Source of the DNA: a virus
Direction: 5' to 3' (one strand)
IMG/VR virus record: IMGVR_UViG_3300042899_000796
Span: 1 to 64,000 of that record
DNA: 64,000 bases
Both the position numbers and the translations under genes were made by a program. The notes under the pieces were generated by a model. The model did no database searches. It was not told the DNA's origin and worked only from the letters and a program-made list of their open reading frames with translations. This document shows, piece by piece, positions 1 to 64,000 of this stretch. The stretch's first letter is position 1; each line of letters starts with the position of its first letter.

Positions 1-286
1 CAGGCATCCAATAGTCATCGATATCACAAACAGTTATGATACCCATAGTATTTAATTTTTGGATTAATTCGTGAGACTTTTCAAAATCAGGACCGATACT
101 TCTATGGAAACTAACAATTTGGTATTGTTTCCAAAAATTCATATCGTCATAGGACGGGTCATAGATGATATCAATATGAAAATCATCACCATAAAGATTT
201 TGTAAGAAAATGTGAGGGTCGACTGACCTAAATTTACCAACTCCGCTTCTGTCGGATGGTACGACTAATACTTTTATTTTTGACAT
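1..286 (-). CDS. Glycosyltransferase, N-terminal part (runs off the left edge)
   Basis: Only the first 95 codons are present, reading leftwards from an ATG at 286. The protein opens MSKIKVLVVPSDRSGVGKFR, which looks like the first beta strand and glycine-rich loop of a GT-B (GT4-like) glycosyltransferase. Near the cut end it has CDIDDYW, a motif common in the N-terminal lobe of phage and bacterial group-1 glycosyltransferases. It would transfer a sugar from a nucleotide-sugar donor to an unknown acceptor. It is the last visible gene of the minus-strand operon that starts at 3269. A second glycosyltransferase cluster lies at 9981-16322, so it may serve the same glycan pathway (inference). The acceptor, donor and fold of the C-terminal half cannot be judged here. 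Confidence 0.65.
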   Translation of the reverse strand, partial: MSKIKVLVVPSDRSGVGKFRSVDPHIFLQNLYGDDFHIDIIYDPSYDDMNFWKQYQIVSFHRSIGPDFEKSHELIQKLNTMGIITVCDIDDYWMP

Positions 287-341
287 AGTTATTTATTATA
301 TTCACTAAAATATAATAATTTATGTCGTAGAAAGAAAGTCG

Positions 342-965
342 TTAAGACATTTTTTTAATTTTTGTTACTCTACCTTCAAATACGTGTTTTCCGACTTTAA
401 AACTAAACGTTTCGTTAGATTTTTCTGTACTTTCAGCAATCAAACCATTTTCTTTTAATGATTTAGTAACCGCCTCATTAATCATTTTTTGAATTAATTT
501 ATAATTAATTCCGGTATTTTGAGTTGGTTCCGATTGTTGAATAGGTGCTGATTTTGGTTTTGCGGATTCAGGAATATAACTTCCTTCGTTATGACCCATC
601 AATCTTCTTGATTTTTCAATTAACTCGTTAGACATTGTCATTGTAGGAGATTGGTTTGGTTGAGCAATTGGATGTTCCATCATTAATTTTTTGATTTCAT
701 CCGGTAGTTTTGAATTTTTAATTGCGTCAACCGTAGGTACACCAACAGGTTTAGTATTTTCAACAGGTAATGATGAAAGGTATGGTTGTGCCGATTGTTG
801 AGGACTTTCTTGTAGATATTCTTGTGGTATGTTATATTTTACGTTTGGAACGTCAAATTGTTGAACCATTGATTGTGATGATGAATCCATTCTTCTTGGA
901 CTATCGGTTTCTCTCATTAGGGCTTTAGCGTTTGACATTGCTAATTTTTGCATTAAATCACTCAT
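342..965 (-). CDS. Hypothetical protein, Gln/Ser/Pro-rich, possibly virion-associated
   Basis: I do not recognise this 207-residue protein. It starts at an ATG at 965. Residues 1-150 are low in hydrophobics and rich in Gln, Ser, Pro and Met, so largely disordered. The C-terminal third (from about residue 155) looks ordered: a helix (KLIQKMINEAV) followed by a short basic beta-like tail with FKVGKHVFEGRV. Such a disordered body with a small folded tail fits a scaffold-, decoration- or chaperone-like virion protein, but this is inference. It lies 61 bases downstream of the 1027-1686 gene on the same strand with no terminator seen between them, so it is probably co-transcribed from the 3269 start. 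Confidence 0.6.
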   Translation of the reverse strand: MSDLMQKLAMSNAKALMRETDSPRRMDSSSQSMVQQFDVPNVKYNIPQEYLQESPQQSAQPYLSSLPVENTKPVGVPTVDAIKNSKLPDEIKKLMMEHPIAQPNQSPTMTMSNELIEKSRRLMGHNEGSYIPESAKPKSAPIQQSEPTQNTGINYKLIQKMINEAVTKSLKENGLIAESTEKSNETFSFKVGKHVFEGRVTKIKKMS

Positions 966-1026
966 AAGTTTTGAATTTTAATATAATCATAAACGAATTT
1001 ATGATTTTGTCATTATAAGGTTAAAA

Positions 1027-1686
1027 TTATTTTTGTAATTTGTTTGTTATTATTGTTCTTAATGACGCTTTTTCGGCGTCTGTTAATTTATTTCCGGTTT
1101 CTAATTCTATTGCTGCGTAGATTCGTTTGAACGCTTCAGCTGATTTGGATAAATCAAATCCACCTTCACCGTATTTCTGTGTAAACTCGTTTGTTAATGA
1201 ATCAATTGTTCTATCAATAACCTCATCATTGTTTGGCTGTGGTGTTTCCGGAGTTTCAGGTGTTTGTTGAAATTGTTGAGGTATTATAGAAGGTGTTGGT
1301 GGTGTGGTAAAATTAGCAACTATCTCAACAGAAACCATACTTTTATCTCCATTAGGATTAAACCCTGGTCTCATTTCATCAAAAACGTCTGATGTTGGTA
1401 GGAAAGTGAATGTTTTATCTAATCTAAAAAGTCTCCATCCGGGTAATGGTTGTGAACCAATTGTTGCGGTGTGAGATGCTCCCTCTCTTTCCCAAGCACG
1501 AACAACTCGGTTACCAGCTTTACTGACTCCGACACAAACAGGTTCTATTAGTCTTTGACCTTTACCACCTGGTTCGTCACCATCGTAACTAGTACCCATT
1601 ACTCGTTTATTTTTGATTGCGTCAATAACACTTTCGATTGACGCAATTTCTAATATTAAACTTTTAAGAGAGCTTTGCAGTTTCAT
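1027..1686 (-). CDS. WYL-domain-like protein
   Basis: 219 residues from the ATG at 1686, whose first base overlaps the stop of the upstream gene. Residues about 30-115 resemble a WYL domain: RLIEPVCVGVSKAGNRVVRA, then a GWRLFRLDK segment, matching the conserved Arg/Tyr-rich SH3-like beta barrel seen in bacterial regulators and some phage proteins. Residues about 128-155 are a Pro/Thr/Gln linker (TPETPETPQP). The C-terminal 60 residues form two or three predicted helices. WYL domains are known to bind nucleic acids or nucleotides and to control CRISPR, repair and helicase systems. No helix-turn-helix is visible here, so a stand-alone ligand- or DNA-binding role is the safest reading. Moderate confidence on the domain, low on function. 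Confidence 0.55.
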   Translation of the reverse strand: MKLQSSLKSLILEIASIESVIDAIKNKRVMGTSYDGDEPGGKGQRLIEPVCVGVSKAGNRVVRAWEREGASHTATIGSQPLPGWRLFRLDKTFTFLPTSDVFDEMRPGFNPNGDKSMVSVEIVANFTTPPTPSIIPQQFQQTPETPETPQPNNDEVIDRTIDSLTNEFTQKYGEGGFDLSKSAEAFKRIYAAIELETGNKLTDAEKASLRTIITNKLQK

Positions 1687-1985
1687 TATAGTTGAAAGTT
1701 CGGGTAAGTGTTAGATGAATTAAATTTATTTATTTTAATATCGTCCTTTCTTTCGATAATATCTTGAGCAGTACCTGCTGCTGTATTATACACATCAAGG
1801 AATACTCCTGTCCCTCTACCTTTATTATCTCCATCTGCTACGGCATCTTTATTCACTGAAGAATATTCGTTACCTGCGGCGTTGTAATCATTTTTAGGTA
1901 TTAGTTTAGCTCTTTCCATTTCAGCAATGGCTGAAAGGTTGTTTTCAACATTTTGTGATAAATCCACTGTAATTTCGGTTGCCAT
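1686..1985 (-). CDS. Hypothetical protein, 99 aa
   Basis: Not recognised. The product is small, acidic to neutral and without cysteine or a membrane segment. It has a predicted N-terminal helix (residues 10-30) followed by a Gly/Asn/Asp-rich middle (AVADGDNKGRGTGVFLDVYN). It sits between the 1988-2464 and 1027-1686 genes with a 2-base gap and a 1-base overlap, so translation is probably coupled within the minus-strand operon. Its position beside other unknowns upstream of virion surface genes suggests a structural or assembly role, but nothing in the sequence proves it. Confidence 0.6.
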   Translation of the reverse strand: MATEITVDLSQNVENNLSAIAEMERAKLIPKNDYNAAGNEYSSVNKDAVADGDNKGRGTGVFLDVYNTAAGTAQDIIERKDDIKINKFNSSNTYPNFQL

Positions 1986-1987
1986 AA

Positions 1988-2464
1988 TTATAATTTTAAC
2001 ATTATTTCGTTTATTCTTTTTAAAGTATTCGTAACCGCCTCATCATATCGTTCAACAGTTTTAGAATGTTCTTGAGATTTTCTTACATTTGTAAAATCTT
2101 TTTTCTCGTGAGGTTTAATGTATGAGTTTTGCATCCCCGTATCTTTTTTGTTTCTTTTGGTTAAATCTCCAAATTCTCTCATTTTACGAAGTTCATCATT
2201 AACCCAATTTTTCATAACAACACCACCATTCAAAATAAATGACGGTTCATTTTGATTTCCAATAAAATTATCAAAGAAGTTTTTAATTCTCTTTAATTGT
2301 TTGTATTCTATAAAATTTTGATTTTGTAATTCCTTATTTCTGTTAAAACCTTCCGTATTCTCATCAGCACCTTTAACCATATGGAAACATTTTTTCATAT
2401 GTTCCTTTTTTTCTTTAGGAAATTCGATTTCACCTTTGGATGAATTGTATAGGTCTTTATTCAC
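1988..2464 (-). CDS. Hypothetical helical basic protein, 158 aa
   Basis: Not recognised. It is rich in Lys, Asn and Glu and almost wholly helical by eye. A distinctive central motif, FILNGGVVMKNWVNDEL (residues about 77-93), is the most conserved-looking part. The C-terminus (TVERYDEAVTNTLKRINEIM) looks like a coiled-coil helix. The start overlaps the end of the 2457-3269 gene by 8 bases, typical of a coupled operon pair. There is no signal peptide or transmembrane segment. A virion-internal or assembly protein is possible, but no family was identified. Confidence 0.6.
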   Translation of the reverse strand: MNKDLYNSSKGEIEFPKEKKEHMKKCFHMVKGADENTEGFNRNKELQNQNFIEYKQLKRIKNFFDNFIGNQNEPSFILNGGVVMKNWVNDELRKMREFGDLTKRNKKDTGMQNSYIKPHEKKDFTNVRKSQEHSKTVERYDEAVTNTLKRINEIMLKL

Positions 2465-3269
2465 TTTTTAACATTTTAATTAATTCAGAAACTGAAATAC
2501 CTTCCTTTTCCGCTTGTTTCTTCAAAACCAATAAATTTCTTTTCAACATTCTTGAAGTCTCCAATTCTTTTTTATTTACATCGGCATTGTTTGACGATTT
2601 TTTCTTAACTAATAAATCCTCAACAACTTTAATTGCTTTTTGTTTTTGTATTTCAGATAATGTTGCTCTTGTTATAAAATTTGGGTCCTTATAATAAGGG
2701 GACTTTTTATCTTTCTTACCTGTTGGGTCTTGACCTTTTTGTTTTGTTCTTTCTTCAGCGTCTTCCGGTTCCATTCCCATATCGTTTACCAAATATTCAA
2801 AAGTGTCTTTACCGTCCATGTCTTCAGTTTCTTCATATCCAAATGCACCGGACATATCAATTTCCTCAATTTCTTCAACTGATTCCCCATAATATGTTCT
2901 ATAACCACGAGCAATAGGGTCGTTTGTAATTCTCGCTGCTGCTATGGTTTGGTCCATCGTTTTCTTTGGGTGAAGTTTTGGGTCAAGAATTGGAATTGCT
3001 GAGTTTGACATAGCACCGTCTGAATTCACCAATTCTTCCAAATCAGTTTTAAGTGTTTTGGTTGATTTCTTTTTTTTGTCTTTTACGGTTTTTTCCAAAT
3101 AATTTTTAACTTTCTTTCCTTTCTTTTTATCAAAGTGGATAACCTCGTCTTTTTTACGAGCTTCAGTTAAAGTTTCCTCTACAGAGAAATATAAGGAATA
3201 TTTATCCCCCTTATCTCTGATAAGAAAATAATAAGGTGATGAATAAAATTCTGTGTCTACGCTAATCAT
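2457..3269 (-). CDS. Hypothetical charged protein, 270 aa, first gene of the minus-strand operon
   Basis: Not recognised. Residues 1-55 are beta-like (YYFLIRDKGDKYSLYFSVEE). Residues 55-75 are a Lys-rich patch (KKGKKVKNYLEKTVKDKKKK). Residues 125-175 are very acidic, and the last 60 residues are helical. The start ATG at 3269 is 15 bases downstream of a TATTTAT motif on the coding strand, so this is the promoter-proximal gene of the operon running left to at least position 1. The mix of basic and acidic blocks with likely disorder resembles phage head-core or accessory virion proteins, but no specific family is supported. Confidence 0.6.
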   Translation of the reverse strand: MISVDTEFYSSPYYFLIRDKGDKYSLYFSVEETLTEARKKDEVIHFDKKKGKKVKNYLEKTVKDKKKKSTKTLKTDLEELVNSDGAMSNSAIPILDPKLHPKKTMDQTIAAARITNDPIARGYRTYYGESVEEIEEIDMSGAFGYEETEDMDGKDTFEYLVNDMGMEPEDAEERTKQKGQDPTGKKDKKSPYYKDPNFITRATLSEIQKQKAIKVVEDLLVKKKSSNNADVNKKELETSRMLKRNLLVLKKQAEKEGISVSELIKMLKSE

Positions 3270-3284
3270 CTATTCTTTTTAATT

Positions 3285-3311
3285 ATAAATACTACGAATC
3301 AAGGTATTTAT
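3285..3311. promoter_or_regulatory. Divergent pair of late-promoter-like TATTTAT motifs
   Basis: Two copies of GTATTTAT face away from each other. The minus-strand copy (3291 to 3285) lies 15 bases before the ATG at 3269. The plus-strand copy (3305-3311) lies 9 bases before the ATG at 3321. The motif is oriented with each gene, which supports a directional promoter element rather than a chance palindrome. Confidence 0.6.
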
Positions 3312-3320
3312 CAATTGTAT

Positions 3321-5303
3321 ATGGCATATCAAAACATTAATCAGTATAATTTTAGACGATGGGGTCTAAAACCGGCGAATGAAATCACGGACATTTGTCT
3401 TGCTTCAGACGAAAAAGATTACGACCAAGAGGTTGTTTTTTCACCTTTATTAATTGGTGAATTGGATGGTAATAGAATGCCGTTTAAATTCAATTTCAAT
3501 AGTTCAGGAACAACTTTATGTACTACAAGTGCGTGTACATTTGATTATGACACTATTGTGTCAGAAAATTATTGGAACCCTACTGATACTGACCCAAATT
3601 TTTGCCCTATAATAACTGACTTATGTGATGTTGGTTTAACGGGAATTGACAATGGTTTGGTAAAACATATGTCCGGAGAAACAATTCAAATTAATACCGG
3701 GCTTTATACCACACAATCAGACAAATTTAGTAGATACAAATACGATAGAAGGATGAAAATGCACCCAATCACTGGGTTCACAACATCACAGAATAGATTA
3801 TGGAATGATAATTCATATTCGTATGATTTATCGTACAACAATGCCGGTGGTGATATTGGATATGTTGCGAGATTAGATGGTGGATTCTTCCAAGGATTTT
3901 ACAAGGTTGCTGGTTATGATTACCAAATTTTTCCTGAAAGACCTAATTTAGGTTGGAGTGCCGAATTTATGTTAAGATATAGATGGACCGGTGATACTTC
4001 TGTTGGTTTAAATTCTCGATACCCAAATAATAAAGGAACATTCTTTTATATGGGAGCGAGAGCGGAAAACAAATTCTACCATTACGCCGATGGTTCACCA
4101 AAACAAGATTCAGGTTATACAAGAGTTACTTCAGGTTTAACTTGTATGGATACTTGCGCTTGTAATTTATTAGGTAGTAACCCTCATGATTGTTTAAAAG
4201 TTTATCAACAGTCAGGTGGTACATCATATAATTGTAGTTGTGGTTGTCCATGTTCTTGTGAGGTAAGTGTCCAATATCCTGAAACTGACCCATTATATGA
4301 TGGAGTTTCAAATGCTTTATCTTTAAGATTAAGTGGTGATACAGGAAGTCCAAGATTATGTGTGAAAACATATAGAATAACCGGGGGATGTGAAACAACG
4401 GGAACTTGTTTAACAGGTATAACCTATACAACAGGAACTTCAGTTACTGAATGGTGCTCTACAAGAGGAATCTTTGATGACTGTAGTGGTACAACTTATT
4501 CAAATGTTGAGCATTGGGTTCAAATAGATGCGGTGTTTCAACGAAACGAATGGTTTGATGCTTGTGATTTGAATAATAAAGGAGGTCTTGGATTAATCGT
4601 TAAAGAAATTTATACTGCAACAACTGCAAACAATAGTATTAGTTTAATCGAGCCACCAATTACTCACGAAGAAAAATACGACCCCGCAACAACTGAAATT
4701 GTAACATTCAACGATAATTGGACTGCCGAAGAAAAATATAGATTAGGAACAATGAAATTCTATGTGAATGGTAAATTGTTTATGGTTGCAGAAAACTTTG
4801 AAGAAATTATTCCACGTCTATTAGATACTCCAAAAGAAAAACAAATTGGGGTTGGATATAATATTTCATTAGGTGGAGGAACTCAAGGTCTTCATGATAA
4901 CTTAACTTTTTCGGGTGGATGCCCTCCGACAATTGATGATATCGTTTATCAACAAGACCCTGAATGTTTAACAACACATGATTTAGATAATACAATTTAC
5001 TCAGGTCTTACAACTCATATTAAGTTAGAAGAATATTTTGGGGGGAGTATGATTGGTGATATAAGTGCGTTTAGAATGTACACCGAACCATTAAATGCGT
5101 CTCAAATAAAACATAACTTTAATTTATTAAAGTTAAAATACAATTTATTAGACCCTAATTGTTTGAATTGTAGAATTACAATTCCAAGTAATGATTTATC
5201 TTACATTTTTATTCCGGATAATGATTTATATTATCTTTCTATACCAAGTAATGATTTATACTATGAATCAATAAACCCAACTCCGACCCCAACACCTGTA
5301 TAA
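3321..5303 (+). CDS. Cys-rich virion surface protein with C-terminal LamG-like domain
   Basis: 660 residues from ATG 3321; an in-frame TTG two codons earlier is less likely as the start. The body is beta-rich. Residues about 270-330 are packed with cysteine (CSCGCPCSCEV). The C-terminal half (about 415-620) resembles a concanavalin/LamG-like lectin fold: FYVNGKLFMVAE, then DISAFRMYTEPLNASQI, a typical closing strand of that fold. The end carries three short repeats built on IPSNDLYY and a PTPTPTP tail. These features fit a tail-fibre or head-fibre adhesin that binds sugars. It heads a run of four surface genes; the next gene begins 2 bases after its stop. The exact place on the particle is unknown. 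Confidence 0.6.
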   Translation: MAYQNINQYNFRRWGLKPANEITDICLASDEKDYDQEVVFSPLLIGELDGNRMPFKFNFNSSGTTLCTTSACTFDYDTIVSENYWNPTDTDPNFCPIITDLCDVGLTGIDNGLVKHMSGETIQINTGLYTTQSDKFSRYKYDRRMKMHPITGFTTSQNRLWNDNSYSYDLSYNNAGGDIGYVARLDGGFFQGFYKVAGYDYQIFPERPNLGWSAEFMLRYRWTGDTSVGLNSRYPNNKGTFFYMGARAENKFYHYADGSPKQDSGYTRVTSGLTCMDTCACNLLGSNPHDCLKVYQQSGGTSYNCSCGCPCSCEVSVQYPETDPLYDGVSNALSLRLSGDTGSPRLCVKTYRITGGCETTGTCLTGITYTTGTSVTEWCSTRGIFDDCSGTTYSNVEHWVQIDAVFQRNEWFDACDLNNKGGLGLIVKEIYTATTANNSISLIEPPITHEEKYDPATTEIVTFNDNWTAEEKYRLGTMKFYVNGKLFMVAENFEEIIPRLLDTPKEKQIGVGYNISLGGGTQGLHDNLTFSGGCPPTIDDIVYQQDPECLTTHDLDNTIYSGLTTHIKLEEYFGGSMIGDISAFRMYTEPLNASQIKHNFNLLKLKYNLLDPNCLNCRITIPSNDLSYIFIPDNDLYYLSIPSNDLYYESINPTPTPTPV

Positions 5304-5305
5304 TA

Positions 5306-5869
5306 ATGAGTTGTAATCAATATCAAATAACCAATTATAATAATATTCAAGAAGGATATTATAAATGGACAGGTTGTACAGGAATTATTAGTGTTTCACA
5401 AGTAAATCCATTACAAACTGATTTTGTTTGTGCTGATGATTTAACTCAAGAAGATTATGGTGCTCCATTAACAATAAATAATATTGGATTGTGTCCGTCA
5501 AATACACCGACACCTTCAATCACACCATCGGTAACTCCTACAGTTAGTTTAACACCAACTCCGGTTACTCAGACTCCAACACCAACAAATACTGCAACAC
5601 CATCAAATACACCTCAACCGGTGTATATTCAAAATTTAAGAACGGGAGGTTGGTATCAAAATGTTTGTCAATCAGTAAATTCATTTGCAAACCCCGCCAA
5701 TGTTACGGTATATTCGGTAAAACCTTTTACTCAATTAAATGTGGGTGACCATGTATTTGGTGATAGATTAATGACTATCCCACCGATAAATGCGGATTTC
5801 ACAATATCTGACGGAGCAAGATTTGTACAAATATCCGGAACATTGATTATAAATCAGGGTGTTTGTTAA
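5306..5869 (+). CDS. Small virion surface protein with PT-rich linker
   Basis: 187 residues. An N-terminal globular domain (1-65) starts MSCNQYQITNYN and contains three Cys. A Thr/Pro/Ser linker (about 67-112) has repeats such as TPTPTNTATPSNTPQP. A C-terminal beta domain (113-187) contains GGWYQNVCQSV and ends in GVC. The two-bead plus PT-stalk plan is a short version of the two large genes that follow. The N-terminal bead resembles that of the 7964 gene (M-A/S-C, then Y-x-I/L-T-N). It follows the LamG-like gene by 2 bases and is probably co-transcribed. Role inferred: accessory fibre or decoration protein with a stalk that could be O-glycosylated. Confidence 0.55.
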   Translation: MSCNQYQITNYNNIQEGYYKWTGCTGIISVSQVNPLQTDFVCADDLTQEDYGAPLTINNIGLCPSNTPTPSITPSVTPTVSLTPTPVTQTPTPTNTATPSNTPQPVYIQNLRTGGWYQNVCQSVNSFANPANVTVYSVKPFTQLNVGDHVFGDRLMTIPPINADFTISDGARFVQISGTLIINQGVC

Positions 5870-5896
5870 AAAAAAAATAAAATAAGAAAAATTGAG

Positions 5897-5903
5897 TATT
5901 TAT
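5897..5903 (+). promoter_or_regulatory. Late-promoter-like TATTTAT, 4 bases before ATG
   Basis: AGTATTTAT ends at 5903 and the ATG is at 5908. If this is a -10-like element, transcription would start at or near the start codon, giving a leaderless mRNA. Confidence 0.5.
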
Positions 5904-5907
5904 TGAT

Positions 5908-7896
5908 ATGGCAATTGGAATAAGAATTTTAAGTAATAATTTAAGTGGTTTAACTACAAATGTGACGTTTCTACCTCAATCAGGTGGAACAATTAGTCTT
6001 GGGACTCAGGTGTTCCCATTTAATTATATTTCAGACTATGTGTATGGAACATATAATTGTTATGTGCCAACATACGGATACACTTATAGTTTAGATGTTT
6101 TAGCTCCGACACCTACGCCAACAATGACTAGTACTTCAACACCAACTAATACTCCAACTAATACCCCTACTAATACATCAACTCCAACTAATACGCCAAC
6201 TAATACTACCACTTCAACTCAAACACCAACTAATACTCCAACTAATACTTCAACTCAAACTCCGACTAATACTCAAACTGGTACTCCAACACAAACTCCA
6301 ACACAAACTCAAATTCAAATTTTGGTAACATACCTTATTGCACCTTGTTTGGGTGGTACTGCTTTAAATGTTGATTTTAATAGTGTATCTCTTCCTGTGA
6401 TTGGAGGAAATTATTATTTAACATTCTCAGGAGAAACATCAGATGGATGTTATGAAATTGTTAATACTGAGGCCCCGGGAACTGGTTCTGATTATGTATC
6501 ATCATTATCAATAGATTATGATAATTGTTCGACTTGTTTAAGTGTTGTGACAACACCTACTCCAACACCAACTAATACATCAACTAATACACAGACGCCA
6601 ACTAATACACCTACTAATACATCAACACCTATTGTAAGTTCAACGCCAACAACAACACCAACTAATACACCAACAATAACACCATCCCCGACAGAACCTA
6701 TTAGATATGAATTTGACAATATTTGTCATAGTGAGACTAATGGTGGTGCTTCGTGTAACTGTATACAAGTAGCCACAATATGGGGTAACAACCCGGTGTT
6801 TAGTGCGAGTACTGCGTTTTTCTCTGACCCAAGTGGTCCAAATACAGGAAACCCTGAAGGATGGTATGCGATTGATGGAATAGAATATCAATTAAGTACT
6901 GATTGTGGAATTGGTTGTACAACAGGAGCAACTATTGTTTCGACATCTGCTTGTCCTGTGACTCCAACACCAACACCGACTAATACATCAACTCCAACAC
7001 AAACTCCAACTAATACGCCAACTAATACTCCGACAAATACGGAAACTCCAACTAACACACCAACTAACACAGAAACTCCAACTAACACACCGACAAATAC
7101 GGAAACTCCTACTAACACACCGACAAATACGGAAACTCCTACTAACACACCGACAAATACGGAAACTCCAACTAATACACCAACTAATACAGGAACACCT
7201 GCGGAAACACCAACAAACACACCAACTAATACCGAAACTCCAACTAATACACCAACAAATACACCAACTCAAACTCAAACAGGTACACCAACAAATACTC
7301 CAACAAATACTTCAACTAATACACCAACAAATACACAAACCCCTACTCAAACTTCTACACCTACATCAACATTTGCATGGTATACGTATAGTTTAGGGAC
7401 AGGGGTAACTTCTAATGATGCGTGTATTGCAATACCACAAACAATCTACGGAACAATTGAAGGTGGTGTAGGTCCAAACGTGGGTGAATATTTATACGAA
7501 ACCGAAGGAAGACCTCTTACAGATGCAGTGCCTGATGGATATTATTCTAACGGAACCTCATCGTATCGAGTTACAGGTGGTTTTGGACAAATTACTTCAT
7601 CAGACCCATTAGGTTGTGCTGATTTAATTACCCAAACTCCAACGTCAAGTCCAACACCAACTCAAACACCAACAACGATTATAAACTATTATTACGATAG
7701 TACTCCGGTTTGTGATACAATTAACCCTTTTCAAAATGTTGTATTAGATAATGATTTTTGTACTGCAACAACAATAACATCATCAACAGTATTATCCGAT
7801 GGTACTTATTGGATTACTGATGGTTCTGTTAGAAGAGATATTACTGCGTCGGGAGGTTCATATACTTTTAATGGTGGTTGTGTTGCTTGTGCATAA
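5908..7896 (+). CDS. Mucin-like virion stalk protein with PT repeats and beta-bead domains
   Basis: 662 residues. The N-terminal domain (1-68) begins [14 protein letters not shown] and is probably the particle anchor (inference). Four compact beta beads follow at about 135-210, 270-350, 490-575 and 590-662, separated by Thr/Pro/Asn/Gln stalks at about 68-135, 212-268, 352-488 and 576-588. The longest stalk is built from the 10-residue unit [10 protein letters not shown]. Beads contain paired cysteines. One bead ([20 protein letters not shown]) recurs in the next gene. Nothing catalytic is visible. A long flexible stalk carrying small domains fits a particle-surface fibre for adhesion to glycans or mucus. 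The stalk is a plausible substrate for the downstream glycosyltransferases. It follows its own TATTTAT motif. Confidence 0.6.
6106..6690 (+). repeat. In-frame Thr/Pro/Asn/Gln coding repeats (6106-6318 and 6553-6690)
   Basis: Degenerate 12- to 24-base units built from ACTCCAACTAAT-type codons encode TPTNTPT. They are interrupted by a globular bead at about 6319-6552. The repeats are coding and stay in frame. Confidence 0.8.
6958..7368 (+). repeat. Long PT-repeat tract with an exact 30-base tandem unit
   Basis: About 410 bases encode a continuous Thr/Pro/Asn/Glu stalk. From 7021 to 7200 it is organised in 30-base units, each coding [10 protein letters not shown] or a close variant. Copies 7081-7110 and 7111-7140 are identical, and 7141-7170 differs in one base. 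Such identity among degenerate neighbours points to recent expansion. Frame is preserved by the multiple-of-three unit. Confidence 0.85.
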
Positions 7897-7938
7897 AAAT
7901 AATTTTAAGATAAAAACATAAAATCAATACTATTGTAG

Positions 7939-7945
7939 TATTTAT
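7939..7945 (+). promoter_or_regulatory. Late-promoter-like TATTTAT
   Basis: GTATTTATA lies 18 bases upstream of the ATG at 7964, in the 67-base gap between the two large stalk genes. Confidence 0.5.
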
Positions 7946-7963
7946 ATATTAAACAGAAATAAC

Positions 7964-9904
7964 ATGGCTTGTAGTAAATATACTTTAACAAATACCGGTT
8001 CCACAATAGTGAACTTTAACTATAGAAGATGTGATGATTCTCTATGGCAATATCAGGTTGAATTAATACCAAATCAAACTAAGAATATTTGGTTACTTAA
8101 TAATACTTATTCAATTGCACCTTCATTTAGAAATAGTGTTGTATTGGTAAACCAAGGAGCATTTCCTCCGGTTACGGCTAGTAATACCCCAACTCCAACT
8201 AATACACCAACTTCTACAAATACTCCAACACCAAGTAATACTGCAACAAATACGCCTACACCAACTCAAACTCAAACTCAAACTCAAACACCAACTAATA
8301 CACCTACGCCTACACAAACACAAACACCTACACAAACACAAACTCAGACACAAACTCAAACTCAAACTCAAACTCAGACTCCAACAAATACGGGAACTCC
8401 AACTCAAACCCCAACACAAACTCAGACTCAAACTCCAACCACAACTTTTTTATATTTCATTTATAGTTTAGGTTTTGGAAATAATGCAAGTGATGCTTGT
8501 AATGATTTTGCAGCATCACCTCAAACGGTTTATGGTCAAGTAGTTGATGGACCGGGTCCTAATGTTGGTGAATTCTTATATCAAACACCTGGTAACCCAT
8601 TAACTAACCCTGTTTCTGACGGATATTATTCTAATGGAACTGCTTGGTTTATTGTATCAGGAGGTTTAGGTGAAATTACATCATCAGACCCTAATGGTTG
8701 TATTGGATTACCAACGGCAACACCAACTAATACACCAACTAATACACCAACAAATACAGGAACACCAGCACAAACTCCTACAAATACACCAACAAATACG
8801 GGAACACCAACTGGTACTCCAACTAACACTCCAACAGGAACACCAACTCAAACTCCAACTCCAACAGCTAATCGATTTGCATTCACAGTTTATTCAGGAA
8901 CAACATCTGATGAGGCGTGTGGATTATATTTCCCATCAATAACAATTTATGGTGAAGAACAAACTTTTGATGATAATACAATATTTTATAATACAATTGT
9001 TGGACCAAGTGTTGGGAATTTAACAGGATACTTTAATAATTCTCAAATTGTTGTTCAATTAAATAATGGGTCAGAAACAGGTAGTTTTATTGCTTGTCAA
9101 ACATTAACACCAACTCCGACTCAAACTCAGACTCAAACTCCTACACAAACATCTACTCAAACACCTACTACAACAACCACATTAACGGCAACTCCTACAC
9201 AAACTCCTACACAAACTCAAACACAAACTCAAACACAAACACCAACTCAAACATCTAGTGAAACACCAACACCAACAGGAACACCAACACAAACTCCAAC
9301 ACCAACAGGTAATAGATTTGCATTTAATGTTTATTCAGGGACAACATCTGACGAGGCATGTGGATTATATTTCCCATCAATAACAATATATGGTGAAGAT
9401 TCTTTATTTGATTATAATACTATATTCTACAATACAATTATTGGTCCAAGTACAATAAACTTGACCGGATACTTTAATAATTCTCAAATTGTTGTTCAAT
9501 TAAATAATGGTACACAAACAGGAGGTTTTACTTTATGTCAAACATTAACTCCAACACCGACACAAACATCTACGCAAACTCCTACACCAACAAATACACA
9601 AACTCCTACACAAACATCTACTCAAACACCAACACCTACATCAACCTTCGCTTATTATACATATAGTTTAGGAACAGGATTGACGGAAAATGCTGCATGT
9701 ATTGCAACACCACAAACAATTTATGGTTCGGTATCGGGTGGAACTGGTCCTAACGTGGGAGAGACATTATACTTAACCGCAGGTATACCTCCAACTAACG
9801 AAGCCCCTAATGGATGGTATTCTGATGGAACTAAAACTATTGAAGTGTCTGGTACAAATGGTCCAGGTGTAATTACAACTGTAAACCCAACGGGATGTTC
9901 ATAA
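7964..9904 (+). CDS. Second mucin-like virion stalk protein with repeated beads
   Basis: 646 residues. The N-terminal bead (1-68) starts MACSKYTLTNTGS. Then four beads are threaded on Thr/Pro/Gln stalks: about 163-248 (YSLGFGNNASDACN), 304-381 and 448-525 (two near-identical copies with TTSDEACGLYFPSITIYGE) and 562-646 (YSLGTGLTENAACI). Stalks use TQTQTPT and TPTNTGT units. Each bead keeps a D/N-A/E-A-C pattern and a following P-x-T-V/I-Y-G, so they belong to one small beta family that is shared with the 5908 gene. No enzyme motifs are visible. The likely role is a surface fibre or decoration. It is the last gene before a strong terminator, and the glycosyltransferase cluster begins right after that. 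Confidence 0.6.
   Translation: MACSKYTLTNTGSTIVNFNYRRCDDSLWQYQVELIPNQTKNIWLLNNTYSIAPSFRNSVVLVNQGAFPPVTASNTPTPTNTPTSTNTPTPSNTATNTPTPTQTQTQTQTPTNTPTPTQTQTPTQTQTQTQTQTQTQTQTPTNTGTPTQTPTQTQTQTPTTTFLYFIYSLGFGNNASDACNDFAASPQTVYGQVVDGPGPNVGEFLYQTPGNPLTNPVSDGYYSNGTAWFIVSGGLGEITSSDPNGCIGLPTATPTNTPTNTPTNTGTPAQTPTNTPTNTGTPTGTPTNTPTGTPTQTPTPTANRFAFTVYSGTTSDEACGLYFPSITIYGEEQTFDDNTIFYNTIVGPSVGNLTGYFNNSQIVVQLNNGSETGSFIACQTLTPTPTQTQTQTPTQTSTQTPTTTTTLTATPTQTPTQTQTQTQTQTPTQTSSETPTPTGTPTQTPTPTGNRFAFNVYSGTTSDEACGLYFPSITIYGEDSLFDYNTIFYNTIIGPSTINLTGYFNNSQIVVQLNNGTQTGGFTLCQTLTPTPTQTSTQTPTPTNTQTPTQTSTQTPTPTSTFAYYTYSLGTGLTENAACIATPQTIYGSVSGGTGPNVGETLYLTAGIPPTNEAPNGWYSDGTKTIEVSGTNGPGVITTVNPTGCS
8188..9645 (+). repeat. 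PT-repeat stalks (8188-8445, 8716-8868, 9106-9312, 9547-9645) and a duplicated bead
   Basis: Four coding stalks of degenerate ACTCAAACTCAA- and ACACCAACTAAT-type units encode TQTQTPT and TPTNTPT. Between them, about 8869-9105 and 9300-9546 are two very similar copies of one bead-coding segment. This shows internal duplication of a bead plus stalk. Confidence 0.8.
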
Positions 9905-9928
9905 AAAAAAATAAAATATATTTCATTA

Positions 9929-9957
9929 AACCCTCGACTTATCTCGAGGGTTTTTTA
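9929..9957 (+). terminator. Intrinsic terminator after the stalk genes
   Basis: The stem AACCCTCGA / TCGAGGGTT has a 6-base loop and is followed by a T-run. It separates the virion surface genes from the glycosyltransferase cluster. Confidence 0.85.
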
Positions 9958-9980
9958 TTTTTAAAACAAAAAGTAATACT

Positions 9981-11246
9981 ATGAAAATATTTGTTCAAAT
10001 CGCCTCTTACAGAGACCCACAATTAGAACCAACAATTAAAAATATGTTGGAGAACGCCAAGAAACCTAAAAATATTCATTTTGGAATTGCAAGACAATTT
10101 AGTGAAGACGATGGATTCGATAAATTAGAAGACTATAGAAAAGATAAAAGATTTAAAATCTTGGATATTCCATACGAAGAATCTAAAGGTGTTTGTTGGG
10201 CGAGAAATCTAACTCAACAACTTTATGGTGGTGAGACATATACCCTTCAAATAGATTCACATATGAGATTTGTTAAAGATTGGGACGATATTTTAATCAA
10301 GATGATTAAAGGTCTTCAAAAAGACGGATATGAAAAACCTTTATTAACAGGTTACGTACCATCTTTTGACCCTGAAAATGACCCAGCAGGTAGAGTGAAT
10401 GAAGCATGGAGAATGGTATTCGATAGATTCATCCCTGAAGGTGCGGTATTCTTTTTACCTGAAACAATTCCGGGATGGAGAGAAATGAAAAAACCTGTGA
10501 CTGCAAGATTCTATTCAGCACACTTTTGTTTTACATTGGGCGCCTTCTCGTTAGAAGTCCAACACAACCCTGAATATTATTTTCATGGTGAAGAAATTTC
10601 AATTGCTGCAAGAGCTTATACTTGGGGTTACGATTTGTTCCATCCACAAATTCCTGTGGTATATCACGAATATACTCGTAAAGGTAGAACCAAACAATGG
10701 GATGACGACAAAACGTGGGGAGAGAAAAACAAACATTCTCATTTTACAAATAGAAAACTATTTGGTATGGATGGTGAGAAACAAGAAGGACATGATGGTC
10801 CGTTTGGATTTGGTCCAATTAGAACTTTAACAGACTATGAAAAGTATTCAGGGTTGTTGTTTGAAAAGAGAGCGATTGATAAATATACTTTGGATAAAAA
10901 TTACCCACCAAATCCATATAATTTTGAAACAGAACAAGAATGGAAAGATAGTTTTTGTATGATGTTCAAACATTGTATTGATATTGGTTATGACCAAGTA
11001 CCTGAAAAAGATTATGAGTTTTGGGTTGTTGCATTCCATAATGATAAAGATGAGACTTTATTTAGAAAAGATGCAGATAAAAACGAAATTGCTGGTTTTA
11101 TGAGAGACCCTGACAAATATTGTAAAGTGTGGAGAGAATTCCAAACAGACGAATTACCATCACATTGGGTTGTATGGCCGTTTTCAACATCTAAAGGATG
11201 GTGTGATAGAATAACAGGTAGATTACACCATAATATAGTTAGTTAA
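9981..11246 (+). CDS. GT60-like polypeptide GlcNAc-transferase
   Basis: 421 residues. The start, FVQIASYRDPQLEPTIKN, and QIDSHMRFVKDWD (residues 90-102) match the glycosyltransferase family known as GlcNAc (PF11397, CAZy GT60). The DSH at 92-94 is the DxD-like metal site. Known GT60 members add alpha-GlcNAc to hydroxyproline of Skp1 in Dictyostelium or to Thr of mucin-like surface proteins in trypanosomes, so the acceptor is a polypeptide. Here the gene lies directly after genes for Thr/Pro-repeat virion proteins, which are obvious candidate substrates (inference). It is cytoplasmic, with no signal or membrane segment. It is first in a six-gene cluster and has 23 bases of A-rich leader after the terminator's T-run. 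No prolyl hydroxylase was seen in the window, so Thr is the simpler acceptor. Confidence 0.7.
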   Translation: MKIFVQIASYRDPQLEPTIKNMLENAKKPKNIHFGIARQFSEDDGFDKLEDYRKDKRFKILDIPYEESKGVCWARNLTQQLYGGETYTLQIDSHMRFVKDWDDILIKMIKGLQKDGYEKPLLTGYVPSFDPENDPAGRVNEAWRMVFDRFIPEGAVFFLPETIPGWREMKKPVTARFYSAHFCFTLGAFSLEVQHNPEYYFHGEEISIAARAYTWGYDLFHPQIPVVYHEYTRKGRTKQWDDDKTWGEKNKHSHFTNRKLFGMDGEKQEGHDGPFGFGPIRTLTDYEKYSGLLFEKRAIDKYTLDKNYPPNPYNFETEQEWKDSFCMMFKHCIDIGYDQVPEKDYEFWVVAFHNDKDETLFRKDADKNEIAGFMRDPDKYCKVWREFQTDELPSHWVVWPFSTSKGWCDRITGRLHHNIVS

Positions 11247-11254
11247 TAAAATCA

Positions 11255-12205
11255 ATGAGTAGAAAATTAATAGTTCATCAACCAACAAACCATCAAAGTA
11301 AAAAATATAGGTATTACAATATATTCTTTGATAATTTTATTAAAAAATTGTCGGAAAAACACGATGTCGTGACTGATAGATATTATAGAGATGCTCATCT
11401 CGGACAAAAATTAGTTAGATTGGGGTGGCAACATAATGAAAATGATGTTGATGTATTGACCTACGAATGTGAAATGATTATTGAAGATTATGACACAGGT
11501 GAAACATATGTGTTTGGAGTTGCTGATGATTTAACCTCGGCAACTTTAAACTTACAATCGTATGATAATGTAAAAAAAGTTTTTATCTCTCAATTTATTA
11601 GAGAAAAAGTGTATCATCATGTTTCACCCCAAAATCAATACAAATACTTCCCATGGATATATTTTCCGTCAAATGAATATGATTTAGATTACTATTACAA
11701 TCTAAGAAAAAATATGGTTATATCTAATGACAAATTTTATTTTAGAGGTGATACGTCAACAAGACCTATTCTTAATTATTTTAGTCCTGATGTTTTTTAT
11801 GGTGGAGGTCCAATTGGTGGGTTTGATAATTATGCTAACGAAATGTTGAATTTTGAGATTGCGTTTTCTGTTGCAGGTAGAGGTGAAATTTGTTATAGAG
11901 ATATAGAATGTATGGCGATGGGTATTCCATTCATTAGATTTGAGTTTACAAGTGAATTTCACGAACCATTGATTCCAAATTATCATTATATATCAGTTGA
12001 AAGGCCGGATGACTTAAAAGATTGGATGAACTTAGATAGAAATGGATTACAACATCATGCGGATATGATAACAAAAAGATTTTTAGAAGTAAAAGACGAT
12101 AAAGAATTTTTAAATTTTATTTCAGAAAATGCTAGAAAGTATTATGAAAAATATTTGTCTCCGGAAAGTAGTATAGAATACACACTGAACTTATTAGAAT
12201 TATAA
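11255..12205 (+). CDS. Putative GT-B glycosyltransferase (CAP10/exostosin-like C-terminus)
   Basis: 316 residues. The clearest signal is in the C-terminal half, GRGEICYRDIECMAMGIPFI (about residues 209-228), followed by LIPNYHYISVERPDDLKDW. This is the donor-binding layout of exostosin/CAP10-type and other GT-B enzymes: a conserved Glu after R-x-x-E and then hYh-V. The N-terminal region is a Rossmann-like start (RKLIVHQPTNHQS). It lies 8 bases after the GT60-like gene and 1 base before the next gene, so it is certainly in the same operon. The predicted role is transfer of a further sugar to the glycan started by a neighbour; the donor is unknown. Confidence 0.5.
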   Translation: MSRKLIVHQPTNHQSKKYRYYNIFFDNFIKKLSEKHDVVTDRYYRDAHLGQKLVRLGWQHNENDVDVLTYECEMIIEDYDTGETYVFGVADDLTSATLNLQSYDNVKKVFISQFIREKVYHHVSPQNQYKYFPWIYFPSNEYDLDYYYNLRKNMVISNDKFYFRGDTSTRPILNYFSPDVFYGGGPIGGFDNYANEMLNFEIAFSVAGRGEICYRDIECMAMGIPFIRFEFTSEFHEPLIPNYHYISVERPDDLKDWMNLDRNGLQHHADMITKRFLEVKDDKEFLNFISENARKYYEKYLSPESSIEYTLNLLEL

Positions 12206-12206
12206 A

Positions 12207-13145
12207 ATGGTTATTAACATACAAATAAATTTTACTTCAGGTATTGGAGATTTTTACACTTATTTTTGTGAAATATATTTTTCATCTAAACAACTTAAAG
12301 AATTAGGTCATGATGTTCATTTGTACTTTAATTCCAAAAGGAAAATAGATTTTTTAAATTTATTTGAACCTAAATATTATGAATATTTTGACCAAATATT
12401 TTTAATTGAAAATGGGAAAACTTTAAATGATTTTGAAAATTATAAAATAAAATACCCACATGAGAAATGGCCTGCGGGGGTACATTGTTGGGAAATGTTT
12501 GTTCCTGAAGAATTCAATGATGAACATAAACAATATTTTGTTAATTTATCTCATCCTGGGTTATTAAATTATGAAGACTTAAATGATTTCCCAAAATTAT
12601 CTGAAAAGATTATTAAAAACACAGAAAAATTTAAAATAGATAATGGTTTAAATAATTTTAGTATTATTCATTTTAGAGAGTGGGATGACATTGGAGATGC
12701 CTATAATGTAAGAATATTACATCCTGAAATACAAGATGAAGAGTTTCAAGTAAGACACAAAAAATTAAAATCAGCATTTTCTATAAATGAAAATACAATG
12801 AACAAAATAAAAGATATTTGTGATAATAATGAAATGGTTTTTGTTTGTTCAAATAGTATGAGAGTTAAACAATATATAAAAGAACATTTTAATAATATTT
12901 TTTTATATGATGATGATATTTTAAAGACAACAAGAAGAGATTATAGTGATGAAGAATATTGGAACTTTTGTTTAATTGAATTTTGTTTAATTTCAATGTC
13001 AGAAAAAATTAACATATTTACAAATTATAATTGGATTAGTAATTTTATTGTTTATGGCGCACTAAACAATAAATTTGGGGTTGTAAACCCGTATAAAAAC
13101 AATTCGTTTGTACAAAATTACGGGTCTTTTATGGATTTAGAATAA
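12207..13145 (+). CDS. Putative fucosyltransferase-like GT (GT11/GT23 fold)
   Basis: 312 residues. The C-terminal half has IIHFREWDD (about 152-160), comparable to the H-x-R-x-G-D motif of alpha-1,2/1,6-fucosyltransferases. Then comes MVFVCSNSMRVKQYI (similar to the V/I-F-x-S-D segment) and a closing ISMSEKINIFTNYNWISNF, comparable to the S-x-F-S-W-W region. The spacing and order fit the GDP-fucose-binding lobe, although the canonical Gly-Asp is replaced by Trp-Asp. It is strongly Lys/Asn-rich and AT-rich like its neighbours. Its stop overlaps the next start by 1 base. Assignment is by motif order only, and another GT-B family remains possible. Confidence 0.45.
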   Translation: MVINIQINFTSGIGDFYTYFCEIYFSSKQLKELGHDVHLYFNSKRKIDFLNLFEPKYYEYFDQIFLIENGKTLNDFENYKIKYPHEKWPAGVHCWEMFVPEEFNDEHKQYFVNLSHPGLLNYEDLNDFPKLSEKIIKNTEKFKIDNGLNNFSIIHFREWDDIGDAYNVRILHPEIQDEEFQVRHKKLKSAFSINENTMNKIKDICDNNEMVFVCSNSMRVKQYIKEHFNNIFLYDDDILKTTRRDYSDEEYWNFCLIEFCLISMSEKINIFTNYNWISNFIVYGALNNKFGVVNPYKNNSFVQNYGSFMDLE

Positions 13146-13783
13146 TGAAAAAAATAATATCATTTTCTTTATATGGTGGGCAACAAAAATATTCTTATGG
13201 AATGATAAGTAATGTTGAGATTGCTCAAGTTATTTTTCCGGATTGGATATGTAGAATTTATTATGGTAAATCAGTTCCATCGGAGGTTGTTGAACAATTA
13301 AGAACTTATAGTAATGTTGAATTATACTTAATGGATGAAGGTGAAGAACATATCTTCCCGATGATGTGGAGATTTTTGGCAATTGACGATGAGGATGTTG
13401 AAGTAATGATATCAAGAGATGCAGATGCCAGATTATCATATAGGGAAAAACATTGTGTTGACATTTTTATGGAATCTGAATTCTTATTACATTCAATTAG
13501 GGATAATCCTAGTCATAATAATATTATGGGTGGAATGTGGGGAATTAAAAAAAATAATAGAGTTAAAATGAATGAATTAAGTAAAGATTGGAAAGGTCAT
13601 TACTATGATTCGGACCAAAAATTTTTAAGAGAAAAATTAGTACCTTTATTTAATGACAGATATTTGATTCACTGTTCAACATATTTGAAAACCTTTCCAA
13701 TTGAAAAAACCAATGAATATTTTGTTGGTGGATGGTGGGACGAAAATAATTTCGGAAAACCTCAAAATTATATATTTTTTTAA
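13145..13783 (+). CDS. Putative GT-A glycosyltransferase with DxD motif
   Basis: 212 residues. It opens with ISFSLYGGQQKYSYG, then a Rossmann-like half containing WICRIYYGKSVP. MISRDADARLSYRE (88-101) carries the DxD metal-binding motif at D92-A-D94, and IMGGMWG follows at about 126-132 as the acceptor-side loop. This is the pattern of small cytoplasmic GT-A enzymes found in capsule and phage glycan clusters. It is in the middle of the cluster, overlapping the upstream gene by 1 base, with a 9-base gap to the next gene. Sugar and acceptor are unknown. Confidence 0.55.
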   Translation: MKKIISFSLYGGQQKYSYGMISNVEIAQVIFPDWICRIYYGKSVPSEVVEQLRTYSNVELYLMDEGEEHIFPMMWRFLAIDDEDVEVMISRDADARLSYREKHCVDIFMESEFLLHSIRDNPSHNNIMGGMWGIKKNNRVKMNELSKDWKGHYYDSDQKFLREKLVPLFNDRYLIHCSTYLKTFPIEKTNEYFVGGWWDENNFGKPQNYIFF

Positions 13784-13792
13784 AACATTAAA

Positions 13793-14656
13793 ATGGAAAA
13801 CAAAACATTATTTATAACTTGTTTTTATAACGGGTTAGACAACACAATTTTAGGTGGTCGTGTTGGTAGAATTCATCATTATGTGAATTCGTTGAGAACA
13901 CTACTAAATTTAGAATCTGATTTTGTGATTTACACATCTCAAGAAGATAAAGAATATCTTGAAAAACATATTGATTTTACCGAATATAAATCAAACGTTA
14001 GGTTTATTGTTTATGATTTATTTTCACATCCAAACCATGAATATTTTCAAAAAATGTTGAATGGAAATAAAAGTGATAGATGTCATGAAATAATGCATAG
14101 TAAAACCTCATGGATTAAAAATCATATATCGGAAGATTATGATTTTTATTATTGGATTGATTGTGGATTATCACATGGAGGTTTATTTCCGAGAAAATAT
14201 CGAAATGGTGATAATTTCCACGACTTTTTCTCATGTACATTATTTAATCCTACAATGGTTGAAAACTTGAATAAGGTTGAAGATAAAGTTACAATATTAT
14301 ATGGAGACCAATCAAAACACTTATTAGAAAGAAGAGCAAATGGGAAATTTTATCATAACATAGATGTTGTTGAAAATTGTCATATTGTCGGAGGTATGTT
14401 CGGTGGTAAAAAAGAACTTGTTAATGAGTTTTGTTTAATGTATGATGACGTTTTAAAAGAAATGATTGATTATGATGCATTAGACATGGAAGAGGCTTTA
14501 TATACAATAATCTATCAAAGAAATAAAAATAATTTTAATAAATTAATATTCACTACTTGGCACCATGAAAATAGTGATATGGCACAATATAACTTTGATA
14601 ATGAAATATATTTTTATAAAATTTTTGAAAAATTAAATAACATAATTGATGAATAA
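13793..14656 (+). CDS. HtrL/YibB/WlaTC-like glycosyltransferase
   Basis: 287 residues. TLFITCFYNG at the start and FYYWIDCGLSHGG (about 117-129), then HIVGGMFGGKKELV (about 199-212), match the HtrL_YibB family (PF09612). This family holds WlaTC-type enzymes of Campylobacter surface glycans and looks like a GT-A fold with a W-I-D/W-x-D site. Many members act on lipo-oligosaccharide or other surface sugars. In this cluster it probably extends the same virion glycan. The next gene has a homologous N-terminal domain, so the pair arose by duplication. Its stop overlaps the next start by 8 bases. Confidence 0.55.
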   Translation: MENKTLFITCFYNGLDNTILGGRVGRIHHYVNSLRTLLNLESDFVIYTSQEDKEYLEKHIDFTEYKSNVRFIVYDLFSHPNHEYFQKMLNGNKSDRCHEIMHSKTSWIKNHISEDYDFYYWIDCGLSHGGLFPRKYRNGDNFHDFFSCTLFNPTMVENLNKVEDKVTILYGDQSKHLLERRANGKFYHNIDVVENCHIVGGMFGGKKELVNEFCLMYDDVLKEMIDYDALDMEEALYTIIYQRNKNNFNKLIFTTWHHENSDMAQYNFDNEIYFYKIFEKLNNIIDE

Positions 14657-16322
14657 TATAACGTTAGTAACAGGAATATGGGATATTGGTAGAGAGAATT
14701 TAACCGAAGGATGGTCAAGGTCGTACCAACATTATTTAGATAAATTTGAACAACTTTTAGATGTTCAGGAAAATATGATAATCTTTGGGGATAACGAACT
14801 TAAAGAATTTGTTTTTAGAAAAAGAAATGAATCAAATACTCAGTTTATTGAAAGACCTTTAAAATGGTTTACCGATTCTGAATTTTTTCCATTAATTCAA
14901 AATATTAGAACAAACCCTGATTGGTATAATCAAGTTGGGTGGTTAAAAGATTCTACTCAGTCTAGATTAGAAAATTATAACCCATTGGTAATGTCAAAAG
15001 TTTTTCTTTTACACGATGCAAAAATATTTGATAAATTTGATTCAGAATATATGTTTTGGATTGATGGAGGTTTAACCAATACAGTTCATCCGGGTTATTT
15101 TACTCATGATAAAGTTCTTGATAAACTTTCTAAGTATATTTCAAAATTTTCATTTATAAGTTTTCCTTATGGGGCTGAAAGTGAAATACATGGTTTTGAG
15201 TATAATAAATTAAATTCAATTGCTGGTGATAAGGTTACAAGAGTTTCTCGAGGAGGATTTTTTGGAGGACCTAAAAGTACTATAACAGATATTAACGGAA
15301 TTTATTATGGTTTATTAAAATCTACTCTTAATGAAGGTTATATGGGTACTGAAGAATCAATCTTTAGTATAATGTCTTACAAACATTCTGATTTAATTAA
15401 CTATTTTGAAATTGAGTCCAGTGGGTTGGTTGGAAAGTTTTTTGAAGATTTAAAAGATGATAACTTAATACCAAAAAATGAATCTAAAGTTAGTGTTGAA
15501 AATAATTTAGACACAAATAAAGTTGGACTTTATGTTTTAACTTTTAATAGTCCAAATCAATTTAAAACTTTAATTAAATCATTTGAAGTTTATGATAATG
15601 ATTATTTGTTAAAGACTAAGAAATATTTGTTGGATAATTCAACAGATTTATCAACAACAGAGGAATACTTGAAATTATGTGAAGAACACGGATTTGAACA
15701 CATAAAAAAAGAAAATCTTGGAATTTGTGGTGGTAGACAATGGATTGCCGAACATTTTGAAACGACAGATTTAGATTATTATTTATTTTTTGAAGACGAT
15801 ATGTTTTTCTTCCCTAATGAAGGTTCTGTTTGTCGAAATGGGTTTAATAGATATGTACCAAATTTGTACACCAAATCATTAGAAATAATTAAAAAAGAAA
15901 ATTTTGATTTTTTAAAACTTAATTATTCTGAATTTTATGGAGATAATGGAACCCAATGGTCTTGGTATAACGTACCTCAATCAGTTAGAGAAGAGTTTTG
16001 GCCTGAAAAATCATCATTACCTCATCTTGGGTTAGACCCTAACGCACCAAAAACTAAATTTTCATCAATTTTATCTCACAAAGGTTTACCATATGGTTCC
16101 GGTGAAGTTTATTATTGTAACTGGCCTCAAATTGTTAGTAGACCAGGAAATAAAAAAATGTTTTTGGACACAACATGGGCACATCCATTTGAACAAACAT
16201 GGATGAGTCATATGTATCAATTAACTAAAAAGGGTGAATTGTCATCGGGTTTATTACTTTTATCCCCAACTGAACACGATAGATTCGAACATTACGAAGG
16301 AGAGTTACGTAAAGAGTCATAA
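14649..16322 (+). CDS. Two-domain glycosyltransferase: HtrL-like plus GT2-like
   Basis: 557 residues from ATG 14649; the TTG one codon earlier is less likely. Domain 1 (about 1-280) is HtrL/WlaTC-like: ITLVTGIWDIGRENL, YMFWIDGGLTNTVHP and VSRGGFFGGPKS mirror the previous gene. Domain 2 (about 295-557) starts VGLYVLTFNSPNQFKTLI, a GT-A/GT2-type first strand, and has LFFEDDMFFF near residue 382. That EDD/DxD site is typical of beta-glycosyltransferases. The fusion suggests two successive transfer steps coupled in one protein. It is the last gene of the cluster; the next gene has its own TATTTAT motif. Confidence 0.6.
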   Translation: MNNITLVTGIWDIGRENLTEGWSRSYQHYLDKFEQLLDVQENMIIFGDNELKEFVFRKRNESNTQFIERPLKWFTDSEFFPLIQNIRTNPDWYNQVGWLKDSTQSRLENYNPLVMSKVFLLHDAKIFDKFDSEYMFWIDGGLTNTVHPGYFTHDKVLDKLSKYISKFSFISFPYGAESEIHGFEYNKLNSIAGDKVTRVSRGGFFGGPKSTITDINGIYYGLLKSTLNEGYMGTEESIFSIMSYKHSDLINYFEIESSGLVGKFFEDLKDDNLIPKNESKVSVENNLDTNKVGLYVLTFNSPNQFKTLIKSFEVYDNDYLLKTKKYLLDNSTDLSTTEEYLKLCEEHGFEHIKKENLGICGGRQWIAEHFETTDLDYYLFFEDDMFFFPNEGSVCRNGFNRYVPNLYTKSLEIIKKENFDFLKLNYSEFYGDNGTQWSWYNVPQSVREEFWPEKSSLPHLGLDPNAPKTKFSSILSHKGLPYGSGEVYYCNWPQIVSRPGNKKMFLDTTWAHPFEQTWMSHMYQLTKKGELSSGLLLLSPTEHDRFEHYEGELRKES

Positions 16323-16327
16323 CGATA

Positions 16328-16334
16328 TATTTAT
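16328..16334 (+). promoter_or_regulatory. Late-promoter-like TATTTAT, 4 bases before ATG
   Basis: ATATATTTAT ends at 16334 and the ATG is at 16339. This spacing decides the start: the longer in-frame reading from 16234 would overlap the glycosyltransferase and contain the motif inside the gene. Confidence 0.5.
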
Positions 16335-16338
16335 TGTT

Positions 16339-16716
16339 ATGGAATTTTACATCAAACAAAACGCAACATTACCTGTATTAAAAATGCAAGTTGTTAAGGA
16401 CGGTAGAGCCGGATATCAACAACTTATGCAAGATTTAGAGGTATCTACAATATTTTTTACAATGATTGACGTGGAGACGGGTATTCCTAAAATAGTATCC
16501 GCTCCCGCCGAAATTGTTAATTTAATCTTACCTGACGGTGCCGACCCTGAATATTATATCTATTTTAAATTTACCTCCCGAGATACTAACACTCCTGGTA
16601 GATATGAGGGTCAATTCTTAATTAAGAATGACGAAGGTAATTTAATTCTTCCAATTAGAGAAGAACTTTATATTAATGTCCAACCAAGTTTTATTTCAGA
16701 AACTGCTTGTTGTTAA
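16339..16716 (+). CDS. Putative virion protein with BppU-like beta domain
   Basis: 125 residues from the ATG at 16339, chosen because the TATTTAT motif sits just upstream. The sequence alternates beta strands: FYIKQNATLPVLKMQVV, ISTIFFTMID-type strands, then YYIYFKFTSRDTNTPGRYEG and ILPIREELYINV. This resembles the N-terminal beta domain of upper-baseplate (BppU-type) and similar phage receptor-binding accessory proteins: a polymer-like statement of constraint, then a D-T-x-x-P-G-x-Y-x-G turn. It ends in two cysteines. It is monocistronic in appearance. The structural role is inferred from the fold pattern and the promoter class. Confidence 0.45.
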   Translation: MEFYIKQNATLPVLKMQVVKDGRAGYQQLMQDLEVSTIFFTMIDVETGIPKIVSAPAEIVNLILPDGADPEYYIYFKFTSRDTNTPGRYEGQFLIKNDEGNLILPIREELYINVQPSFISETACC

Positions 16717-16741
16717 TTTGATTCTTGATTTAATTTAATTA

Positions 16742-16813
16742 TATTTATTTACGATGAGTAAGGTAAACTTCACAACTAAGTGATTGCCAATAAACCACTC
16801 CTAAATAAAACAT
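16742..16813 (+). promoter_or_regulatory. DNA polymerase leader: TATTTAT motif and a 9-codon micro-ORF
   Basis: TATTTAT at 16742-16748 is followed after 5 bases by an ATG (16754) opening a nine-codon frame MSKVNFTTK that stops at 16783. The polymerase ATG follows at 16814. The leader could carry a translational control, as T4 polymerase mRNA is known to do. No convincing hairpin was seen, and the micro-ORF may be chance. Confidence 0.3.
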
Positions 16814-19540
16814 ATGATTAACAGTGAAGAAATTGAGTCATTCCTACATGGGAATGACCCGGAAGAATTTATAGTTGCCATCGAGTATGATTACCGAGAC
16901 AACTGTATCTACAAAATTAAGGAGATTCCCGGAAAAGGGAAAGAAATCCGTAAAGACACTTTTACCCCGTTCGCTTGGGTAGGTGATTTAAAAAATCTAA
17001 AATTTTATAACGACTCGAAAGCCGTTCAGAAAGAGGCGATGACCAAGTATGGGATTCTAATTGAGAAATTAGAAACTCATGGAAACGAACGTCTTGAAAA
17101 AGGTTTGACCTTTATAGTTAAATCTATGAAAGGGTACCGAGAACTTATCCAATTCTTTAGGGATGGTGGATGTGACCCATGGGGTGATAAAGCTAAGGAT
17201 AAGATAACACTTCTATCTCCGGTAGAACAATACCTTGTATCCAAAGAAAAGAGATTATTTAAAGGGTTTGAAAACTATAACGAGGTTACTCGAATGGTAT
17301 ATGACTTGGAGACGACCTCACTTGAACCTAAGGACGGTCGTATCTTCATGATTGGAATTAAAACCAATAAAGGTTACCATAGAGTAATCGAATGTACTGA
17401 TGAAAATGAAGAAAAGGGTGCTATCATCGAATTCTTCAAAGTAATTAACGAACTTAAACCATCTATTATTGGTGGGTATAACTCAGCAAACTTTGACTGG
17501 CATTGGATATTTGAAAGAAGTAAGATATTAGGAATTGATTTAAAGAAAGTTTGTAAATCATTAAACCCTAATCATTCATATACTCGTAAAGATGGTATGT
17601 TAAAATTGGCAAATGAGGTTGAGACTTATACTCAAACTTCTATTTGGGGGTATAATGTGATTGACATTATCCATGCGGTTCGTAGAGCTCAAGCAATCAA
17701 CTCAAGTATTAAAGCGGCTGGTTTGAAATACATTACCAAGTATATTAATGCGGAATCTCCAAGTCGTGTTTATATTGACCACTTGGATATTGGTCCATTT
17801 TATGCAAACAAAGAAGATTTTTGGTTAAACAAAACTAACGGTAACTACAAGAAAGTTGGTGTTGATTCTAAGATTGATGAAATTTGTGGGAGAAGAACTG
17901 ACACTTATGAAAAAACTACAGGAGATAAGTTAGTTGAGAGGTATCTTGACGATGACTTAGATGAAACCCTTAAGGTTGACCAAGAGTTTAACCAAGGTTC
18001 ATTCTTGTTGGCGGCAATGATTCCAACAACATATGAAAGGGTTTCAACTATGGGTACTGCAACATTATGGAAAATGTTAATGTTAGCTTGGTCTTATAAA
18101 CATGGAATTGCGATACCTGCAAAAGAATCTAAGACTGACTTTGTAGGAGGTCTTTCAAGACTATTAAAAGTTGGTTATAGTAAGAATGTCCTAAAACTCG
18201 ATTTTAGTTCCCTATATCCCTCAATTCAGTTGGTACACGATGTATTCCCTGATTGTGATGTAACAGGAGCAATGAAAGGTATGTTAACTTACTTCCGTAA
18301 TACTCGTATTAAATACAAACAATTGGCTGAGGAGTTTTACGAAACAGACAGGGCGAAATCAGAATCATATGGTAATAAACAATTACCGATTAAGATTTTC
18401 ATTAACTCGATGTTCGGAGCATTATCAGCACCACAGGTATATGCTTGGGGTGATATGTATATGGGAGAACAGATTACCTGTACCGGTAGACAATATCTTC
18501 GTCAAATGATTAAGTTCTTTATGTCAAAAGGATACACCCCGTTAGTAATGGATACGGATGGTGTTAACTTCTCCACACCGGATGAAGCAAATGACCGAGT
18601 TTATGTTGGTCGTGGATTGAATTGGAAGGTTAAAGAAGGTAAAGAATATTATGGACCTGAGGCTGATGTTGCAGAGTATAATGATGTTTTTATGAGAGGT
18701 GAGATGGCACTTGATACTGACGGTGTTTGGCCCTCAACTATTAACTTAGCTCGTAAGAATTATGCGGTTATGGATTCTAAAGGTAAAATAAAACTTACCG
18801 GTAACTCAATTAAATCTAAAAAACTACCGCTGTACATTGAGGAGTTTTTAGATAAAGGGATTAAGTTATTATTAGAAGGGAATGGACAGGCGTTTGTTGA
18901 ATATTATTATGAATACCTACAAAAGATTTACGATAAAGAAATATCTTTAAGTAAGGTGGCCCAAAGAGCGAGAGTTAAATTATCATTAGATGATTATAAA
19001 AAACGATTATCCACTAAAACAAAGTCAGGTAATAGTATGTCAAGAATGGCGCATATGGAATTAGCATTACAAGAAAACTTAAAAGTTAACTTGGGGGATG
19101 TGATTATGTATGTTAATAATGGGTTAAGAGCGTCTCATGGTGATGTACAGAAAAAAGGTGATGGATTACAATTAAATTGTTATATGTTAGATAAGAATAT
19201 CTTAGATGATAACCCTGATTTAAAAGGGGACTATAACGTTGCAAGAGCGGTAACCACATTCAATAAGAAATTACAACCTTTAATGGTAGTTTTCCAAGAT
19301 GAAGTTAGAAACAACTTATTAGTTAATGACCCCGAAAAGAGAGGTATCTTTACAAAATCACAATGTGAGTTGATAAACGGACATCCATTGGATGAAGGGT
19401 CTCAAGACAGATTACAAGAAGATGTTCTTGATGTTACAGAACAAGAATTAAAATATTGGGAAAAACGAGGTTTATCACCTGATTATATGTACGACTTAGC
19501 CGAAGAGGGTTGGGAAGAAAAATTAGGGGTAATTGCATAA
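16814..19540 (+). CDS. Family B DNA polymerase with 3'-5' exonuclease (T4 gp43-like)
   Basis: 908 residues, close to T4 gp43 (898). The exonuclease domain shows YDLETTSL with D164 and E166 (Exo I) and YNSANFDWHW with D228 (Exo II). The polymerase domain shows motif A KLDFSSLYPSIQ with D463, motif B KIFINSMFGALSA, and motif C VMDTDGVNF with D580 and D582. All catalytic carboxylates are present, so it should be an active proofreading replicase. It is alone on the plus strand between a virion-like gene and a bidirectional terminator, away from the main replication block at 49655-57886. Residues 1-140 match the N-terminal domain that in T4 binds its own mRNA. Confidence 0.95.
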   Translation: MINSEEIESFLHGNDPEEFIVAIEYDYRDNCIYKIKEIPGKGKEIRKDTFTPFAWVGDLKNLKFYNDSKAVQKEAMTKYGILIEKLETHGNERLEKGLTFIVKSMKGYRELIQFFRDGGCDPWGDKAKDKITLLSPVEQYLVSKEKRLFKGFENYNEVTRMVYDLETTSLEPKDGRIFMIGIKTNKGYHRVIECTDENEEKGAIIEFFKVINELKPSIIGGYNSANFDWHWIFERSKILGIDLKKVCKSLNPNHSYTRKDGMLKLANEVETYTQTSIWGYNVIDIIHAVRRAQAINSSIKAAGLKYITKYINAESPSRVYIDHLDIGPFYANKEDFWLNKTNGNYKKVGVDSKIDEICGRRTDTYEKTTGDKLVERYLDDDLDETLKVDQEFNQGSFLLAAMIPTTYERVSTMGTATLWKMLMLAWSYKHGIAIPAKESKTDFVGGLSRLLKVGYSKNVLKLDFSSLYPSIQLVHDVFPDCDVTGAMKGMLTYFRNTRIKYKQLAEEFYETDRAKSESYGNKQLPIKIFINSMFGALSAPQVYAWGDMYMGEQITCTGRQYLRQMIKFFMSKGYTPLVMDTDGVNFSTPDEANDRVYVGRGLNWKVKEGKEYYGPEADVAEYNDVFMRGEMALDTDGVWPSTINLARKNYAVMDSKGKIKLTGNSIKSKKLPLYIEEFLDKGIKLLLEGNGQAFVEYYYEYLQKIYDKEISLSKVAQRARVKLSLDDYKKRLSTKTKSGNSMSRMAHMELALQENLKVNLGDVIMYVNNGLRASHGDVQKKGDGLQLNCYMLDKNILDDNPDLKGDYNVARAVTTFNKKLQPLMVVFQDEVRNNLLVNDPEKRGIFTKSQCELINGHPLDEGSQDRLQEDVLDVTEQELKYWEKRGLSPDYMYDLAEEGWEEKLGVIA

Positions 19541-19541
19541 A

Positions 19542-19570
19542 AAAAGTGGTCTTAGGACCACTTTTGTTTT
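19542..19570. terminator. Bidirectional intrinsic terminator
   Basis: The 10-bp stem AAAAGTGGTC / GACCACTTTT has a TTAG loop, an A-run on the left and a T-run on the right. It lies between the convergent ends of the polymerase gene (19540) and the minus-strand gene (19571). Confidence 0.85.
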
Positions 19571-19906
19571 TTATGATTGTTTTAAACCATCGGATGACAG
19601 AATATACCAATTACCACCAACAAATCTAAATTCGATACATGCATATTGGTCAGCAACTAATTCATCATAATCTTCATCTATTTTTCCGACATCAGGTTTA
19701 ATTGTGACTTTAGTCATTGATTTAATAACAACATGGTCAGTTGTTATTGAGTTTAAAGTGATTACTGATTGAGATACTCCTCTAACAATAATACAACTTT
19801 CACCATTGGTTTTATAATCTAATTCTGATACTACAGAAATTTCTGAAGAATCGATTATTAATCCGTTTATTATTTTTCTTGAGGGTATTGATTTAATTAT
19901 TGCCAT
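19571..19906 (-). CDS. Hypothetical beta-rich protein, 111 aa
   Basis: Not recognised. Alternating Val/Ile/Ser/Thr strands, with no cysteine cluster or enzyme motif, and IEFRFVGGNWYILSSDG near the C-terminus, suggest a small beta sandwich such as a virion decoration or tail-tip domain. The closing W-Y-I-L-S-S-x-G is common in phage fibre and capsid-decoration beads. It starts one base after the stop of the neck-like gene (19908-21035) and so is translated from the same message. Confidence 0.5.
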   Translation of the reverse strand: MAIIKSIPSRKIINGLIIDSSEISVVSELDYKTNGESCIIVRGVSQSVITLNSITTDHVVIKSMTKVTIKPDVGKIDEDYDELVADQYACIEFRFVGGNWYILSSDGLKQS

Positions 19907-19907
19907 A

Positions 19908-21035
19908 TTATATTACGTAAATTTGTCGAGGCATCGCTCTAAATTTCATTTGTTTGTTTAAGTTTTCTGCAATTAACGCCTCTCGTTCCATTACTTTTTC
20001 TGGTCTTAATCTTGTTAACCATCCTTCAGCTCCTGTTAATTCTTCAATTAATTTAGTTTTTTCATCTTTTGATTCAGTTAATAAGGATGTATAGTCCATA
20101 GTTAATTCACTATCAGGTGTTTTAAGATTACCACTATATTTTCCTCTAACTCTTGCCAACGTTTCTTTACAATATGCTGTGAACCATCTTCTAACCCATT
20201 GTTGACCCGGTATGTTTAAATCTTCCCAAGATAAATTATCCATTGGAACATCCGAAGGTAATTTAATAACGTCAGGATTATTTTTTAAACAATCAGCTCT
20301 ATTATCAGGGGATACATCATAATACCAATACCACACCGCTTTACCCACATAACCGTTAATATTATTCCAATTAAATCTTCCTCCCGGTGTATTGTATAGA
20401 TGAATATTTTTCTTACCATCAGGTAATCCGGTAATTCTATAGGTAAGTGAACCTCCTAAAATTCTACTTAAAACATTTGCTTCTTGCATTCTCACAAGAT
20501 AATCAAACCCTGACATCATAAAGTAAGAACCTTGATTCCCCATTTGAGCGAATCCCGCCTCATTAGCTCCAAGACCTATACCTGCACCAAATCCACCAGC
20601 AGCGGCACCTAATCCAAATGCATTCCATGGTCTATCACTAAACCATAATAATTCATTAACCTCACGACCTGCAGGGATTTCGTATGTTTGAGTATTTGCA
20701 CTTAAGATGAAATAATCTTTTTTCAAAACCCATGGACCTTCTGTTTGAAGACCTACAATTTTTGAATATGAATAACTAAATTGTTGTTCAAAATCCATTG
20801 TTCGAGTAATCAACGCTTTTGCAACTGATTTCTCATTCATGTTTAGGTTAACTAAATTAACCCATTGACTATCTATTAACCATTGAAGAACATATTCTTC
20901 ATAGTCACCTATAGATAATTCCATTAACGAGTCCATCATTTCATCTTCAAGTTCCACACTTCTAAGTGGTGCACCTAATTGATGTTTGACTCTCGTATAA
21001 ATTTTACTTCTTTCTGGTTCCGGTATAACTGCCAT
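19908..21035 (-). CDS. Putative neck/head-tail connector protein
   Basis: 375 residues. The start IYTRVKHQLGAPLRSVELED followed by a helix ending DYEEYVLQWL resembles the opening of T4-like neck proteins (gp13/gp14 group), where an L-G-x-P-x-x-x-V-E-L phrase is followed by a helical dimer region. A Gly/Ala-rich flexible insertion lies at about 140-170 (GLGAAAGGFGAGIGLGANE). The C-terminal part has WFTAYCKETLARVRGKYSG. The start is only 4 bases after a TATTTAT motif. I infer a connector or completion role; portal or tail proteins would look different, but confidence in the exact gp number is low. Confidence 0.45.
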   Translation of the reverse strand: MAVIPEPERSKIYTRVKHQLGAPLRSVELEDEMMDSLMELSIGDYEEYVLQWLIDSQWVNLVNLNMNEKSVAKALITRTMDFEQQFSYSYSKIVGLQTEGPWVLKKDYFILSANTQTYEIPAGREVNELLWFSDRPWNAFGLGAAAGGFGAGIGLGANEAGFAQMGNQGSYFMMSGFDYLVRMQEANVLSRILGGSLTYRITGLPDGKKNIHLYNTPGGRFNWNNINGYVGKAVWYWYYDVSPDNRADCLKNNPDVIKLPSDVPMDNLSWEDLNIPGQQWVRRWFTAYCKETLARVRGKYSGNLKTPDSELTMDYTSLLTESKDEKTKLIEELTGAEGWLTRLRPEKVMEREALIAENLNKQMKFRAMPRQIYVI

Positions 21036-21039
21036 AACT

Positions 21040-21046
21040 ATAAATA
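21040..21046 (-). promoter_or_regulatory. Late-promoter-like TATTTAT on the minus strand, 4 bases before ATG
   Basis: Read on the minus strand, ATATATTTAT then AGTT leads straight to the ATG at 21035. This is the same 4-base spacing as at 5908 and 16339. Confidence 0.5.
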
Positions 21047-21058
21047 TATTGTTAAACG

Positions 21059-22591
21059 TTATTGTATATCATATAATAATGAGTCTAATGGAAAAAGGAA
21101 ATTACCATTAACTATTATTGGTTTTTTATCAAAAACTAAAACATTTTTCCCTTTTTGAAAAATCATTAAATCGGTTTTATAAATCTTAACACTTGCTGTT
21201 CCTTCAAGTAAGATACCATCATCTGTTATCTTTTTTTCTCGGAAAGGTTTAACTTGTGCGGTTTTGGTTACACCATCTTTGGTTATCTCTAAATCAACAC
21301 CACTAATAGCGTCTTTTTTACTTCCAAGTTCTCCAACGATTTCAATTTTAACATCTTTACCAAAATATCTTCTTAATATTGACGCAGTTATTTCTTCACG
21401 TTTTGAACCTGCGGCGTTCTTTTCAATTAAAACTCTTAATAGGTTTTGAAATGTTGAACTTTCTCGATTAAATATTTGAAATTTATAATGATTAATTGCC
21501 GAAATAAATCTTGAAGCCTCTTTCTTTTGTTCTTCTGTGTTCTTATTTCTAAAATCAATTGGTGGTTTTTTTGTTAATTTTTTAATAACTTGATTTACAT
21601 CATTTAATAAAATACAGAATGATGTGTAATTTGTGTTTAATTTATTGATTACTGACCGACCCGGTCCTTCTAACTCATAAACACCTGACATTTGGTTATT
21701 ACCCGGATTTTCTACAAAATTTTCAGAAAATACATCTCTCATTATTTTATTTATACCATTCATGTAAATCCATTTAACATCTTGATTAGTGTTGAATAAA
21801 GTTCTATAAAATTCATTTTCAGATGATGAACACATTTCTGATTTTCCTTCACTTAGTATCTCTTTCATTTTATTTGTCTCAAGAAGTTTTGTTTCAACTT
21901 TCATGTCATATAATTTAGAAACAAAATCCCAATTTACAACTTTCCAAAAATTTACAATATATTCATCTCGTTTGTTTCTATACTTAAGATAATATGCGTG
22001 TTCCCATAAATCTAATCCTAAGATTGGAAATCCACCACCTTCGATAACATTCATTAATGGGTTATCTTGATTAGGGGTCGACATTATTTTTAAAGTATTT
22101 TTTGAGGTGATTATTAGCCACACCCATCCTGAACCAAAACGTTCTTTAGCAATTTTTTCAAATTCTTTTTTGAATGTTGGAAAACTACCATATTGTTTAA
22201 TAATCTTTTGATAAAGTTCCCCTTTAAGTTTTGTTGGTTTTGGAGATAACATATTCCAAAACAATGCGTGGTTGAAAGCACCACCGGCATTATTTCGAAT
22301 TGTTTTATCAAATCTATCAATTGTTTTAATTATTTGAATTAACTCTAAATCCCCGTATTTTTTCTTTGAAAGAGCATCATTCAATTTATCCACGTATCCC
22401 TTGTAATGTTTGTTGTAGTGAAATTCCATCGTTTCGGGGTCGATGAATTGTTTCAAGGCTGAGTAAGAATAAGGTAATTTCTCAATTCCTATTTTCTTCA
22501 TTTCTGTTATTAACAATCTTTGTTCCTTTAATACGTGATTTCCAAGGATTACTGTTTCTAACTCTTTAATTTTTTGTTCTATTTTTTTCAT
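21059..22591 (-). CDS. Mn-type superoxide dismutase fused to a PD-(D/E)xK nuclease-like domain
   Basis: 510 residues. Residues about 38-225 are a complete Fe/Mn superoxide dismutase: KLPYSYSALKQFIDPETMEF, then ligands H58, H108 (FNHALFW), D194 and H198 (LDLWEHAYYLKYRN). The GG before NHALFW and the Gln in NQDNPLM are the usual Mn-form signatures. Residues 230-370 are an unassigned helical region. Residues 385-500 look like a PD-(D/E)xK fold: E390, GVDLEI with D433, then AQVKPF with Q446 and K448, and a later TDLMIF strand. Superoxide dismutases are normally about 200 residues, so the fusion more than doubles the usual length. It has its own promoter motif (22614-22620). Role inferred: protection against, or response to, oxidative damage linked to DNA handling. 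Confidence 0.75.
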   Translation of the reverse strand: MKKIEQKIKELETVILGNHVLKEQRLLITEMKKIGIEKLPYSYSALKQFIDPETMEFHYNKHYKGYVDKLNDALSKKKYGDLELIQIIKTIDRFDKTIRNNAGGAFNHALFWNMLSPKPTKLKGELYQKIIKQYGSFPTFKKEFEKIAKERFGSGWVWLIITSKNTLKIMSTPNQDNPLMNVIEGGGFPILGLDLWEHAYYLKYRNKRDEYIVNFWKVVNWDFVSKLYDMKVETKLLETNKMKEILSEGKSEMCSSSENEFYRTLFNTNQDVKWIYMNGINKIMRDVFSENFVENPGNNQMSGVYELEGPGRSVINKLNTNYTSFCILLNDVNQVIKKLTKKPPIDFRNKNTEEQKKEASRFISAINHYKFQIFNRESSTFQNLLRVLIEKNAAGSKREEITASILRRYFGKDVKIEIVGELGSKKDAISGVDLEITKDGVTKTAQVKPFREKKITDDGILLEGTASVKIYKTDLMIFQKGKNVLVFDKKPIIVNGNFLFPLDSLLYDIQ

Positions 22592-22613
22592 ATGTTTGGA
22601 TTAACCATTACAT

Positions 22614-22620
22614 ATAAATA
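22614..22620 (-). promoter_or_regulatory. Late-promoter-like TATTTAT on the minus strand
   Basis: The motif lies in the 42-base gap between the SNF2 gene and the superoxide dismutase gene, 22 bases before the ATG at 22591. The fusion gene can therefore be transcribed independently of the helicase. Confidence 0.45.
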
Positions 22621-22633
22621 ATCGAAAATTGGT

Positions 22634-24391
22634 TTAACGACGCATTTCATTAATTCTCTTTAAAATTTCTTCAGCGGCGTCGGCAGTATTTTGATTATCT
22701 CCCATAACGGTTGCGATAACTTGTTTTTTATTGTGGAGTATGTCGTAAATAATTCCCTCAATCGTATTTTCAAAAATTGGGTAATAAACTAATACATTAT
22801 TTTTTTGACCATATCTGTATGCTCGGTCTTCTGCTTGTGCGTGGTCGGATGGTAAAAATGATAAATCATTGAAGATAACTGCCTCTGCTGATGTTAAAGT
22901 AATACCAACACCGGCTGCTTTGATATTTCCAACAAATACTTTTATTTTATCATTCTCTTGGAATTGGTCAACACTAAATTGTCTTTCATGTTTTGACATA
23001 GACCCATCAAGTTTAACCGCAGCTTTTCCAAAGTGTTCCGTAATTTTATTTAATGAATCAGTAAAATTACAAAAGATGATTACTTTTTTGTCTTGTTCAA
23101 TGATGTTCTCAGCAATTTCAATTGTTTGTGAAATTTTTTCATCAGCAATAATTTGACGAACTTTGGTTAACTTGGTGAACTGAACCGTAAGTGATTTTGA
23201 CTCCTCAGGGTTTTTTTCATACCAATTGTAGTAATCCCCCATTACTTCTTCGTACACTTTAGATTTCAATCTCAAATACACTGGTGTAATGATTTTATCA
23301 GGTAAATCTAAAACATTTTCTTTTAATCTTCTCAAAGTAAGACCCGCAGTTCTGTCTCGTAATTCTTCAAGGTTGGACGCTCCTTGAACATTCCAAATTT
23401 TTCTTGGACCAACTTTGAATTGAAAACCGGCACAATAACGAATAACATATGCCATCCAATTCTTGGCAACAGGTGAATCAATTAAACTAAGTAAGTTAAA
23501 ATAATCTATTGGACGAGATGTCATCGGTGTACCGGTTAACAACCATAATCTATCAACACTCTTTGTGATGTCGTTGATAAGTTTTGTTCGTTGCGCTTGG
23601 GCGTTTTTAATATAGTGTGCTTCATCAATAATGACTAAGTCAAATTTTGACATTAATATTAATGATTCATCTTTCTTTTTTGGGTCATGAAAATTTTTCA
23701 TGATATCATAATTTACAATAACAAAATCATGTTCCGTACTAAATTGTTTTCCTTCTGAAATAAAAATTGGTCGGTCAGAATAATTTTCAATTTCTCTCTT
23801 CCAGTTAATTTTAAGTGTTGCCGGGCAAATAATTAAAATTTTCTTGGCACCGGTTTCTAACCCTGCAATAATTGTTGAAGTTGTTTTACCAAGACCCATA
23901 TCATCGGCAAGGATAAATTTTTTATTTTCAACTAATTTTTGGATTGCCTCTTTTTGGTGTTCAAGAGGTGGACGATTAGAATATTTTGAGTAATCAATTA
24001 CAACATCTTTAACAGTATTATCTTTGATGATTGCGGCTTTTGGTAACCAAAAATGATGTAGTTCTTCTGTTTCAAATACTCTACCCCAAATATGAAACGC
24101 CTTTTCCTTATCAGATAATAGTTTTTCAACCCAAACTTTTTGTGGGATTTCAGTGTATAGTTTATCGTCGGCTAGTTTCTGTGCGAAGTAGGCATCAAGA
24201 ACAACCCATTTCTTTGCAACTTTGGGTTGTTTATCGTGATTGTTAAGAATGTATTCTGATTGACTTCTTGTCGGATAAAACTTTTTATTTAATTGTGATT
24301 TACGTTTTAATTCAATTAAATAATTATTACCACCTTCATAGGTTTCCAATAAGGACAACGCTTTCGATTCTATACTAGTATTAATTTCCAT
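22634..24391 (-). CDS. SNF2-family DNA helicase/translocase
   Basis: 585 residues. Helicase motifs in order: Q-like PPLEHQKEA (141-149), Walker A ADDMGLGKT (162-170), LIICPATL (186-193), DEAH (256-259), LLTGTPM (284-290), and in lobe 2 a VGITLTSAEAVIFND segment and QAEDRAYRYGQ. This is the SNF2/RAD54/SMARCAL1 group, ATP-driven translocases on double-stranded DNA. The first 135 residues may be a HARP-like or substrate domain but are not assigned. Phage SNF2 proteins are thought to act in replication-fork remodelling, recombination or transcription, in the way of T4 UvsW. Its ATG overlaps the stop of the SET gene by one base. Confidence 0.9.
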   Translation of the reverse strand: MEINTSIESKALSLLETYEGGNNYLIELKRKSQLNKKFYPTRSQSEYILNNHDKQPKVAKKWVVLDAYFAQKLADDKLYTEIPQKVWVEKLLSDKEKAFHIWGRVFETEELHHFWLPKAAIIKDNTVKDVVIDYSKYSNRPPLEHQKEAIQKLVENKKFILADDMGLGKTTSTIIAGLETGAKKILIICPATLKINWKREIENYSDRPIFISEGKQFSTEHDFVIVNYDIMKNFHDPKKKDESLILMSKFDLVIIDEAHYIKNAQAQRTKLINDITKSVDRLWLLTGTPMTSRPIDYFNLLSLIDSPVAKNWMAYVIRYCAGFQFKVGPRKIWNVQGASNLEELRDRTAGLTLRRLKENVLDLPDKIITPVYLRLKSKVYEEVMGDYYNWYEKNPEESKSLTVQFTKLTKVRQIIADEKISQTIEIAENIIEQDKKVIIFCNFTDSLNKITEHFGKAAVKLDGSMSKHERQFSVDQFQENDKIKVFVGNIKAAGVGITLTSAEAVIFNDLSFLPSDHAQAEDRAYRYGQKNNVLVYYPIFENTIEGIIYDILHNKKQVIATVMGDNQNTADAAEEILKRINEMRR

Positions 24392-24759
24392 TACTCAAAT
24401 AAAGACCCATTACCATAATTAATTAACAATTCTTCTTCGTCATTAATATCGTTTATTGCGAAATATACAAATGTTTGGTCTTCTTCATTTGTATACCAAT
24501 CAACATTTGGTTTTTCGGAATGGTTATAATAGGAACCATAACCTAAGACCAATGCGTGTATAGTCCAATTTTCGGAACGAGGGTAACAAAAGGTATAGTT
24601 TGAAAATACCGGTATTTTTTCTTTAGAGTTTTGTGGGAAAGAAAGAAAGGGACAAGTATCGATAACCTCACCTTTTTTTATTTTTTGTGAAGAAAAAACA
24701 CCCAAGTTATGTAATGGACTATCTTTAAGATATATTTTAGTTGGCGGACTGATTTTCAT
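24391..24759 (-). CDS. SET-domain protein (putative protein lysine methyltransferase)
   Basis: 122 residues from ATG 24759. A longer in-frame start at 24807 is rejected because it would run through the divergent promoter. The sequence follows a minimal SET domain: LHNLGVFSSQKIKKGEVI (G-x-F/G-x-x-A-x-x-x-I-x-x-G), GYGSYYNHSEKPNV at 73-86 (the N-H-S-x-x-P-N SAM/substrate knot) and EEELLINYG at 108-116 (E-L-x-x-x-Y). SET enzymes use S-adenosylmethionine to methylate Lys. The target is unknown. It has a TATATTTA element 8 bases upstream and is translationally coupled to the SNF2 helicase, an obvious candidate partner or substrate (inference). Confidence 0.75.
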   Translation of the reverse strand: MKISPPTKIYLKDSPLHNLGVFSSQKIKKGEVIDTCPFLSFPQNSKEKIPVFSNYTFCYPRSENWTIHALVLGYGSYYNHSEKPNVDWYTNEEDQTFVYFAINDINDEEELLINYGNGSLFE

Positions 24760-24767
24760 AGTTGAAT

Positions 24768-24795
24768 TAAATATAGTTGATATTGAAGTATTTAT
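24768..24795. promoter_or_regulatory. Divergent late-promoter-like elements
   Basis: TATATTTA on the minus strand (24775 to 24768) faces the SET gene. TATTTAT on the plus strand (24789-24795) lies 6 bases before the ATG at 24802. Confidence 0.45.
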
Positions 24796-24801
24796 CAATA
24801 T

Positions 24802-25314
24802 ATGCAAAAATTAGTTCCAATTACAAGATTAGGTAAATTCTTCGGAGCGGAGGATTACGCTTTAGACATCGGTATGGGTGAGGAGTGGTTATTGGGTGAT
24901 ATGAACTTCACAGTAATCCTATATCGTATCGACAGATATAAAACCAAAACAGATGATGTTTATGGTGAGGTTACGGAAGATGGTATCCAATTCATGGCCC
25001 CTGTTGAATTACAAGGTTTGGTTCAGGTAATGGCACCTTCATCTAAAAACTATGGAAACTCACGAGTTGAATTACAAGAACCTGGTAATATGAAATTCTC
25101 ATTGTATCAGAAAACTCTTGATGAATTGGGTGTTGAGATATTCCAAGGGGATTATCTTGGATATTATGAAACAGAAGATAGAGTTAGATATTATGTGGTA
25201 AGTGATGACGGATATGTTAGGTCAGATAATAAACATACGTATGGTGGATATAAACCATTCTACAGAAGTATTGTTGCCACTTATGTAAGTGAAAATGAAT
25301 TTAGAGGAATCTAA
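24802..25314 (+). CDS. Putative neck/head-completion protein (gp14-like)
   Basis: 170 residues. YRIDRYKTKTDDVYGEV (about 40-56) followed by FMAPVELQGLV resembles the D-x-I/V-Y-G-E then P-x-E-L pattern of T4-like neck protein gp14 and related head-tail completion proteins. The C-terminal half is beta-rich with GDYLGYYETEDRVRYYVV and KPFYRSIVATYV. It starts 6 bases after a TATTTAT motif and its last base is shared with the next ATG. Position just before tail-completion and sheath genes supports a connector role. Identification is by short motif and context, so moderate to low. Confidence 0.45.
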   Translation: MQKLVPITRLGKFFGAEDYALDIGMGEEWLLGDMNFTVILYRIDRYKTKTDDVYGEVTEDGIQFMAPVELQGLVQVMAPSSKNYGNSRVELQEPGNMKFSLYQKTLDELGVEIFQGDYLGYYETEDRVRYYVVSDDGYVRSDNKHTYGGYKPFYRSIVATYVSENEFRGI

Positions 25315-25703
25315 TGGAATACGTAATAAAAGAGAGTAAATTATTTAACGCAATCTATCAGTATATTGATGGGTCTTATGATGTGGATAAAATTGATTTT
25401 TTCAATCCGGAAACATATGATGAAGACGGGGAGAAAGACACGGAAAACCCACATATTATCGAGTTTTATAATAAAGAATATGATGGCGATTATGATGAAA
25501 ATGGGATGTTATTTGTTTATATCGTAAAAGAATATTATAAAGACGAACCTTCAAGAAAATCTTTTATAAATCAGACACCAATTTTAATTGTTAATGATTA
25601 TGGAACGTTAGAATCAATGTTTGGGGAGTATTGGAAAGAACCTTTTAAAAAATGGTTTAAAAATAAATTTAAATTACCTGTTAAAACAATTGTGGCTGAT
25701 TAA
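25314..25703 (+). CDS. Small acidic protein with shared N-terminal tag (copy 1)
   Basis: 129 residues. It begins MEYVIKESKLFNAIYQYID, the tag shared with the next gene and, in shorter form, with the 26107 gene. The body is highly acidic with many Tyr and ends in WKEPFKKWFKNKFKLPVKT. No enzyme motif is seen. Short tags of the K-E-S-x-L-x-x-I type at the start of otherwise unrelated small phage proteins resemble T4 capsid-targeting sequences, which send internal proteins into the prohead. This comparison is inference. It shares single-base overlaps with the genes on either side. Confidence 0.6.
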   Translation: MEYVIKESKLFNAIYQYIDGSYDVDKIDFFNPETYDEDGEKDTENPHIIEFYNKEYDGDYDENGMLFVYIVKEYYKDEPSRKSFINQTPILIVNDYGTLESMFGEYWKEPFKKWFKNKFKLPVKTIVAD

Positions 25704-26107
25704 TGGAATATGTAATAAAAGAGAGTAAATTATTTAACGCAATATATCAGTATCTTGATAGTTATCTAAACCCAAGTGAAATGGATTGGGTTTATGGTTT
25801 TGGTGAAGATGAGGATGGTTATTCTGATATGGATATTGAAGATGAAAACTTTTTAATATTTTATAAAGGAGAATATGAGGGAGAAGAAAATAGTGATATA
25901 GTTTTTAATTATTTTGATGTTGACTTCTATGATGAAAATGACCCATCACATAAACCGTTTAGAAATCAAGCACCGGTTTTAGAAATTATGGGTGAATATG
26001 CGGAACATTTAGACAATGTCTTTAATGAATATTGGGAAGAACCTATGAAAAAATGGTTCCAAGATAATTTTAATTTACCGGTTAAATCGTTGTCTACACA
26101 TTATTAA
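25703..26107 (+). CDS. Small acidic protein with shared N-terminal tag (copy 2)
   Basis: 134 residues, paralogue of the gene at 25314. The first 17 residues are identical and the first 51 bases differ at only two synonymous positions. The middle has diverged strongly (acidic, with GFGEDEDGYSDMDIED). The C-terminus is again similar (YWEEPMKKWFQDNFNLPVKS). The duplication is therefore old or fast-evolving in the body but conserved or recently homogenised at the tag. Function unknown. A head-internal or injected protein is a hypothesis. Confidence 0.6.
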   Translation: MEYVIKESKLFNAIYQYLDSYLNPSEMDWVYGFGEDEDGYSDMDIEDENFLIFYKGEYEGEENSDIVFNYFDVDFYDENDPSHKPFRNQAPVLEIMGEYAEHLDNVFNEYWEEPMKKWFQDNFNLPVKSLSTHY

Positions 26108-26646
26108 TGATGAAAGTATTAGTTAAAGAATCTCAATTAAGAAGAATATTTGAAATTGTCACAAAAGATAAAGTAATTTGTGATGAGTGTGGTTGGTCAT
26201 GGGATTTAGCCGATGGTGGTGACGACCCTTACATCTGTCATAAGTGTGGACACAATAATTCTGAAGAAGATTATATTGGGAAAAGAGTTATGGTTTATTA
26301 TAACCTTCACAAACACACATTTTCGGTGACATATAAATCTAAAGTGATAATGCATGCGGATTATGTTAAATTAGGGGATGTTGAGTTTAGAGTTAGAAAA
26401 GGTGGAAAAGACAGAGTTCGTTCAGAAAAATCAAAGAATGTCCATGCGTTTGTTATTGGTTATTTAATTGATTTCTGTGAATATCCTTGTGATAATATTC
26501 CGGACCCGTCATCAGATATGATTATTACCTATAACCCGTACAAGTATGATTCATTTGTTTATAAATCAAGTGGAGAACCAATTTATGGTGCCACTGAAGT
26601 GGATATGATAAATTCACAAAATAAATTATTTGTAGTTAAAAAATAA
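26107..26646 (+). CDS. Zinc-ribbon protein with shared N-terminal tag
   Basis: 179 residues. The tag KVLVKESQLRRIFEI at the start matches the two preceding genes. A zinc ribbon follows at about 24-47: CDECGWSW, a 10-residue loop, then YICHKCG, giving two C-x-x-C knuckles. The C-terminal domain begins GKRVMVYYNLHKHTFSV and includes KNVHAFVIGYL, a module I have seen as characteristic of phage proteins but cannot name. The protein probably binds zinc and maybe nucleic acid. It overlaps the previous gene by one base and is followed 1 base later by the tail-completion candidate. Whether it is packaged in the virion is inference from the tag. Confidence 0.6.
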   Translation: MMKVLVKESQLRRIFEIVTKDKVICDECGWSWDLADGGDDPYICHKCGHNNSEEDYIGKRVMVYYNLHKHTFSVTYKSKVIMHADYVKLGDVEFRVRKGGKDRVRSEKSKNVHAFVIGYLIDFCEYPCDNIPDPSSDMIITYNPYKYDSFVYKSSGEPIYGATEVDMINSQNKLFVVKK

Positions 26647-26647
26647 A

Positions 26648-27685
26648 ATGCCATTACCAAAGAAAGTTATACCGACATTACCATTAGTCCCACAGAAGAC
26701 ATTGTCTGCTCGTAGGGAACAACTATTGGAATATATTAATAAAGACGGAACATATCTTCCTAAATCAGTACTACACGCCGATTTGGATAGAGGAATGTTA
26801 GATTTTGTTAAAAATGATTTAGAGGTTATCACCGCAGGAAAAATAGTTCCAATGGTGGATATTATAATTACAACTCAAAACTGGACTCAATACGTTGAGA
26901 CTGCCTTATTTGTGGATTTAGATTATAACCCATCCCCGCCCTTCATCACGGTAGTTAGAAGTCCCGAGGTTAAGTTCGGAACTAACCCATCATTGCAATA
27001 TACAATCCCTGATAGAAAACAATTCTATTATGCGTCTGTTCCAACTTGGAATGGAAACGAACAGGGAATGGATATCTACACAATACCTCAACCGGTCCCT
27101 GTGGATATTAATTATAGTGTTAAGATTATTTGTAATCGAATGAGAGAACTTAATCAGTTGAATAAAATAATTATGCAGAAGTTTTCATCAAGACAGGCAT
27201 ATACATTTATCAAGGGTCAATACGTTCCAATTATTATGAATAATGTTTCCGATGAATCTCAAATGAGTTTGGAGTCAAGGAAGTATTATGTTCAATCATA
27301 TGATTTTACCATGTTAGGTTATTTGATTGATGAAGAAGAATTTCAGGTTAAGCCTGCAATTGCAAGAGTAACCCAACTTATGGAATTAACAGGAACAGGC
27401 AATACTAAAAGAGAAAAATTTCCAAAAAATCCAAATGAGTTTTTGGAGAATTATTTATTTATTGTAGGTAATGATAGTTTAAGTGATGTAGTTGCGTATA
27501 CTGCAAATCTTTCTTTTTCAAATTGGATTAACGTAGATTCATATGATGTCTATATTAATGGGGATTATTTTGGGACGGATGTTCAAAATATTCAAATAAC
27601 CACTAATGATATTTTACGTATTGATGTTATTAAAACTGATGATAGTTTAGAGTCAACAATTCAGTTTGAAAACTTATTAGTTTAA
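26648..27685 (+). CDS. Tail-completion / sheath-terminator candidate (gp15-like position)
   Basis: 345 residues. The central part YSVKIICNRMRELNQLNKII then KFSSRQAYTFIKGQYVPIIM resembles the way T4 gp3/gp15-type tail terminators continue: a pair of amphipathic helices that count oligomer partners, then a P-x-x-M/I strand. The last 80 residues are a beta domain (FSNWINVDSYDVYING). It lies directly upstream of the sheath gene, separated by the small antisense gene at 27682. No membrane or catalytic features. The role is inferred from context and a weak pattern. Confidence 0.4.
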   Translation: MPLPKKVIPTLPLVPQKTLSARREQLLEYINKDGTYLPKSVLHADLDRGMLDFVKNDLEVITAGKIVPMVDIIITTQNWTQYVETALFVDLDYNPSPPFITVVRSPEVKFGTNPSLQYTIPDRKQFYYASVPTWNGNEQGMDIYTIPQPVPVDINYSVKIICNRMRELNQLNKIIMQKFSSRQAYTFIKGQYVPIIMNNVSDESQMSLESRKYYVQSYDFTMLGYLIDEEEFQVKPAIARVTQLMELTGTGNTKREKFPKNPNEFLENYLFIVGNDSLSDVVAYTANLSFSNWINVDSYDVYINGDYFGTDVQNIQITTNDILRIDVIKTDDSLESTIQFENLLV

Positions 27686-27843
27686 TTCTCACCGTAGATA
27701 TCTTTCTTCTCTTTACAGGTTTCTACGATTAATTTTTCCAAAAACTTATAAATTTTTAATCCTCGCTTTTCACAGTACTTTTTCAGTATGTCGTGTACGG
27801 CGGGGTCAATTTTAATATTCTTGATTTCTTTTGTCTGTTTCAT
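27682..27843 (-). CDS. Small ribbon-helix-helix-like DNA-binding protein
   Basis: A 53-residue gene on the minus strand, too short for most ORF cut-offs. It begins at ATG 27843 and ends at 27682, overlapping the convergent 26648 gene by 4 bases. The protein starts MKQTKEIKNIKIDPAVHDIL, then KKYCEKRGLKIYKFLEKLIV. This is a beta strand followed by two helices with a G-L-K-I-x-K-F turn, the usual form of small phage and plasmid Arc/CopG-type repressors. It probably binds DNA as a dimer and could regulate the sheath promoter located 80 bases upstream of its start. No clear TATTTAT motif precedes it. Confidence 0.6.
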   Translation of the reverse strand: MKQTKEIKNIKIDPAVHDILKKYCEKRGLKIYKFLEKLIVETCKEKKDIYGEN

Positions 27844-27922
27844 AGGTAGAAAAAAGGTAGAATTAATTCATACTCTTTACAAATACATATCTAAAAGTAA
27901 AGTTTTTTGATATTTTATTGAA

Positions 27923-27929
27923 TATTTAT
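27923..27929 (+). promoter_or_regulatory. Late-promoter-like TATTTAT before tail sheath
   Basis: AATATTTAT lies 34 bases upstream of the ATG at 27964. The 120 bases between the small antisense gene and the sheath hold only this element. Confidence 0.45.
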
Positions 27930-27963
27930 CTATAAAATAAATCTGCAATAGAATAATTAGATA

Positions 27964-30900
27964 ATGGCAACAGCACAAGCAAATCAAAAAGTTTTCGTTT
28001 CACCGGGTGTGTACACTTCTGAAACTGACTTATCATTCGTAGCACAAAGTGTGGGTGTTACTACCCTAGGTTTAGTTGGTGAGACTTTAAGAGGTCCTGC
28101 GTTTGAACCGGTATTCATAACAAACTACGATGAGTTCCAAGCCTTTTTCGGAGGAACAGAACCAACTAAATTTGTTAACACACAAATCCCTAAATATGAG
28201 GCGGCATACATAGCTAAATCTTACTTACAACAATCGAATCAGTTGTTCGTGACAAGAATCTTAGGATTGTCAGGATATGATGCTGGTCCGTCTTGGAGTA
28301 TTAGAGTTACTGCGAATGTAGACCCAACAACAATAATCCAAAGTCCAACAGGTGTTACATCTTGGAATAGAAGTTTCACAGGAGCAACTAGTGGTGGTAC
28401 TGTTGATTTCGTTTCAGGTTCGTTCCCATTAGCAATTCAAGCGAATTTAGATACTCAATATAGATTATCTGATGGTAGTACATCTACATTCGACACTGAT
28501 TTTACTGCAAATATTTATAATGCAGTTGGGAATAACACTTTAACTGCGACAACAGCTTTCATTTATGGTGCAATCCCTGAAACAGATTATTATGCAATCA
28601 CTGATAACTACACAACAGTTGTAAATGAATTTGGTTCAGATACAAATAACTTAGCAACTAACGATTTATCGGCATCTGAAAATGACCCATGGTTTTATGC
28701 TAATTTTAACAATTATACAGGTAATGCTTATACAGGATACTCATTTGATTATAATATAAGTGCTTTATCGGTTACGGGAATAGGTAACGAACAAACTTTC
28801 TCAGGTACAATTTCAGGTGATTATTACACATTTATTGGTACTGCTTACACTGAATTTAACAATATGGTTGTAGCAACACTTCGTTCAAGAGGTATTTCAC
28901 TATATACTAATAGTTCATCAAGTGATAATCACGGACAAATTTATGAAGTAAATAATGAAAACAATGTTACAATTTTAAATACTGACCAATATGCGGATAT
29001 TGATAAAAATCCATTTGCGTCATTTGGATTATCAGGGGTAACTAAAGATGGTGATATTTTCACCTTTGAAACTAACTTATCGGCGACTTCATCTAAATTT
29101 ATTACAAAAGTATTAGGTGTTGATAATTTTGGAAAATCAAGAAACGAAGTTCCATTATTTGTTGAAGAAATTTATCCAGGTTCATTGGCTTATGCATACA
29201 ATCAAGGATACATTAAAGGTATTAACCCTGAATTAATTGCATTACCTGAGGCAAGAAGTCAACAATCAAATTCAATTGCATACAGTGTTGAAAGATATCA
29301 ATCACCTAGCACACCTTATTTAGTGTCAGAATTAAGAGGTAATAAAGTTTATAAATTATTTAAATTTGTTTCAATATCTGATGGTGATGCTGCGAACACT
29401 GAAGTTAAAGTTTCAATCGCAAACTTATCATTTAATAATATGACATTTGATGTGTTAGTTAGAAATTTCTTTGATACCGACTCTAACCCAGTTGTTATTG
29501 AAAAATTCACTAACTGTAATATGGACCCTAACTCTAACAACTTCGTTGCTAAGAAAATTGGTTCAACAAATGGAGAATACGCATTATTATCAAAATATGT
29601 TATGATTGAGATGGCGGACGAATCACCAATTGATGCAATCCCTTGTGGTTTTGAAGGATATACTCAAAGAGAATATGATTCGGTTACTAACCCGTCTCCA
29701 TATCCTGTATTTAAAACGAAATATTTCTTCCCGGGTGAGACAATTGCTAATCCACCATTTGGAAATGCGAGTGGTAGTTCAAATTTAGTTGAATCTCCTG
29801 GTGACATTGTTAGAAGAACTTATTTAGGATTCTCAACACAATATGGTATTGATGAATCATTCTTATCATATAAAGGAAGACAAAATCCTGCATCTTGGGT
29901 TAACTCTATAACACCTGTTGAAGGTGCTGCTTGGAACTATGTAAGTAAAGGTTTCCATATGGACTCCGGAGCGACAGTTGTAACAATTTCAAATAGTTAT
30001 GATACAAGTGGTCAAACAGCTTTTGAATGTGGTGTTGCTGAATTTAGAAACGACCCTGAAACTCAAGAAAATCCATATTACTTTATTTTCTCAAGAAAGT
30101 ATACTTTATGTTTTGCAGGAGGATTTGATGGATGGGACATTTATAGAGAATATCGTACAAATGAAGATAGATTCCAATTAGGTCAATCAGGATTTTTAGC
30201 GGGAGCATCGGTATCAACAAGATACCCAAATGCGACGGGTGAAGGTTTATTCAAACGTATTGTAGTTGAAAATAATACTCAAGATTTTGCAAACACTGAC
30301 TATTACGCTTACTTACTTGGTATATTAACATTTGCAAATCCTGAGGCGACTAATATTAATGTATTAGCAACCGCAAGTATTGATTATGTTAATAATTCAA
30401 ATTTAGTTGAGGAAACAATTGATATGGTTCAATTTCAAAGAGCTGACTCTGTTTATATTACAACAACTCCTGATTATAGAATGTATACACCGGATTCAAC
30501 AAATCCACAAGATATTATTTATCCTCAAGAGGCGGTTGATAACTTAGATAATACAGGAATTGACTCTAACTATACTGCTACTTACTATCCTTGGATTTTA
30601 ACAAGAGATACTGTTAATAACACACAAATTTATTTACCTGCAACAGGTGAAGTTTGTAGAAACTTAGCATTAACAGACAACATTGCTTTCCCATGGTTCG
30701 CATCAGCGGGTTACACAAGAGGTCTTGTAAATTCAGTTAAAGCGAGAGTTAAATTAACTCAAGAAGATAGAGATACATTATATCAAGGTAGAATTAACCC
30801 TATCGCGACTTTCTCTGATGTAGGTACGGTTATTTGGGGTAATAAAACATTACAAATTGCTGACACAGCACTTAACAGATTGAACGTAAGAAGATTATTA

Positions 30901-31185
30901 CTTCAAGCTCGTAAGTTAATATCAGCAGTAGCGGTAAGATTATTGTTTGAACAAAACGACCAAGTTGTTAGACAACAATTCTTAGATAGTGTTAACCCTA
31001 TCTTAGATTCAATCAGAAGAGACCGAGGTTTATATGATTTCCGTGTAACAGTTTCATCATCTCCTGAGGATTTAGATAGAAATACATTAACAGGTAAAAT
31101 TTACTTGAAACCGACGAAAGCGTTAGAATTCATTGATATTGAATTCTTCATTACTCCAACAGGGGCTTCGTTCGAGAATATTTAA
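27964..31185 (+). CDS. Tail sheath protein (gp18-like)
   Basis: 1073 residues. The start VFVSPGVYTSETDLS and the sequence GVTTLGLVGETLRGPAFEPV are classic for contractile sheath proteins. The C-terminal domain (about 890-1073), with NRLNVRRLLLQARKLISAVA, FEQNDQVVRQQFLDSVNPIL, RGLYDFRV and LKPTKALEFIDIEF, forms the conserved inner contractile module. T4 gp18 is 659 residues, so about 400 extra residues in the middle (roughly 120-560) form surface-exposed insertion domains, rich in Ser/Thr/Gly. It subunits the sheath that contracts to drive the tube into the host. It is followed by a strong terminator. Confidence 0.9.
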   Translation: MATAQANQKVFVSPGVYTSETDLSFVAQSVGVTTLGLVGETLRGPAFEPVFITNYDEFQAFFGGTEPTKFVNTQIPKYEAAYIAKSYLQQSNQLFVTRILGLSGYDAGPSWSIRVTANVDPTTIIQSPTGVTSWNRSFTGATSGGTVDFVSGSFPLAIQANLDTQYRLSDGSTSTFDTDFTANIYNAVGNNTLTATTAFIYGAIPETDYYAITDNYTTVVNEFGSDTNNLATNDLSASENDPWFYANFNNYTGNAYTGYSFDYNISALSVTGIGNEQTFSGTISGDYYTFIGTAYTEFNNMVVATLRSRGISLYTNSSSSDNHGQIYEVNNENNVTILNTDQYADIDKNPFASFGLSGVTKDGDIFTFETNLSATSSKFITKVLGVDNFGKSRNEVPLFVEEIYPGSLAYAYNQGYIKGINPELIALPEARSQQSNSIAYSVERYQSPSTPYLVSELRGNKVYKLFKFVSISDGDAANTEVKVSIANLSFNNMTFDVLVRNFFDTDSNPVVIEKFTNCNMDPNSNNFVAKKIGSTNGEYALLSKYVMIEMADESPIDAIPCGFEGYTQREYDSVTNPSPYPVFKTKYFFPGETIANPPFGNASGSSNLVESPGDIVRRTYLGFSTQYGIDESFLSYKGRQNPASWVNSITPVEGAAWNYVSKGFHMDSGATVVTISNSYDTSGQTAFECGVAEFRNDPETQENPYYFIFSRKYTLCFAGGFDGWDIYREYRTNEDRFQLGQSGFLAGASVSTRYPNATGEGLFKRIVVENNTQDFANTDYYAYLLGILTFANPEATNINVLATASIDYVNNSNLVEETIDMVQFQRADSVYITTTPDYRMYTPDSTNPQDIIYPQEAVDNLDNTGIDSNYTATYYPWILTRDTVNNTQIYLPATGEVCRNLALTDNIAFPWFASAGYTRGLVNSVKARVKLTQEDRDTLYQGRINPIATFSDVGTVIWGNKTLQIADTALNRLNVRRLLLQARKLISAVAVRLLFEQNDQVVRQQFLDSVNPILDSIRRDRGLYDFRVTVSSSPEDLDRNTLTGKIYLKPTKALEFIDIEFFITPTGASFENI

Positions 31186-31195
31186 TAAAAACCAT

Positions 31196-31220
31196 AAGTG
31201 GGGATACGTCCCCACTTTTT
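31196..31220 (+). terminator. Intrinsic terminator after tail sheath
   Basis: The 9-bp stem AAGTGGGGA / TCCCCACTT has a TACG loop and a T-run. It limits sheath transcription; the next gene starts only 9 bases after the T-run. Confidence 0.85.
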
Positions 31221-31228
31221 AGCCAATT

Positions 31229-32059
31229 ATGAGAAAGATTAGATTAAATGAAGGGATAGATGAAATGGGAACACCCGATATGAAGTATTATGCTTTCGAT
31301 TGGGATGATAATGTTGTTCATATGCCAACTAAGATTATCCTTAAGAATGAAGATGGTGATGAGATAGGTATGAGTACTGATGATTTTGCTGAGTATAGAC
31401 ATCAAATAGGTGATGAACCATTTAACTATAAAGGTGAAACTATTGTAGGATATAGTGACGAACCATTTAAAAATTTCCAAACACCAGGTGATAAAGATTT
31501 TTTAATTGATGCAATGAGAGCCAAATTAGGGCCTGCATTTGATGATTTTAGAGAGGCAATTAACAATGGTTCAATATTTTCTATTATAACTGCAAGAGGT
31601 CATAATCCTAATACATTAAAAGAGGCGGTATATAATTATATCATATCAGGGTTTAATGGTATTGATAAAGATGAGTTAGTTAAAAACTTAAGAAAGTATC
31701 GAGATATTAATGATGATGAAGACATGAGTGATGATGAATTAATTAAAACTTATCTAAATATGAATAGATACCATCCAGTTTCTTATAATGACCCGGAAGG
31801 TGCTGCAAATCCTGAAGAGGCGAAAGTTCGTGCGATGGAGAAATTTGTGGAATACATTAAAGAAATGGCCTATGATTTAGACAAAAAAGTGTATTTAAAA
31901 AAAGAGGTAAGTAATAATTTTGTTCCTACAAAACCGACAATTGGGTTTTCTGATGATGACATACGAAATGTGGAGGTTATGAAAAAACACTTTAAAGACA
32001 AACCGGACAATATTGTTAAAACTTATTCAACCGCAGGAGGAATAAAAAAAGAATATTAA
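31229..32059 (+). CDS. HAD-superfamily phosphatase-like protein
   Basis: 276 residues. YYAFDWDDNVVHMPT (about 20-34) carries the HAD nucleophile motif D-x-D, and FSIITARGHNP (about 117-127) is motif II with the Thr. FSDDDIRNVEVM (about 237-248) provides the acidic motif IV. A phosphohydrolase using an Asp-phosphate intermediate is expected; the substrate is unknown. It starts MRKIRLNEGIDE, which faintly resembles the tags at 25314-26107. It lies between sheath and tube genes, which is not usual in T4, and lacks a TATTTAT motif of its own just upstream. Its ATG follows the terminator T-run by only 8 bases, so read-through is needed for expression. Confidence 0.7.
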   Translation: MRKIRLNEGIDEMGTPDMKYYAFDWDDNVVHMPTKIILKNEDGDEIGMSTDDFAEYRHQIGDEPFNYKGETIVGYSDEPFKNFQTPGDKDFLIDAMRAKLGPAFDDFREAINNGSIFSIITARGHNPNTLKEAVYNYIISGFNGIDKDELVKNLRKYRDINDDEDMSDDELIKTYLNMNRYHPVSYNDPEGAANPEEAKVRAMEKFVEYIKEMAYDLDKKVYLKKEVSNNFVPTKPTIGFSDDDIRNVEVMKKHFKDKPDNIVKTYSTAGGIKKEY

Positions 32060-32132
32060 CTAGTTATTAAGAACTAGTATTAAATAAATAATTAAAAAAA
32101 CTAGTTAAATTAACTAGAATTAAATAAACTAG
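32058..32132. repeat. Direct and inverted CTAG-containing repeats
   Basis: Five ACTAG/CTAGT cores occur in 75 bases. They form two imperfect copies of a roughly 30-base unit (32058-32088 and 32099-32128), each starting AACTAGTTA and continuing AACTAGxATTAAATAAA. Within each unit the cores are inverted. The position is just after the HAD gene stop. It may be an operator or a binding cluster. Confidence 0.6.
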
Positions 32133-32195
32133 ACTGGAATATAATGATAAAGATTTAATTTCAGAAAGTCAATAAAAATATTTTCCGTTTGGATA

Positions 32196-32202
32196 TATTT
32201 AT
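32196..32202 (+). promoter_or_regulatory. Late-promoter-like TATTTAT before tail tube
   Basis: ATATATTTAT lies 34 bases upstream of the ATG at 32237, the same spacing as for the sheath gene. The rest of the 177-base gap holds the CTAG repeats. Confidence 0.5.
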
Positions 32203-32236
32203 GATAATAAACAAAGAAAAACTAATTTAAAATAAT

Positions 32237-32725
32237 ATGGCTGATTTATTGATGAAAATGCCGATTCCTTACGAACCGAAAAGACAGAATCGATTCATAC
32301 TAAGGTTTCCATCAAGCTTAGGGATTAACGAATGGTTTGTAGAAAGTGCTTCAAGACCTTCAATTAAAATTGCATCTACGGAAATTCAATTTTTAAATAC
32401 CTCAACGTATGTTGCGGGAAGATTTAACTGGGATGAGATTTCAGTTAAATTCAGAGACCCAATTGGACCATCTGCGTCTCAAGCTCTTATGGAGTGGGTT
32501 CGTTTACACGCAGAATCTGTAACAGGTCGTATGGGTTATGCTGCAGGTTATAAAAAAGACATTGACCTTGAGATGTTAGACCCAACAGGAGTTGTTGTTG
32601 AGAAATGGATTTTATATGGTACATTCTTAACAGGAGTGAATTTTGGTTCATTAGGATATAGTACTGACGCTCTTGCGGATATTACAGCATCATTAAGAAT
32701 GGATAGATGTGTTTTAGTTTACTAA
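32237..32725 (+). CDS. Tail tube protein (gp19-like)
   Basis: 162 residues, the same size as T4 gp19 (163). The pattern KRQNRFILRFPSSLGINEWF, ASRPSIKIASTEIQF, FNWDEISVKFRDPIGPSAS and DLEMLDPTGVVVEKWILYG is the standard tube fold: a beta barrel closed by W-x-L-x-x-x-F/W and a final strand. The product stacks as hexameric rings inside the sheath to form the DNA channel. It has its own promoter motif and ends before a terminator, so it can be made in large amounts independent of its neighbours. Confidence 0.9.
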   Translation: MADLLMKMPIPYEPKRQNRFILRFPSSLGINEWFVESASRPSIKIASTEIQFLNTSTYVAGRFNWDEISVKFRDPIGPSASQALMEWVRLHAESVTGRMGYAAGYKKDIDLEMLDPTGVVVEKWILYGTFLTGVNFGSLGYSTDALADITASLRMDRCVLVY

Positions 32726-32759
32726 TACTCTTTATAAAAAATCAATACTAATTATATTT

Positions 32760-32795
32760 AACCGTAAAGACAATAAACTTTACGGTTATTTTTTT
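32760..32795 (+). terminator. Intrinsic terminator after tail tube
   Basis: The 10-bp stem AACCGTAAAG / CTTTACGGTT has an 8-base loop and a T-run ending at 32795, two bases before the next ATG. The leader TATATTTA just before the stem may be a weak promoter. Confidence 0.8.
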
Positions 32796-32797
32796 AT

Positions 32798-33541
32798 ATG
32801 GAAAATCAAACAACAGATTACGGACAACAAAATTTTACTTTACCTCACGATGTGGTACCATTACCATCAGGTGGAGTTTTTTACAAAAACAAAAAAAAAT
32901 CAATCAAGGTGGGTTATTTAACCGCCTCTGATGAAAATATTTTAATGGCAGGTGGGTTAGATATTACCACAAATTTATTAAGAAATAAAATTTACGAACC
33001 AGACCTTAGGATTGAAGATATGATTGAAGGTGATGTTGAGTCAATATTGGTGTTTTTAAGAAATACTGCATTTGGACCTGAAATGGATTTAAATTTAATT
33101 GACCCATTTACTAAAAAACCATTCAAAACGACTGTAGCTCTTGACGAATTAAATGTTATTAAAGGCCAGTCTCCAAATGAGGATGGGACATTTACAACTA
33201 TATTACCAAAATCTAATGCAACAATTAAGTTAAAACCATTAAATTATGGTGAAATAATGGAAATTAGTAAGTTAGAATCGACGTACCCTCAAGGTAGAGT
33301 AGTTCCAAAAATAACTTGGAGACTTCAAAAAGAGATTGTTGAAGTAAACGGAAACACGGATAAGTCAGAAATATCTAAATTTGTTGAACAAATGCCTATT
33401 TCAGATTCTAAGTATATTAGACAATTTATGAATGAAAATGAACCAAAATTAGACATGAGTCGAGTTGTAAGCACCCCATCAGGAGAAAAGATGACAGTTA
33501 ATGTCGGATTTGGGGTGGACTTTTTTCGCCCTTTCTTCTGA
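32798..33541 (+). CDS. gp26-like baseplate/tail assembly protein (T4_baseplate family)
   Basis: 247 residues. LPSGGVFYKNKKKSIKVGYL (residues about 22-41), then SDENILMAGG and ESILVFLRNTAFGPEM, match the T4_baseplate family (PF12322, T4 gp26). Members work in baseplate hub assembly and are close to the tail assembly chaperones of other phages. Its position immediately upstream of the tape measure gene supports a chaperone-like role. The 3' end overlaps, in the +1 frame, a short gene (33501-33680). This overlap and its TTTTTT run at 33521-33526 leave open a frameshifted fusion product. Confidence 0.7.
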   Translation: MENQTTDYGQQNFTLPHDVVPLPSGGVFYKNKKKSIKVGYLTASDENILMAGGLDITTNLLRNKIYEPDLRIEDMIEGDVESILVFLRNTAFGPEMDLNLIDPFTKKPFKTTVALDELNVIKGQSPNEDGTFTTILPKSNATIKLKPLNYGEIMEISKLESTYPQGRVVPKITWRLQKEIVEVNGNTDKSEISKFVEQMPISDSKYIRQFMNENEPKLDMSRVVSTPSGEKMTVNVGFGVDFFRPFF

Positions 33542-33680
33542 TTATAGGAAAGGACAAATAGATGAATTCTATTATTTAAACAAATTAATGAACATATCTT
33601 ATCAAGATTTTGTAACAATGCCCTTATTTGTTAGAAAATATTTGTTAGATAAATGGTTAGAAGATAATAAAAAGGACTGA
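33501..33680 (+). CDS. gp51/tail-chaperone-like small protein overlapping gp26-like gene
   Basis: A 59-residue ORF in the +1 frame relative to the gp26-like gene. It starts MSDLGWTFFALSSDYRKGQI and has ISYQDFVTMPLFVRKYLLDK, which is the kind of short helix-turn seen in gp51-like baseplate hub catalysts and in the C-terminal extension of tail assembly chaperones. It overlaps the previous gene by 41 bases and its stop codon lies inside the terminator stem. It may be made alone from the ATG at 33501 or fused by +1 frameshift near the T-run. Its place between a gp26-like protein and a tape measure supports a chaperone function. Confidence 0.6.
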   Translation: MSDLGWTFFALSSDYRKGQIDEFYYLNKLMNISYQDFVTMPLFVRKYLLDKWLEDNKKD

Positions 33681-33695
33681 AAACTCAGTCCTTTT
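33671..33695 (+). terminator. Intrinsic terminator after the gp26/gp51-like pair
   Basis: The 10-bp stem AAAGGACTGA / TCAGTCCTTT has an AAAC loop and a short T-run. Confidence 0.75.
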
Positions 33696-33696
33696 G

Positions 33697-33703
33697 TATT
33701 TAT
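33697..33703 (+). promoter_or_regulatory. Late-promoter-like TATTTAT before tape measure
   Basis: GTATTTATA lies directly after the terminator and 21 bases before the ATG at 33725. Confidence 0.5.
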
Positions 33704-33724
33704 AATAAAATACTATTTTAAATT

Positions 33725-35521
33725 ATGCAAGCAGCTGAACAATCACCGGAAGAATATAAAAAATCACTTATTGGTTCTCTTGATGTTGCGACAGAATTGG
33801 CATCATACGTTGTTGAGATACAAAAATCATCTATTGAGATAAATAAGGTTTTTGGTCAGGGTAGAGAGCGAGTTGGTATACTAATGTCAAGTATCGCAGA
33901 CGCACTCCCTATGGTCAATCGTTTAGGTGGGTCAATGGCTGATGTTGCCAAAACTATTGGTGAAGTTGCTGATGCATCTGGTCGAAATGTTATTGCGAGC
34001 ACTGAGGAGGTTGAAAAACTTTACGCGGCTCAGAAAGTATTAGGTATTAGTGCAAGGGAAATGACCAATTCTTTTTTAGATATTGGTGTTGGTTTGGCTC
34101 AGATTCCTAAACAATTAGAAGAGTCTATAGAATATATTCAAAGTATTGGTGGTAATACACAAGCGGTAATGAAATCCGTTACTAGCAATATGGAACAAAT
34201 GAATAGGTTCCAATTTGAAGGTGGTGTTGTTGGTTTAACTAAAATGGCGGCACAAGCGTCAATGTTGAGGTTTAATATGAATGAGACCTTTAGATTGGCG
34301 GATAAAGTATTAGACCCTGAAGGTGCAATTGAAGTCGCGGCGGCATTCCAAAGATTAGGAGTATCGGCAGGTGCATTAGCAGACCCATTCCAATTAATGA
34401 ATATGTCTATTAATGACCCATCAGGATTACAAGATAGTTTAGCGGATGTTGCAAAACAATTTACATATTTTGACGAGAAAACTAAAACCTTTAAAATAAA
34501 TCCTCAAGGTGTGTTAACACTTAGAGAGATGGAAAAACAAACAGGTGTTAGTGCTGCGGAAATGAGTAAAATGGGGTTAGCAGCTGCGGAACTAGACAAA
34601 AGACTATCGGCAGTTAATTTAGCTGGAATAACAATAGGTACTGAAGAGGACAAACAATTCTTAGCAAATATTGCTAAAATGGGTAAAGATGGTGAGTATG
34701 AAGTTAAAATCAAAAATGAAGATGGTACGGAAGAAACTAAAAAATTACAAGAAGTAACTCAAAAAGAATTTGATAAATTAATACAAGAACAAAAAGACGG
34801 GCCAAAGAGTTTAGAGGAGATTGCCAGAGTTCAAATGAACATTTCGGAAACCGTTAAAGGGGATGTTGCGGCAATTAAAAACGCTTTTCTTGGAGGTACC
34901 GCAACCGCAAAACCTGTTAAAGAAACTATAATTGGAGCTCAAAAAACTGCGGATGTATTAGGTGGTGAAGCTTCAAAAAAATTCGGAGACACTAAAAGTA
35001 CTAGGGTAGAAGTTGAAACAACGTTGAAAGATTTGGGTACAATGGCGATGGATTTTAAAGAGGGTATTAAACCTGCAACTCAAACATTATCGGATTACTT
35101 AATGAAGGTTGGTAATCAAATGGAATCAGTTCAAAATAAGTTTACTGATGCGTTAAAAGAGTATGGTAAAAATGTTTCTAGTAAATTAGGTGATACACCA
35201 ATGGAACAACTTACAAAAAAAGGGGTTGATACTGCTTTAGAAAAAAGTGGTGTTGAAATACCGTCTAAGACTGCTCCAATAGATTCAAACACTAGTAAAA
35301 TTAAAAATGAAAGAACAATTTCTAATAATCAAAATATAACCACTAAAAGTACTGTTGATGTTGGAGGAAAAATTGAAGTTGATGTTAAAGTTCCTACAGG
35401 ACTTTCATCAGAACAACTAAAACAAATTTTAGATACTACCTTTAATGAGTCAAGATTTAAGGATTATATTGTTAGGTTAATACCTGGTGATTCAAAAGAA
35501 CCTAAGTCAAATTCTTACTAA
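33725..35521 (+). CDS. Tape measure protein
   Basis: 598 residues, close to T4 gp29 (590). It is mostly helical and alanine-rich. Phrases such as GLAQIPKQLEESIEYIQSIG, AAAFQRLGVSAGALADPFQL and EMEKQTGVSAAEMSKMGLAA are typical of the repeat helices in tape measure proteins. Residues about 300-345 are a small beta insertion, and the C-terminal 120 residues are Lys-rich and end in a VDVKVPTGLSSEQL strand region. It follows the chaperone-like pair as expected. By the usual rule of about 0.15 nm per residue, the tail would be about 90 nm long (inference). Confidence 0.75.
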   Translation: MQAAEQSPEEYKKSLIGSLDVATELASYVVEIQKSSIEINKVFGQGRERVGILMSSIADALPMVNRLGGSMADVAKTIGEVADASGRNVIASTEEVEKLYAAQKVLGISAREMTNSFLDIGVGLAQIPKQLEESIEYIQSIGGNTQAVMKSVTSNMEQMNRFQFEGGVVGLTKMAAQASMLRFNMNETFRLADKVLDPEGAIEVAAAFQRLGVSAGALADPFQLMNMSINDPSGLQDSLADVAKQFTYFDEKTKTFKINPQGVLTLREMEKQTGVSAAEMSKMGLAAAELDKRLSAVNLAGITIGTEEDKQFLANIAKMGKDGEYEVKIKNEDGTEETKKLQEVTQKEFDKLIQEQKDGPKSLEEIARVQMNISETVKGDVAAIKNAFLGGTATAKPVKETIIGAQKTADVLGGEASKKFGDTKSTRVEVETTLKDLGTMAMDFKEGIKPATQTLSDYLMKVGNQMESVQNKFTDALKEYGKNVSSKLGDTPMEQLTKKGVDTALEKSGVEIPSKTAPIDSNTSKIKNERTISNNQNITTKSTVDVGGKIEVDVKVPTGLSSEQLKQILDTTFNESRFKDYIVRLIPGDSKEPKSNSY

Positions 35522-35526
35522 TAATG

Positions 35527-35533
35527 TATTTAT
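35527..35533 (+). promoter_or_regulatory. Late-promoter-like TATTTAT before the large baseplate operon
   Basis: GTATTTATA lies 16 bases before the ATG at 35550. The next two genes (to 48593) overlap each other, so this may drive a 13-kb late operon. Confidence 0.5.
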
Positions 35534-35549
35534 AAAATAAAAATCATAG

Positions 35550-38500
35550 ATGTCAAATAGTCCATTAGATTTAATTAACTCGGATTCGTTCAGAAAAAAA
35601 CTTATAACGAGAAATTTAGTACCTTATGCTAAATCTCCAAACAGACCTTCTGTTCAAGTTCCGTATGAATATATTTCATCGGATTTCTCTGTAATTGATA
35701 GTCCTGACCAACTTATTGATAATCCATCATTAGCGAATCAACTATATCCATTAAATAGATATGGTAATGAGGGAGGATATCAACAAGTTCCTGACCCAAA
35801 TGGGTTAACTAATACCATTTCAAATCAAGGTGAATATGGACCGGGACAACAAGACGCTCATATAGTTGATGAAGGTTATGACGCAGTTAGATTATGGAGA
35901 CCTTTAAACGCCTATGCTGACGGATTAAATGTTTTTGACTCTGCGGAATCATTTTCAAGTTTAGAAACAGTTAGACCTGACCAAGACCGACAAGGTAACG
36001 GACAACCATATCCTGGTCCAATTGTTGCATCATCGTATTCTCCTTTATCAATCTTATTATCAACTAACCCAACCGGTAGTAATGGTAATTTAAGTCAAGA
36101 TTCATATATTGCTCGTTTAGGTGCTCAGACTCTTAGAAGAGAATTCCAAGAAAGAATAGCGACAAGAATTAGGTTAGAGACGATAGGGCAAGCCAACATT
36201 TTAAATGTAACAAGTGGTACTGATTTAGTTAATATTTTATCAGGACAAGTTCCAATATTAGAACCAAATTGGCAAATAACGGTACCCGCAAATCCAATAA
36301 CTGCCGCTGCTGATTTTGCGTTAAGGTTAGGTGGGAGTATTTTACCTGTTTCTTTAATACCGGGTTCTTATTTTGACCCAATGATTAATCCGGGTCAACC
36401 TACAACAATTCAACAAGTTACAAACGCAATTGCTGGAACAGGTATTGGTAATTTCTTTAATCAACTATTAGGGGGAACACAAACAGGTTCACAAATTTTT
36501 TATAATAATACAGGGGCCGGTCAAAAGTCTCGTTTATTTAAAAACATTGATTACAACAAATATAAACCAAATTTTGTTAGAGGTGTATTTGATAGAGTAT
36601 TAGGTGCAATAACAGGGACTCTTTCTGATAATAGTAACTATTATGTTGGTTCTATAACATCTGAACCATCTCGAGTGTTTTCTCCTGGTGGGGACTTACC
36701 TGTTGACCAATTTGGAAAAGAACAACAATCACCGGTATATGGACCTCAAGAGTTAGCACAACTTTATGAAGGACCAAGTAAAGAAGTTAGGTTAGGTGCT
36801 AATGGTCCTACATATTCTAATGGTGGTGGTATTGAAGGAGGTTTTACTTGGGTTTCTCCAAAGTATAAAGATAATGCCGGAAAAAAAGTTGGATTAGGTG
36901 GGGTTGTAACAAATCAAGATGAGGATTTTAAACCATCATCATATAATACAACTGAATCGACAAACATAACTTTTAAAGGAGGTTCTATCTTAGATGATAC
37001 TCAGAGAATCATTAATAGCCAACCTCAAGGAGGTCGAAGATTACAACACGTAGGTAATGCGATTGACCAAGTTAGTAAAGTTTTCCATGATGGATATAAA
37101 GAAATTACTAAAGGTTCAAGAGTATATCGATATGTTGGTGCTGTGGGACAAGAAGTTGGAACAGAGTATTGTCGTATTTTTGCAAAAGATGTACCATACC
37201 TACAATACAATGATTTACAAAAAGTAGATGGTATTACAACATCGGGTAGAAGATTTTCAGATTCAGTATTTGATAACACCTACAATTTAAATATTGCTCC
37301 AAACAAACAAGAAGGTGGGCAAGATTCGACTAATTTGATTGGAACTCAAAATGACGCATATGCTAAAAAGTATATGTTTTCATTAGAAAATTTGGCGTGG
37401 AGAACATCAAGTACTCCTGGTTATGCGATTTCTGATTTACCTGTTTGTGAGAGAGGTCCTAATGGAGGTCGAGTTATGTGGTTTCCACCATATGGTTTAA
37501 CATTTAGTGAACAAGTATCTGCAAATTGGAACACATCTGAATTTCTTGGAAGACCGGAACCTGTTTATACTTATAAAAATACTTCTCGTACTGGTACTTT
37601 AACTTGGAAAATAGTTGTTGACCATCCGTCATCTTTAAATGTTGTTGTTAATAAAGTTTTAGCTAATGAAACAAATAAAGTAAGGATTGATAGTATTTTA
37701 GATTCATTCTTTGCTGGATGTAGAAAATATGATTTATATGAATTAGCTAAAAAATATTATACGGTTAATCCTAATGATTTATATTTGCTACAACAAGCAA
37801 TTACTTCAAAAGAAACAACAAAAGAACAAACTGAATATATTAAAAAAACAATTCAGGTAGGTAATAATTCTACTACAGGTGCTGATACAAATGTTTCTCA
37901 AGCAAGTAGTGAAGATTTATTTGGAAAGTATAAAGATTTAGGATTCTATTTTGAAAATGATTATCCTCAAAAGAATAATGTAAGTGCTTACCCATCTCAA
38001 TATGATTTATATATAGGTAATAAAAGTGTTTATAATAGTAAACCAAATGCGGCACAAACTAGTGAAGTTTTTGAAACTGTTGTAACACCTAATTATGATG
38101 TAATGAAACAATTGGCGGTTGATATTGGTAAACAATTAAGTACTAATAGTCAGGGTATTGTGACAATAACAATTGATGCAAGTTGTTCCGCACCTGCGAG
38201 TCCGTCGTATAATACTGAATTAGCAACAAGAAGGATTGAATCGGCTATTAAATTTTTCCAAGAAAATGAAAATACTAAAAAGGAGTTTGGTAAACGATTA
38301 TTAGTAAATCAAGGTAAAAGTTTAGGGGAGCAAACCACTACATTACCTTTAGCTTCTAAATCAAGACAAGCCCCATATACATTACCTTTTGTTAGTAAAC
38401 AAAGTGTAAATTGTACTGACCAAGACTCTAGTGTTGTGGGAGGCGACATTAAAGTAGGTGCTAAAGAAGTTTATACTTATGGTGCGATGGCATGTAGAAG

Positions 38501-40580
38501 AGCCTATATTAGTGCAATTAGGTCAACTTTAAATAACCCAACAACTACACCTCCAGCACAATTTACTACGGTTCTTGAGGAGAATAAAGTATTAAAAACG
38601 GTTAAAGAAGATGTTGTTAGTCAAGAGTACAAACCTAGAGATAATATTACTAAAAGAGTTTTAAGAGCGTTATTATCAGAATGTGATTATTTTGAAACAA
38701 TAAAGGCAGAAACACCTATGGTTTATGATAACTTGAGAGATAAATTAAAATTCTTTCAACCTGCATTCCATTCAACAACTCCTGAAGGATTAAACTCTCG
38801 TCTAACATTTTTACAACAATGTTTAAGACCGGGAGACACTATTCCAACAATTAAAGAGGTGAATGGTAGTCAACAATTGCAATATAATAATGCTACTAAT
38901 ACTTCTTTTGGAGCACCTCCAGTATTGATATTACGTGTTGGGGATTTTTATAATACTAAAATAATACCAACGTCATTGTCATTACAATATGAATCACTTG
39001 ATATCAATCCTGAGGGTATTGGTATTCAACCTATGATTGCAAATGTGACAATGGGATTTAATTTTGTTGGTGGTAGTGGATTAAAAGAGTCAATTGATAA
39101 ATTACAAAATGCGTTAACGTTTAATTATTATGCTAATACCGAGATTTGGGACGATAGAGCAGATGTTACATCGAGTGAAGAATTCTTAAAATCGTTAGAT
39201 AAAGAATTTTTAGCGATGGCACCACCTCCATCACCACCGACATTGAATCAAGCAGAGGTTGAAAATGGTCAAAATAATAATAGTGCTATTGGAACAGTTA
39301 CAACAAATGAGGTTACTGCGACTGAGGAGAAAGGTACTTTAAATTATTCTGATTTTATGGTTAAAGTTGTTAAAGAAACTCAAACTTATTTCCAAACAAT
39401 TGTTAATAAGACAAAAGAAAGTGTTAATCAATATAACAACGCTGTTCGTCAACAATGGATGTTAGAAAGGTCATATACTCAAGGTTCTATAAGAGTATCT
39501 GAGAATCCAACTGTATTATTTGGGAAACCAAGTAATGTTGAAAAAAGATTTGATGAAATTTTTGCGTCATTACAGAAGAACATTTCAGATGGAGATGAAG
39601 GTTTTATACAATGGATGTCGTCTCCTTCATTTGGGTTTTCAACTAAAGTAATTCGACAACTTAAGGATAATTACATTAATTTAGTTAAAAACAAAAGAGG
39701 TTCATTCCAAAATGCAATTAGTAAAATAACTCAGGATGTTACTAATGTTGAACAAACTTATATCCAAACATTAGGTAGGGCTAATACTATTATTTTTCAA
39801 GGGATGACTGATATGGGTACTGATGGATATCAAGCAAAATCAGGTCCTGTTAGGGTTTATAACACAAGTGGTACAACAAATGTTAATATTACATCAAATG
39901 GGGTTGCAAACACATTAATTGAATTAGTTAATGATATCAATACAATTAAATCGGGTATTACTGAATTTAATAAAATTATTTCGAGTACTTATGATTTCAC
40001 GTATGAGGGACAAAAATATACTGGTATTTTAGTTTATGGAACTGACACTAAAGGTAAAACGGGTACTGACGCACCTACGGTTGAAAAAGTGTTTAATCCT
40101 TTTAGTAAAAATAATGACTTCCAAAATGATATTTTTAAACGAGTTTATATGATTATTTCAGATGATATTCTTGATACTAAAAAATATGAAACATTTAAAA
40201 CTGCAATGATTGGTAATATAATTGGTAACGCTAGTATTATTGGAACCGGATTTGATGATATTGAGAAAAAATTTGATGATTATTGGTTGGTTAAAACAAA
40301 ACCATTATTCTTAAATGAAACAAATATTACAAAATCATTCATTGATAATATTGAGAAAACACCATTAAAAAATTTCTTAATATACACACCTTTTGATAAA
40401 AAATCTAGAGAGTTTTTTTATACGACATTAACTACCGCTACTGATAATAAAAAGAAATCTCAAGAAACAATGATTTCATCATTGGGTGATACGACAAATA
40501 GAAATACAGACATAAACAAATGGAATAGTGAAGATGGAGTTAATTCATTGGCATATATTTCAAAAGTAAAACTTAATTAA
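35550..40580 (+). CDS. Giant tail/baseplate hub-like protein with OmpA-like domain
   Basis: 1676 residues. The N-terminal 600 residues are Gly/Asn/Pro-rich and not assigned. At about 640-690, MWFPPYGLTFSEQVSANWN and PVYTYKNTSRTGTLTWKIVV match a motif found in contractile-phage tail proteins of the XkdQ/LysM-linked type. Residues about 845-905 look OmpA-like: VTITIDASCSAPASPS, then NTELATRRIESAIKFF, which is the peptidoglycan-binding core of that family. The rest is helical and may form part of the baseplate or tail tip. The start of the next gene overlaps its stop by one base. The role is inferred; an OmpA-like domain fits contact with the host cell wall. Confidence 0.55.
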   Translation: MSNSPLDLINSDSFRKKLITRNLVPYAKSPNRPSVQVPYEYISSDFSVIDSPDQLIDNPSLANQLYPLNRYGNEGGYQQVPDPNGLTNTISNQGEYGPGQQDAHIVDEGYDAVRLWRPLNAYADGLNVFDSAESFSSLETVRPDQDRQGNGQPYPGPIVASSYSPLSILLSTNPTGSNGNLSQDSYIARLGAQTLRREFQERIATRIRLETIGQANILNVTSGTDLVNILSGQVPILEPNWQITVPANPITAAADFALRLGGSILPVSLIPGSYFDPMINPGQPTTIQQVTNAIAGTGIGNFFNQLLGGTQTGSQIFYNNTGAGQKSRLFKNIDYNKYKPNFVRGVFDRVLGAITGTLSDNSNYYVGSITSEPSRVFSPGGDLPVDQFGKEQQSPVYGPQELAQLYEGPSKEVRLGANGPTYSNGGGIEGGFTWVSPKYKDNAGKKVGLGGVVTNQDEDFKPSSYNTTESTNITFKGGSILDDTQRIINSQPQGGRRLQHVGNAIDQVSKVFHDGYKEITKGSRVYRYVGAVGQEVGTEYCRIFAKDVPYLQYNDLQKVDGITTSGRRFSDSVFDNTYNLNIAPNKQEGGQDSTNLIGTQNDAYAKKYMFSLENLAWRTSSTPGYAISDLPVCERGPNGGRVMWFPPYGLTFSEQVSANWNTSEFLGRPEPVYTYKNTSRTGTLTWKIVVDHPSSLNVVVNKVLANETNKVRIDSILDSFFAGCRKYDLYELAKKYYTVNPNDLYLLQQAITSKETTKEQTEYIKKTIQVGNNSTTGADTNVSQASSEDLFGKYKDLGFYFENDYPQKNNVSAYPSQYDLYIGNKSVYNSKPNAAQTSEVFETVVTPNYDVMKQLAVDIGKQLSTNSQGIVTITIDASCSAPASPSYNTELATRRIESAIKFFQENENTKKEFGKRLLVNQGKSLGEQTTTLPLASKSRQAPYTLPFVSKQSVNCTDQDSSVVGGDIKVGAKEVYTYGAMACRRAYISAIRSTLNNPTTTPPAQFTTVLEENKVLKTVKEDVVSQEYKPRDNITKRVLRALLSECDYFETIKAETPMVYDNLRDKLKFFQPAFHSTTPEGLNSRLTFLQQCLRPGDTIPTIKEVNGSQQLQYNNATNTSFGAPPVLILRVGDFYNTKIIPTSLSLQYESLDINPEGIGIQPMIANVTMGFNFVGGSGLKESIDKLQNALTFNYYANTEIWDDRADVTSSEEFLKSLDKEFLAMAPPPSPPTLNQAEVENGQNNNSAIGTVTTNEVTATEEKGTLNYSDFMVKVVKETQTYFQTIVNKTKESVNQYNNAVRQQWMLERSYTQGSIRVSENPTVLFGKPSNVEKRFDEIFASLQKNISDGDEGFIQWMSSPSFGFSTKVIRQLKDNYINLVKNKRGSFQNAISKITQDVTNVEQTYIQTLGRANTIIFQGMTDMGTDGYQAKSGPVRVYNTSGTTNVNITSNGVANTLIELVNDINTIKSGITEFNKIISSTYDFTYEGQKYTGILVYGTDTKGKTGTDAPTVEKVFNPFSKNNDFQNDIFKRVYMIISDDILDTKKYETFKTAMIGNIIGNASIIGTGFDDIEKKFDDYWLVKTKPLFLNETNITKSFIDNIEKTPLKNFLIYTPFDKKSREFFYTTLTTATDNKKKSQETMISSLGDTTNRNTDINKWNSEDGVNSLAYISKVKLN

Positions 40581-40903
40581 TGGCTTTTCAATATTGGAAT
40601 AGATACAGTGAATTTTTAATTAACGGTGAACAAACCGTAGTTCCGTATGTGCAACTACCTCAAAAAACTACTGACAAAGCTTATATCTATAAAGTTGCTA
40701 AAAGTAGATTGGATAAAGTTTCACAGGAGTATTACAATTCACCATATTTTAGTTGGTTAATTTTACAAGCTAATCCTCAATTTGGTGGGTTGGAAAATTA
40801 TATATATGACGGGGCTATCTTGATAATTCCATTTCCTTTACTACCATCTTTACAGGATTATAAGGCATCGTTAGAAAATCATTTTTATTATTATGGCAGG
40901 TAA
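40580..40903 (+). CDS. Baseplate wedge protein gp53-like with LysM-like core
   Basis: 107 residues. KSRLDKVSQEYYNSPYFSWL (about 38-57) then LQANPQFGGLENYIYDGAIL and IIPFPLLPSL follow the LysM-like layout R-L-D-x-I/V-A/S-x-x-Y-Y, A/W-x-x-I/L-x-x-A-N, G-x-x-I/L-x-I-P. This layout is used by gp53 and tail protein X-type genes. The protein joins wedge or tube parts. It overlaps both neighbours by 1 and 11 bases, so all three are coupled. Confidence 0.65.
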   Translation: MAFQYWNRYSEFLINGEQTVVPYVQLPQKTTDKAYIYKVAKSRLDKVSQEYYNSPYFSWLILQANPQFGGLENYIYDGAILIIPFPLLPSLQDYKASLENHFYYYGR

Positions 40904-43900
40904 CTTACAGGCAGACAACAGCGGAGATATTTTAGTTGAGTTTGATTACAACAATATCATTGTAGTTGACCCAAATAAAACAATTGACTCTCAGGGTAAA
41001 ATTCAAGAAAGATTGGTTGACCATGAGAGTTTAGTTATGTATGCAAATTTGGAAGCAGAAGTTCTCCCAAGAACTAAACTAGCAGTAGGGGGTAGTCCTG
41101 AAGATAGAATTAGAACTATTTCTGTTGCCAAAATGAATATGTTAAAACCAACCAAAGATTCGTTTTTAGGTGTAGGTTACTACGATGAGTTAACAGGTGA
41201 AAATTCAACCAAATTTAAAGGTGATAATCAAATGATGGAAAAGGCCGTTGACCCAAAAAATGGAGACACCCCTTATATTATTAGTTCTCCTGCAAATTTA
41301 AAAGATGTTTTCGATAATGGTTTATTGGGTATTACACAGATTAATGTTACTACTAATTCATCATTCGTTCCTTCAGTTACAATGGAATTGGAAGATGTTC
41401 AAGGGAAAGCGTTATTTCAATTGGGTAATAATTCACCATACGCAGCGTTTTTTAACTTACCATATCCACAATTTTATTTAACACTTAAAGGATATTATGG
41501 TCAGGCGATTAGATATCAATTAAATTTAGAAACTTTTAACGCTCGATTTAATTCGTTTAGTGGAAATTACCAAGTTAGTTTAAAGTTTAAAGGGTATAAG
41601 TTTAATGTTCTAAATGAAATATCAATGGGACATTTACTTGCGGTACCACATATGTATGGTCAAAGATTTGATATATCTACAACTCCGGGAGGTACTCAAG
41701 AATCTAACAAACAAGCAGAATCTCAATCTAAAGTTGAGGGAGCAGTTTCTAAAAATAACGCCTTAAGTCAAGATGAGGTTGTTACTCAAATTGTTTCTGA
41801 AAAAGGGTATCAGAAAATTGTCGAGGTTTATAGTGAATATAAATCCAAAGGATTAATTCCACCTGATTTACCTGAATTAACTTTATTTCAGTTAATGACT
41901 AAATTACAAACGTTTGAGAATAATATAATGGCATCTTTCCCTAGAGCAAAAGTTGCCCCTCTTACTAATATTAGAAGTTATAAAGAAGTTTTGAAACAAT
42001 ACTTTGACGCTGTTAGAGGTTCAAATCTTTCATGGTTCAATAAATATTTAAATCCAAAACCTATTGTAACTAATGGGAATGAAAAAATATATGTATTTAA
42101 AGAACTTAGCCGAGAAGATAAGGACTATGCGATAACATTGTTGGAATCTTATATAAAAAAATTCAATAATGCTTTGTCTGAAAATGCCACTTTAGGTAAG
42201 AATGGTGAATCTCCAATTGTTAATCCAATAACATTAAAAACGATTGAGATAGCCCCACCAACAGATGAATCTATTAATTGGAAAGAAACTGTTAGGTTAC
42301 AAACAGGTAAAGTATTACCAACCATTGAGGATGAACAAAAAGTTAAAGAATTAATTTATCTTGCAAAAACACCTGCAGCTGCAAAAACAGAAACCAATGG
42401 TAAAACATCGGTTGATATAGTTAATACAAAATTTTTCATATTTGAAGGTAATGGAAGATTTGACAATCAAATATCATTAATAGAGGCGCAGGCAAATAAA
42501 AAATTGTCAGAATACGAGGCGTTAATCTCAGCTGAATTATTAAGAAAAATTGAAGATACTGATACAGGTCTTGGATTTAAACCAACGGTTAGGAATATGA
42601 TTGCAGTTGTAATGGCTTCGGCTGAAGCGTTTATTCGTTTAATGGATGACGTTCATACAAATGCATGGAATGTAAAATATGACCCAGTTAGAAAACAAGC
42701 AATATTAGATAATACTTCGTCAGCTCCAAGTTCGGAGACAGTACAAAAAGTGGTTATAACAACAGAGGCTCAACAATCAAATCAAGGTTTAAGTAATTCT
42801 GAGATACCTGTTTATCCATGGCCGTTATTTTTTGTTGAAACACCTGAAGACACTAAAGGGAGATTTCAATTGAAATACATTGCGGACCCATCAGTTGTTG
42901 ACTTAACTCAAGGTTATTTATATGACAAATGGCCTGAGGTTGAATTTGTGGAAGAATATATGATTGGTTTAACTCAAAAATTTAGCCAACCTTCAGCTCC
43001 ACCACCATTAGATAATCAAAGAGATACTAATAGGATTAATATTAATGCAATTGAATTTCCATCAGAAGGATTACCTTATGTTAACAAAGAGGAAGTTAAA
43101 TTCTTTTATGAAATATGGGAAAGACAATTTTTAACATCACATTATTCAAATTTAATTAGGGCCAATCAAAATCAAATTGATTCATTAATTAAATTAAACT
43201 CTGAGGCGGAGGTTAATAATATTGTTAAAGGGATTGGTGTGAGTTCTCCGTATTTAAGTTTAAAATTAAAAAATTACGATTTAAAGGCATCAAATTATCA
43301 GGAGTTTTTAAAAACTATTTCAAATTCAGGAACCGGTAGAGCTTATCAAGATTACATTAGAGATTTTTTTGTTACACCATACATTAAAAATTTAACGGAA
43401 AATTCTTATAGTATTTTAAATGTTAACGATATTGGTAAACTACCACAATCAAATACTAAATCAGACGCGTTACAATCTTTATTATCTAATGCGTCTAACG
43501 AGCCATTGATTATTGATACGTTACCTTATACGGACCCTACTTGGTGTCTAAACAATTTAAGTTCAAGTAATAAATCGGTTGGAAATGAAGTTTTTAATAC
43601 AAAACAAACTTTAAAAGTTTTTGAACCAAGAAAAGTTATTGCAAATTTCACAGACGTATATGATTTTACTACTAATAGACCTGTAACAAATTTTTCTTTT
43701 TATCAAAATCAAAATCCTACTGTGTTTGCATTATTGGGATTAAATGGTTTTTATGAGTTTCGAACACCAAAAACTTTTGTAGCGACTGAAGGTTATTGTG
43801 ATTACACAACCCCAACAAATGCTTTACCATTTAGAACTACAACTTCAATATTGAACACACCTTATTTTGTTAATTCAATTCAAAATGGTGTTCAAAATAT

Positions 43901-46900
43901 TAGAACAAGTGACCCCTATCCGTTTGTTCAATCGGCTTATTTGTTTTTGAATTCATTACCATTGGCTTCATTAAGAGAACGATATAAAACATTGTCAAAT
44001 GATATTACAACTGACTTAGATTATATATCGTCATGTTTTAATAAGTTTGGTGCTATTCACAAATTACCATACGCTTGGATTTTAAAATATGGTTCTGTTT
44101 GGCATCGTTATAAAAAATATAAGGAATCAAATACAGATATTTTAGATAGTGCTTGGAAGAATTTTGATTATAGAACCAATTATAGTCCTATTTTAAGTTC
44201 AATTACTCAAACATATGATTTTAAAATAAATGACACACCAACAACTATTACATTACAACAAGAGGATTCGAATAGTGTTAAAATGCAAATTGGGTTTTAT
44301 CCTAAAGTTGTAAACGACTTTAATGTTTTTTACAAAGGTTTTGAGTTATACGATAAGTACACCAATAGTGAAATTCAAAGTAGTGTTAATAATGGGATGA
44401 AAGTTTATAATTTTGAAAACTCAAATATTACTGCGAATCGAAGTAATAAAACGTTAAATTTATTCACATATTCTGTATTGTTAGAAAATAAAGATTTTGG
44501 TACTGGAGTAGATTGTGACCCTACTAATAATACTAAAGGTGTTGAATATTTTGTTGTACCTTCTTTTGGTACTTTTTATAACCAAACCCAAATTGCTTGT
44601 GTTGAAAATTTAACAACAACTAATAACGCTGTAGTTGATTTTACTTTTAATCCAAATATATACAATGGTTCGGTTAGAACTTTATGGTCTGCCCCAAATT
44701 ATGGTTATTTTGATAACAGTCAGATTAAATACCCTCAGCCCGACTCATATTTAAATTTCATTAATAATGGAGAGGAACAATCCCCTATGTCGTTATTAAA
44801 TGAGGATAAATATAGTAAAATTGAAGAAATATTCTCAGTATTTGAGAAGAAAATTTTAGACTCATTTGAACAAGAGTTTTTAAATTTCTGTAAACCAATT
44901 ACTGATATTTCAACAATAAAAGAAACGACTTCTTTTTATACTTCAACCGTTGATGATAACAATAATTTTAAAAATTTCCAATCATTATTTAGAGGGTTGA
45001 TGTCCGTTCCGGCAAAATCGGCAAATATAAATGAAGATGAATATTTTAATAATACAATTACTAATCAATATAATACATTCCAAGGTGGTATTAAAGATTT
45101 TATGAATTATGATGTTTTATTTAGATATGGTAATCCATCTGATTACAGAAGAAGACTTTTTAATTCTTATTTATCTCATAATAACACTCAAAAAGTTGTT
45201 GACCCTGTTAAATTTAGACCTTACATTCAAAATACTCTTCCAACAAATGGAGGTACGTTAACGGTTTCACAATCAAAAGGGTTAAATCCTAACGCGTGGA
45301 TAGCACTTGAAACTGAAGTTGGATTTTCAACGATAAGAAATGTTGAGTATAGTAGTACCGGTTCATACATAACTGATTTCTTTGTGAATAATAATATTGA
45401 ATTTACAACTGATAATGTTGTTTTATTGGCACCAATAATTAAGATGTACGCAACTCAAAAATTGAAAAACCCAACAATTACGGTTGCTCAATTTCAAAAT
45501 CAGATTAATCAATACTTAAACAATGAAAGTGTATTACAAGACAATTTCTTAAATTTAGTTTTAGATGGGGTTAGAAGAGATTTACCAAACCAACAACAAT
45601 TACCTGAAAGGGTGAATAGAAGTGCAATTGATGGGGAACAAAGTAAAGTTGAAAATTACGAAGTGTTCAAAGCTCTTAATGATAAATGGATTGCGGGTGG
45701 TGACTATAAAACAAAAACATTATTTGAGGATATGTTATTTTTAGATAGGGCATCAAGAAATATTGGTGATACTATCATATTGAATATCTTTGATATACAA
45801 GGAATGTTTGGTGTTGGTGGTAAAGATGGAGATTATTCGTTAAACCAAGCTATGAGTGTTTACACCTTCATTAGTGGATTATTAATTAGTAATAATTTCA
45901 CAGTAATGAATTTACCGGCATATATTAATTTTTATAATGTTCAAGATGTTGATGGAACAGTTATTCCAAATAAATCAGAGGGTTCTTTAGGATTTGCTAA
46001 TAGTATGTGGGGGACATTCTTGGATGTCGACTATAGAAAATCGAGTTCAAAAATGGTTTGTTTTTATGTGGGTAAACCATCTCAATATTTGGATTTACCA
46101 AAAGGTAATTTTAGATTTAGAGATGATGGTTTTGAAATGAGAAGAGCGTCTGAAAATCCATTAATTGAAAATCAACAGGGTAAAAAAGATTGGGCTTTAT
46201 CTAACAAATGTGTTGGATTTAATGTTGATATTGGAACTCGTAATCAGAGTATATTTTATTCTTTTAGTGTTTCCCAAGATAATGGGACCGCTACATCAGA
46301 ATCGATAAATGCCCAAATTAATATGGTTGACCAAGCATCAGGAAAAAATGTTACAACCCAAAATGCAAGTTTATATAATCTATACAAACAGAGAAGTTAT
46401 AAATGTTCTGTTGTTTGCTTAGGAAATGCGTTGTTGCAACCAACCATGTATTTTAATTTAAGACACGTTCCAATGTTTAATGGACCATATATGATACAAC
46501 AAGTTGAACATAGTATTCAACCGGGTCAATTCCAAACATCATTTCAAGGTATTAGACAAGGGGTGTATGATTTACCCGCGATAGATAACTTTATTCAAAG
46601 TATTAATCAGAACTTATTAACTAAATTAGAATCGATTCTTAAGATTAAGAAAGATGTTATTAATGTGTTATCAGCATCAACAGATTCAAGTAAGAGTAAA
46701 AATATTCAACAAAACGGTAATTCAACTAAAGCTGCTTCAAATACTTGTAGTAGTAAAGTTCTTCCGGTATATCTGAATGCAGGGTATAATGTGGTTGATG
46801 CAACCAAAACTAGTGTTACTGAGGCGAAATTTGCTGAGGCTCTTAAGAGATTGATACCGAATCTACCGGTACTTCAAACTATTATTTATTGTATCTCTTA

Positions 46901-48593
46901 TGCTCGTTCATTTGAAAAAATAAGTAATAGTAATGCGGGTGAATTTAATGGATGGAGTAATAACTTGGCGTCAGTTTCGTTAGATATTGACTATGGAGCT
47001 ACATCAACATTATTTTTAAAACCTTATTCTTGTGTTAATGTTCAAACAAATCCATCGACTAATATTTCATTACCGTTGGCAAGTTTTTCAACACTCGATA
47101 CATATATTACTTTTATGAGAGATAGGTTGATTAATAATATTGACAGAGTTTTAGATATTGGTTTGGTAAAATATTATGTTTGTTTCTACCCTCAAAAGAA
47201 TGTTTCACCAAGTGATTACGATAAAAATATCGATGAGTATAAAACTTTAAAAAGGACAATGGAAAAGGCTTTAACGTCTGCATTGTCCAAAGGGGTTGAG
47301 GTTGCAACTAAAGAAATTGTATCTGATTTATTAAACCAAATAAATGAAACCGATAATAATGGTAGTAGTCCGGGTGTTACACCAACACCTTCACCGATTC
47401 CGCCATTACCTGGTCAATCTTGTCCACCACCGGTTATATCATCGTTCTCACCATTGTCAGGTAATACAGGAACGATTGTACAACTTAATGGTAGAAACTT
47501 TAATGGTGTTAAATCGGTTAAAGTTAACGGAGTTGAGGTTGGAATGACAGGTATAACGGTGTTTAATGATTCAACGATGAGAGTTATTACGCCTAAATTT
47601 TTACCTGATAATGTGGTTAAGAAAGGGTTTATTGTTGTCACTACTGATTTTGGTACATTTACAACAATTGACCAATTTACCTATGACCCTGCATTACCAG
47701 CATCTGCTGCAGCATCACCGGGGGGTTATCAAAATCCTCAAAATCAAACTGCAAATACCCCTCAAACTGAGACTGTAAATACTAATCCTCAGACTGTGGG
47801 TAATATTACTATGATTGGTACCGCGGTTCAGTTAAACGCTAGTAAAACTCAATCATTAAATGTTAAGATAAATCCACAGGAAACTGGATGGGTATTATCA
47901 CCTAATCCTGATATGAAATATGTAGTGTATGAATTAGAAGAAGTTAACGGTCAAGTAACTCGAAAATATATTTCACAAAGTGTGATAGGTGTTGGAGGAC
48001 AAGTAACAAATAATCAATTCAATGTTACCTTAAATGATGTTGAATCTTATTTTATAACTAATATCCCTAAAATTGAAGGTAAAACACAGATTGATATTGT
48101 GTTTATTCTTAAAGCGTATAAAGGACAAGAACAACCTGTGGTACAACAATTCCCATTTAAAGTATGGTATACATTACCAAATCAATCACAAGTTCCGGTT
48201 GTTAATGTTCCAAGTAGTCAAACATTACCGACATTCCCACCTCAAAAAATTGCGTTCATTAAAATAGGTGAATCTACTGAGTTACAAGGAAGAGGTTGGG
48301 ATTATTATAATATTAAAAAACCGGATGGAGGATATATTACATATCAATTAACAACTCAAGAACCATTTGACGAACGAAAAGCTATTAATAATAGAGTTTT
48401 ATACGCTGAAACATATGAAATTGCAAATTATGGTGGTAGTGGAAGTGTTGCTACTAATTATACTAATTTAATTAATATTAATAAATTGGGGAATTTTAGA
48501 TTACAAGTACAATATAAACCGTATGGTAATACATCTCCGATTGGTGGTGAAGTTTTAGTTCAAACTATAGTAAGTGACGTTTTCACTTTATAA
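40893..48593 (+). CDS. Giant baseplate protein with C-terminal IPT/TIG domain
   Basis: 2566 residues, the longest gene in the window. Residues 150-250 have VTMELEDVQGKALFQLGN and FNLPYPQFYLTLKGYYGQAI, a motif set repeated in contractile tail hubs. Residues about 1985-2110 hold an unassigned domain (LVKYYVCFYPQKNVSPSDYD) that could be a wall-active module. At 2163-2175 there is a Pro/Thr linker (TPTPSPIPPLPG), and 2176-2266 is an IPT/TIG Ig-like domain (ISSFSPLSGNTGTIVQLNGR). About 300 more beta-rich residues end the protein. Such a size is unusual even for phage baseplates. The role is inferred from neighbours (gp53-like upstream) and the TIG module, which often binds surface glycans or proteins. 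Confidence 0.55.
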   Translation: MAGNLQADNSGDILVEFDYNNIIVVDPNKTIDSQGKIQERLVDHESLVMYANLEAEVLPRTKLAVGGSPEDRIRTISVAKMNMLKPTKDSFLGVGYYDELTGENSTKFKGDNQMMEKAVDPKNGDTPYIISSPANLKDVFDNGLLGITQINVTTNSSFVPSVTMELEDVQGKALFQLGNNSPYAAFFNLPYPQFYLTLKGYYGQAIRYQLNLETFNARFNSFSGNYQVSLKFKGYKFNVLNEISMGHLLAVPHMYGQRFDISTTPGGTQESNKQAESQSKVEGAVSKNNALSQDEVVTQIVSEKGYQKIVEVYSEYKSKGLIPPDLPELTLFQLMTKLQTFENNIMASFPRAKVAPLTNIRSYKEVLKQYFDAVRGSNLSWFNKYLNPKPIVTNGNEKIYVFKELSREDKDYAITLLESYIKKFNNALSENATLGKNGESPIVNPITLKTIEIAPPTDESINWKETVRLQTGKVLPTIEDEQKVKELIYLAKTPAAAKTETNGKTSVDIVNTKFFIFEGNGRFDNQISLIEAQANKKLSEYEALISAELLRKIEDTDTGLGFKPTVRNMIAVVMASAEAFIRLMDDVHTNAWNVKYDPVRKQAILDNTSSAPSSETVQKVVITTEAQQSNQGLSNSEIPVYPWPLFFVETPEDTKGRFQLKYIADPSVVDLTQGYLYDKWPEVEFVEEYMIGLTQKFSQPSAPPPLDNQRDTNRININAIEFPSEGLPYVNKEEVKFFYEIWERQFLTSHYSNLIRANQNQIDSLIKLNSEAEVNNIVKGIGVSSPYLSLKLKNYDLKASNYQEFLKTISNSGTGRAYQDYIRDFFVTPYIKNLTENSYSILNVNDIGKLPQSNTKSDALQSLLSNASNEPLIIDTLPYTDPTWCLNNLSSSNKSVGNEVFNTKQTLKVFEPRKVIANFTDVYDFTTNRPVTNFSFYQNQNPTVFALLGLNGFYEFRTPKTFVATEGYCDYTTPTNALPFRTTTSILNTPYFVNSIQNGVQNIRTSDPYPFVQSAYLFLNSLPLASLRERYKTLSNDITTDLDYISSCFNKFGAIHKLPYAWILKYGSVWHRYKKYKESNTDILDSAWKNFDYRTNYSPILSSITQTYDFKINDTPTTITLQQEDSNSVKMQIGFYPKVVNDFNVFYKGFELYDKYTNSEIQSSVNNGMKVYNFENSNITANRSNKTLNLFTYSVLLENKDFGTGVDCDPTNNTKGVEYFVVPSFGTFYNQTQIACVENLTTTNNAVVDFTFNPNIYNGSVRTLWSAPNYGYFDNSQIKYPQPDSYLNFINNGEEQSPMSLLNEDKYSKIEEIFSVFEKKILDSFEQEFLNFCKPITDISTIKETTSFYTSTVDDNNNFKNFQSLFRGLMSVPAKSANINEDEYFNNTITNQYNTFQGGIKDFMNYDVLFRYGNPSDYRRRLFNSYLSHNNTQKVVDPVKFRPYIQNTLPTNGGTLTVSQSKGLNPNAWIALETEVGFSTIRNVEYSSTGSYITDFFVNNNIEFTTDNVVLLAPIIKMYATQKLKNPTITVAQFQNQINQYLNNESVLQDNFLNLVLDGVRRDLPNQQQLPERVNRSAIDGEQSKVENYEVFKALNDKWIAGGDYKTKTLFEDMLFLDRASRNIGDTIILNIFDIQGMFGVGGKDGDYSLNQAMSVYTFISGLLISNNFTVMNLPAYINFYNVQDVDGTVIPNKSEGSLGFANSMWGTFLDVDYRKSSSKMVCFYVGKPSQYLDLPKGNFRFRDDGFEMRRASENPLIENQQGKKDWALSNKCVGFNVDIGTRNQSIFYSFSVSQDNGTATSESINAQINMVDQASGKNVTTQNASLYNLYKQRSYKCSVVCLGNALLQPTMYFNLRHVPMFNGPYMIQQVEHSIQPGQFQTSFQGIRQGVYDLPAIDNFIQSINQNLLTKLESILKIKKDVINVLSASTDSSKSKNIQQNGNSTKAASNTCSSKVLPVYLNAGYNVVDATKTSVTEAKFAEALKRLIPNLPVLQTIIYCISYARSFEKISNSNAGEFNGWSNNLASVSLDIDYGATSTLFLKPYSCVNVQTNPSTNISLPLASFSTLDTYITFMRDRLINNIDRVLDIGLVKYYVCFYPQKNVSPSDYDKNIDEYKTLKRTMEKALTSALSKGVEVATKEIVSDLLNQINETDNNGSSPGVTPTPSPIPPLPGQSCPPPVISSFSPLSGNTGTIVQLNGRNFNGVKSVKVNGVEVGMTGITVFNDSTMRVITPKFLPDNVVKKGFIVVTTDFGTFTTIDQFTYDPALPASAAASPGGYQNPQNQTANTPQTETVNTNPQTVGNITMIGTAVQLNASKTQSLNVKINPQETGWVLSPNPDMKYVVYELEEVNGQVTRKYISQSVIGVGGQVTNNQFNVTLNDVESYFITNIPKIEGKTQIDIVFILKAYKGQEQPVVQQFPFKVWYTLPNQSQVPVVNVPSSQTLPTFPPQKIAFIKIGESTELQGRGWDYYNIKKPDGGYITYQLTTQEPFDERKAINNRVLYAETYEIANYGGSGSVATNYTNLININKLGNFRLQVQYKPYGNTSPIGGEVLVQTIVSDVFTL

Positions 48594-48603
48594 CATAACG
48601 ATA

Positions 48604-48610
48604 TATTTAT
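48604..48610 (+). promoter_or_regulatory. Late-promoter-like TATTTAT
   Basis: ATATATTTATA lies 15 bases before the ATG at 48626. Confidence 0.5.
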
Positions 48611-48625
48611 AATAAAAACAATTTT

Positions 48626-48850
48626 ATGAACATAAAATCAGCATTAGACAACTATCTTGGGAAATCGACTAGAGTTTCTCAAACAGATAACGGTGATGGA
48701 ACACAACAAGTTTGTGATTTAGACACAGGGGATTGTTATACAATCAGAGAAAGAGATGGTCTTATTGAAAGAGCCGGACACCAAACAACTATTAATAGAA
48801 AAGTTAGAGTTGAGACTGCGGGAGGAATTAAACAATTATTAAACGGATAA
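48626..48850 (+). CDS. Small protein, 74 aa, in the late operon
   Basis: Not recognised. 74 residues, with a middle QQVCDLDTGDCYTIRERDG that contains two cysteines in a C-x-L-D-x-G-D-C turn and a basic C-terminal helix-like part (INRKVRVETAGGIKQLL). It has its own TATTTAT motif and is followed after 5 bases by the next gene. A small virion or assembly factor is likely from the promoter class, but no family can be named. Confidence 0.6.
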   Translation: MNIKSALDNYLGKSTRVSQTDNGDGTQQVCDLDTGDCYTIRERDGLIERAGHQTTINRKVRVETAGGIKQLLNG

Positions 48851-48855
48851 TCAAA

Positions 48856-49551
48856 ATGGGTTTAGACAAGAAATTAATACAAGAAATTGCGAGATATCAC
48901 AATATTAATAAGTATATTATGGAACAAGAGGCGGAAGTTCCTGAAGACCCAACAGCTGGGTTAGAGGCGTTAACACCACCTGCTGCCGCAGGAGAAGTTC
49001 CACCAGCACCTGCACCATCTGAGGCAGTACCGCCACCGGCGCCGGGAGACGCGGCACCACAACCAATTGATGTTGAGAATGACCCTGATATTGAAAAAAT
49101 TGACGATGAAGGAGCTTCTGAAGAAACAGGAACTGAAGGTGAAGAATCTGAAGAACTTGAAATAACTGATTTGGTTAATTCTCAAAAAAATATTGAAACA
49201 AAACAAGAAGAATATTTTGAAAACTTGTTTAACCAATTGTCTAACTTAGAGGCTAAATTAGGTGAGATGGATAATGTTATGAATAAATTAAACTCACTTG
49301 AAAATAAAATTGAGAAGTATCGTGAAAAAACTCCTCAAGAAAAATTAGAGTTAAGAAGTTACGATTCATATCCGTTCAACCAAAAACTTTCACAATTCTT
49401 CGATGACAAACAAGAAGAAATGGAGAAAACAGGGAAAAATGATTATGTTTTAACTTCAGACGAAGTTGAAGATATTAATGTGAATGATATTAAAAATTCA
49501 TTCCAACCTGGTTCTCAAGAAGATGAATACAAAACATCATTTAAACGATAA
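48856..49551 (+). CDS. Acidic coiled-coil protein, possibly head-core or virion-associated
   Basis: 231 residues. It begins LIQEIARYHNINKYIMEQ, an amphipathic start that faintly recalls the tags seen at 25314-26107. Residues 25-75 are Ala/Pro-rich (PPAAAGEVPPAPAPSEAVPP) and residues 75-110 are very acidic. Residues about 115-160 form a clear coiled coil (FNQLSNLEAKLGEMDNVMNK). This order (short tag, flexible acidic linker, coiled coil) fits a scaffold or prohead-core protein or a tail accessory. It ends before a strong terminator, so it closes the late operon. Function inferred only. Confidence 0.55.
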   Translation: MGLDKKLIQEIARYHNINKYIMEQEAEVPEDPTAGLEALTPPAAAGEVPPAPAPSEAVPPPAPGDAAPQPIDVENDPDIEKIDDEGASEETGTEGEESEELEITDLVNSQKNIETKQEEYFENLFNQLSNLEAKLGEMDNVMNKLNSLENKIEKYREKTPQEKLELRSYDSYPFNQKLSQFFDDKQEEMEKTGKNDYVLTSDEVEDINVNDIKNSFQPGSQEDEYKTSFKR

Positions 49552-49561
49552 CAAAAAATTC

Positions 49562-49589
49562 AAAGGTGTCTTAACGGACACCTTTTTTT
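49562..49589 (+). terminator. Intrinsic terminator before the replication block
   Basis: The 9-bp stem AAAGGTGTC / GACACCTTT has a TTAACG loop and a T-run. It separates virion genes from replication genes. Confidence 0.85.
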
Positions 49590-49654
49590 ATTTGACTTCA
49601 CTAATTTTATCACCTATATTTAAAGAACAATTTAACAATTTAATTTTATAACAC

Positions 49655-50509
49655 ATGAGTTCATTAGACGCCGTATTGGCACAGTACGAAAATTCAAAAC
49701 AATCAGGGGGCGGAGCCCAAGGGAAAATGTCGCAAGACGAAAGAATGAAAAAATATTTTGCACTTATCTTAAGTGATAAGGAGCAATCTGGACAAAGAAG
49801 AGTTAGAATCTTACCTACGAGTGATGGTTCATCACCATTTAAAGAAGCTTGGTATCATGAGATACAAGTAGGTGGACAATGGCAAAAATTCTACGACCCG
49901 GGAAAAAATGATAACGAACGTTCACCTTTAAATGAGGTTTATGAAGAGTTAATTTCAACCGGAAAAGAATCTGACAAACAATTAGCTGCTCAGTATCGTT
50001 CTCGTAAATTCTATATCGTAAAAGTTATCGATAGAGATAGAGAAGAAGACGGACCAAAATTTTGGAGATTCAAACACAACTACAAAAATGATGGTATCTT
50101 AGATAAAATCATTCCAATTTGGAGAAACAAAGGAGATATTACCGATGCTAAAATCGGTAGAGATTTAATCATCGAATTAAATAAAACAAAAGCTCCAAAT
50201 GGTAAAGAATATACTGCAGTATCTACAATTATGTACGAAGACCAAGGTCCGGTACATACTGACCCGGCTCAAGCAAACGCTTGGATTACTGACGAATTAA
50301 CTTGGTTAGATGTTTATTCTAAAAAACCTGTTGAATATCTTGAAGCGATTGCTCGTGGAGAAACACCAAGATGGGATTCAGAAAAAGGTGGATACGCTTA
50401 CGAAAGTGATTCAGTAAATACAGAATCATTTGGTGGTGGAAAATCTCAAAGTTCAGCACCGGTTGACCCTCAAGCAAACGATGAGATAGACGAAGATTTA
50501 CCTTTCTAA
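49655..50509 (+). CDS. Single-stranded DNA-binding protein (gp32-like)
   Basis: 284 residues. The core contains RRVRILPTSDGSSPFKEAWY and FYIVKVIDRDREEDGPKFWR, a beta-barrel (OB-fold) pattern as in T4 gp32 (301 residues). The C-terminus is an acidic tip (DEIDEDLPF) that recruits partner proteins in gp32 and SSB. The zinc-binding His/Cys set of T4 gp32 is missing: I find no cysteine in the protein. A basic N-terminal stretch (about 20-35) would serve cooperative binding. It sits at the head of the replication block, beside UvsX. A weak TATATTTA element precedes it. A strong own terminator follows, as expected for a highly expressed SSB. Confidence 0.85.
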   Translation: MSSLDAVLAQYENSKQSGGGAQGKMSQDERMKKYFALILSDKEQSGQRRVRILPTSDGSSPFKEAWYHEIQVGGQWQKFYDPGKNDNERSPLNEVYEELISTGKESDKQLAAQYRSRKFYIVKVIDRDREEDGPKFWRFKHNYKNDGILDKIIPIWRNKGDITDAKIGRDLIIELNKTKAPNGKEYTAVSTIMYEDQGPVHTDPAQANAWITDELTWLDVYSKKPVEYLEAIARGETPRWDSEKGGYAYESDSVNTESFGGGKSQSSAPVDPQANDEIDEDLPF

Positions 50510-50521
50510 AATAAAACAATC

Positions 50522-50562
50522 AAACTTGGACATTTAGTTAGACACTTTGCCCAAGTTTTTAT
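50522..50562 (+). terminator. Probable terminator after SSB gene
   Basis: The stem AAACTTGG / CCAAGTTT has a 21-base loop and a T-run. The loop is long, so it may act partly as an attenuator between SSB and UvsX. Confidence 0.6.
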
Positions 50563-50573
50563 AATATTATTAT

Positions 50574-51584
50574 ATGGCAATTAAGAAAAACGATTTTAAA
50601 TCAATTAAAGATAAATTCTCGGTATCTGCAAAATATAAACCACAAAGATTTTTTGACTTAGGTCCTGATTTCTTGGATGCGGTTGGATTACCGGGGCCGG
50701 CTATTGGACACCTTAATATGTTCTTGGGTCACTCTGATACAGGTAAAACAACAGCACTTGTAAAAACTGCTGTTGATGCACAAAAGAAAGGTATTTTACC
50801 TGTCTTTATTATTACCGAACAAAAATGGTCATTTGAACATGCTAAGTTAATGGGGTTTGATTGTCAGGAAGTTGTTGATGAAGAAACAGGTGAATTAGAT
50901 TGGGATGGATTTTACATCTTTAATAATAACTTTAATTATATCGAACAAATTACTGATTACATTAATAATTTATTAGACGAACAAGAAAAAGGAAACTTAG
51001 ATTATAGTTTATGTTTTATGTGGGATTCAGTAGGTTCTGTACCTTGTAAAATGACTTATGAAGGTAAAGGTGGTAAACAACACAATGCATCTGCATTGGC
51101 GGATAAGATTGGAATGGGTATCAACCAAAGAATCTCAGGTTCTCGTAAGTCTGACTCAAAATATGAAAACACTTTAATCATTGTTAATCAACCATGGGTT
51201 GAATTACCTGATAATCCTTTCGGACAACCAAAAATTAAAGCTAAAGGTGGTGAAGCGATTTGGTTAAACTCATCATTAGTTTATTTATTTGGAAACCAAA
51301 AAGGTGCTGGGACAACTAAGATTACTGCAACTAAAGATAAACGAACTATTAAGTTTGCTTCAAGAACAAAAGTTTCGGTAATGAAAAATCATATCAACGG
51401 ATTAGGTTATGATGATGGAAAAATTATTGTAACACCACACGGATTCATTGCGGGTAAAGATAGTGCGGAAGAAAAAACTAATATTGAAAAATATAAAAAA
51501 GAATACGCAGAATATTGGAAGGATATTATCGGAACTGATGGTGACTTCGACCTAAAAGAAGAAAAAGAAGAAAGAGAATTTTAA
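50574..51584 (+). CDS. UvsX/RecA-type recombinase
   Basis: 336 residues. Walker A is GHSDTGKTT at 52-60. FIITEQKWSFEHAKLMGF follows as the adenine-side strand. YSLCFMWDSVGSVP (about 143-156) is Walker B. Then SGSRKSDSKYENTLIIVNQPW contains the loop-L2-like segment. This is the T4 UvsX layout: recombinase that coats single-stranded DNA and drives strand invasion, needed for recombination-dependent replication. It lies between SSB and a 5'-3' exonuclease, as expected for one functional unit. Confidence 0.9.
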   Translation: MAIKKNDFKSIKDKFSVSAKYKPQRFFDLGPDFLDAVGLPGPAIGHLNMFLGHSDTGKTTALVKTAVDAQKKGILPVFIITEQKWSFEHAKLMGFDCQEVVDEETGELDWDGFYIFNNNFNYIEQITDYINNLLDEQEKGNLDYSLCFMWDSVGSVPCKMTYEGKGGKQHNASALADKIGMGINQRISGSRKSDSKYENTLIIVNQPWVELPDNPFGQPKIKAKGGEAIWLNSSLVYLFGNQKGAGTTKITATKDKRTIKFASRTKVSVMKNHINGLGYDDGKIIVTPHGFIAGKDSAEEKTNIEKYKKEYAEYWKDIIGTDGDFDLKEEKEEREF

Positions 51585-51611
51585 AGTATTATTCACCTCT
51601 AAATCACCAAT

Positions 51612-52613
51612 GTGATTAAAACATTATTAGTAGACGGGTCCAACTTAATGAAAATTGGATTCCACGGAGTAAAAGACCTCTATAGCGACGGAAGTCACTT
51701 AGGTGCTATTTACCACTTTATAAATACAATTCGGAAATTCCTTGAGGAACATAACTACGATAAGGTAGTTGTGTTCTGGGATGCCGAACATAGTTCATCC
51801 ACTCGGAAAGAACTTTATCCACAGTATAAGGGAAATAGAAAACAAGATATGAATGAGTTTAAGTACGAATCATATCTACAACAAAACGCTCGTATTAAAG
51901 AATATCTTGAGGAAGTCTTTGTTAGACAAGTTGAGATGGTTTACAACGAGGCGGATGACTTGATTGCTTATTATTGTCAAAAGGCGACTAACGAAGAGAT
52001 TACCATTTTTTCGTCAGATAAGGACCTTACACAGCTTATTTCGAATAAGGTAACCATTTACTCGCCAAACGCAAAACAATACTTTAAACAGGGTGATATG
52101 ATTACCATAAATAAAGTTCAGATACCACATTATAATGTATTACTTTGTAAGATTCTTACCGGAGATAGTTCAGATAATATTAGTGGAATTGAAGGTTTAG
52201 GTGAAAAAACTTTGGTTAAATTATTCCCGGATATGCTGGTTAAACCATGCACTATTAACGAAATAAGAGTTAATGCGGGGATTCTCCTGCAAGAAAAGAA
52301 ATCAAAAGTATTGGAAAATATTTTGACTGGTAAAACAAAAAATGGTATAATTGGTGAAGAGTTTTATACTACAAACGAAAAAATAGTTAATTTATCTAAC
52401 CCTTTAATAACAGACGATGGAAAAGAATTAGTTGACCAAATTATCACAGACACTATTGACCCGACAGATAGGGGATATAAAAATTTAATGAGACTTATGA
52501 TGGAAGATGGTCTCTTCAAATATCTTCCAAAAAACGATGAAGCTTGGGTGAACTTCCTAAGACCATTCATGAAATTAACAAGAAAAGAAAAACGTAACAC
52601 AAACAAAAATTAA
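51612..52613 (+). CDS. 5'-3' exonuclease / flap endonuclease (T4 RNase H-like)
   Basis: 333 residues with a GTG start at 51612; the ATG two bases earlier would stop at once. LLVDGSNLMKIGFHG (5-19) is the first metal-binding strand with its Asp. FWDAEHSSSTRKELYPQYKG gives the D-x-x-x-x-x-R-x-x-x-x-x-Y-K arch. EADDLIAYYC (113-122) and FSSDKDLTQLI (134-144) supply the other acidic residues. GDSSDNISGIEGLGEKTLVK is the helix-hairpin-helix/H3TH DNA-binding region. The enzyme removes RNA primers and 5' flaps on the lagging strand. It is part of the plus-strand replication operon. Confidence 0.85.
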   Translation: MIKTLLVDGSNLMKIGFHGVKDLYSDGSHLGAIYHFINTIRKFLEEHNYDKVVVFWDAEHSSSTRKELYPQYKGNRKQDMNEFKYESYLQQNARIKEYLEEVFVRQVEMVYNEADDLIAYYCQKATNEEITIFSSDKDLTQLISNKVTIYSPNAKQYFKQGDMITINKVQIPHYNVLLCKILTGDSSDNISGIEGLGEKTLVKLFPDMLVKPCTINEIRVNAGILLQEKKSKVLENILTGKTKNGIIGEEFYTTNEKIVNLSNPLITDDGKELVDQIITDTIDPTDRGYKNLMRLMMEDGLFKYLPKNDEAWVNFLRPFMKLTRKEKRNTNKN

Positions 52614-52617
52614 ATTT

Positions 52618-53070
52618 ATGAGAGAACAAGAAAGTACTAAGATGGAATTTTTATTGACATTAAACGATAACATCGTAGTCCAAAGATTCTTTAACGTAAG
52701 AGGGTTTAACCCAAAAGCAAAAAGTTCGGTTGAACTATATGAATTCCTTGCGGAATTCAAAGAAGAACTTCAAGAATACTTGAAAATGAAGACTTTAGTC
52801 TACATGATGGACAACAAAGATTCTATTATTCATGACCCAAGTATTATGGACACATCGTTCACTGATGGACCTGAAATGTTTAACATTATCATCAAATTAG
52901 GAGAACAGACAATTTGTCATAGAATTTTTGACGGAAAATTTTATCCACCAAAAGTTCGTTATACTGTCGATGTAAGACCTTTCTTGAAGGAAACACTTCG
53001 AGGATTGACTGACATTTTTTCAGATAAAAAATTAAGTTACAATTATTTGGAACTTGACTTAAGTAAGTAA
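52618..53070 (+). CDS. Hypothetical replication-operon protein, 150 aa
   Basis: Not recognised. It starts at 52618 only 4 bases after the exonuclease stop; an internal ATG at residue 9 is an alternative start. The sequence alternates helices and strands: VVQRFFNVRGFNP, LYEFLAEFKEELQEYLKMKT, and a beta part with TICHRIFDGKFYPPKVRY. No catalytic motif or Cys cluster is seen. Position between the exonuclease and the replicative helicase suggests a replisome accessory protein such as a helicase loader or primase helper. This is inference only. Confidence 0.55.
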   Translation: MREQESTKMEFLLTLNDNIVVQRFFNVRGFNPKAKSSVELYEFLAEFKEELQEYLKMKTLVYMMDNKDSIIHDPSIMDTSFTDGPEMFNIIIKLGEQTICHRIFDGKFYPPKVRYTVDVRPFLKETLRGLTDIFSDKKLSYNYLELDLSK

Positions 53071-53107
53071 GTATTTAATAATACAAGGGTAACTTTTAAA
53101 ACAATTT

Positions 53108-54490
53108 ATGAACAAAAATTTCGATTATTTAGGGAACACATTTCAATTACAATTACTGAATCAGATTATATTAGATAAGGACTTTTCATCTTCAATTATG
53201 GATGTTATTGAACCAATCTATTTCGACAACAAGTACTTTAAAATCATTTTACAAATGACAAAAGAGTATCACAAGAAATATGAATCTACTCCTAATTTCG
53301 ATACTCTTGAGCAGATAGTTAAGTCTGAAATCTCCCAAGAGATGGTTGCCAAGATTGTTTTGGATACATTAACACAAGTTAAAGAGGCACCATTTGAAGG
53401 GTCTACTTTCGTTCAGGAGAAAGCCTTGAAGTTCTGTAAACAACAAGAACTTCAAAAGGCGATGGACAAAGCTCAAAAGATTATTACTCAAGGTGATTTC
53501 GAGTCTTATGATAAGGTAGAAGGACTTGTGAGAGAGGCATTACAGGTTGGTGAAATAGATAAAGGTCAAACGGATATCTTCGCTAATTTAGACACTGTAC
53601 TTGATGAGGATTATCGTCACCCAATTCCAATGGGTATTAAAGGAATTGACAAACTACTTAAAGGTGGTTTGGCTAAAGGTGAGATTGGAGTTATATTAGC
53701 ACCAACGGGTGTTGGTAAGACGACTATCTTATCTAAAATTTCAAACACAGCGTTTAACCTTGGTTATAACGTACTTCAAATATTTTTTGAAGACAATCCA
53801 AAAATCATACAAAGAAAACATTTCACAATGTGGACTGGTATTGAACCGGATAATTTGGTTCAAAATAAAGAAGAGGTAATGAGTAAAATTACTGAGATTA
53901 AAGAGACAATGCAAAATCGATTGGTTTTGAAAAAGTTAGCATCGGACACGATGACTATGAGTCAAATTAAGAATCAGGTTAGAAAGATGATTGCCGATGG
54001 AGTTAAACTTGATATGGTTTTATTAGACTATATTGATTGTGTATTACCGGAATCAAGTAGTAAAGATGAGTGGAAAGCTGAAGGGTCTGTAATGAGAGGA
54101 TTTGAAGCAATGTGCCACGAACTTGATTTAGTTGGGTGGACTGCAACACAAGGTAACAGAGCGTCAATTTCATCTGAAGTTGTAACTACAGACCAAATGG
54201 GTGGGTCAATTAAAAAGGCACAAGTTGGACACGTAATTATTTCCGTGGCTAAAACATTACAACAAAAAGAAATGGGTCTTGCAACTATTGCGATTACTAA
54301 AAGTCGTTTAGGTCAGGATGGGGTTGTTTTTGAGAATTGTAAATTCAATAATGAATTACTTGAGATTGATACTGAAAGTTCAGTAACATTCTTAGGATTT
54401 GAAGAACAACAAGAAGATAGAAAAAGAGATAGGGTTAAAGAACTATTGGAAAAAAGAAAACAAAGAGAACAGAGTCAACAACAAATTTAA
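53108..54490 (+). CDS. Replicative DNA helicase (DnaB/T4 gp41-like)
   Basis: 460 residues, near T4 gp41 (475). The N-terminal 170 residues are helical as in DnaB-type helicases. The RecA-like domain starts MGIKGIDKLLKGGLAKGEIG, with Walker A LAPTGVGKTTIL at about 197-208. Further motifs: VLQIFFEDNP, DMVLLDYIDCVLP as Walker B, and TATQGNRASISSE with the sensor Gln. It unwinds the fork 5'-3' as a hexamer. No separate primase is visible in the window. The ribonucleotide reductase genes follow in the same direction. Confidence 0.9.
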   Translation: MNKNFDYLGNTFQLQLLNQIILDKDFSSSIMDVIEPIYFDNKYFKIILQMTKEYHKKYESTPNFDTLEQIVKSEISQEMVAKIVLDTLTQVKEAPFEGSTFVQEKALKFCKQQELQKAMDKAQKIITQGDFESYDKVEGLVREALQVGEIDKGQTDIFANLDTVLDEDYRHPIPMGIKGIDKLLKGGLAKGEIGVILAPTGVGKTTILSKISNTAFNLGYNVLQIFFEDNPKIIQRKHFTMWTGIEPDNLVQNKEEVMSKITEIKETMQNRLVLKKLASDTMTMSQIKNQVRKMIADGVKLDMVLLDYIDCVLPESSSKDEWKAEGSVMRGFEAMCHELDLVGWTATQGNRASISSEVVTTDQMGGSIKKAQVGHVIISVAKTLQQKEMGLATIAITKSRLGQDGVVFENCKFNNELLEIDTESSVTFLGFEEQQEDRKRDRVKELLEKRKQREQSQQQI

Positions 54491-54498
54491 TTTAAAAC

Positions 54499-55449
54499 AT
54501 GAAAGAAAAAATATTAGAACCAAATAATGACAGATTTGTCATATTCCCTATTGAACATAATGATATATGGGAATTTTATAAACAACACCAAGCGGCGTTT
54601 TGGACTGCGGAAGAAGTGGATTTATCTAACGATATTAGAGATTGGGAAAACCTATCTGATAATGAGAGATACTTTCTTAAAAATATATTGGCGTTTTTTG
54701 CGGCATCTGATGGTATTGTAAATGAGAACTTAGCTGAGAATTTCTTAAAAGAGGTTCAGTACGCTGAAGCAAAGTTCTTTTACGGATTTCAAATTATGAT
54801 GGAGAATATTCACTCGTTAATGTATTCATTATTAATTGACACTTATGTGTCTGATGAAACAGAAAAAGATGAATGTTTCCATGCGATTGACCGATTACCG
54901 GCAGTTCAAAAGAAAGCTAAATGGGCTCTTGATTGGATTGAGAACGCTTCCTTCCAAGAAAGATTAGTTGCCTTCGCAGCTGTTGAAGGTATCTTCTTCT
55001 CAGGTTCATTCTGTTCAATTTTTTGGTTGAAATCAAGAGGAATAATGCAAGGTTTATGTAATGCTAATTCACTTATCTTTAAAGATGAGAATTTACATTG
55101 TGATTTTGCTATTCATTTGATTAACAATCACGTCGAGAACAAACCAAGTGAAAAAAGAATCAAAGAAATTTTATTATCTGCATTAGAGATTGAAAAAGAA
55201 TTTATTACAGAATCTTTACCTGTATCTTTAATTGGTATGAATTCTAATTTGATGAAACAATATTTAGAATTTGTAACAGATGGTCTATTAGTTAAATTTG
55301 GATGTAAAAAACAATTCAATGTTGAACAACCATTCAAATTTATGGAACAAATTGCTGTTGAGACTAAAGGAAACTTTTTTGAATCAAGAACAATGGAATA
55401 CCAAAAGGCTAAATTAGGTGAATCACTAACATTCACTGACGATTTCTAA
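54499..55449 (+). CDS. nrdB: Ribonucleotide reductase class I, small subunit
   Basis: 316 residues. All metal-binding and radical residues are in place: D71 (ASDGIVNEN), E102, H105 and Y109 ([10 protein letters not shown]), E163 (VEGIFFSG), E197 and H200 (KDENLHCDF). The radical Tyr is Y109. The phrases [13 protein letters not shown] and [17 protein letters not shown] are closer to the eukaryotic-type R2 than to E. coli NrdB. It provides the tyrosyl radical to the large subunit encoded next, keeping dNTP supply up during replication. The 9-base gap from the helicase gene places it in the same operon. Confidence 0.95.
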
Positions 55450-55459
55450 TTAAAAAAAC

Positions 55460-57886
55460 ATGATGTCATTAAAAATTAAAAAAAGAGGGGGAGATGAGGT
55501 TTCATTTAACCCCCAAAAAATTTACAATAGAGTTAAACGAGCGTCTAGAGGGTTAAATGTTAACTCAGACGAGATTTTCATTAAAGTAATTACTTCAGTA
55601 CCAACTGAAGGATTTATTACAACTAAAGAGTTAGATAAATTAGTATATGAAATAGCGGCGTCTTATACAGGTAGTCATCACGACTACTCAAGATTAGCGT
55701 CATCTGTTGCTATTTCTGCATACCATAAAGAAACTGATGAAAGTTTTTGTAACACAATGCACACATTGCACGTTGATGGAGTTATTAATGATATGTTAAT
55801 GGAAACTATTGAACTATATGGTCCTGAAAATATTGATTCTGTAATTAATCACGAGAATGATTACAATTTTGATTATTTTGCTTGGCGTTCATTACAAGAA
55901 ATGTATTTGTTGAAAACTCCTGAAGGTAAAGTAATTGAAAGACCACAACATATGTATATGAGAGTTGCTCTATGGGTGACTAAATCATTTGAAGAGGCGG
56001 TTGAATATTACAATTCTTTGTCAAATCAACTTATTTCTCCTGCAACACCAATTATGATTAACGCGGGAACTAAAACACCTCAACTAGCGTCTTGTGTATT
56101 GAAATACAATCACGGGGATTCAAGAGAAGGTTTATTACAAACATTAAATGATATTTCAACGTACTCTTCGGATGCTGCAGGAATTGGTTTATGTATGTCT
56201 AACATTCGCAGTAAAGAAAGTAGAATTAATTCATCAGGTGGATTTGCGGGAGGTTTATTGAAATACCTTAAAATTGTTAATGAATCTTTACGTTTCTTTA
56301 ATCAACAAGGAAGAAGACCGGGTAGTGCCGCTATCTACATTGAACCTTGGCATAAAGACATTATTGATTTACTTGATATCAAAAAGAACACAGGTGCTGA
56401 AGAGATGAGGGCAAGAGATTTATTCACGTCAATTTGGTTACCGGATAACTTTATGAATGCTGTTAAAAACAATGGGGATTGGTATTTGTTCTGTCCTAAT
56501 GACATTAAAAAGGCCGGTATCAAACCATTACAGGAAACTTATGGTGATGAGTATGAGGAAAACTACAACAAAGCGGTTGAACTTGGTCTTGGTAAAAAAG
56601 TGAAAGCTCAAACAATTTGGAATAAGATTATTGAATCTCAGGTTGAAACAGGAGTTCCTTACTTATGTTCTAAGGATAGTGCGAATAGAAAAACAAACCA
56701 TCAAAACATTGGGGTGATTAAACAATCTAACTTATGTAATGAGATTTACCAATATACTGATGAAGAAACAACTGCAATCTGTACGTTATCTTCTATGGTG
56801 TTGAAAAACTTTATTATTAAAGGAGAATTTGATTTTAACTTACTTTACAATGAAGTTAGGAAAGTTGTGAGAGCACTTAACAAAGTTGTTGATATTAATA
56901 GTTATTCAACTGAGCAAGGTAGAAAAGGTGGTTTAGAACAAAGAGCAATTGCAATTGGAACTCAAGGGTTGGCAGACGTATTTTATTTAATGGATTTCAT
57001 TTTTACATCTGAAGAGGCGAAAAAACTTAATAAAGATATTTTTGAAACAATCTATTTCGCGGCAATCACGGAGAGTTCTTATTTATGTCAACAAGGTTTA
57101 TACAGACCATATGAATTCTTTAAAGGTTCACCAATGTCAAAGGGTATATTCCAATTTGATATGTGGGGAATGAATGAGGATAATTTATCAGGTCGTTGGG
57201 ATTGGATGGGATTGAAAGATAAAGTATCAGAATATGGAGTTTGTAACTCGTTATTTACTGCTCAAATGCCGGTGGCATCTTCGGCTAAAATTACAGGTTC
57301 ATTTGAAATGACAGAACCAGCTCACTCGGCATTATTTAATCGTCGTGTAGTTGGTGGTGAGATTCTTATTGTAAACAAATATTTAATTACTGATTTTGAA
57401 AAATTAGGGGTTTGGAGTGAAGATTTAAAGAATGAAATTATCATGAACGAAGGGTCTATTCAAAACATTAATTTTAATCAATATCTTGATGTCGAAGATA
57501 AGAATTACAACAAGAAAGTTAAAAGAATTGAACACTTAATACCAAAATACAAAACAATTTGGGAGATATCTCAAAGAGAACTTATTGATATGGCGGCTGA
57601 CAGAGCACCGTTTATTGACCAATCACAATCAATGAATATCTATATGTCTGAACCAACGTTATCAAAAATTTCATCATCTCATTTCCATTCATGGGGTAAA
57701 GGATTGAAAACTCTTTGTTATTATGTTAGAACTAAAGCGATATCTACCGGAGCAAAACACTTAGCGGTTGATATTTCAAAAGTGAATCAACAAACTATTA
57801 AACAAGAAAAACCAAAAGTGAATCTTGTTGAACCTACAGTAAAACCAACAGATTCAGAATTTGAATGTTTTGGATGTGGTTCATAA
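55460..57886 (+). CDS. nrdA: Ribonucleotide reductase class I, large subunit
   Basis: 808 residues. The N-terminal about 95 residues form an ATP-cone (SLKIKKRGGDEVSFNPQKIY). Catalytic residues: C212 (PQLASCVL), N424, C426 and E428 (SNLCNEIY) and C441 (ICTLSSM), with spacing like human R1. The C-terminus ends ECFGCGS, whose cysteine pair re-reduces the active site. It therefore reduces ribonucleotides using a thioredoxin/glutaredoxin partner that is not in this window. The ATP-cone suggests dATP control is kept. It starts 10 bases after nrdB and is followed by a strong terminator that closes the replication block. Confidence 0.95.
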   Translation: MMSLKIKKRGGDEVSFNPQKIYNRVKRASRGLNVNSDEIFIKVITSVPTEGFITTKELDKLVYEIAASYTGSHHDYSRLASSVAISAYHKETDESFCNTMHTLHVDGVINDMLMETIELYGPENIDSVINHENDYNFDYFAWRSLQEMYLLKTPEGKVIERPQHMYMRVALWVTKSFEEAVEYYNSLSNQLISPATPIMINAGTKTPQLASCVLKYNHGDSREGLLQTLNDISTYSSDAAGIGLCMSNIRSKESRINSSGGFAGGLLKYLKIVNESLRFFNQQGRRPGSAAIYIEPWHKDIIDLLDIKKNTGAEEMRARDLFTSIWLPDNFMNAVKNNGDWYLFCPNDIKKAGIKPLQETYGDEYEENYNKAVELGLGKKVKAQTIWNKIIESQVETGVPYLCSKDSANRKTNHQNIGVIKQSNLCNEIYQYTDEETTAICTLSSMVLKNFIIKGEFDFNLLYNEVRKVVRALNKVVDINSYSTEQGRKGGLEQRAIAIGTQGLADVFYLMDFIFTSEEAKKLNKDIFETIYFAAITESSYLCQQGLYRPYEFFKGSPMSKGIFQFDMWGMNEDNLSGRWDWMGLKDKVSEYGVCNSLFTAQMPVASSAKITGSFEMTEPAHSALFNRRVVGGEILIVNKYLITDFEKLGVWSEDLKNEIIMNEGSIQNINFNQYLDVEDKNYNKKVKRIEHLIPKYKTIWEISQRELIDMAADRAPFIDQSQSMNIYMSEPTLSKISSSHFHSWGKGLKTLCYYVRTKAISTGAKHLAVDISKVNQQTIKQEKPKVNLVEPTVKPTDSEFECFGCGS

Positions 57887-57908
57887 TAAAATTACCGATA
57901 ATTATATT

Positions 57909-57933
57909 AATCCCGGCAATGTCGGGATTTTTT
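57909..57933 (+). terminator. Intrinsic terminator after nrdA
   Basis: The stem AATCCCG / CGGGATT has a 7-base loop and a T-run. It separates nucleotide metabolism from the baseplate wedge genes. Confidence 0.8.
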
Positions 57934-57942
57934 ATTTTTAGG

Positions 57943-57949
57943 TATTTAT
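57943..57949 (+). promoter_or_regulatory. Late-promoter-like TATTTAT before baseplate wedge operon
   Basis: GGTATTTATA lies directly after the terminator and 31 bases before the ATG at 57981. Confidence 0.5.
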
Positions 57950-57980
57950 AAGAAATAATCATAACACTATAATTATAGAT

Positions 57981-58451
57981 ATGGCAGACGGAACAACATA
58001 TGGACTTAATTTTCCTTTTAGGGATTCAGTAAAGGGTGACTATTTACAACTTACGGAATATGAATCTCAGGAAATTAAAGCGGACTTAATTCACTTACTT
58101 TTAACTCGAAAAGGTTCTCGATATTATTTACCGACATTTGGTACAAGACTTTATGAGTTTTTGTTTGAACCATTTGACGGATTAACATTTGATGCTATTG
58201 AATCTGATATTCGAGATGCTGTAGGTACTTTTATGCCAAATTTATTATTAAATCAAATTACAATAAGTCCTGCTGACCCTCAAGAAGAAGTTGATTTAGC
58301 AACAGGGATGGCAACAATAGGAACAAGTGAATCGTCAATTTATAGATTTCCTGGTAAAGGGACTTCAGAGTATACTGCAAAAATAAAAATAGATTACTCG
58401 ACAAACAATTCAACTTTTGGACCGAGTGATTTCGTTATCATTAATATTTAA
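57981..58451 (+). CDS. Baseplate wedge protein gp25-like (GPW/gp25 family)
   Basis: 156 residues. KADLIHLLLTRKGSRYYLPT (about 34-53) then FGTRLYEFLFEPFDG matches the E-x-x-x-L-L-x-T-x-x-G-E/S-R-x-x-x-P-x-F-G-x-x-L-x-x-x-L-F-E-P pattern of the GPW/gp25 family. It is a core baseplate wedge part that seeds the sheath. T4 gp25 is 132 residues; the extra 25 lie near the C-terminus. The next gene (gp6-like) starts 6 bases after the stop. The order gp25, gp6 is that of T4. Confidence 0.9.
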   Translation: MADGTTYGLNFPFRDSVKGDYLQLTEYESQEIKADLIHLLLTRKGSRYYLPTFGTRLYEFLFEPFDGLTFDAIESDIRDAVGTFMPNLLLNQITISPADPQEEVDLATGMATIGTSESSIYRFPGKGTSEYTAKIKIDYSTNNSTFGPSDFVIINI

Positions 58452-58457
58452 TATCAT

Positions 58458-60296
58458 ATGGCAAATCGTAATATATCATATACTACAAGAGATTATCAAG
58501 GAATAAGAACTGAATTATTAAACTATGTAAGAACTTATTACCCTGAATTAATACAGGATTTCAATGATGCTTCGGTATTCTCGGTATTCTTAGATTTGAA
58601 TGCTGCGGTTGCAGATAATTTACATTATCATATTGATAGAAGTATTCAAGAAACGGTTCTACAATATGCTCAACAAAGGTCTTCAATTTATAACATTGCA
58701 AGAACTTATGGATTAAAATTACCGGGTCAGAGACCATCTGTTTCTTTGGTAGATTTTTCAATTACGGTTCCTGCTTTTGGGGATAAAGAAGATGAAAGAT
58801 ACTTAGGTACATTAACAAGAGGGTCTCAAGTTGTTGGAGCGGGTATTGTTTTTGAAAACATATATGATATTGATTTTACATCACCATATAATGCTCAAGG
58901 ATTTCCAAATAGATTAAAAATACCAAATTTTAATGCTAATAACGTTTTAATTAATTATACCATTACTAAACGAGAATTGGTTGTTAATGGTATTACTAAA
59001 GTGTTTAAAAGAGTGATTACTCCTAATGACGTAAAACCATTCTTTGAATTATTTTTACCTGAAAAAAATGTATTAGGTATTACAAGTGTATTACTTAAGA
59101 GTGGGACTGAATACACTAATATTCCTTCGACTGCGGAATTTTTAGGTGTTGAAAATAAATGGTATGAAGTTGATTCGTTGGCGGAAGACAGAGTTTTTAT
59201 TGAAGACCCAACTAAAGTTTCAGACCAACCGGGTATTAAAGTTGGTAGATACATTCAAACACAAGATAGATTTATAAGTGAATATACCTCCGAAGGATTT
59301 AAAAAGATGACTTTTGGTGGTGGAACAAATACCGCCCAAGACGCATTAGACCAATTTACAACAGTTGGAGCGACAATTGACTTACAAAGATATTCAAACA
59401 ACTTTTCATTGGGGTCAGCTTTAAAACCTAATTCCACATTATTTGTTCAGTATCGAGTTGGTGGTGGTTTAGCGACAAATTTAGGAACAAATGTGATTAA
59501 TCAAGTTGGTACTGTTAATTTCTTTGTAAACGGACCATCTGAGTCAACTAATTCATCTGTTGTTAATTCACTAAGATGTAATAACGTTACTGCCGCGATT
59601 GGTGGTGCAGGGACTCCTTCATTAGAGGAGATTAGAAATTACGTTTCATTTAATTTCTCAGCTCAAAAAAGAGCGGTAACGGTACAAGATTACGAATCAA
59701 TTATTAGAAATATGCCATCAGAGTTTGGTGCACCTGCAAAAGTATCCATAACTGAGAATAATAATAAGATATTAATTCAATTATTATCGTATGATACTTC
59801 TGGTAAATTAACAAGTATTGTGTCTGACACTTTAAGACAAAATGTTGCAAATTACCTATCCAATTATAGAATGATGAACGATTATATTTCAATTTTAACA
59901 GCTGATGTTATTGACTTAAGTATTGACGTTCAAATTGTGTTAGATTCTGCTCAAAATTCAGGACAAGTTATTTCTGATGTGGTTGATAGAATTTCGACTT
60001 ATCTTAATCCACAAACAAGGGAGTTAGGTCAAAATGTTTATTTATCTGAAATAAGAAGTATTGTTCAAAATCAAAATGGAGTTTTAACTGTTGCTGGATT
60101 AAATGTTTATAATAATGTTGGTGGACAATATTCTTCTTCCGAAACATCTATGGAATATAGTAATTTGGAAACAAAAGAAATTGCTCCGGTTGATGATACA
60201 ATTTTTGCTCAACCATCTCAAGTATATCAAATTAGATATCCTAATAAAGACATTAGGGTTTCAGTTAAAAATTTCCAATCAGTTACCTTTTCATAA
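58458..60296 (+). CDS. Baseplate wedge protein gp6/baseplate J-like
   Basis: 612 residues, near T4 gp6 (660). SYTTRDYQGIRTELLNYVRT at the start, then FLDLNAAVADNLHYHIDRSI and ARTYGLKLPGQRPS, are typical of gp6/J wedge proteins. RAVTVQDYESIIRNMPSEFG (about 413-432) and VISDVVDRISTYLNPQTREL are the conserved C-terminal J motifs. It forms the iris-like ring that opens on contraction. It follows gp25-like directly in one operon. Confidence 0.85.
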   Translation: MANRNISYTTRDYQGIRTELLNYVRTYYPELIQDFNDASVFSVFLDLNAAVADNLHYHIDRSIQETVLQYAQQRSSIYNIARTYGLKLPGQRPSVSLVDFSITVPAFGDKEDERYLGTLTRGSQVVGAGIVFENIYDIDFTSPYNAQGFPNRLKIPNFNANNVLINYTITKRELVVNGITKVFKRVITPNDVKPFFELFLPEKNVLGITSVLLKSGTEYTNIPSTAEFLGVENKWYEVDSLAEDRVFIEDPTKVSDQPGIKVGRYIQTQDRFISEYTSEGFKKMTFGGGTNTAQDALDQFTTVGATIDLQRYSNNFSLGSALKPNSTLFVQYRVGGGLATNLGTNVINQVGTVNFFVNGPSESTNSSVVNSLRCNNVTAAIGGAGTPSLEEIRNYVSFNFSAQKRAVTVQDYESIIRNMPSEFGAPAKVSITENNNKILIQLLSYDTSGKLTSIVSDTLRQNVANYLSNYRMMNDYISILTADVIDLSIDVQIVLDSAQNSGQVISDVVDRISTYLNPQTRELGQNVYLSEIRSIVQNQNGVLTVAGLNVYNNVGGQYSSSETSMEYSNLETKEIAPVDDTIFAQPSQVYQIRYPNKDIRVSVKNFQSVTFS

Positions 60297-60302
60297 CAGG
60301 TT

Positions 60303-60375
60303 TATTTATCACCCAACTATCTTATAATTAAAAGTAAGGTGTGTGAATTTTAAAAATAACACATAAACTATTTAT
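60303..60375 (+). promoter_or_regulatory. Two TATTTAT motifs before the gp7-position gene
   Basis: Motifs at 60303-60309 and 60369-60375, the latter 16 bases before the ATG at 60392. The 95-base gap holds nothing else recognisable. Confidence 0.45.
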
Positions 60376-60391
60376 TAATTAAAAGAATTGC

Positions 60392-63300
60392 ATGGGTCAG
60401 TCTTATAGAATTAAAACCGAATTAGGTGTCAACAAAACTATTAACGTTGAGTTGGAGCAAGATTTTGAGTTTTTAGAAATATTATCATTAAAAATACAAC
60501 AAGCTGATGTTTACACAAGAAGTTGTGCTGAGTATGGTGTAATTGTTGGTAGGGTTACTGCTAATAATGGATTTGGTATTCCAAATGCTCGAGTTTCAGT
60601 TTTTATACCAATTAGCGCGGTAGATGAATCTAATCCATTAATTTCAAGTATATATCCTTACAAATCACCAACAGATAAGAATGAGGATGGTTATCGTTAC
60701 AATTTATTACCTTACGAAAAATCTTATTCCGCTCATGCCGCAACAGGAACTTTACCAACAAGAGAAGATAGTTTAACTGGTTCAACTGCCGTTGAAATAT
60801 ACGACACATATTTCAAATACGCCACTAAAACAAATGAGAGTGGTGATTATATGATTATGGGTGTTCCATTAGGGTCTCAAACATTAGTAATGGATGTTGA
60901 TTTATCCGATATTGGTGAATTCTCATTAACTCCTCAAGATTTAATTAGAATGGGGTTGGCCACAGAAGGACAAGTTGCCGGTAACAGATTTAAAACTTCA
61001 ACTGACTTAAGTTCTTTACCTCAAATAGTTTCATTAACAAAACAATTAGACGTTAGTCCATTATGGGGTGACCCTGATATATGTCAAATTGCCGTGAACC
61101 GAATGGATTTTGACCTTAGAGATGATGCAAACATTGATATTCAACCAACATCGGTTTTTATGGGTTCAATTTATTCAACATCGGATTCATTCAGATTAAG
61201 AAAAAATGCAAGACCAAGAGATGACATGGGTAATTTATGTAGCTTAACTACGGGACCAGGTCAAATTTTGGCAATTAGACAAACCATACAAGAAGATAGT
61301 GATGGTAATCCAATATTAGAACAATTTCAATTAGAACAATCAGGAAATATTATTGATGGTAATGGTGTGTGGATGACTGAATTACCAATGAATTTAGATT
61401 ATTTTATTACTAATGAATTTGGGGAGAAAGTTTTATCAAACGACCCGACTGTAGGAATTCCGACAAAAGGGAGATATCGTTTTAAAGTAAAATGGTCACA
61501 ATCAGGTGCGGTTTCAGAACAGACAAGAAGACCTCATTATTTAATTCCAAATGTTAAAGAATATGGGTGGGGAGCTAGTACGGTAACTAATCCTGATAGA
61601 CAAGAAGGGTCTTATTACTTTGGGTTAGCTTGGAGTGGATATACAAAAGGATTTGTGGGGAATAGTGGACCTCAAGTAACCTTAAGAAATAATATATTAG
61701 ATTCTAAAATTAATTGTGAAGACACATTTTATCAGTTTCAATTTAATAGGGTTTACACTGTTTCAAATTTTATAGACCAATTTAAAAATGGTGGTAAAGG
61801 GAGATTTATTGGTATTAAAGAGATTGATTCACAAGAATGTGAAGATACGGTAAATAAATTTCCGGTAAATGACGGGTTCAGAAATTTCGATTTATTCTTT
61901 TTTATTTTTTCTTTAATACTTCAAATTATTCAATTAATAGGAATACCCTTGTTAATTGTTTATCATTTTATTGCTTTTTTATGGAATAATTTTGCAGTAC
62001 CAATTTTAGCTTATTTTATTATTCAATTTGGTCTTAATGCCGTTTATGAGTTTTCTGCAGCATATGCCGCGGCAGCAGGGGCTACAGGATTTTCATTTGG
62101 ATTGTTGTTACTTATCGCGCCATTTGTTTTAAAAGGGTTATTATGGACGGCAATAGCGTTATTTTTGGCACTTAAATTTAAACAGATTGTTTCATATAAA
62201 TTTGGTAGAATGAAGTTACCAATGATTACCTATCCTGAATGTCAAACTTGTGAATGTGTGTCTGAAACAACAAAACCAAATCCGGATACTGAAAATGGTA
62301 GTCCTCCTTCTGCAGGGTTAATTTCGCAAGTATCTGATGGAAATCAATATAACGAGACTCTTACTCAAAACAACCTAAGTATCAATAGGTCTTGGCCCGG
62401 GATACCCGCTACGGATGATAATTTCGAATTATATTTTCAATTAGAATCAATAGGGGAAGGGGTTGCGCTTGCAGGACAAGCAGGTAAAAATGAAAATCCT
62501 TTAAAATTTAAAACACTAACGTCTAATCTGTATACATTTCCTAATGAAGCTCAGAGTTTATACCAAGGAATTACTTTACCACCTGGTGAAAGAGTTAATG
62601 TTTATAACACTCGAAAAAAATTCTTTGACAACGTAAATAAAATCAAAGTTACTTTTTCAACTCCAACAAACGGGAATAAACATCATTTTGATAACACGTT
62701 AACTGTGTTATCAACACAAGATATAGAACCAGGTACTTTATTATCGTTTGTTAATACTAACAAAAGTAAGGATAAAAATTATATATTAACAGGGACAACT
62801 CAAGCGGGATATGCGGTAAATGGTATTAATGGTATTATCACAACAAGTGCATTTACTGCTAGTGTAAGTTATGCTGGAGCTCAATCTCCGGTATTATATG
62901 ATATTCCGGCTTTCCCTTCTGAGTGTGTTACAAGTATGACCATAGAAGTGAAAGAACCGGGAACTGTTTCATATAGAACTTGTGCTGGAGATAAAGTTGT
63001 GCTTTCATTTACTGCCGAAACTATAACTCCGGATAATCCTATTATCACAGGTATTACAAATTCTAATTGTATTGATTTGTCTCAATCAGGTGGTACTGCA
63101 GATTATGAAATTACTTCTATTGGTGAAGGTTGTCAAAGGTATATTTATCCTTCTGATATTGAATATTACCAAGTTTTAACAGCTATTACTATAAATCAAA
63201 CGATAGTAAACGGACAACCTCAATATTCAATTCCAAATTATAATAATAGTGGTCCAAGTTTTTGGAAAACATTAAACGCTCCGAATAGATTATTTAGTAT

Positions 63301-64000
63301 TGGGTTCGCAAATGGTGATAGTGATTCAGGTTGGTTACCTTTACGGTACCCAAATTACGATTACCTTGGTGTACCTAACGCGTCTTTTGTTTCGGCAGAC
63401 AACTTCCCAAATGCAATTTTCTCATTACCAACATCTAATTTTACAGATTATAGTAGCCAGAAAATTTTAATATTACAAAGAGGTGTTGACCCATACTCAC
63501 CTTTAATGATAAATAAATATGGTATAGGAAGAATTTTAGGACACCCAACTGAAGATGCTGTAACTTTTACCGCAATGACAAGGATGAATATACCAATACA
63601 GAATTTACCGAGCGGTAATGGTATTTCAGTTCAAAAACATAATAACCAACAAAATATAACATATTCATCTTATTTCTATAAACCTAACAGTAGTAGTTAT
63701 AGTGCTTATACAACTCCAAATGTTGGGTATTACGGGGCTTTGGATAGAGATTTATCTAAAGTTTACTCGATTTATACACTTCCATTTCTTTCATCTAGTA
63801 ATTATGTTGACCCTATTCCGTCGAATGGTTTTACCGGTGTTGCTAGTAAAACAACAAATAGATGTTATTCACAATCACCTGCGGATAATTTATATGATAA
63901 TTCCGAAGATTTATCAGGTGCAGCAATTTTAACTGTTGGTAAATTTTATGCGACTAGATTTGTGTGTACTAACCAACCTGGTGATTTACAAACAGGTTGT
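60392..64000 (+). CDS. Giant baseplate wedge protein at the gp7 position, with transmembrane-like segments (partial)
   Basis: 1203 codons are open to the right edge, without a stop. It starts MGQSYRIKTELGVNKTINVE and has GFGIPNARVSVFIPISAVD (about 69-88), like a carboxypeptidase-regulatory/CNA-B-like beta fold. The order gp25, gp6 then this gene matches gp7 of T4 (1032 residues). A very unusual stretch at about 501-600 is almost wholly hydrophobic, with phrases such as FFIFSLILQIIQLIGIPLLI and SFGLLLLIAPFVLKGLL. It could form about four transmembrane helices. A Cys-rich turn (ECQTCECV) follows. Two or more further beta domains follow. Role inferred from position; the membrane-like part is seen directly. 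Confidence 0.65.
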   Translation, partial: MGQSYRIKTELGVNKTINVELEQDFEFLEILSLKIQQADVYTRSCAEYGVIVGRVTANNGFGIPNARVSVFIPISAVDESNPLISSIYPYKSPTDKNEDGYRYNLLPYEKSYSAHAATGTLPTREDSLTGSTAVEIYDTYFKYATKTNESGDYMIMGVPLGSQTLVMDVDLSDIGEFSLTPQDLIRMGLATEGQVAGNRFKTSTDLSSLPQIVSLTKQLDVSPLWGDPDICQIAVNRMDFDLRDDANIDIQPTSVFMGSIYSTSDSFRLRKNARPRDDMGNLCSLTTGPGQILAIRQTIQEDSDGNPILEQFQLEQSGNIIDGNGVWMTELPMNLDYFITNEFGEKVLSNDPTVGIPTKGRYRFKVKWSQSGAVSEQTRRPHYLIPNVKEYGWGASTVTNPDRQEGSYYFGLAWSGYTKGFVGNSGPQVTLRNNILDSKINCEDTFYQFQFNRVYTVSNFIDQFKNGGKGRFIGIKEIDSQECEDTVNKFPVNDGFRNFDLFFFIFSLILQIIQLIGIPLLIVYHFIAFLWNNFAVPILAYFIIQFGLNAVYEFSAAYAAAAGATGFSFGLLLLIAPFVLKGLLWTAIALFLALKFKQIVSYKFGRMKLPMITYPECQTCECVSETTKPNPDTENGSPPSAGLISQVSDGNQYNETLTQNNLSINRSWPGIPATDDNFELYFQLESIGEGVALAGQAGKNENPLKFKTLTSNLYTFPNEAQSLYQGITLPPGERVNVYNTRKKFFDNVNKIKVTFSTPTNGNKHHFDNTLTVLSTQDIEPGTLLSFVNTNKSKDKNYILTGTTQAGYAVNGINGIITTSAFTASVSYAGAQSPVLYDIPAFPSECVTSMTIEVKEPGTVSYRTCAGDKVVLSFTAETITPDNPIITGITNSNCIDLSQSGGTADYEITSIGEGCQRYIYPSDIEYYQVLTAITINQTIVNGQPQYSIPNYNNSGPSFWKTLNAPNRLFSIGFANGDSDSGWLPLRYPNYDYLGVPNASFVSADNFPNAIFSLPTSNFTDYSSQKILILQRGVDPYSPLMINKYGIGRILGHPTEDAVTFTAMTRMNIPIQNLPSGNGISVQKHNNQQNITYSSYFYKPNSSSYSAYTTPNVGYYGALDRDLSKVYSIYTLPFLSSSNYVDPIPSNGFTGVASKTTNRCYSQSPADNLYDNSEDLSGAAILTVGKFYATRFVCTNQPGDLQTGC

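Follow-up and report, generated by a model that had tools for sequence, protein, structure and literature searches.

The window (the whole stretch analysed, 64,000 bases of one strand, positions 1-64,000 of the 67-kb virus record IMGVR_UViG_3300042899_000796) holds three Thr/Pro (PT)-repeat genes, followed by a terminator-like hairpin and a cassette of six tightly packed genes, all on the (+) strand:

3315..5303, +: upstream virion-type gene, 662 aa, with a short PTPTPTPV at its C-terminal end
5306..5869, +: PT-repeat protein 1, 187 aa; one PT tract (aa 64-109) between an N-terminal domain and a C-terminal module
5908..7896, +: PT-repeat protein 2, 662 aa; four PT tracts linking small modules
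7964..9904, +: PT-repeat protein 3, 646 aa; four PT tracts linking modules
9928..9953, +: terminator-like hairpin, intrinsic type, separating the repeat genes from the cassette
9981..11246, +: constant end gene 1, homologue of GT60-type polypeptide GlcNAc-transferases, 421 aa, proposed initiator (PF11397, phrog_24687)
11255..12205, +: exchangeable middle gene 1, product of 316 aa, perhaps GT-B type, without family match
12207..13145, +: exchangeable middle gene 2, 312 aa, possibly fucosyltransferase-like, without profile match
13145..13783, +: exchangeable middle gene 3, product of 212 aa, perhaps GT-A type; weakly matches Crov588
13793..14656, +: exchangeable middle gene 4, product of 287 aa, homologous to the last gene's HtrL_YibB domain
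14649 (ATG) or 14646 (TTG)..16322, +: constant end gene 2, 557-aa tandem GT-A enzyme; N-terminus HtrL_YibB-like, C-terminus GT-A with EDDM
16339..16716, +: conserved small gene 3' of the cassette, start inferred

The hairpin lies where a preliminary description of this DNA had placed a terminator, between the repeat genes and the transferase run; four hairpins were found in the scanned region versus 1.9 expected. The same description spoke of a run of six transferase-type genes. The tight packing was borne out (in the ORF list, neighbours overlap or are spaced by 11 bases or fewer), but three of the six transferase calls are without a family match. The product of 3315..5303 had no Pfam or PHROG match, and its homologue in locus L003 continues into long PT tracts; in L241 the homologue of the small gene 3' of the cassette is fused to a PT-repeat tail. 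We putatively label the repeat genes as virion-type; a neck-type adaptor gene and a tail sheath gene are also present in the window.

The long Thr/Pro repeats reported earlier for the three genes proved robust. The best 40 residues contained 15 (5306-5869), 19 (5908-7896) and 18 (7964-9904) TP/PT dipeptides, above the respective maxima of 7, 13 and 11 in 1000 shuffles of each protein's own composition, and every other six-frame ORF of the window scored 6 or less (162 ORFs of at least 60 aa). The tracts of the three proteins hold 14 + 139 + 130 Thr residues and are not a plain DNA repeat, since the Thr codons are mixed (ACA, ACT, ACG, ACC). The module at aa 160-246 of PT-repeat protein 3 gave a confident structure model (pLDDT 91) with no PDB match. 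No membrane-type hydrophobic stretch was found in the cassette or repeat proteins of the window.

The two constant end genes

The first cassette enzyme had been called GT60-like, and the profile searches agree: its product matched PF11397 with an E-value of 1e-64 (219.7 bits, against a curated cut-off of 21) and phrog_24687 with an E-value of 6.6e-164. A DSH motif, of the DxH type known as metal-binding from GT27 and GT60, was kept in 48/48 aligned relatives, five atypical ones having been left out beforehand. The polypeptide GlcNAc-transferases of CAZy GT60 are of the Dictyostelium Skp1 Gnt1 type and the T. cruzi Thr type, and known members attach GlcNAc to Thr or hydroxyproline of polypeptides. 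The window enzyme resembles them in its profile match and conserved DxH; it differs in being phage-coded, in having a putative acceptor, and in about 130 residues outside the Pfam match that hold conserved positions when compared within the phage and bacterial group. It also differs from Skp1-type hydroxyproline glycosylation, as the phage GT60s are without a general prolyl hydroxylase partner: a PF13640-type 2OG oxygenase was found in only 4/22 GT60 genomes or records, which are in part fragments, and none was found in the window's 67-kb record.

The last gene had been described as a fusion, which was confirmed by a profile match together with a structure model. Its N-terminus matched HtrL_YibB (PF09612) with an E-value of 4.5e-17 and 63 bits, above the gathering cut-off of 24.1; unlike HtrL/YibB proper, it lies far below the cut-off of the NCBIfam YibB equivalog (72.9 versus 264.9 bits) and carries a fused second GT-A domain. 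The AlphaFold model (pLDDT 92) shows two GT-A-like domains. The best Foldseek match had an E-value of 3.1e-11 over 618 columns with an rmsd of 19.6; in VIA comparisons, the C-terminal half resembled B4GALNT1 (Z 16.1, rmsd 3.3, 202 residues aligned) and the N-terminal half Bogt6a (Z 13.5, rmsd 3.2, 191 aligned). Two GT-A domains per chain also occur in enzymes of the LH3/COLGALT1, chondroitin polymerase and LARGE1 type, a likeness of fold that shows no function.

The last gene also weakly matches the PHROG family of T4-type DNA glucosyltransferases (E 9.4e-4), a match that the GT-A fold alone could explain, and one scenario is that the transferases glycosylate modified bases of the phage DNA. 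Reports on other phages describe a large thymidine modification in YerA41, another jumbo-like phage, and name DNA as a possible target of the moraphage transferases. Thymidylate synthase homologues were found in 10/19 GT60 records (the other nine, in which none was found, are possibly fragments); the Asn of true thymidylate synthases is kept in 8/10 by pattern, and seemingly in one more by eye, so these nine give no sign of a dCMP hydroxymethylase, although hydroxymethyl-U may occur. The bacterial chromosomal copies described below adjoin repeat proteins, and we consider a DNA target very improbable.

Exchange of the middle genes

A search of viral contigs yielded 379 GT60-related stretches, of which 80 loci were kept; these form one lineage of at least 84% identity, and one of them (L005) practically equals the window. 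The fused tandem GT-A enzyme was present in 42/53 non-redundant GT60 loci (two arranged otherwise, one a weak match) and in all 61 polymerase relatives having at least 2.6 kb upstream (80 fetched), and its pairing with GT60 is kept as far as the XacN1-type phages. Between the two ends, 36 different layouts were seen among 110 loci. In four relatives (L007, L015, L009, L012) DNA homology breaks off at 11246-11250, the position of the GT60 stop codon, and returns at 14611-14629, just 5' of the last gene. As a correction to the earlier view, the six genes are not a single fixed pathway: conservation covers the two outer genes, and those between them can be exchanged.

The functions proposed earlier for the middle genes (GT-B, fucosyltransferase-like, GT-A) fared unevenly. 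The product of 13793-14656 is homologous to the N-terminal domain of the last gene (hhalign 99.1%), which upholds its call. No family scored above cut-off in profile searches with 11255-12205, 12207-13145, 13145-13783 or their homologues; the product of 13145-13783 weakly resembled the viral protein Crov588 (phmmer E 0.0046), and 12207-13145 carries what we take to be a fucosyltransferase-like motif. The transferase character of these three is possible, judged from motifs and position. In the relatives, the exchanged genes belong to glycan-building families, namely GT10, GT11, GT25, GT7-C type, FkbM methyltransferase, carbamoyl- and pyruvyltransferase, DegT, epimerase and nucleotidyltransferase. 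Constant ends with a swapped middle suggest that these phages are able to alter the sugars that coat their virions.

Some of these families (GT25, pyruvyltransferase) are known from LPS and polysaccharide loci. The cassette might instead alter the host surface (LPS, capsule or glycoprotein) and block superinfection, the PT proteins being unrelated neighbours; a review gives variable cyanophage transferase clusters such a role because of their polymorphism (passages of PMC7824862). We find this quite improbable: the conserved initial enzyme is a member of a polypeptide glycosyltransferase family, PT tracts accompany it in distant phages and bacteria, and the scan of the six window genes revealed no membrane-type segment (highest Kyte-Doolittle 19-residue mean, 1.27), hence no flippase, polymerase or membrane protein for lipid-carrier initiation among them. 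Capsule and O-antigen loci likewise have constant ends and variable middles. The window cassette shares their conserved flanks and exchangeable glycan genes; it differs in the lack of membrane-type genes among its six ORFs and in its proposed acceptor, a polypeptide.

Co-occurrence of GT60 genes and PT repeats

GT60-like genes had been expected to be scarcer where PT-repeat proteins are lacking, and this was largely seen in comparison with random records, in both directions. Among the 80 loci of the one lineage, fetched by GT60 alone, 78 had a PT ORF; in the other two, the sequence 5' of GT60 extends for just 78 and 159 bases. For distant GT60s, a PT ORF was present in 10/23 fetched loci versus 0/32 random loci. 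DNA coding for TPTPTP, counted without checking the frame, occurred in 15/19 whole records picked by distant GT60 only and was missing in four, compared to 1/31 random records (Fisher p 2.5e-8); as phage lineages are not independent, these counts and the p-value overstate the number of events. A reversed control pattern was found in 2/50 records. Conversely, GT60 was present in 26/119 distinct PT-pattern records, among the matches listed, versus 0/32 random ones. No PT ORF was found within the stretch read in 19/53 non-redundant GT60 loci; of those not picked by the PT pattern, 18/31 showed one.

The association extends to bacterial chromosomes (Saprospiraceae, Gemmatimonadota), in which GT60 and the fused enzyme lie beside PT/SP-repeat, Thr/Pro/Ser-rich proteins. 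The carrier domains of these proteins are mutually unrelated, their sole shared element being the Thr/Pro/Ser-rich stretch; three Gemmatimonadota have a neighbour whose tail is rich in Ser, Ala, Pro and Thr, and just one of these tails is PT-rich. The GT60 locus of a Pseudomonadota MAG contig (L281) had neither PT ORF nor fused enzyme.

An additional scenario is that virion proteins are glycosylated mainly elsewhere than on PT tracts, for instance on capsid or tail-tube termini as reported for mycobacteriophages, the tracts being flexible linkers and their linkage inherited synteny. The 80 kept loci are indeed one lineage, the nearest PT ORFs found in XacN1-type phages lie about 5 to 12 kb from GT60 and are not adjacent to it, and PT proteins occur without GT60 in 30/52 records that were found by the PT pattern and measure 50 kb or more, among the matches listed, the records being fragments. 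Against this, PT tracts accompany GT60s at 38-49% identity picked without regard to PT (L276 and XacN1-type records), BLAST leaves the PT ORFs around GT60 in about 25 unconnected groups, and in bacteria the Thr/Pro/Ser-rich stretch is all that the neighbours share. We regard this scenario as unlikely.

A putative phage-coded O-glycosylation system

From the sequences, the locus probably encodes an O-glycosylation system for Thr/Pro-repeat stalk proteins, with interchangeable glycan cassettes. The GT60-type enzyme (9981-11246) would act in the host cytoplasm, placing onto Thr of the repeat tracts a first sugar which, going by the family, would be GlcNAc taken from UDP-GlcNAc. The exchangeable transferases and sugar-modifying enzymes, judged by the families in relatives, would extend and decorate the glycan, and the tandem GT-A enzyme (14649-16322), nearly always found with GT60, may perform a further constant step, either core extension or an end step. 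The decorated stalks would then be built into the particle. Recombination within the two end genes, whose DNA is conserved, could swap the whole middle, changing the type of glycan while the attachment chemistry stays.

A broader reading, on which we are evenly divided, is that of a mobile O-glycosylation module for Thr/Pro(/Ser) repeats, with a GT60 initiator and a tandem GT-A partner, common to large phages and bacterial chromosomes. In phages the end genes would be the sites of recombination, with whole cassettes (0.8 to about 18 kb) exchanged like serotypes, and the virion sugar coat would therefore be a rapidly switching genome-coded trait, comparable to O-antigen variation and carried on a protein stalk.

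Phage virions are usually regarded as bare protein. If the proposed system is real, a wide range of large phages builds glycoprotein stalks of its own and can replace the glycan by cassette exchange, which would have consequences for attachment, particle stability and recognition; a soluble glycosylation system for Thr/Pro repeats, with a recognisable acceptor sequence, would exist in phages and bacteria (Saprospiraceae, Gemmatimonadota).

In mycobacteriophages the transferases for virion glycosylation are reportedly phage-coded, and the glycosylation enzymes of PBCV-1 and the chloroviruses differ from those of the window. Mycobacteriophage glycans are found on capsid and tail-tube C-termini (Freeman et al. 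2023, as cited in passages of PMC12619734); the proposed system would likewise place glycans on virion proteins, and differs in its PT-repeat tracts as proposed target and its exchangeable cassettes. PBCV-1 and the chloroviruses glycosylate their capsid (as cited in passages of PMC5852040), and the likeness would lie in virus-coded glycosylation of a structural protein; chloroviruses are eukaryotic viruses and their target is the capsid protein. As expected of a phage system for virion glycosylation, phage-coded transferase genes are here linked to candidate acceptor genes; the linkage is adjacent in the window's lineage and looser in XacN1-type phages.

Among isolates, Xanthomonas phage XacN1 and Stenotrophomonas phages RAS14 and CM1 carry a GT60 homologue like that of the window (43-45% identity). 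XacN1 and RAS14 also share the fused enzyme (41-42%) and PT tracts in large proteins; unlike the window, they have a carbamoyltransferase and other ORFs in the middle, and PT genes that are not adjacent. Proteomic analysis of XacN1 is reported to have revealed at least two glycoproteins, and ORF334, the GT60 homologue, is among the enzymes suggested for them (passages of PMC5852040). These glycoproteins may be other than the PT proteins, as those passages do not name them. Together with the co-occurrence and the bacterial loci, they nevertheless lend support to the idea, put forward in the preliminary description, that the adjacent Thr/Pro proteins are the substrate of a phage system begun by GT60. 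The XacN1 authors state that their proteome data were deposited.

Thr/Pro-repeat genes and the enzymes beside them

The three repeat genes at window positions 5306, 5908 and 7964 were found to consist of small modules strung together by Thr/Pro tracts. Their best 40 residues contain 15, 19 and 18 TP/PT dipeptides, respectively, compared with maxima of 7, 13 and 11 in shuffled sequences of the same composition (n = 1000 each) and with at most 6 in all other six-frame ORFs of the window (162 scanned). The codons of the tract Thr residues are mixed, so simple repetition of the DNA does not account for the tracts. Between these genes and six close-packed ORFs lies a terminator-like hairpin (9928-9953); dipeptide counts, hairpin and gene packing bear out the preliminary description of repeats adjoined by a gene run. 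A module of approximately 87 aa (window 8441-8701), recurring in the second and third repeat genes, was modeled with confidence. Its fold had no match in the PDB (best E 2.5), and BFVD yielded better matches (best E 3.2e-3, TM 0.75), which are phage proteins not yet characterised; since it resembles only these, the fold points to no function.

The six ORFs (the cassette) and further landmarks of the window are:

9981-11246, GT60 gene
11255-12205, 12207-13145, 13145-13783 and 13793-14656, middle genes 1 to 4
14649-16322, last gene, a fused tandem GT-A enzyme
16339-16716, gene 3' of the cassette, whose homologue in locus L241 itself carries a fused PT tail
16814-19540, DNA polymerase
19908-21035, neck-type adaptor
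27964-31185, tail sheath domain

The first cassette gene scores strongly against PF11397 (E 1e-64), the family of GT60-type GlcNAc-transferases, and the DSH motif is retained in 48/48 aligned relatives. This motif count and the tree cover 48 of 53 GT60s; five atypical short or fused relatives (L258, L259, L260, L283 and L327), all without the fused enzyme and without ORFs bearing a Thr/Pro tract (PT ORFs), were excluded. The last gene contains an HtrL_YibB domain (E 4.5e-17), and its AlphaFold model (pLDDT 92) predicts two GT-A domains. Foldseek ranked multi-domain transferases first for this model (LH3, chondroitin polymerase, LARGE1 and COLGALT1). VIA paired the C-terminal half with B4GALNT1, POMGnT1 and GnT-I (188-204 residues aligned, Z 15 to 16.1, rmsd 3.1 to 3.7); for the N-terminal half it gave Bogt6a and blood-group-type enzymes (Z 13.2 to 13.5). 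Middle gene 4 is homologous to the N-terminal domain of the last gene (hhalign 99.1%). Solved-structure sequence searches gave no useful match for GT60 (single sequence and profile) or for middle genes 1 and 4 (profiles), and a single weak one, Crov588 (E 0.0046), for middle gene 3 (single sequence). The earlier count of six glycosyltransferases thus stands, by homology or profile, for GT60, the last gene and middle gene 4; middle genes 1-3, for which no family profile scored above cut-off, are putative transferases.

The window makes up 64 kb of a virus record of 67,291 bases. The phage is contractile-tailed, as indicated by the tail sheath domain, and also codes for a UvsX-like recombinase, a DnaB-like helicase and a ribonucleotide reductase; its relatives reach 321 kb. 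The first 20 kb had no near-identical counterpart among named phages, and a promoter scan gave 53 candidates with 47.2 expected, too close to chance to be informative. The G+C content is 25.7% in 12001-14000 and 26.8% in 14001-16000 (mostly the last gene), against approximately 33% in the surroundings; as the dip extends over the last gene and is not specific to the middle genes, it was dropped as evidence. In a 510-aa ORF on the minus strand (21059-22591), located between the neck and helicase genes, an entire Fe/Mn superoxide dismutase domain (aa 37-226; PF02777, E 4.8e-39) is joined to approximately 280 residues without assignment.

Constant bookends and a variable middle

When each window gene was compared by tblastn with the fetched loci, GT60 and the last gene (the bookends) were seen to co-occur, and the four genes between them were not. 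The last gene was matched in 42 of the 53 GT60 loci (non-redundant at 90%), with L237 and L274 arranged differently and a weak match in L242 (23% over 47%). It was missing from 11 loci: those of the five atypical relatives, those of four divergent GT60s (L245, L251, L254 and L276; identity 35-41%), and L241 and L281, whose sequence stops approximately 3 kb past GT60. The DNA polymerase as query fetched 80 loci, and the last gene was present in 61/61 of those having at least 2.6 kb upstream. Where at least 9 kb was available (n = 34), GT60 was found in 32, 27 of them with a PT ORF; in the other five GT60 lies near the locus edge with no PT ORF in reach. Neither was in reach in L387 and L388 (2/34), and the L388 contig bears a GT60 farther off. 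Last-gene-fetched loci with at least 5.9 kb upstream (n = 47) contained GT60 in 43 cases and a PT ORF in 40. On the L388 contig, approximately 17.8 kb and 20 ORFs (100 aa or longer) lie between the bookends (L055 11309 to L388 7655), and this cassette brings its own sugar-nucleotide type enzymes.

The intervening genes were assembled from 47 single-linkage protein groups into 36 distinct layouts among 110 loci whose bookends share a strand and enclose one ORF or more, a figure that includes near-copies and counts loci rather than events. Compared as DNA, the window and four relatives (L007, L015, L009 and L012) are homologous up to 11246-11250, the GT60 stop codon; homology is then lost and returns at 14611-14629, directly 5' of the last gene. 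The returning stretch spans 7.9 kb at 94.7% identity in L007 and 2.8 kb at 91.4% in L015. The relatives' middle genes that Pfam could name are mostly glycan enzymes, many others having no match. They include transferases (the GT10 and GT11 fucosyltransferase families, GT25 and a galactosyltransferase-type domain), modifiers (FkbM and other methyltransferases, carbamoyltransferases, pyruvyltransferases), and a DegT aminotransferase with a GNAT acetyltransferase, an epimerase, a class II aldolase, WcbI and a nucleotidyltransferase. Because the layouts vary between the bookends and the named genes are mostly glycan enzymes, the middle is read from these sequences as a putative exchangeable glycan cassette; constant bookends with an exchangeable middle are among the strongest new points of the analysis. 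Within the cassette region of L275, a nuclease-like protein (11411-13063) gave weak, below-cut-off MTES_1575/Vsr-type matches, and is perhaps a mobile element or a helper of exchange.

Association of GT60 with the repeats

Loci fetched by GT60 only contained a PT ORF in 78/80 cases, the two misses holding just 78 and 159 bases upstream; these loci represent a single lineage, L005 matching the window at 99.96% over 21 kb. Among 23 distant GT60 loci (17 found by the enzyme of Xanthomonas phage XacN1 and six bacterial-genome contigs), a PT ORF was present in 10, compared to 0/32 random loci, which were shorter. The preliminary description had named GT60 genes equally frequent without repeats as the contrary outcome. 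Against random records this was not observed: DNA coding for TPTPTP in any frame occurred in 15/19 whole records with a distant GT60 (the 17 finds, XacN1 and Stenotrophomonas phage RAS14) versus 1/31 random records (p 2.5e-8, a value that assumes independent records, which these are not). A reversed control pattern matched 2/50 records.

In the reverse direction, GT60 was found in 26 of 119 distinct PT-pattern records among the matches listed, versus 0/32 random ones; three of the 26 are weak or atypical. Among the matches listed that are 50 kb or longer, the PT pattern came with GT60 in 22 records and without it in 30, so PT repeats often occur without it. Across the 53 non-redundant GT60 loci a PT ORF was seen in 34 and absent from the read stretch in 19. 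Since 22 of these loci (from L237-L260) had been picked by the PT pattern, they were excluded as co-occurrence evidence; of the 31 picked without it, 18 have a PT ORF. With tracts masked, the PT ORFs near GT60 form approximately 25 groups unjoined by BLAST, some of which may be remote kin. On the tree of 48 GT60s, a sample partly chosen for PT, the label 'PT within 1.3 kb' requires 8 changes; well-supported branches force 6 or more of them.

The XacN1 paper reports at least two glycoproteins from proteomic analysis, lists ORF328 and ORF334 as suggested enzymes, and gives PXD008065 as the accession of the proteome data (PMC5852040). By homology, ORF334 corresponds to GT60 and ORF330 to the fused enzyme; PT tracts occur in ORF350 and ORF325. 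Two very large proteins with PT/PS tracts are candidate glycoproteins:

L203 30186-40127, XacN1 ORF325, approximately 3300 aa, adjoining a baseplate wedge gene
L204 30669-40085, RAS14 large protein, approximately 3100 aa

Literature joining GT60 glycosyltransferases with phages was not found among open-licence papers, nor was any for several further topic combinations on phage protein glycosylation; it may exist elsewhere.

Bacterial counterparts and the predicted route

Two MAG contigs carrying the fused enzyme directly 3' of GT60, L278 (Saprospiraceae) and L282 (Gemmatimonadota), look like true chromosome pieces. From their translations, we take the neighbours to be UvrB, NAD kinase and an OmpA-like protein in L278, and catalase-peroxidase and tryptophanyl-tRNA synthetase in L282. 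The divergent neighbour in L278 combines SPSNSISPTPTTSV-type repeats with a type IX sorting tail (PF18962), and the upstream neighbour in L282 is a PqqD-domain protein with a PT-rich C-terminal tail. Two further Gemmatimonadota genomes (L325 and L326) share the L282 order, with shorter Ser/Ala/Pro/Thr-rich tails:

L282 5836-10459 (+), L325 7082-11580 (-) and L326 8015-12362 (+): P-loop kinase-like gene, PqqD-type protein, GT60, fused tandem GT-A (n = 3)

The PqqD-type protein, assigned by profile in L282 and L326, has an Arg-Arg motif and a Ser/Ala/Pro/Thr-rich tail in all three, and the four genes resemble an operon, conserved in these bacteria, for a glycopeptide or glycoprotein. The Saprospiraceae GT60s nest in a supported clade of phage sequences on the tree of 48, which makes movement of the GT60 and fused-enzyme pair between phages and bacteria probable. 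This counterpart, with its unrelated carriers, is also among the strongest new points. A sulfotransferase gene (L278 6349-8424, minus strand) adjoins the Saprospiraceae repeat protein and GT60 pair, and the glycan there may be sulfated.

Co-occurrence, the bookend pattern and the bacterial pair support and sharpen the proposal that the repeat proteins are substrates of phage-coded glycosylation. Among the weakest points of this reading are that PT repeats often lack an accompanying GT60 and that three middle genes, putative transferases, have no family match. What is supported is a virion glycosylation system predicted from the genes. Most likely, GT60 would add the first sugar to tract Thr residues in the cytoplasm, where tail parts are produced; the second bookend would probably carry out a core step required by all cassettes, and the exchangeable middle genes would determine the outer glycan. 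Such a coat might serve the phage in attachment, protection, stiffening or evasion of recognition. A route through hydroxyproline was not adopted, a prolyl-hydroxylase-type oxygenase being present in just 4/22 genomes or records. Because the window genes have no membrane segments and a prolyl hydroxylase is not general, we argue for direct transfer from nucleotide sugars onto Thr. Glycosylation of DNA was likewise rejected: a search of 19 GT60 records for a dCMP hydroxymethylase found TS-like enzymes alone.

Strong GT60 matches are rare in the bacterial groups searched (2/396 and 3/395 genomes, query genomes counted). In the order of genome G165, the best match had an E above 1e-6 in 14/16 genomes, mostly weak and partial, and strong matches alone were used. 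The bacterial loci L281 and L283 have neither the fused enzyme nor a PT ORF. In L327 (9170-14217, minus strand), a bacterial GT60 without the C-terminal extension lies in a peptide-export-like cluster with a C39-peptidase ABC exporter and a radical SAM protein, the product of which is possibly a glycosylated exported peptide.
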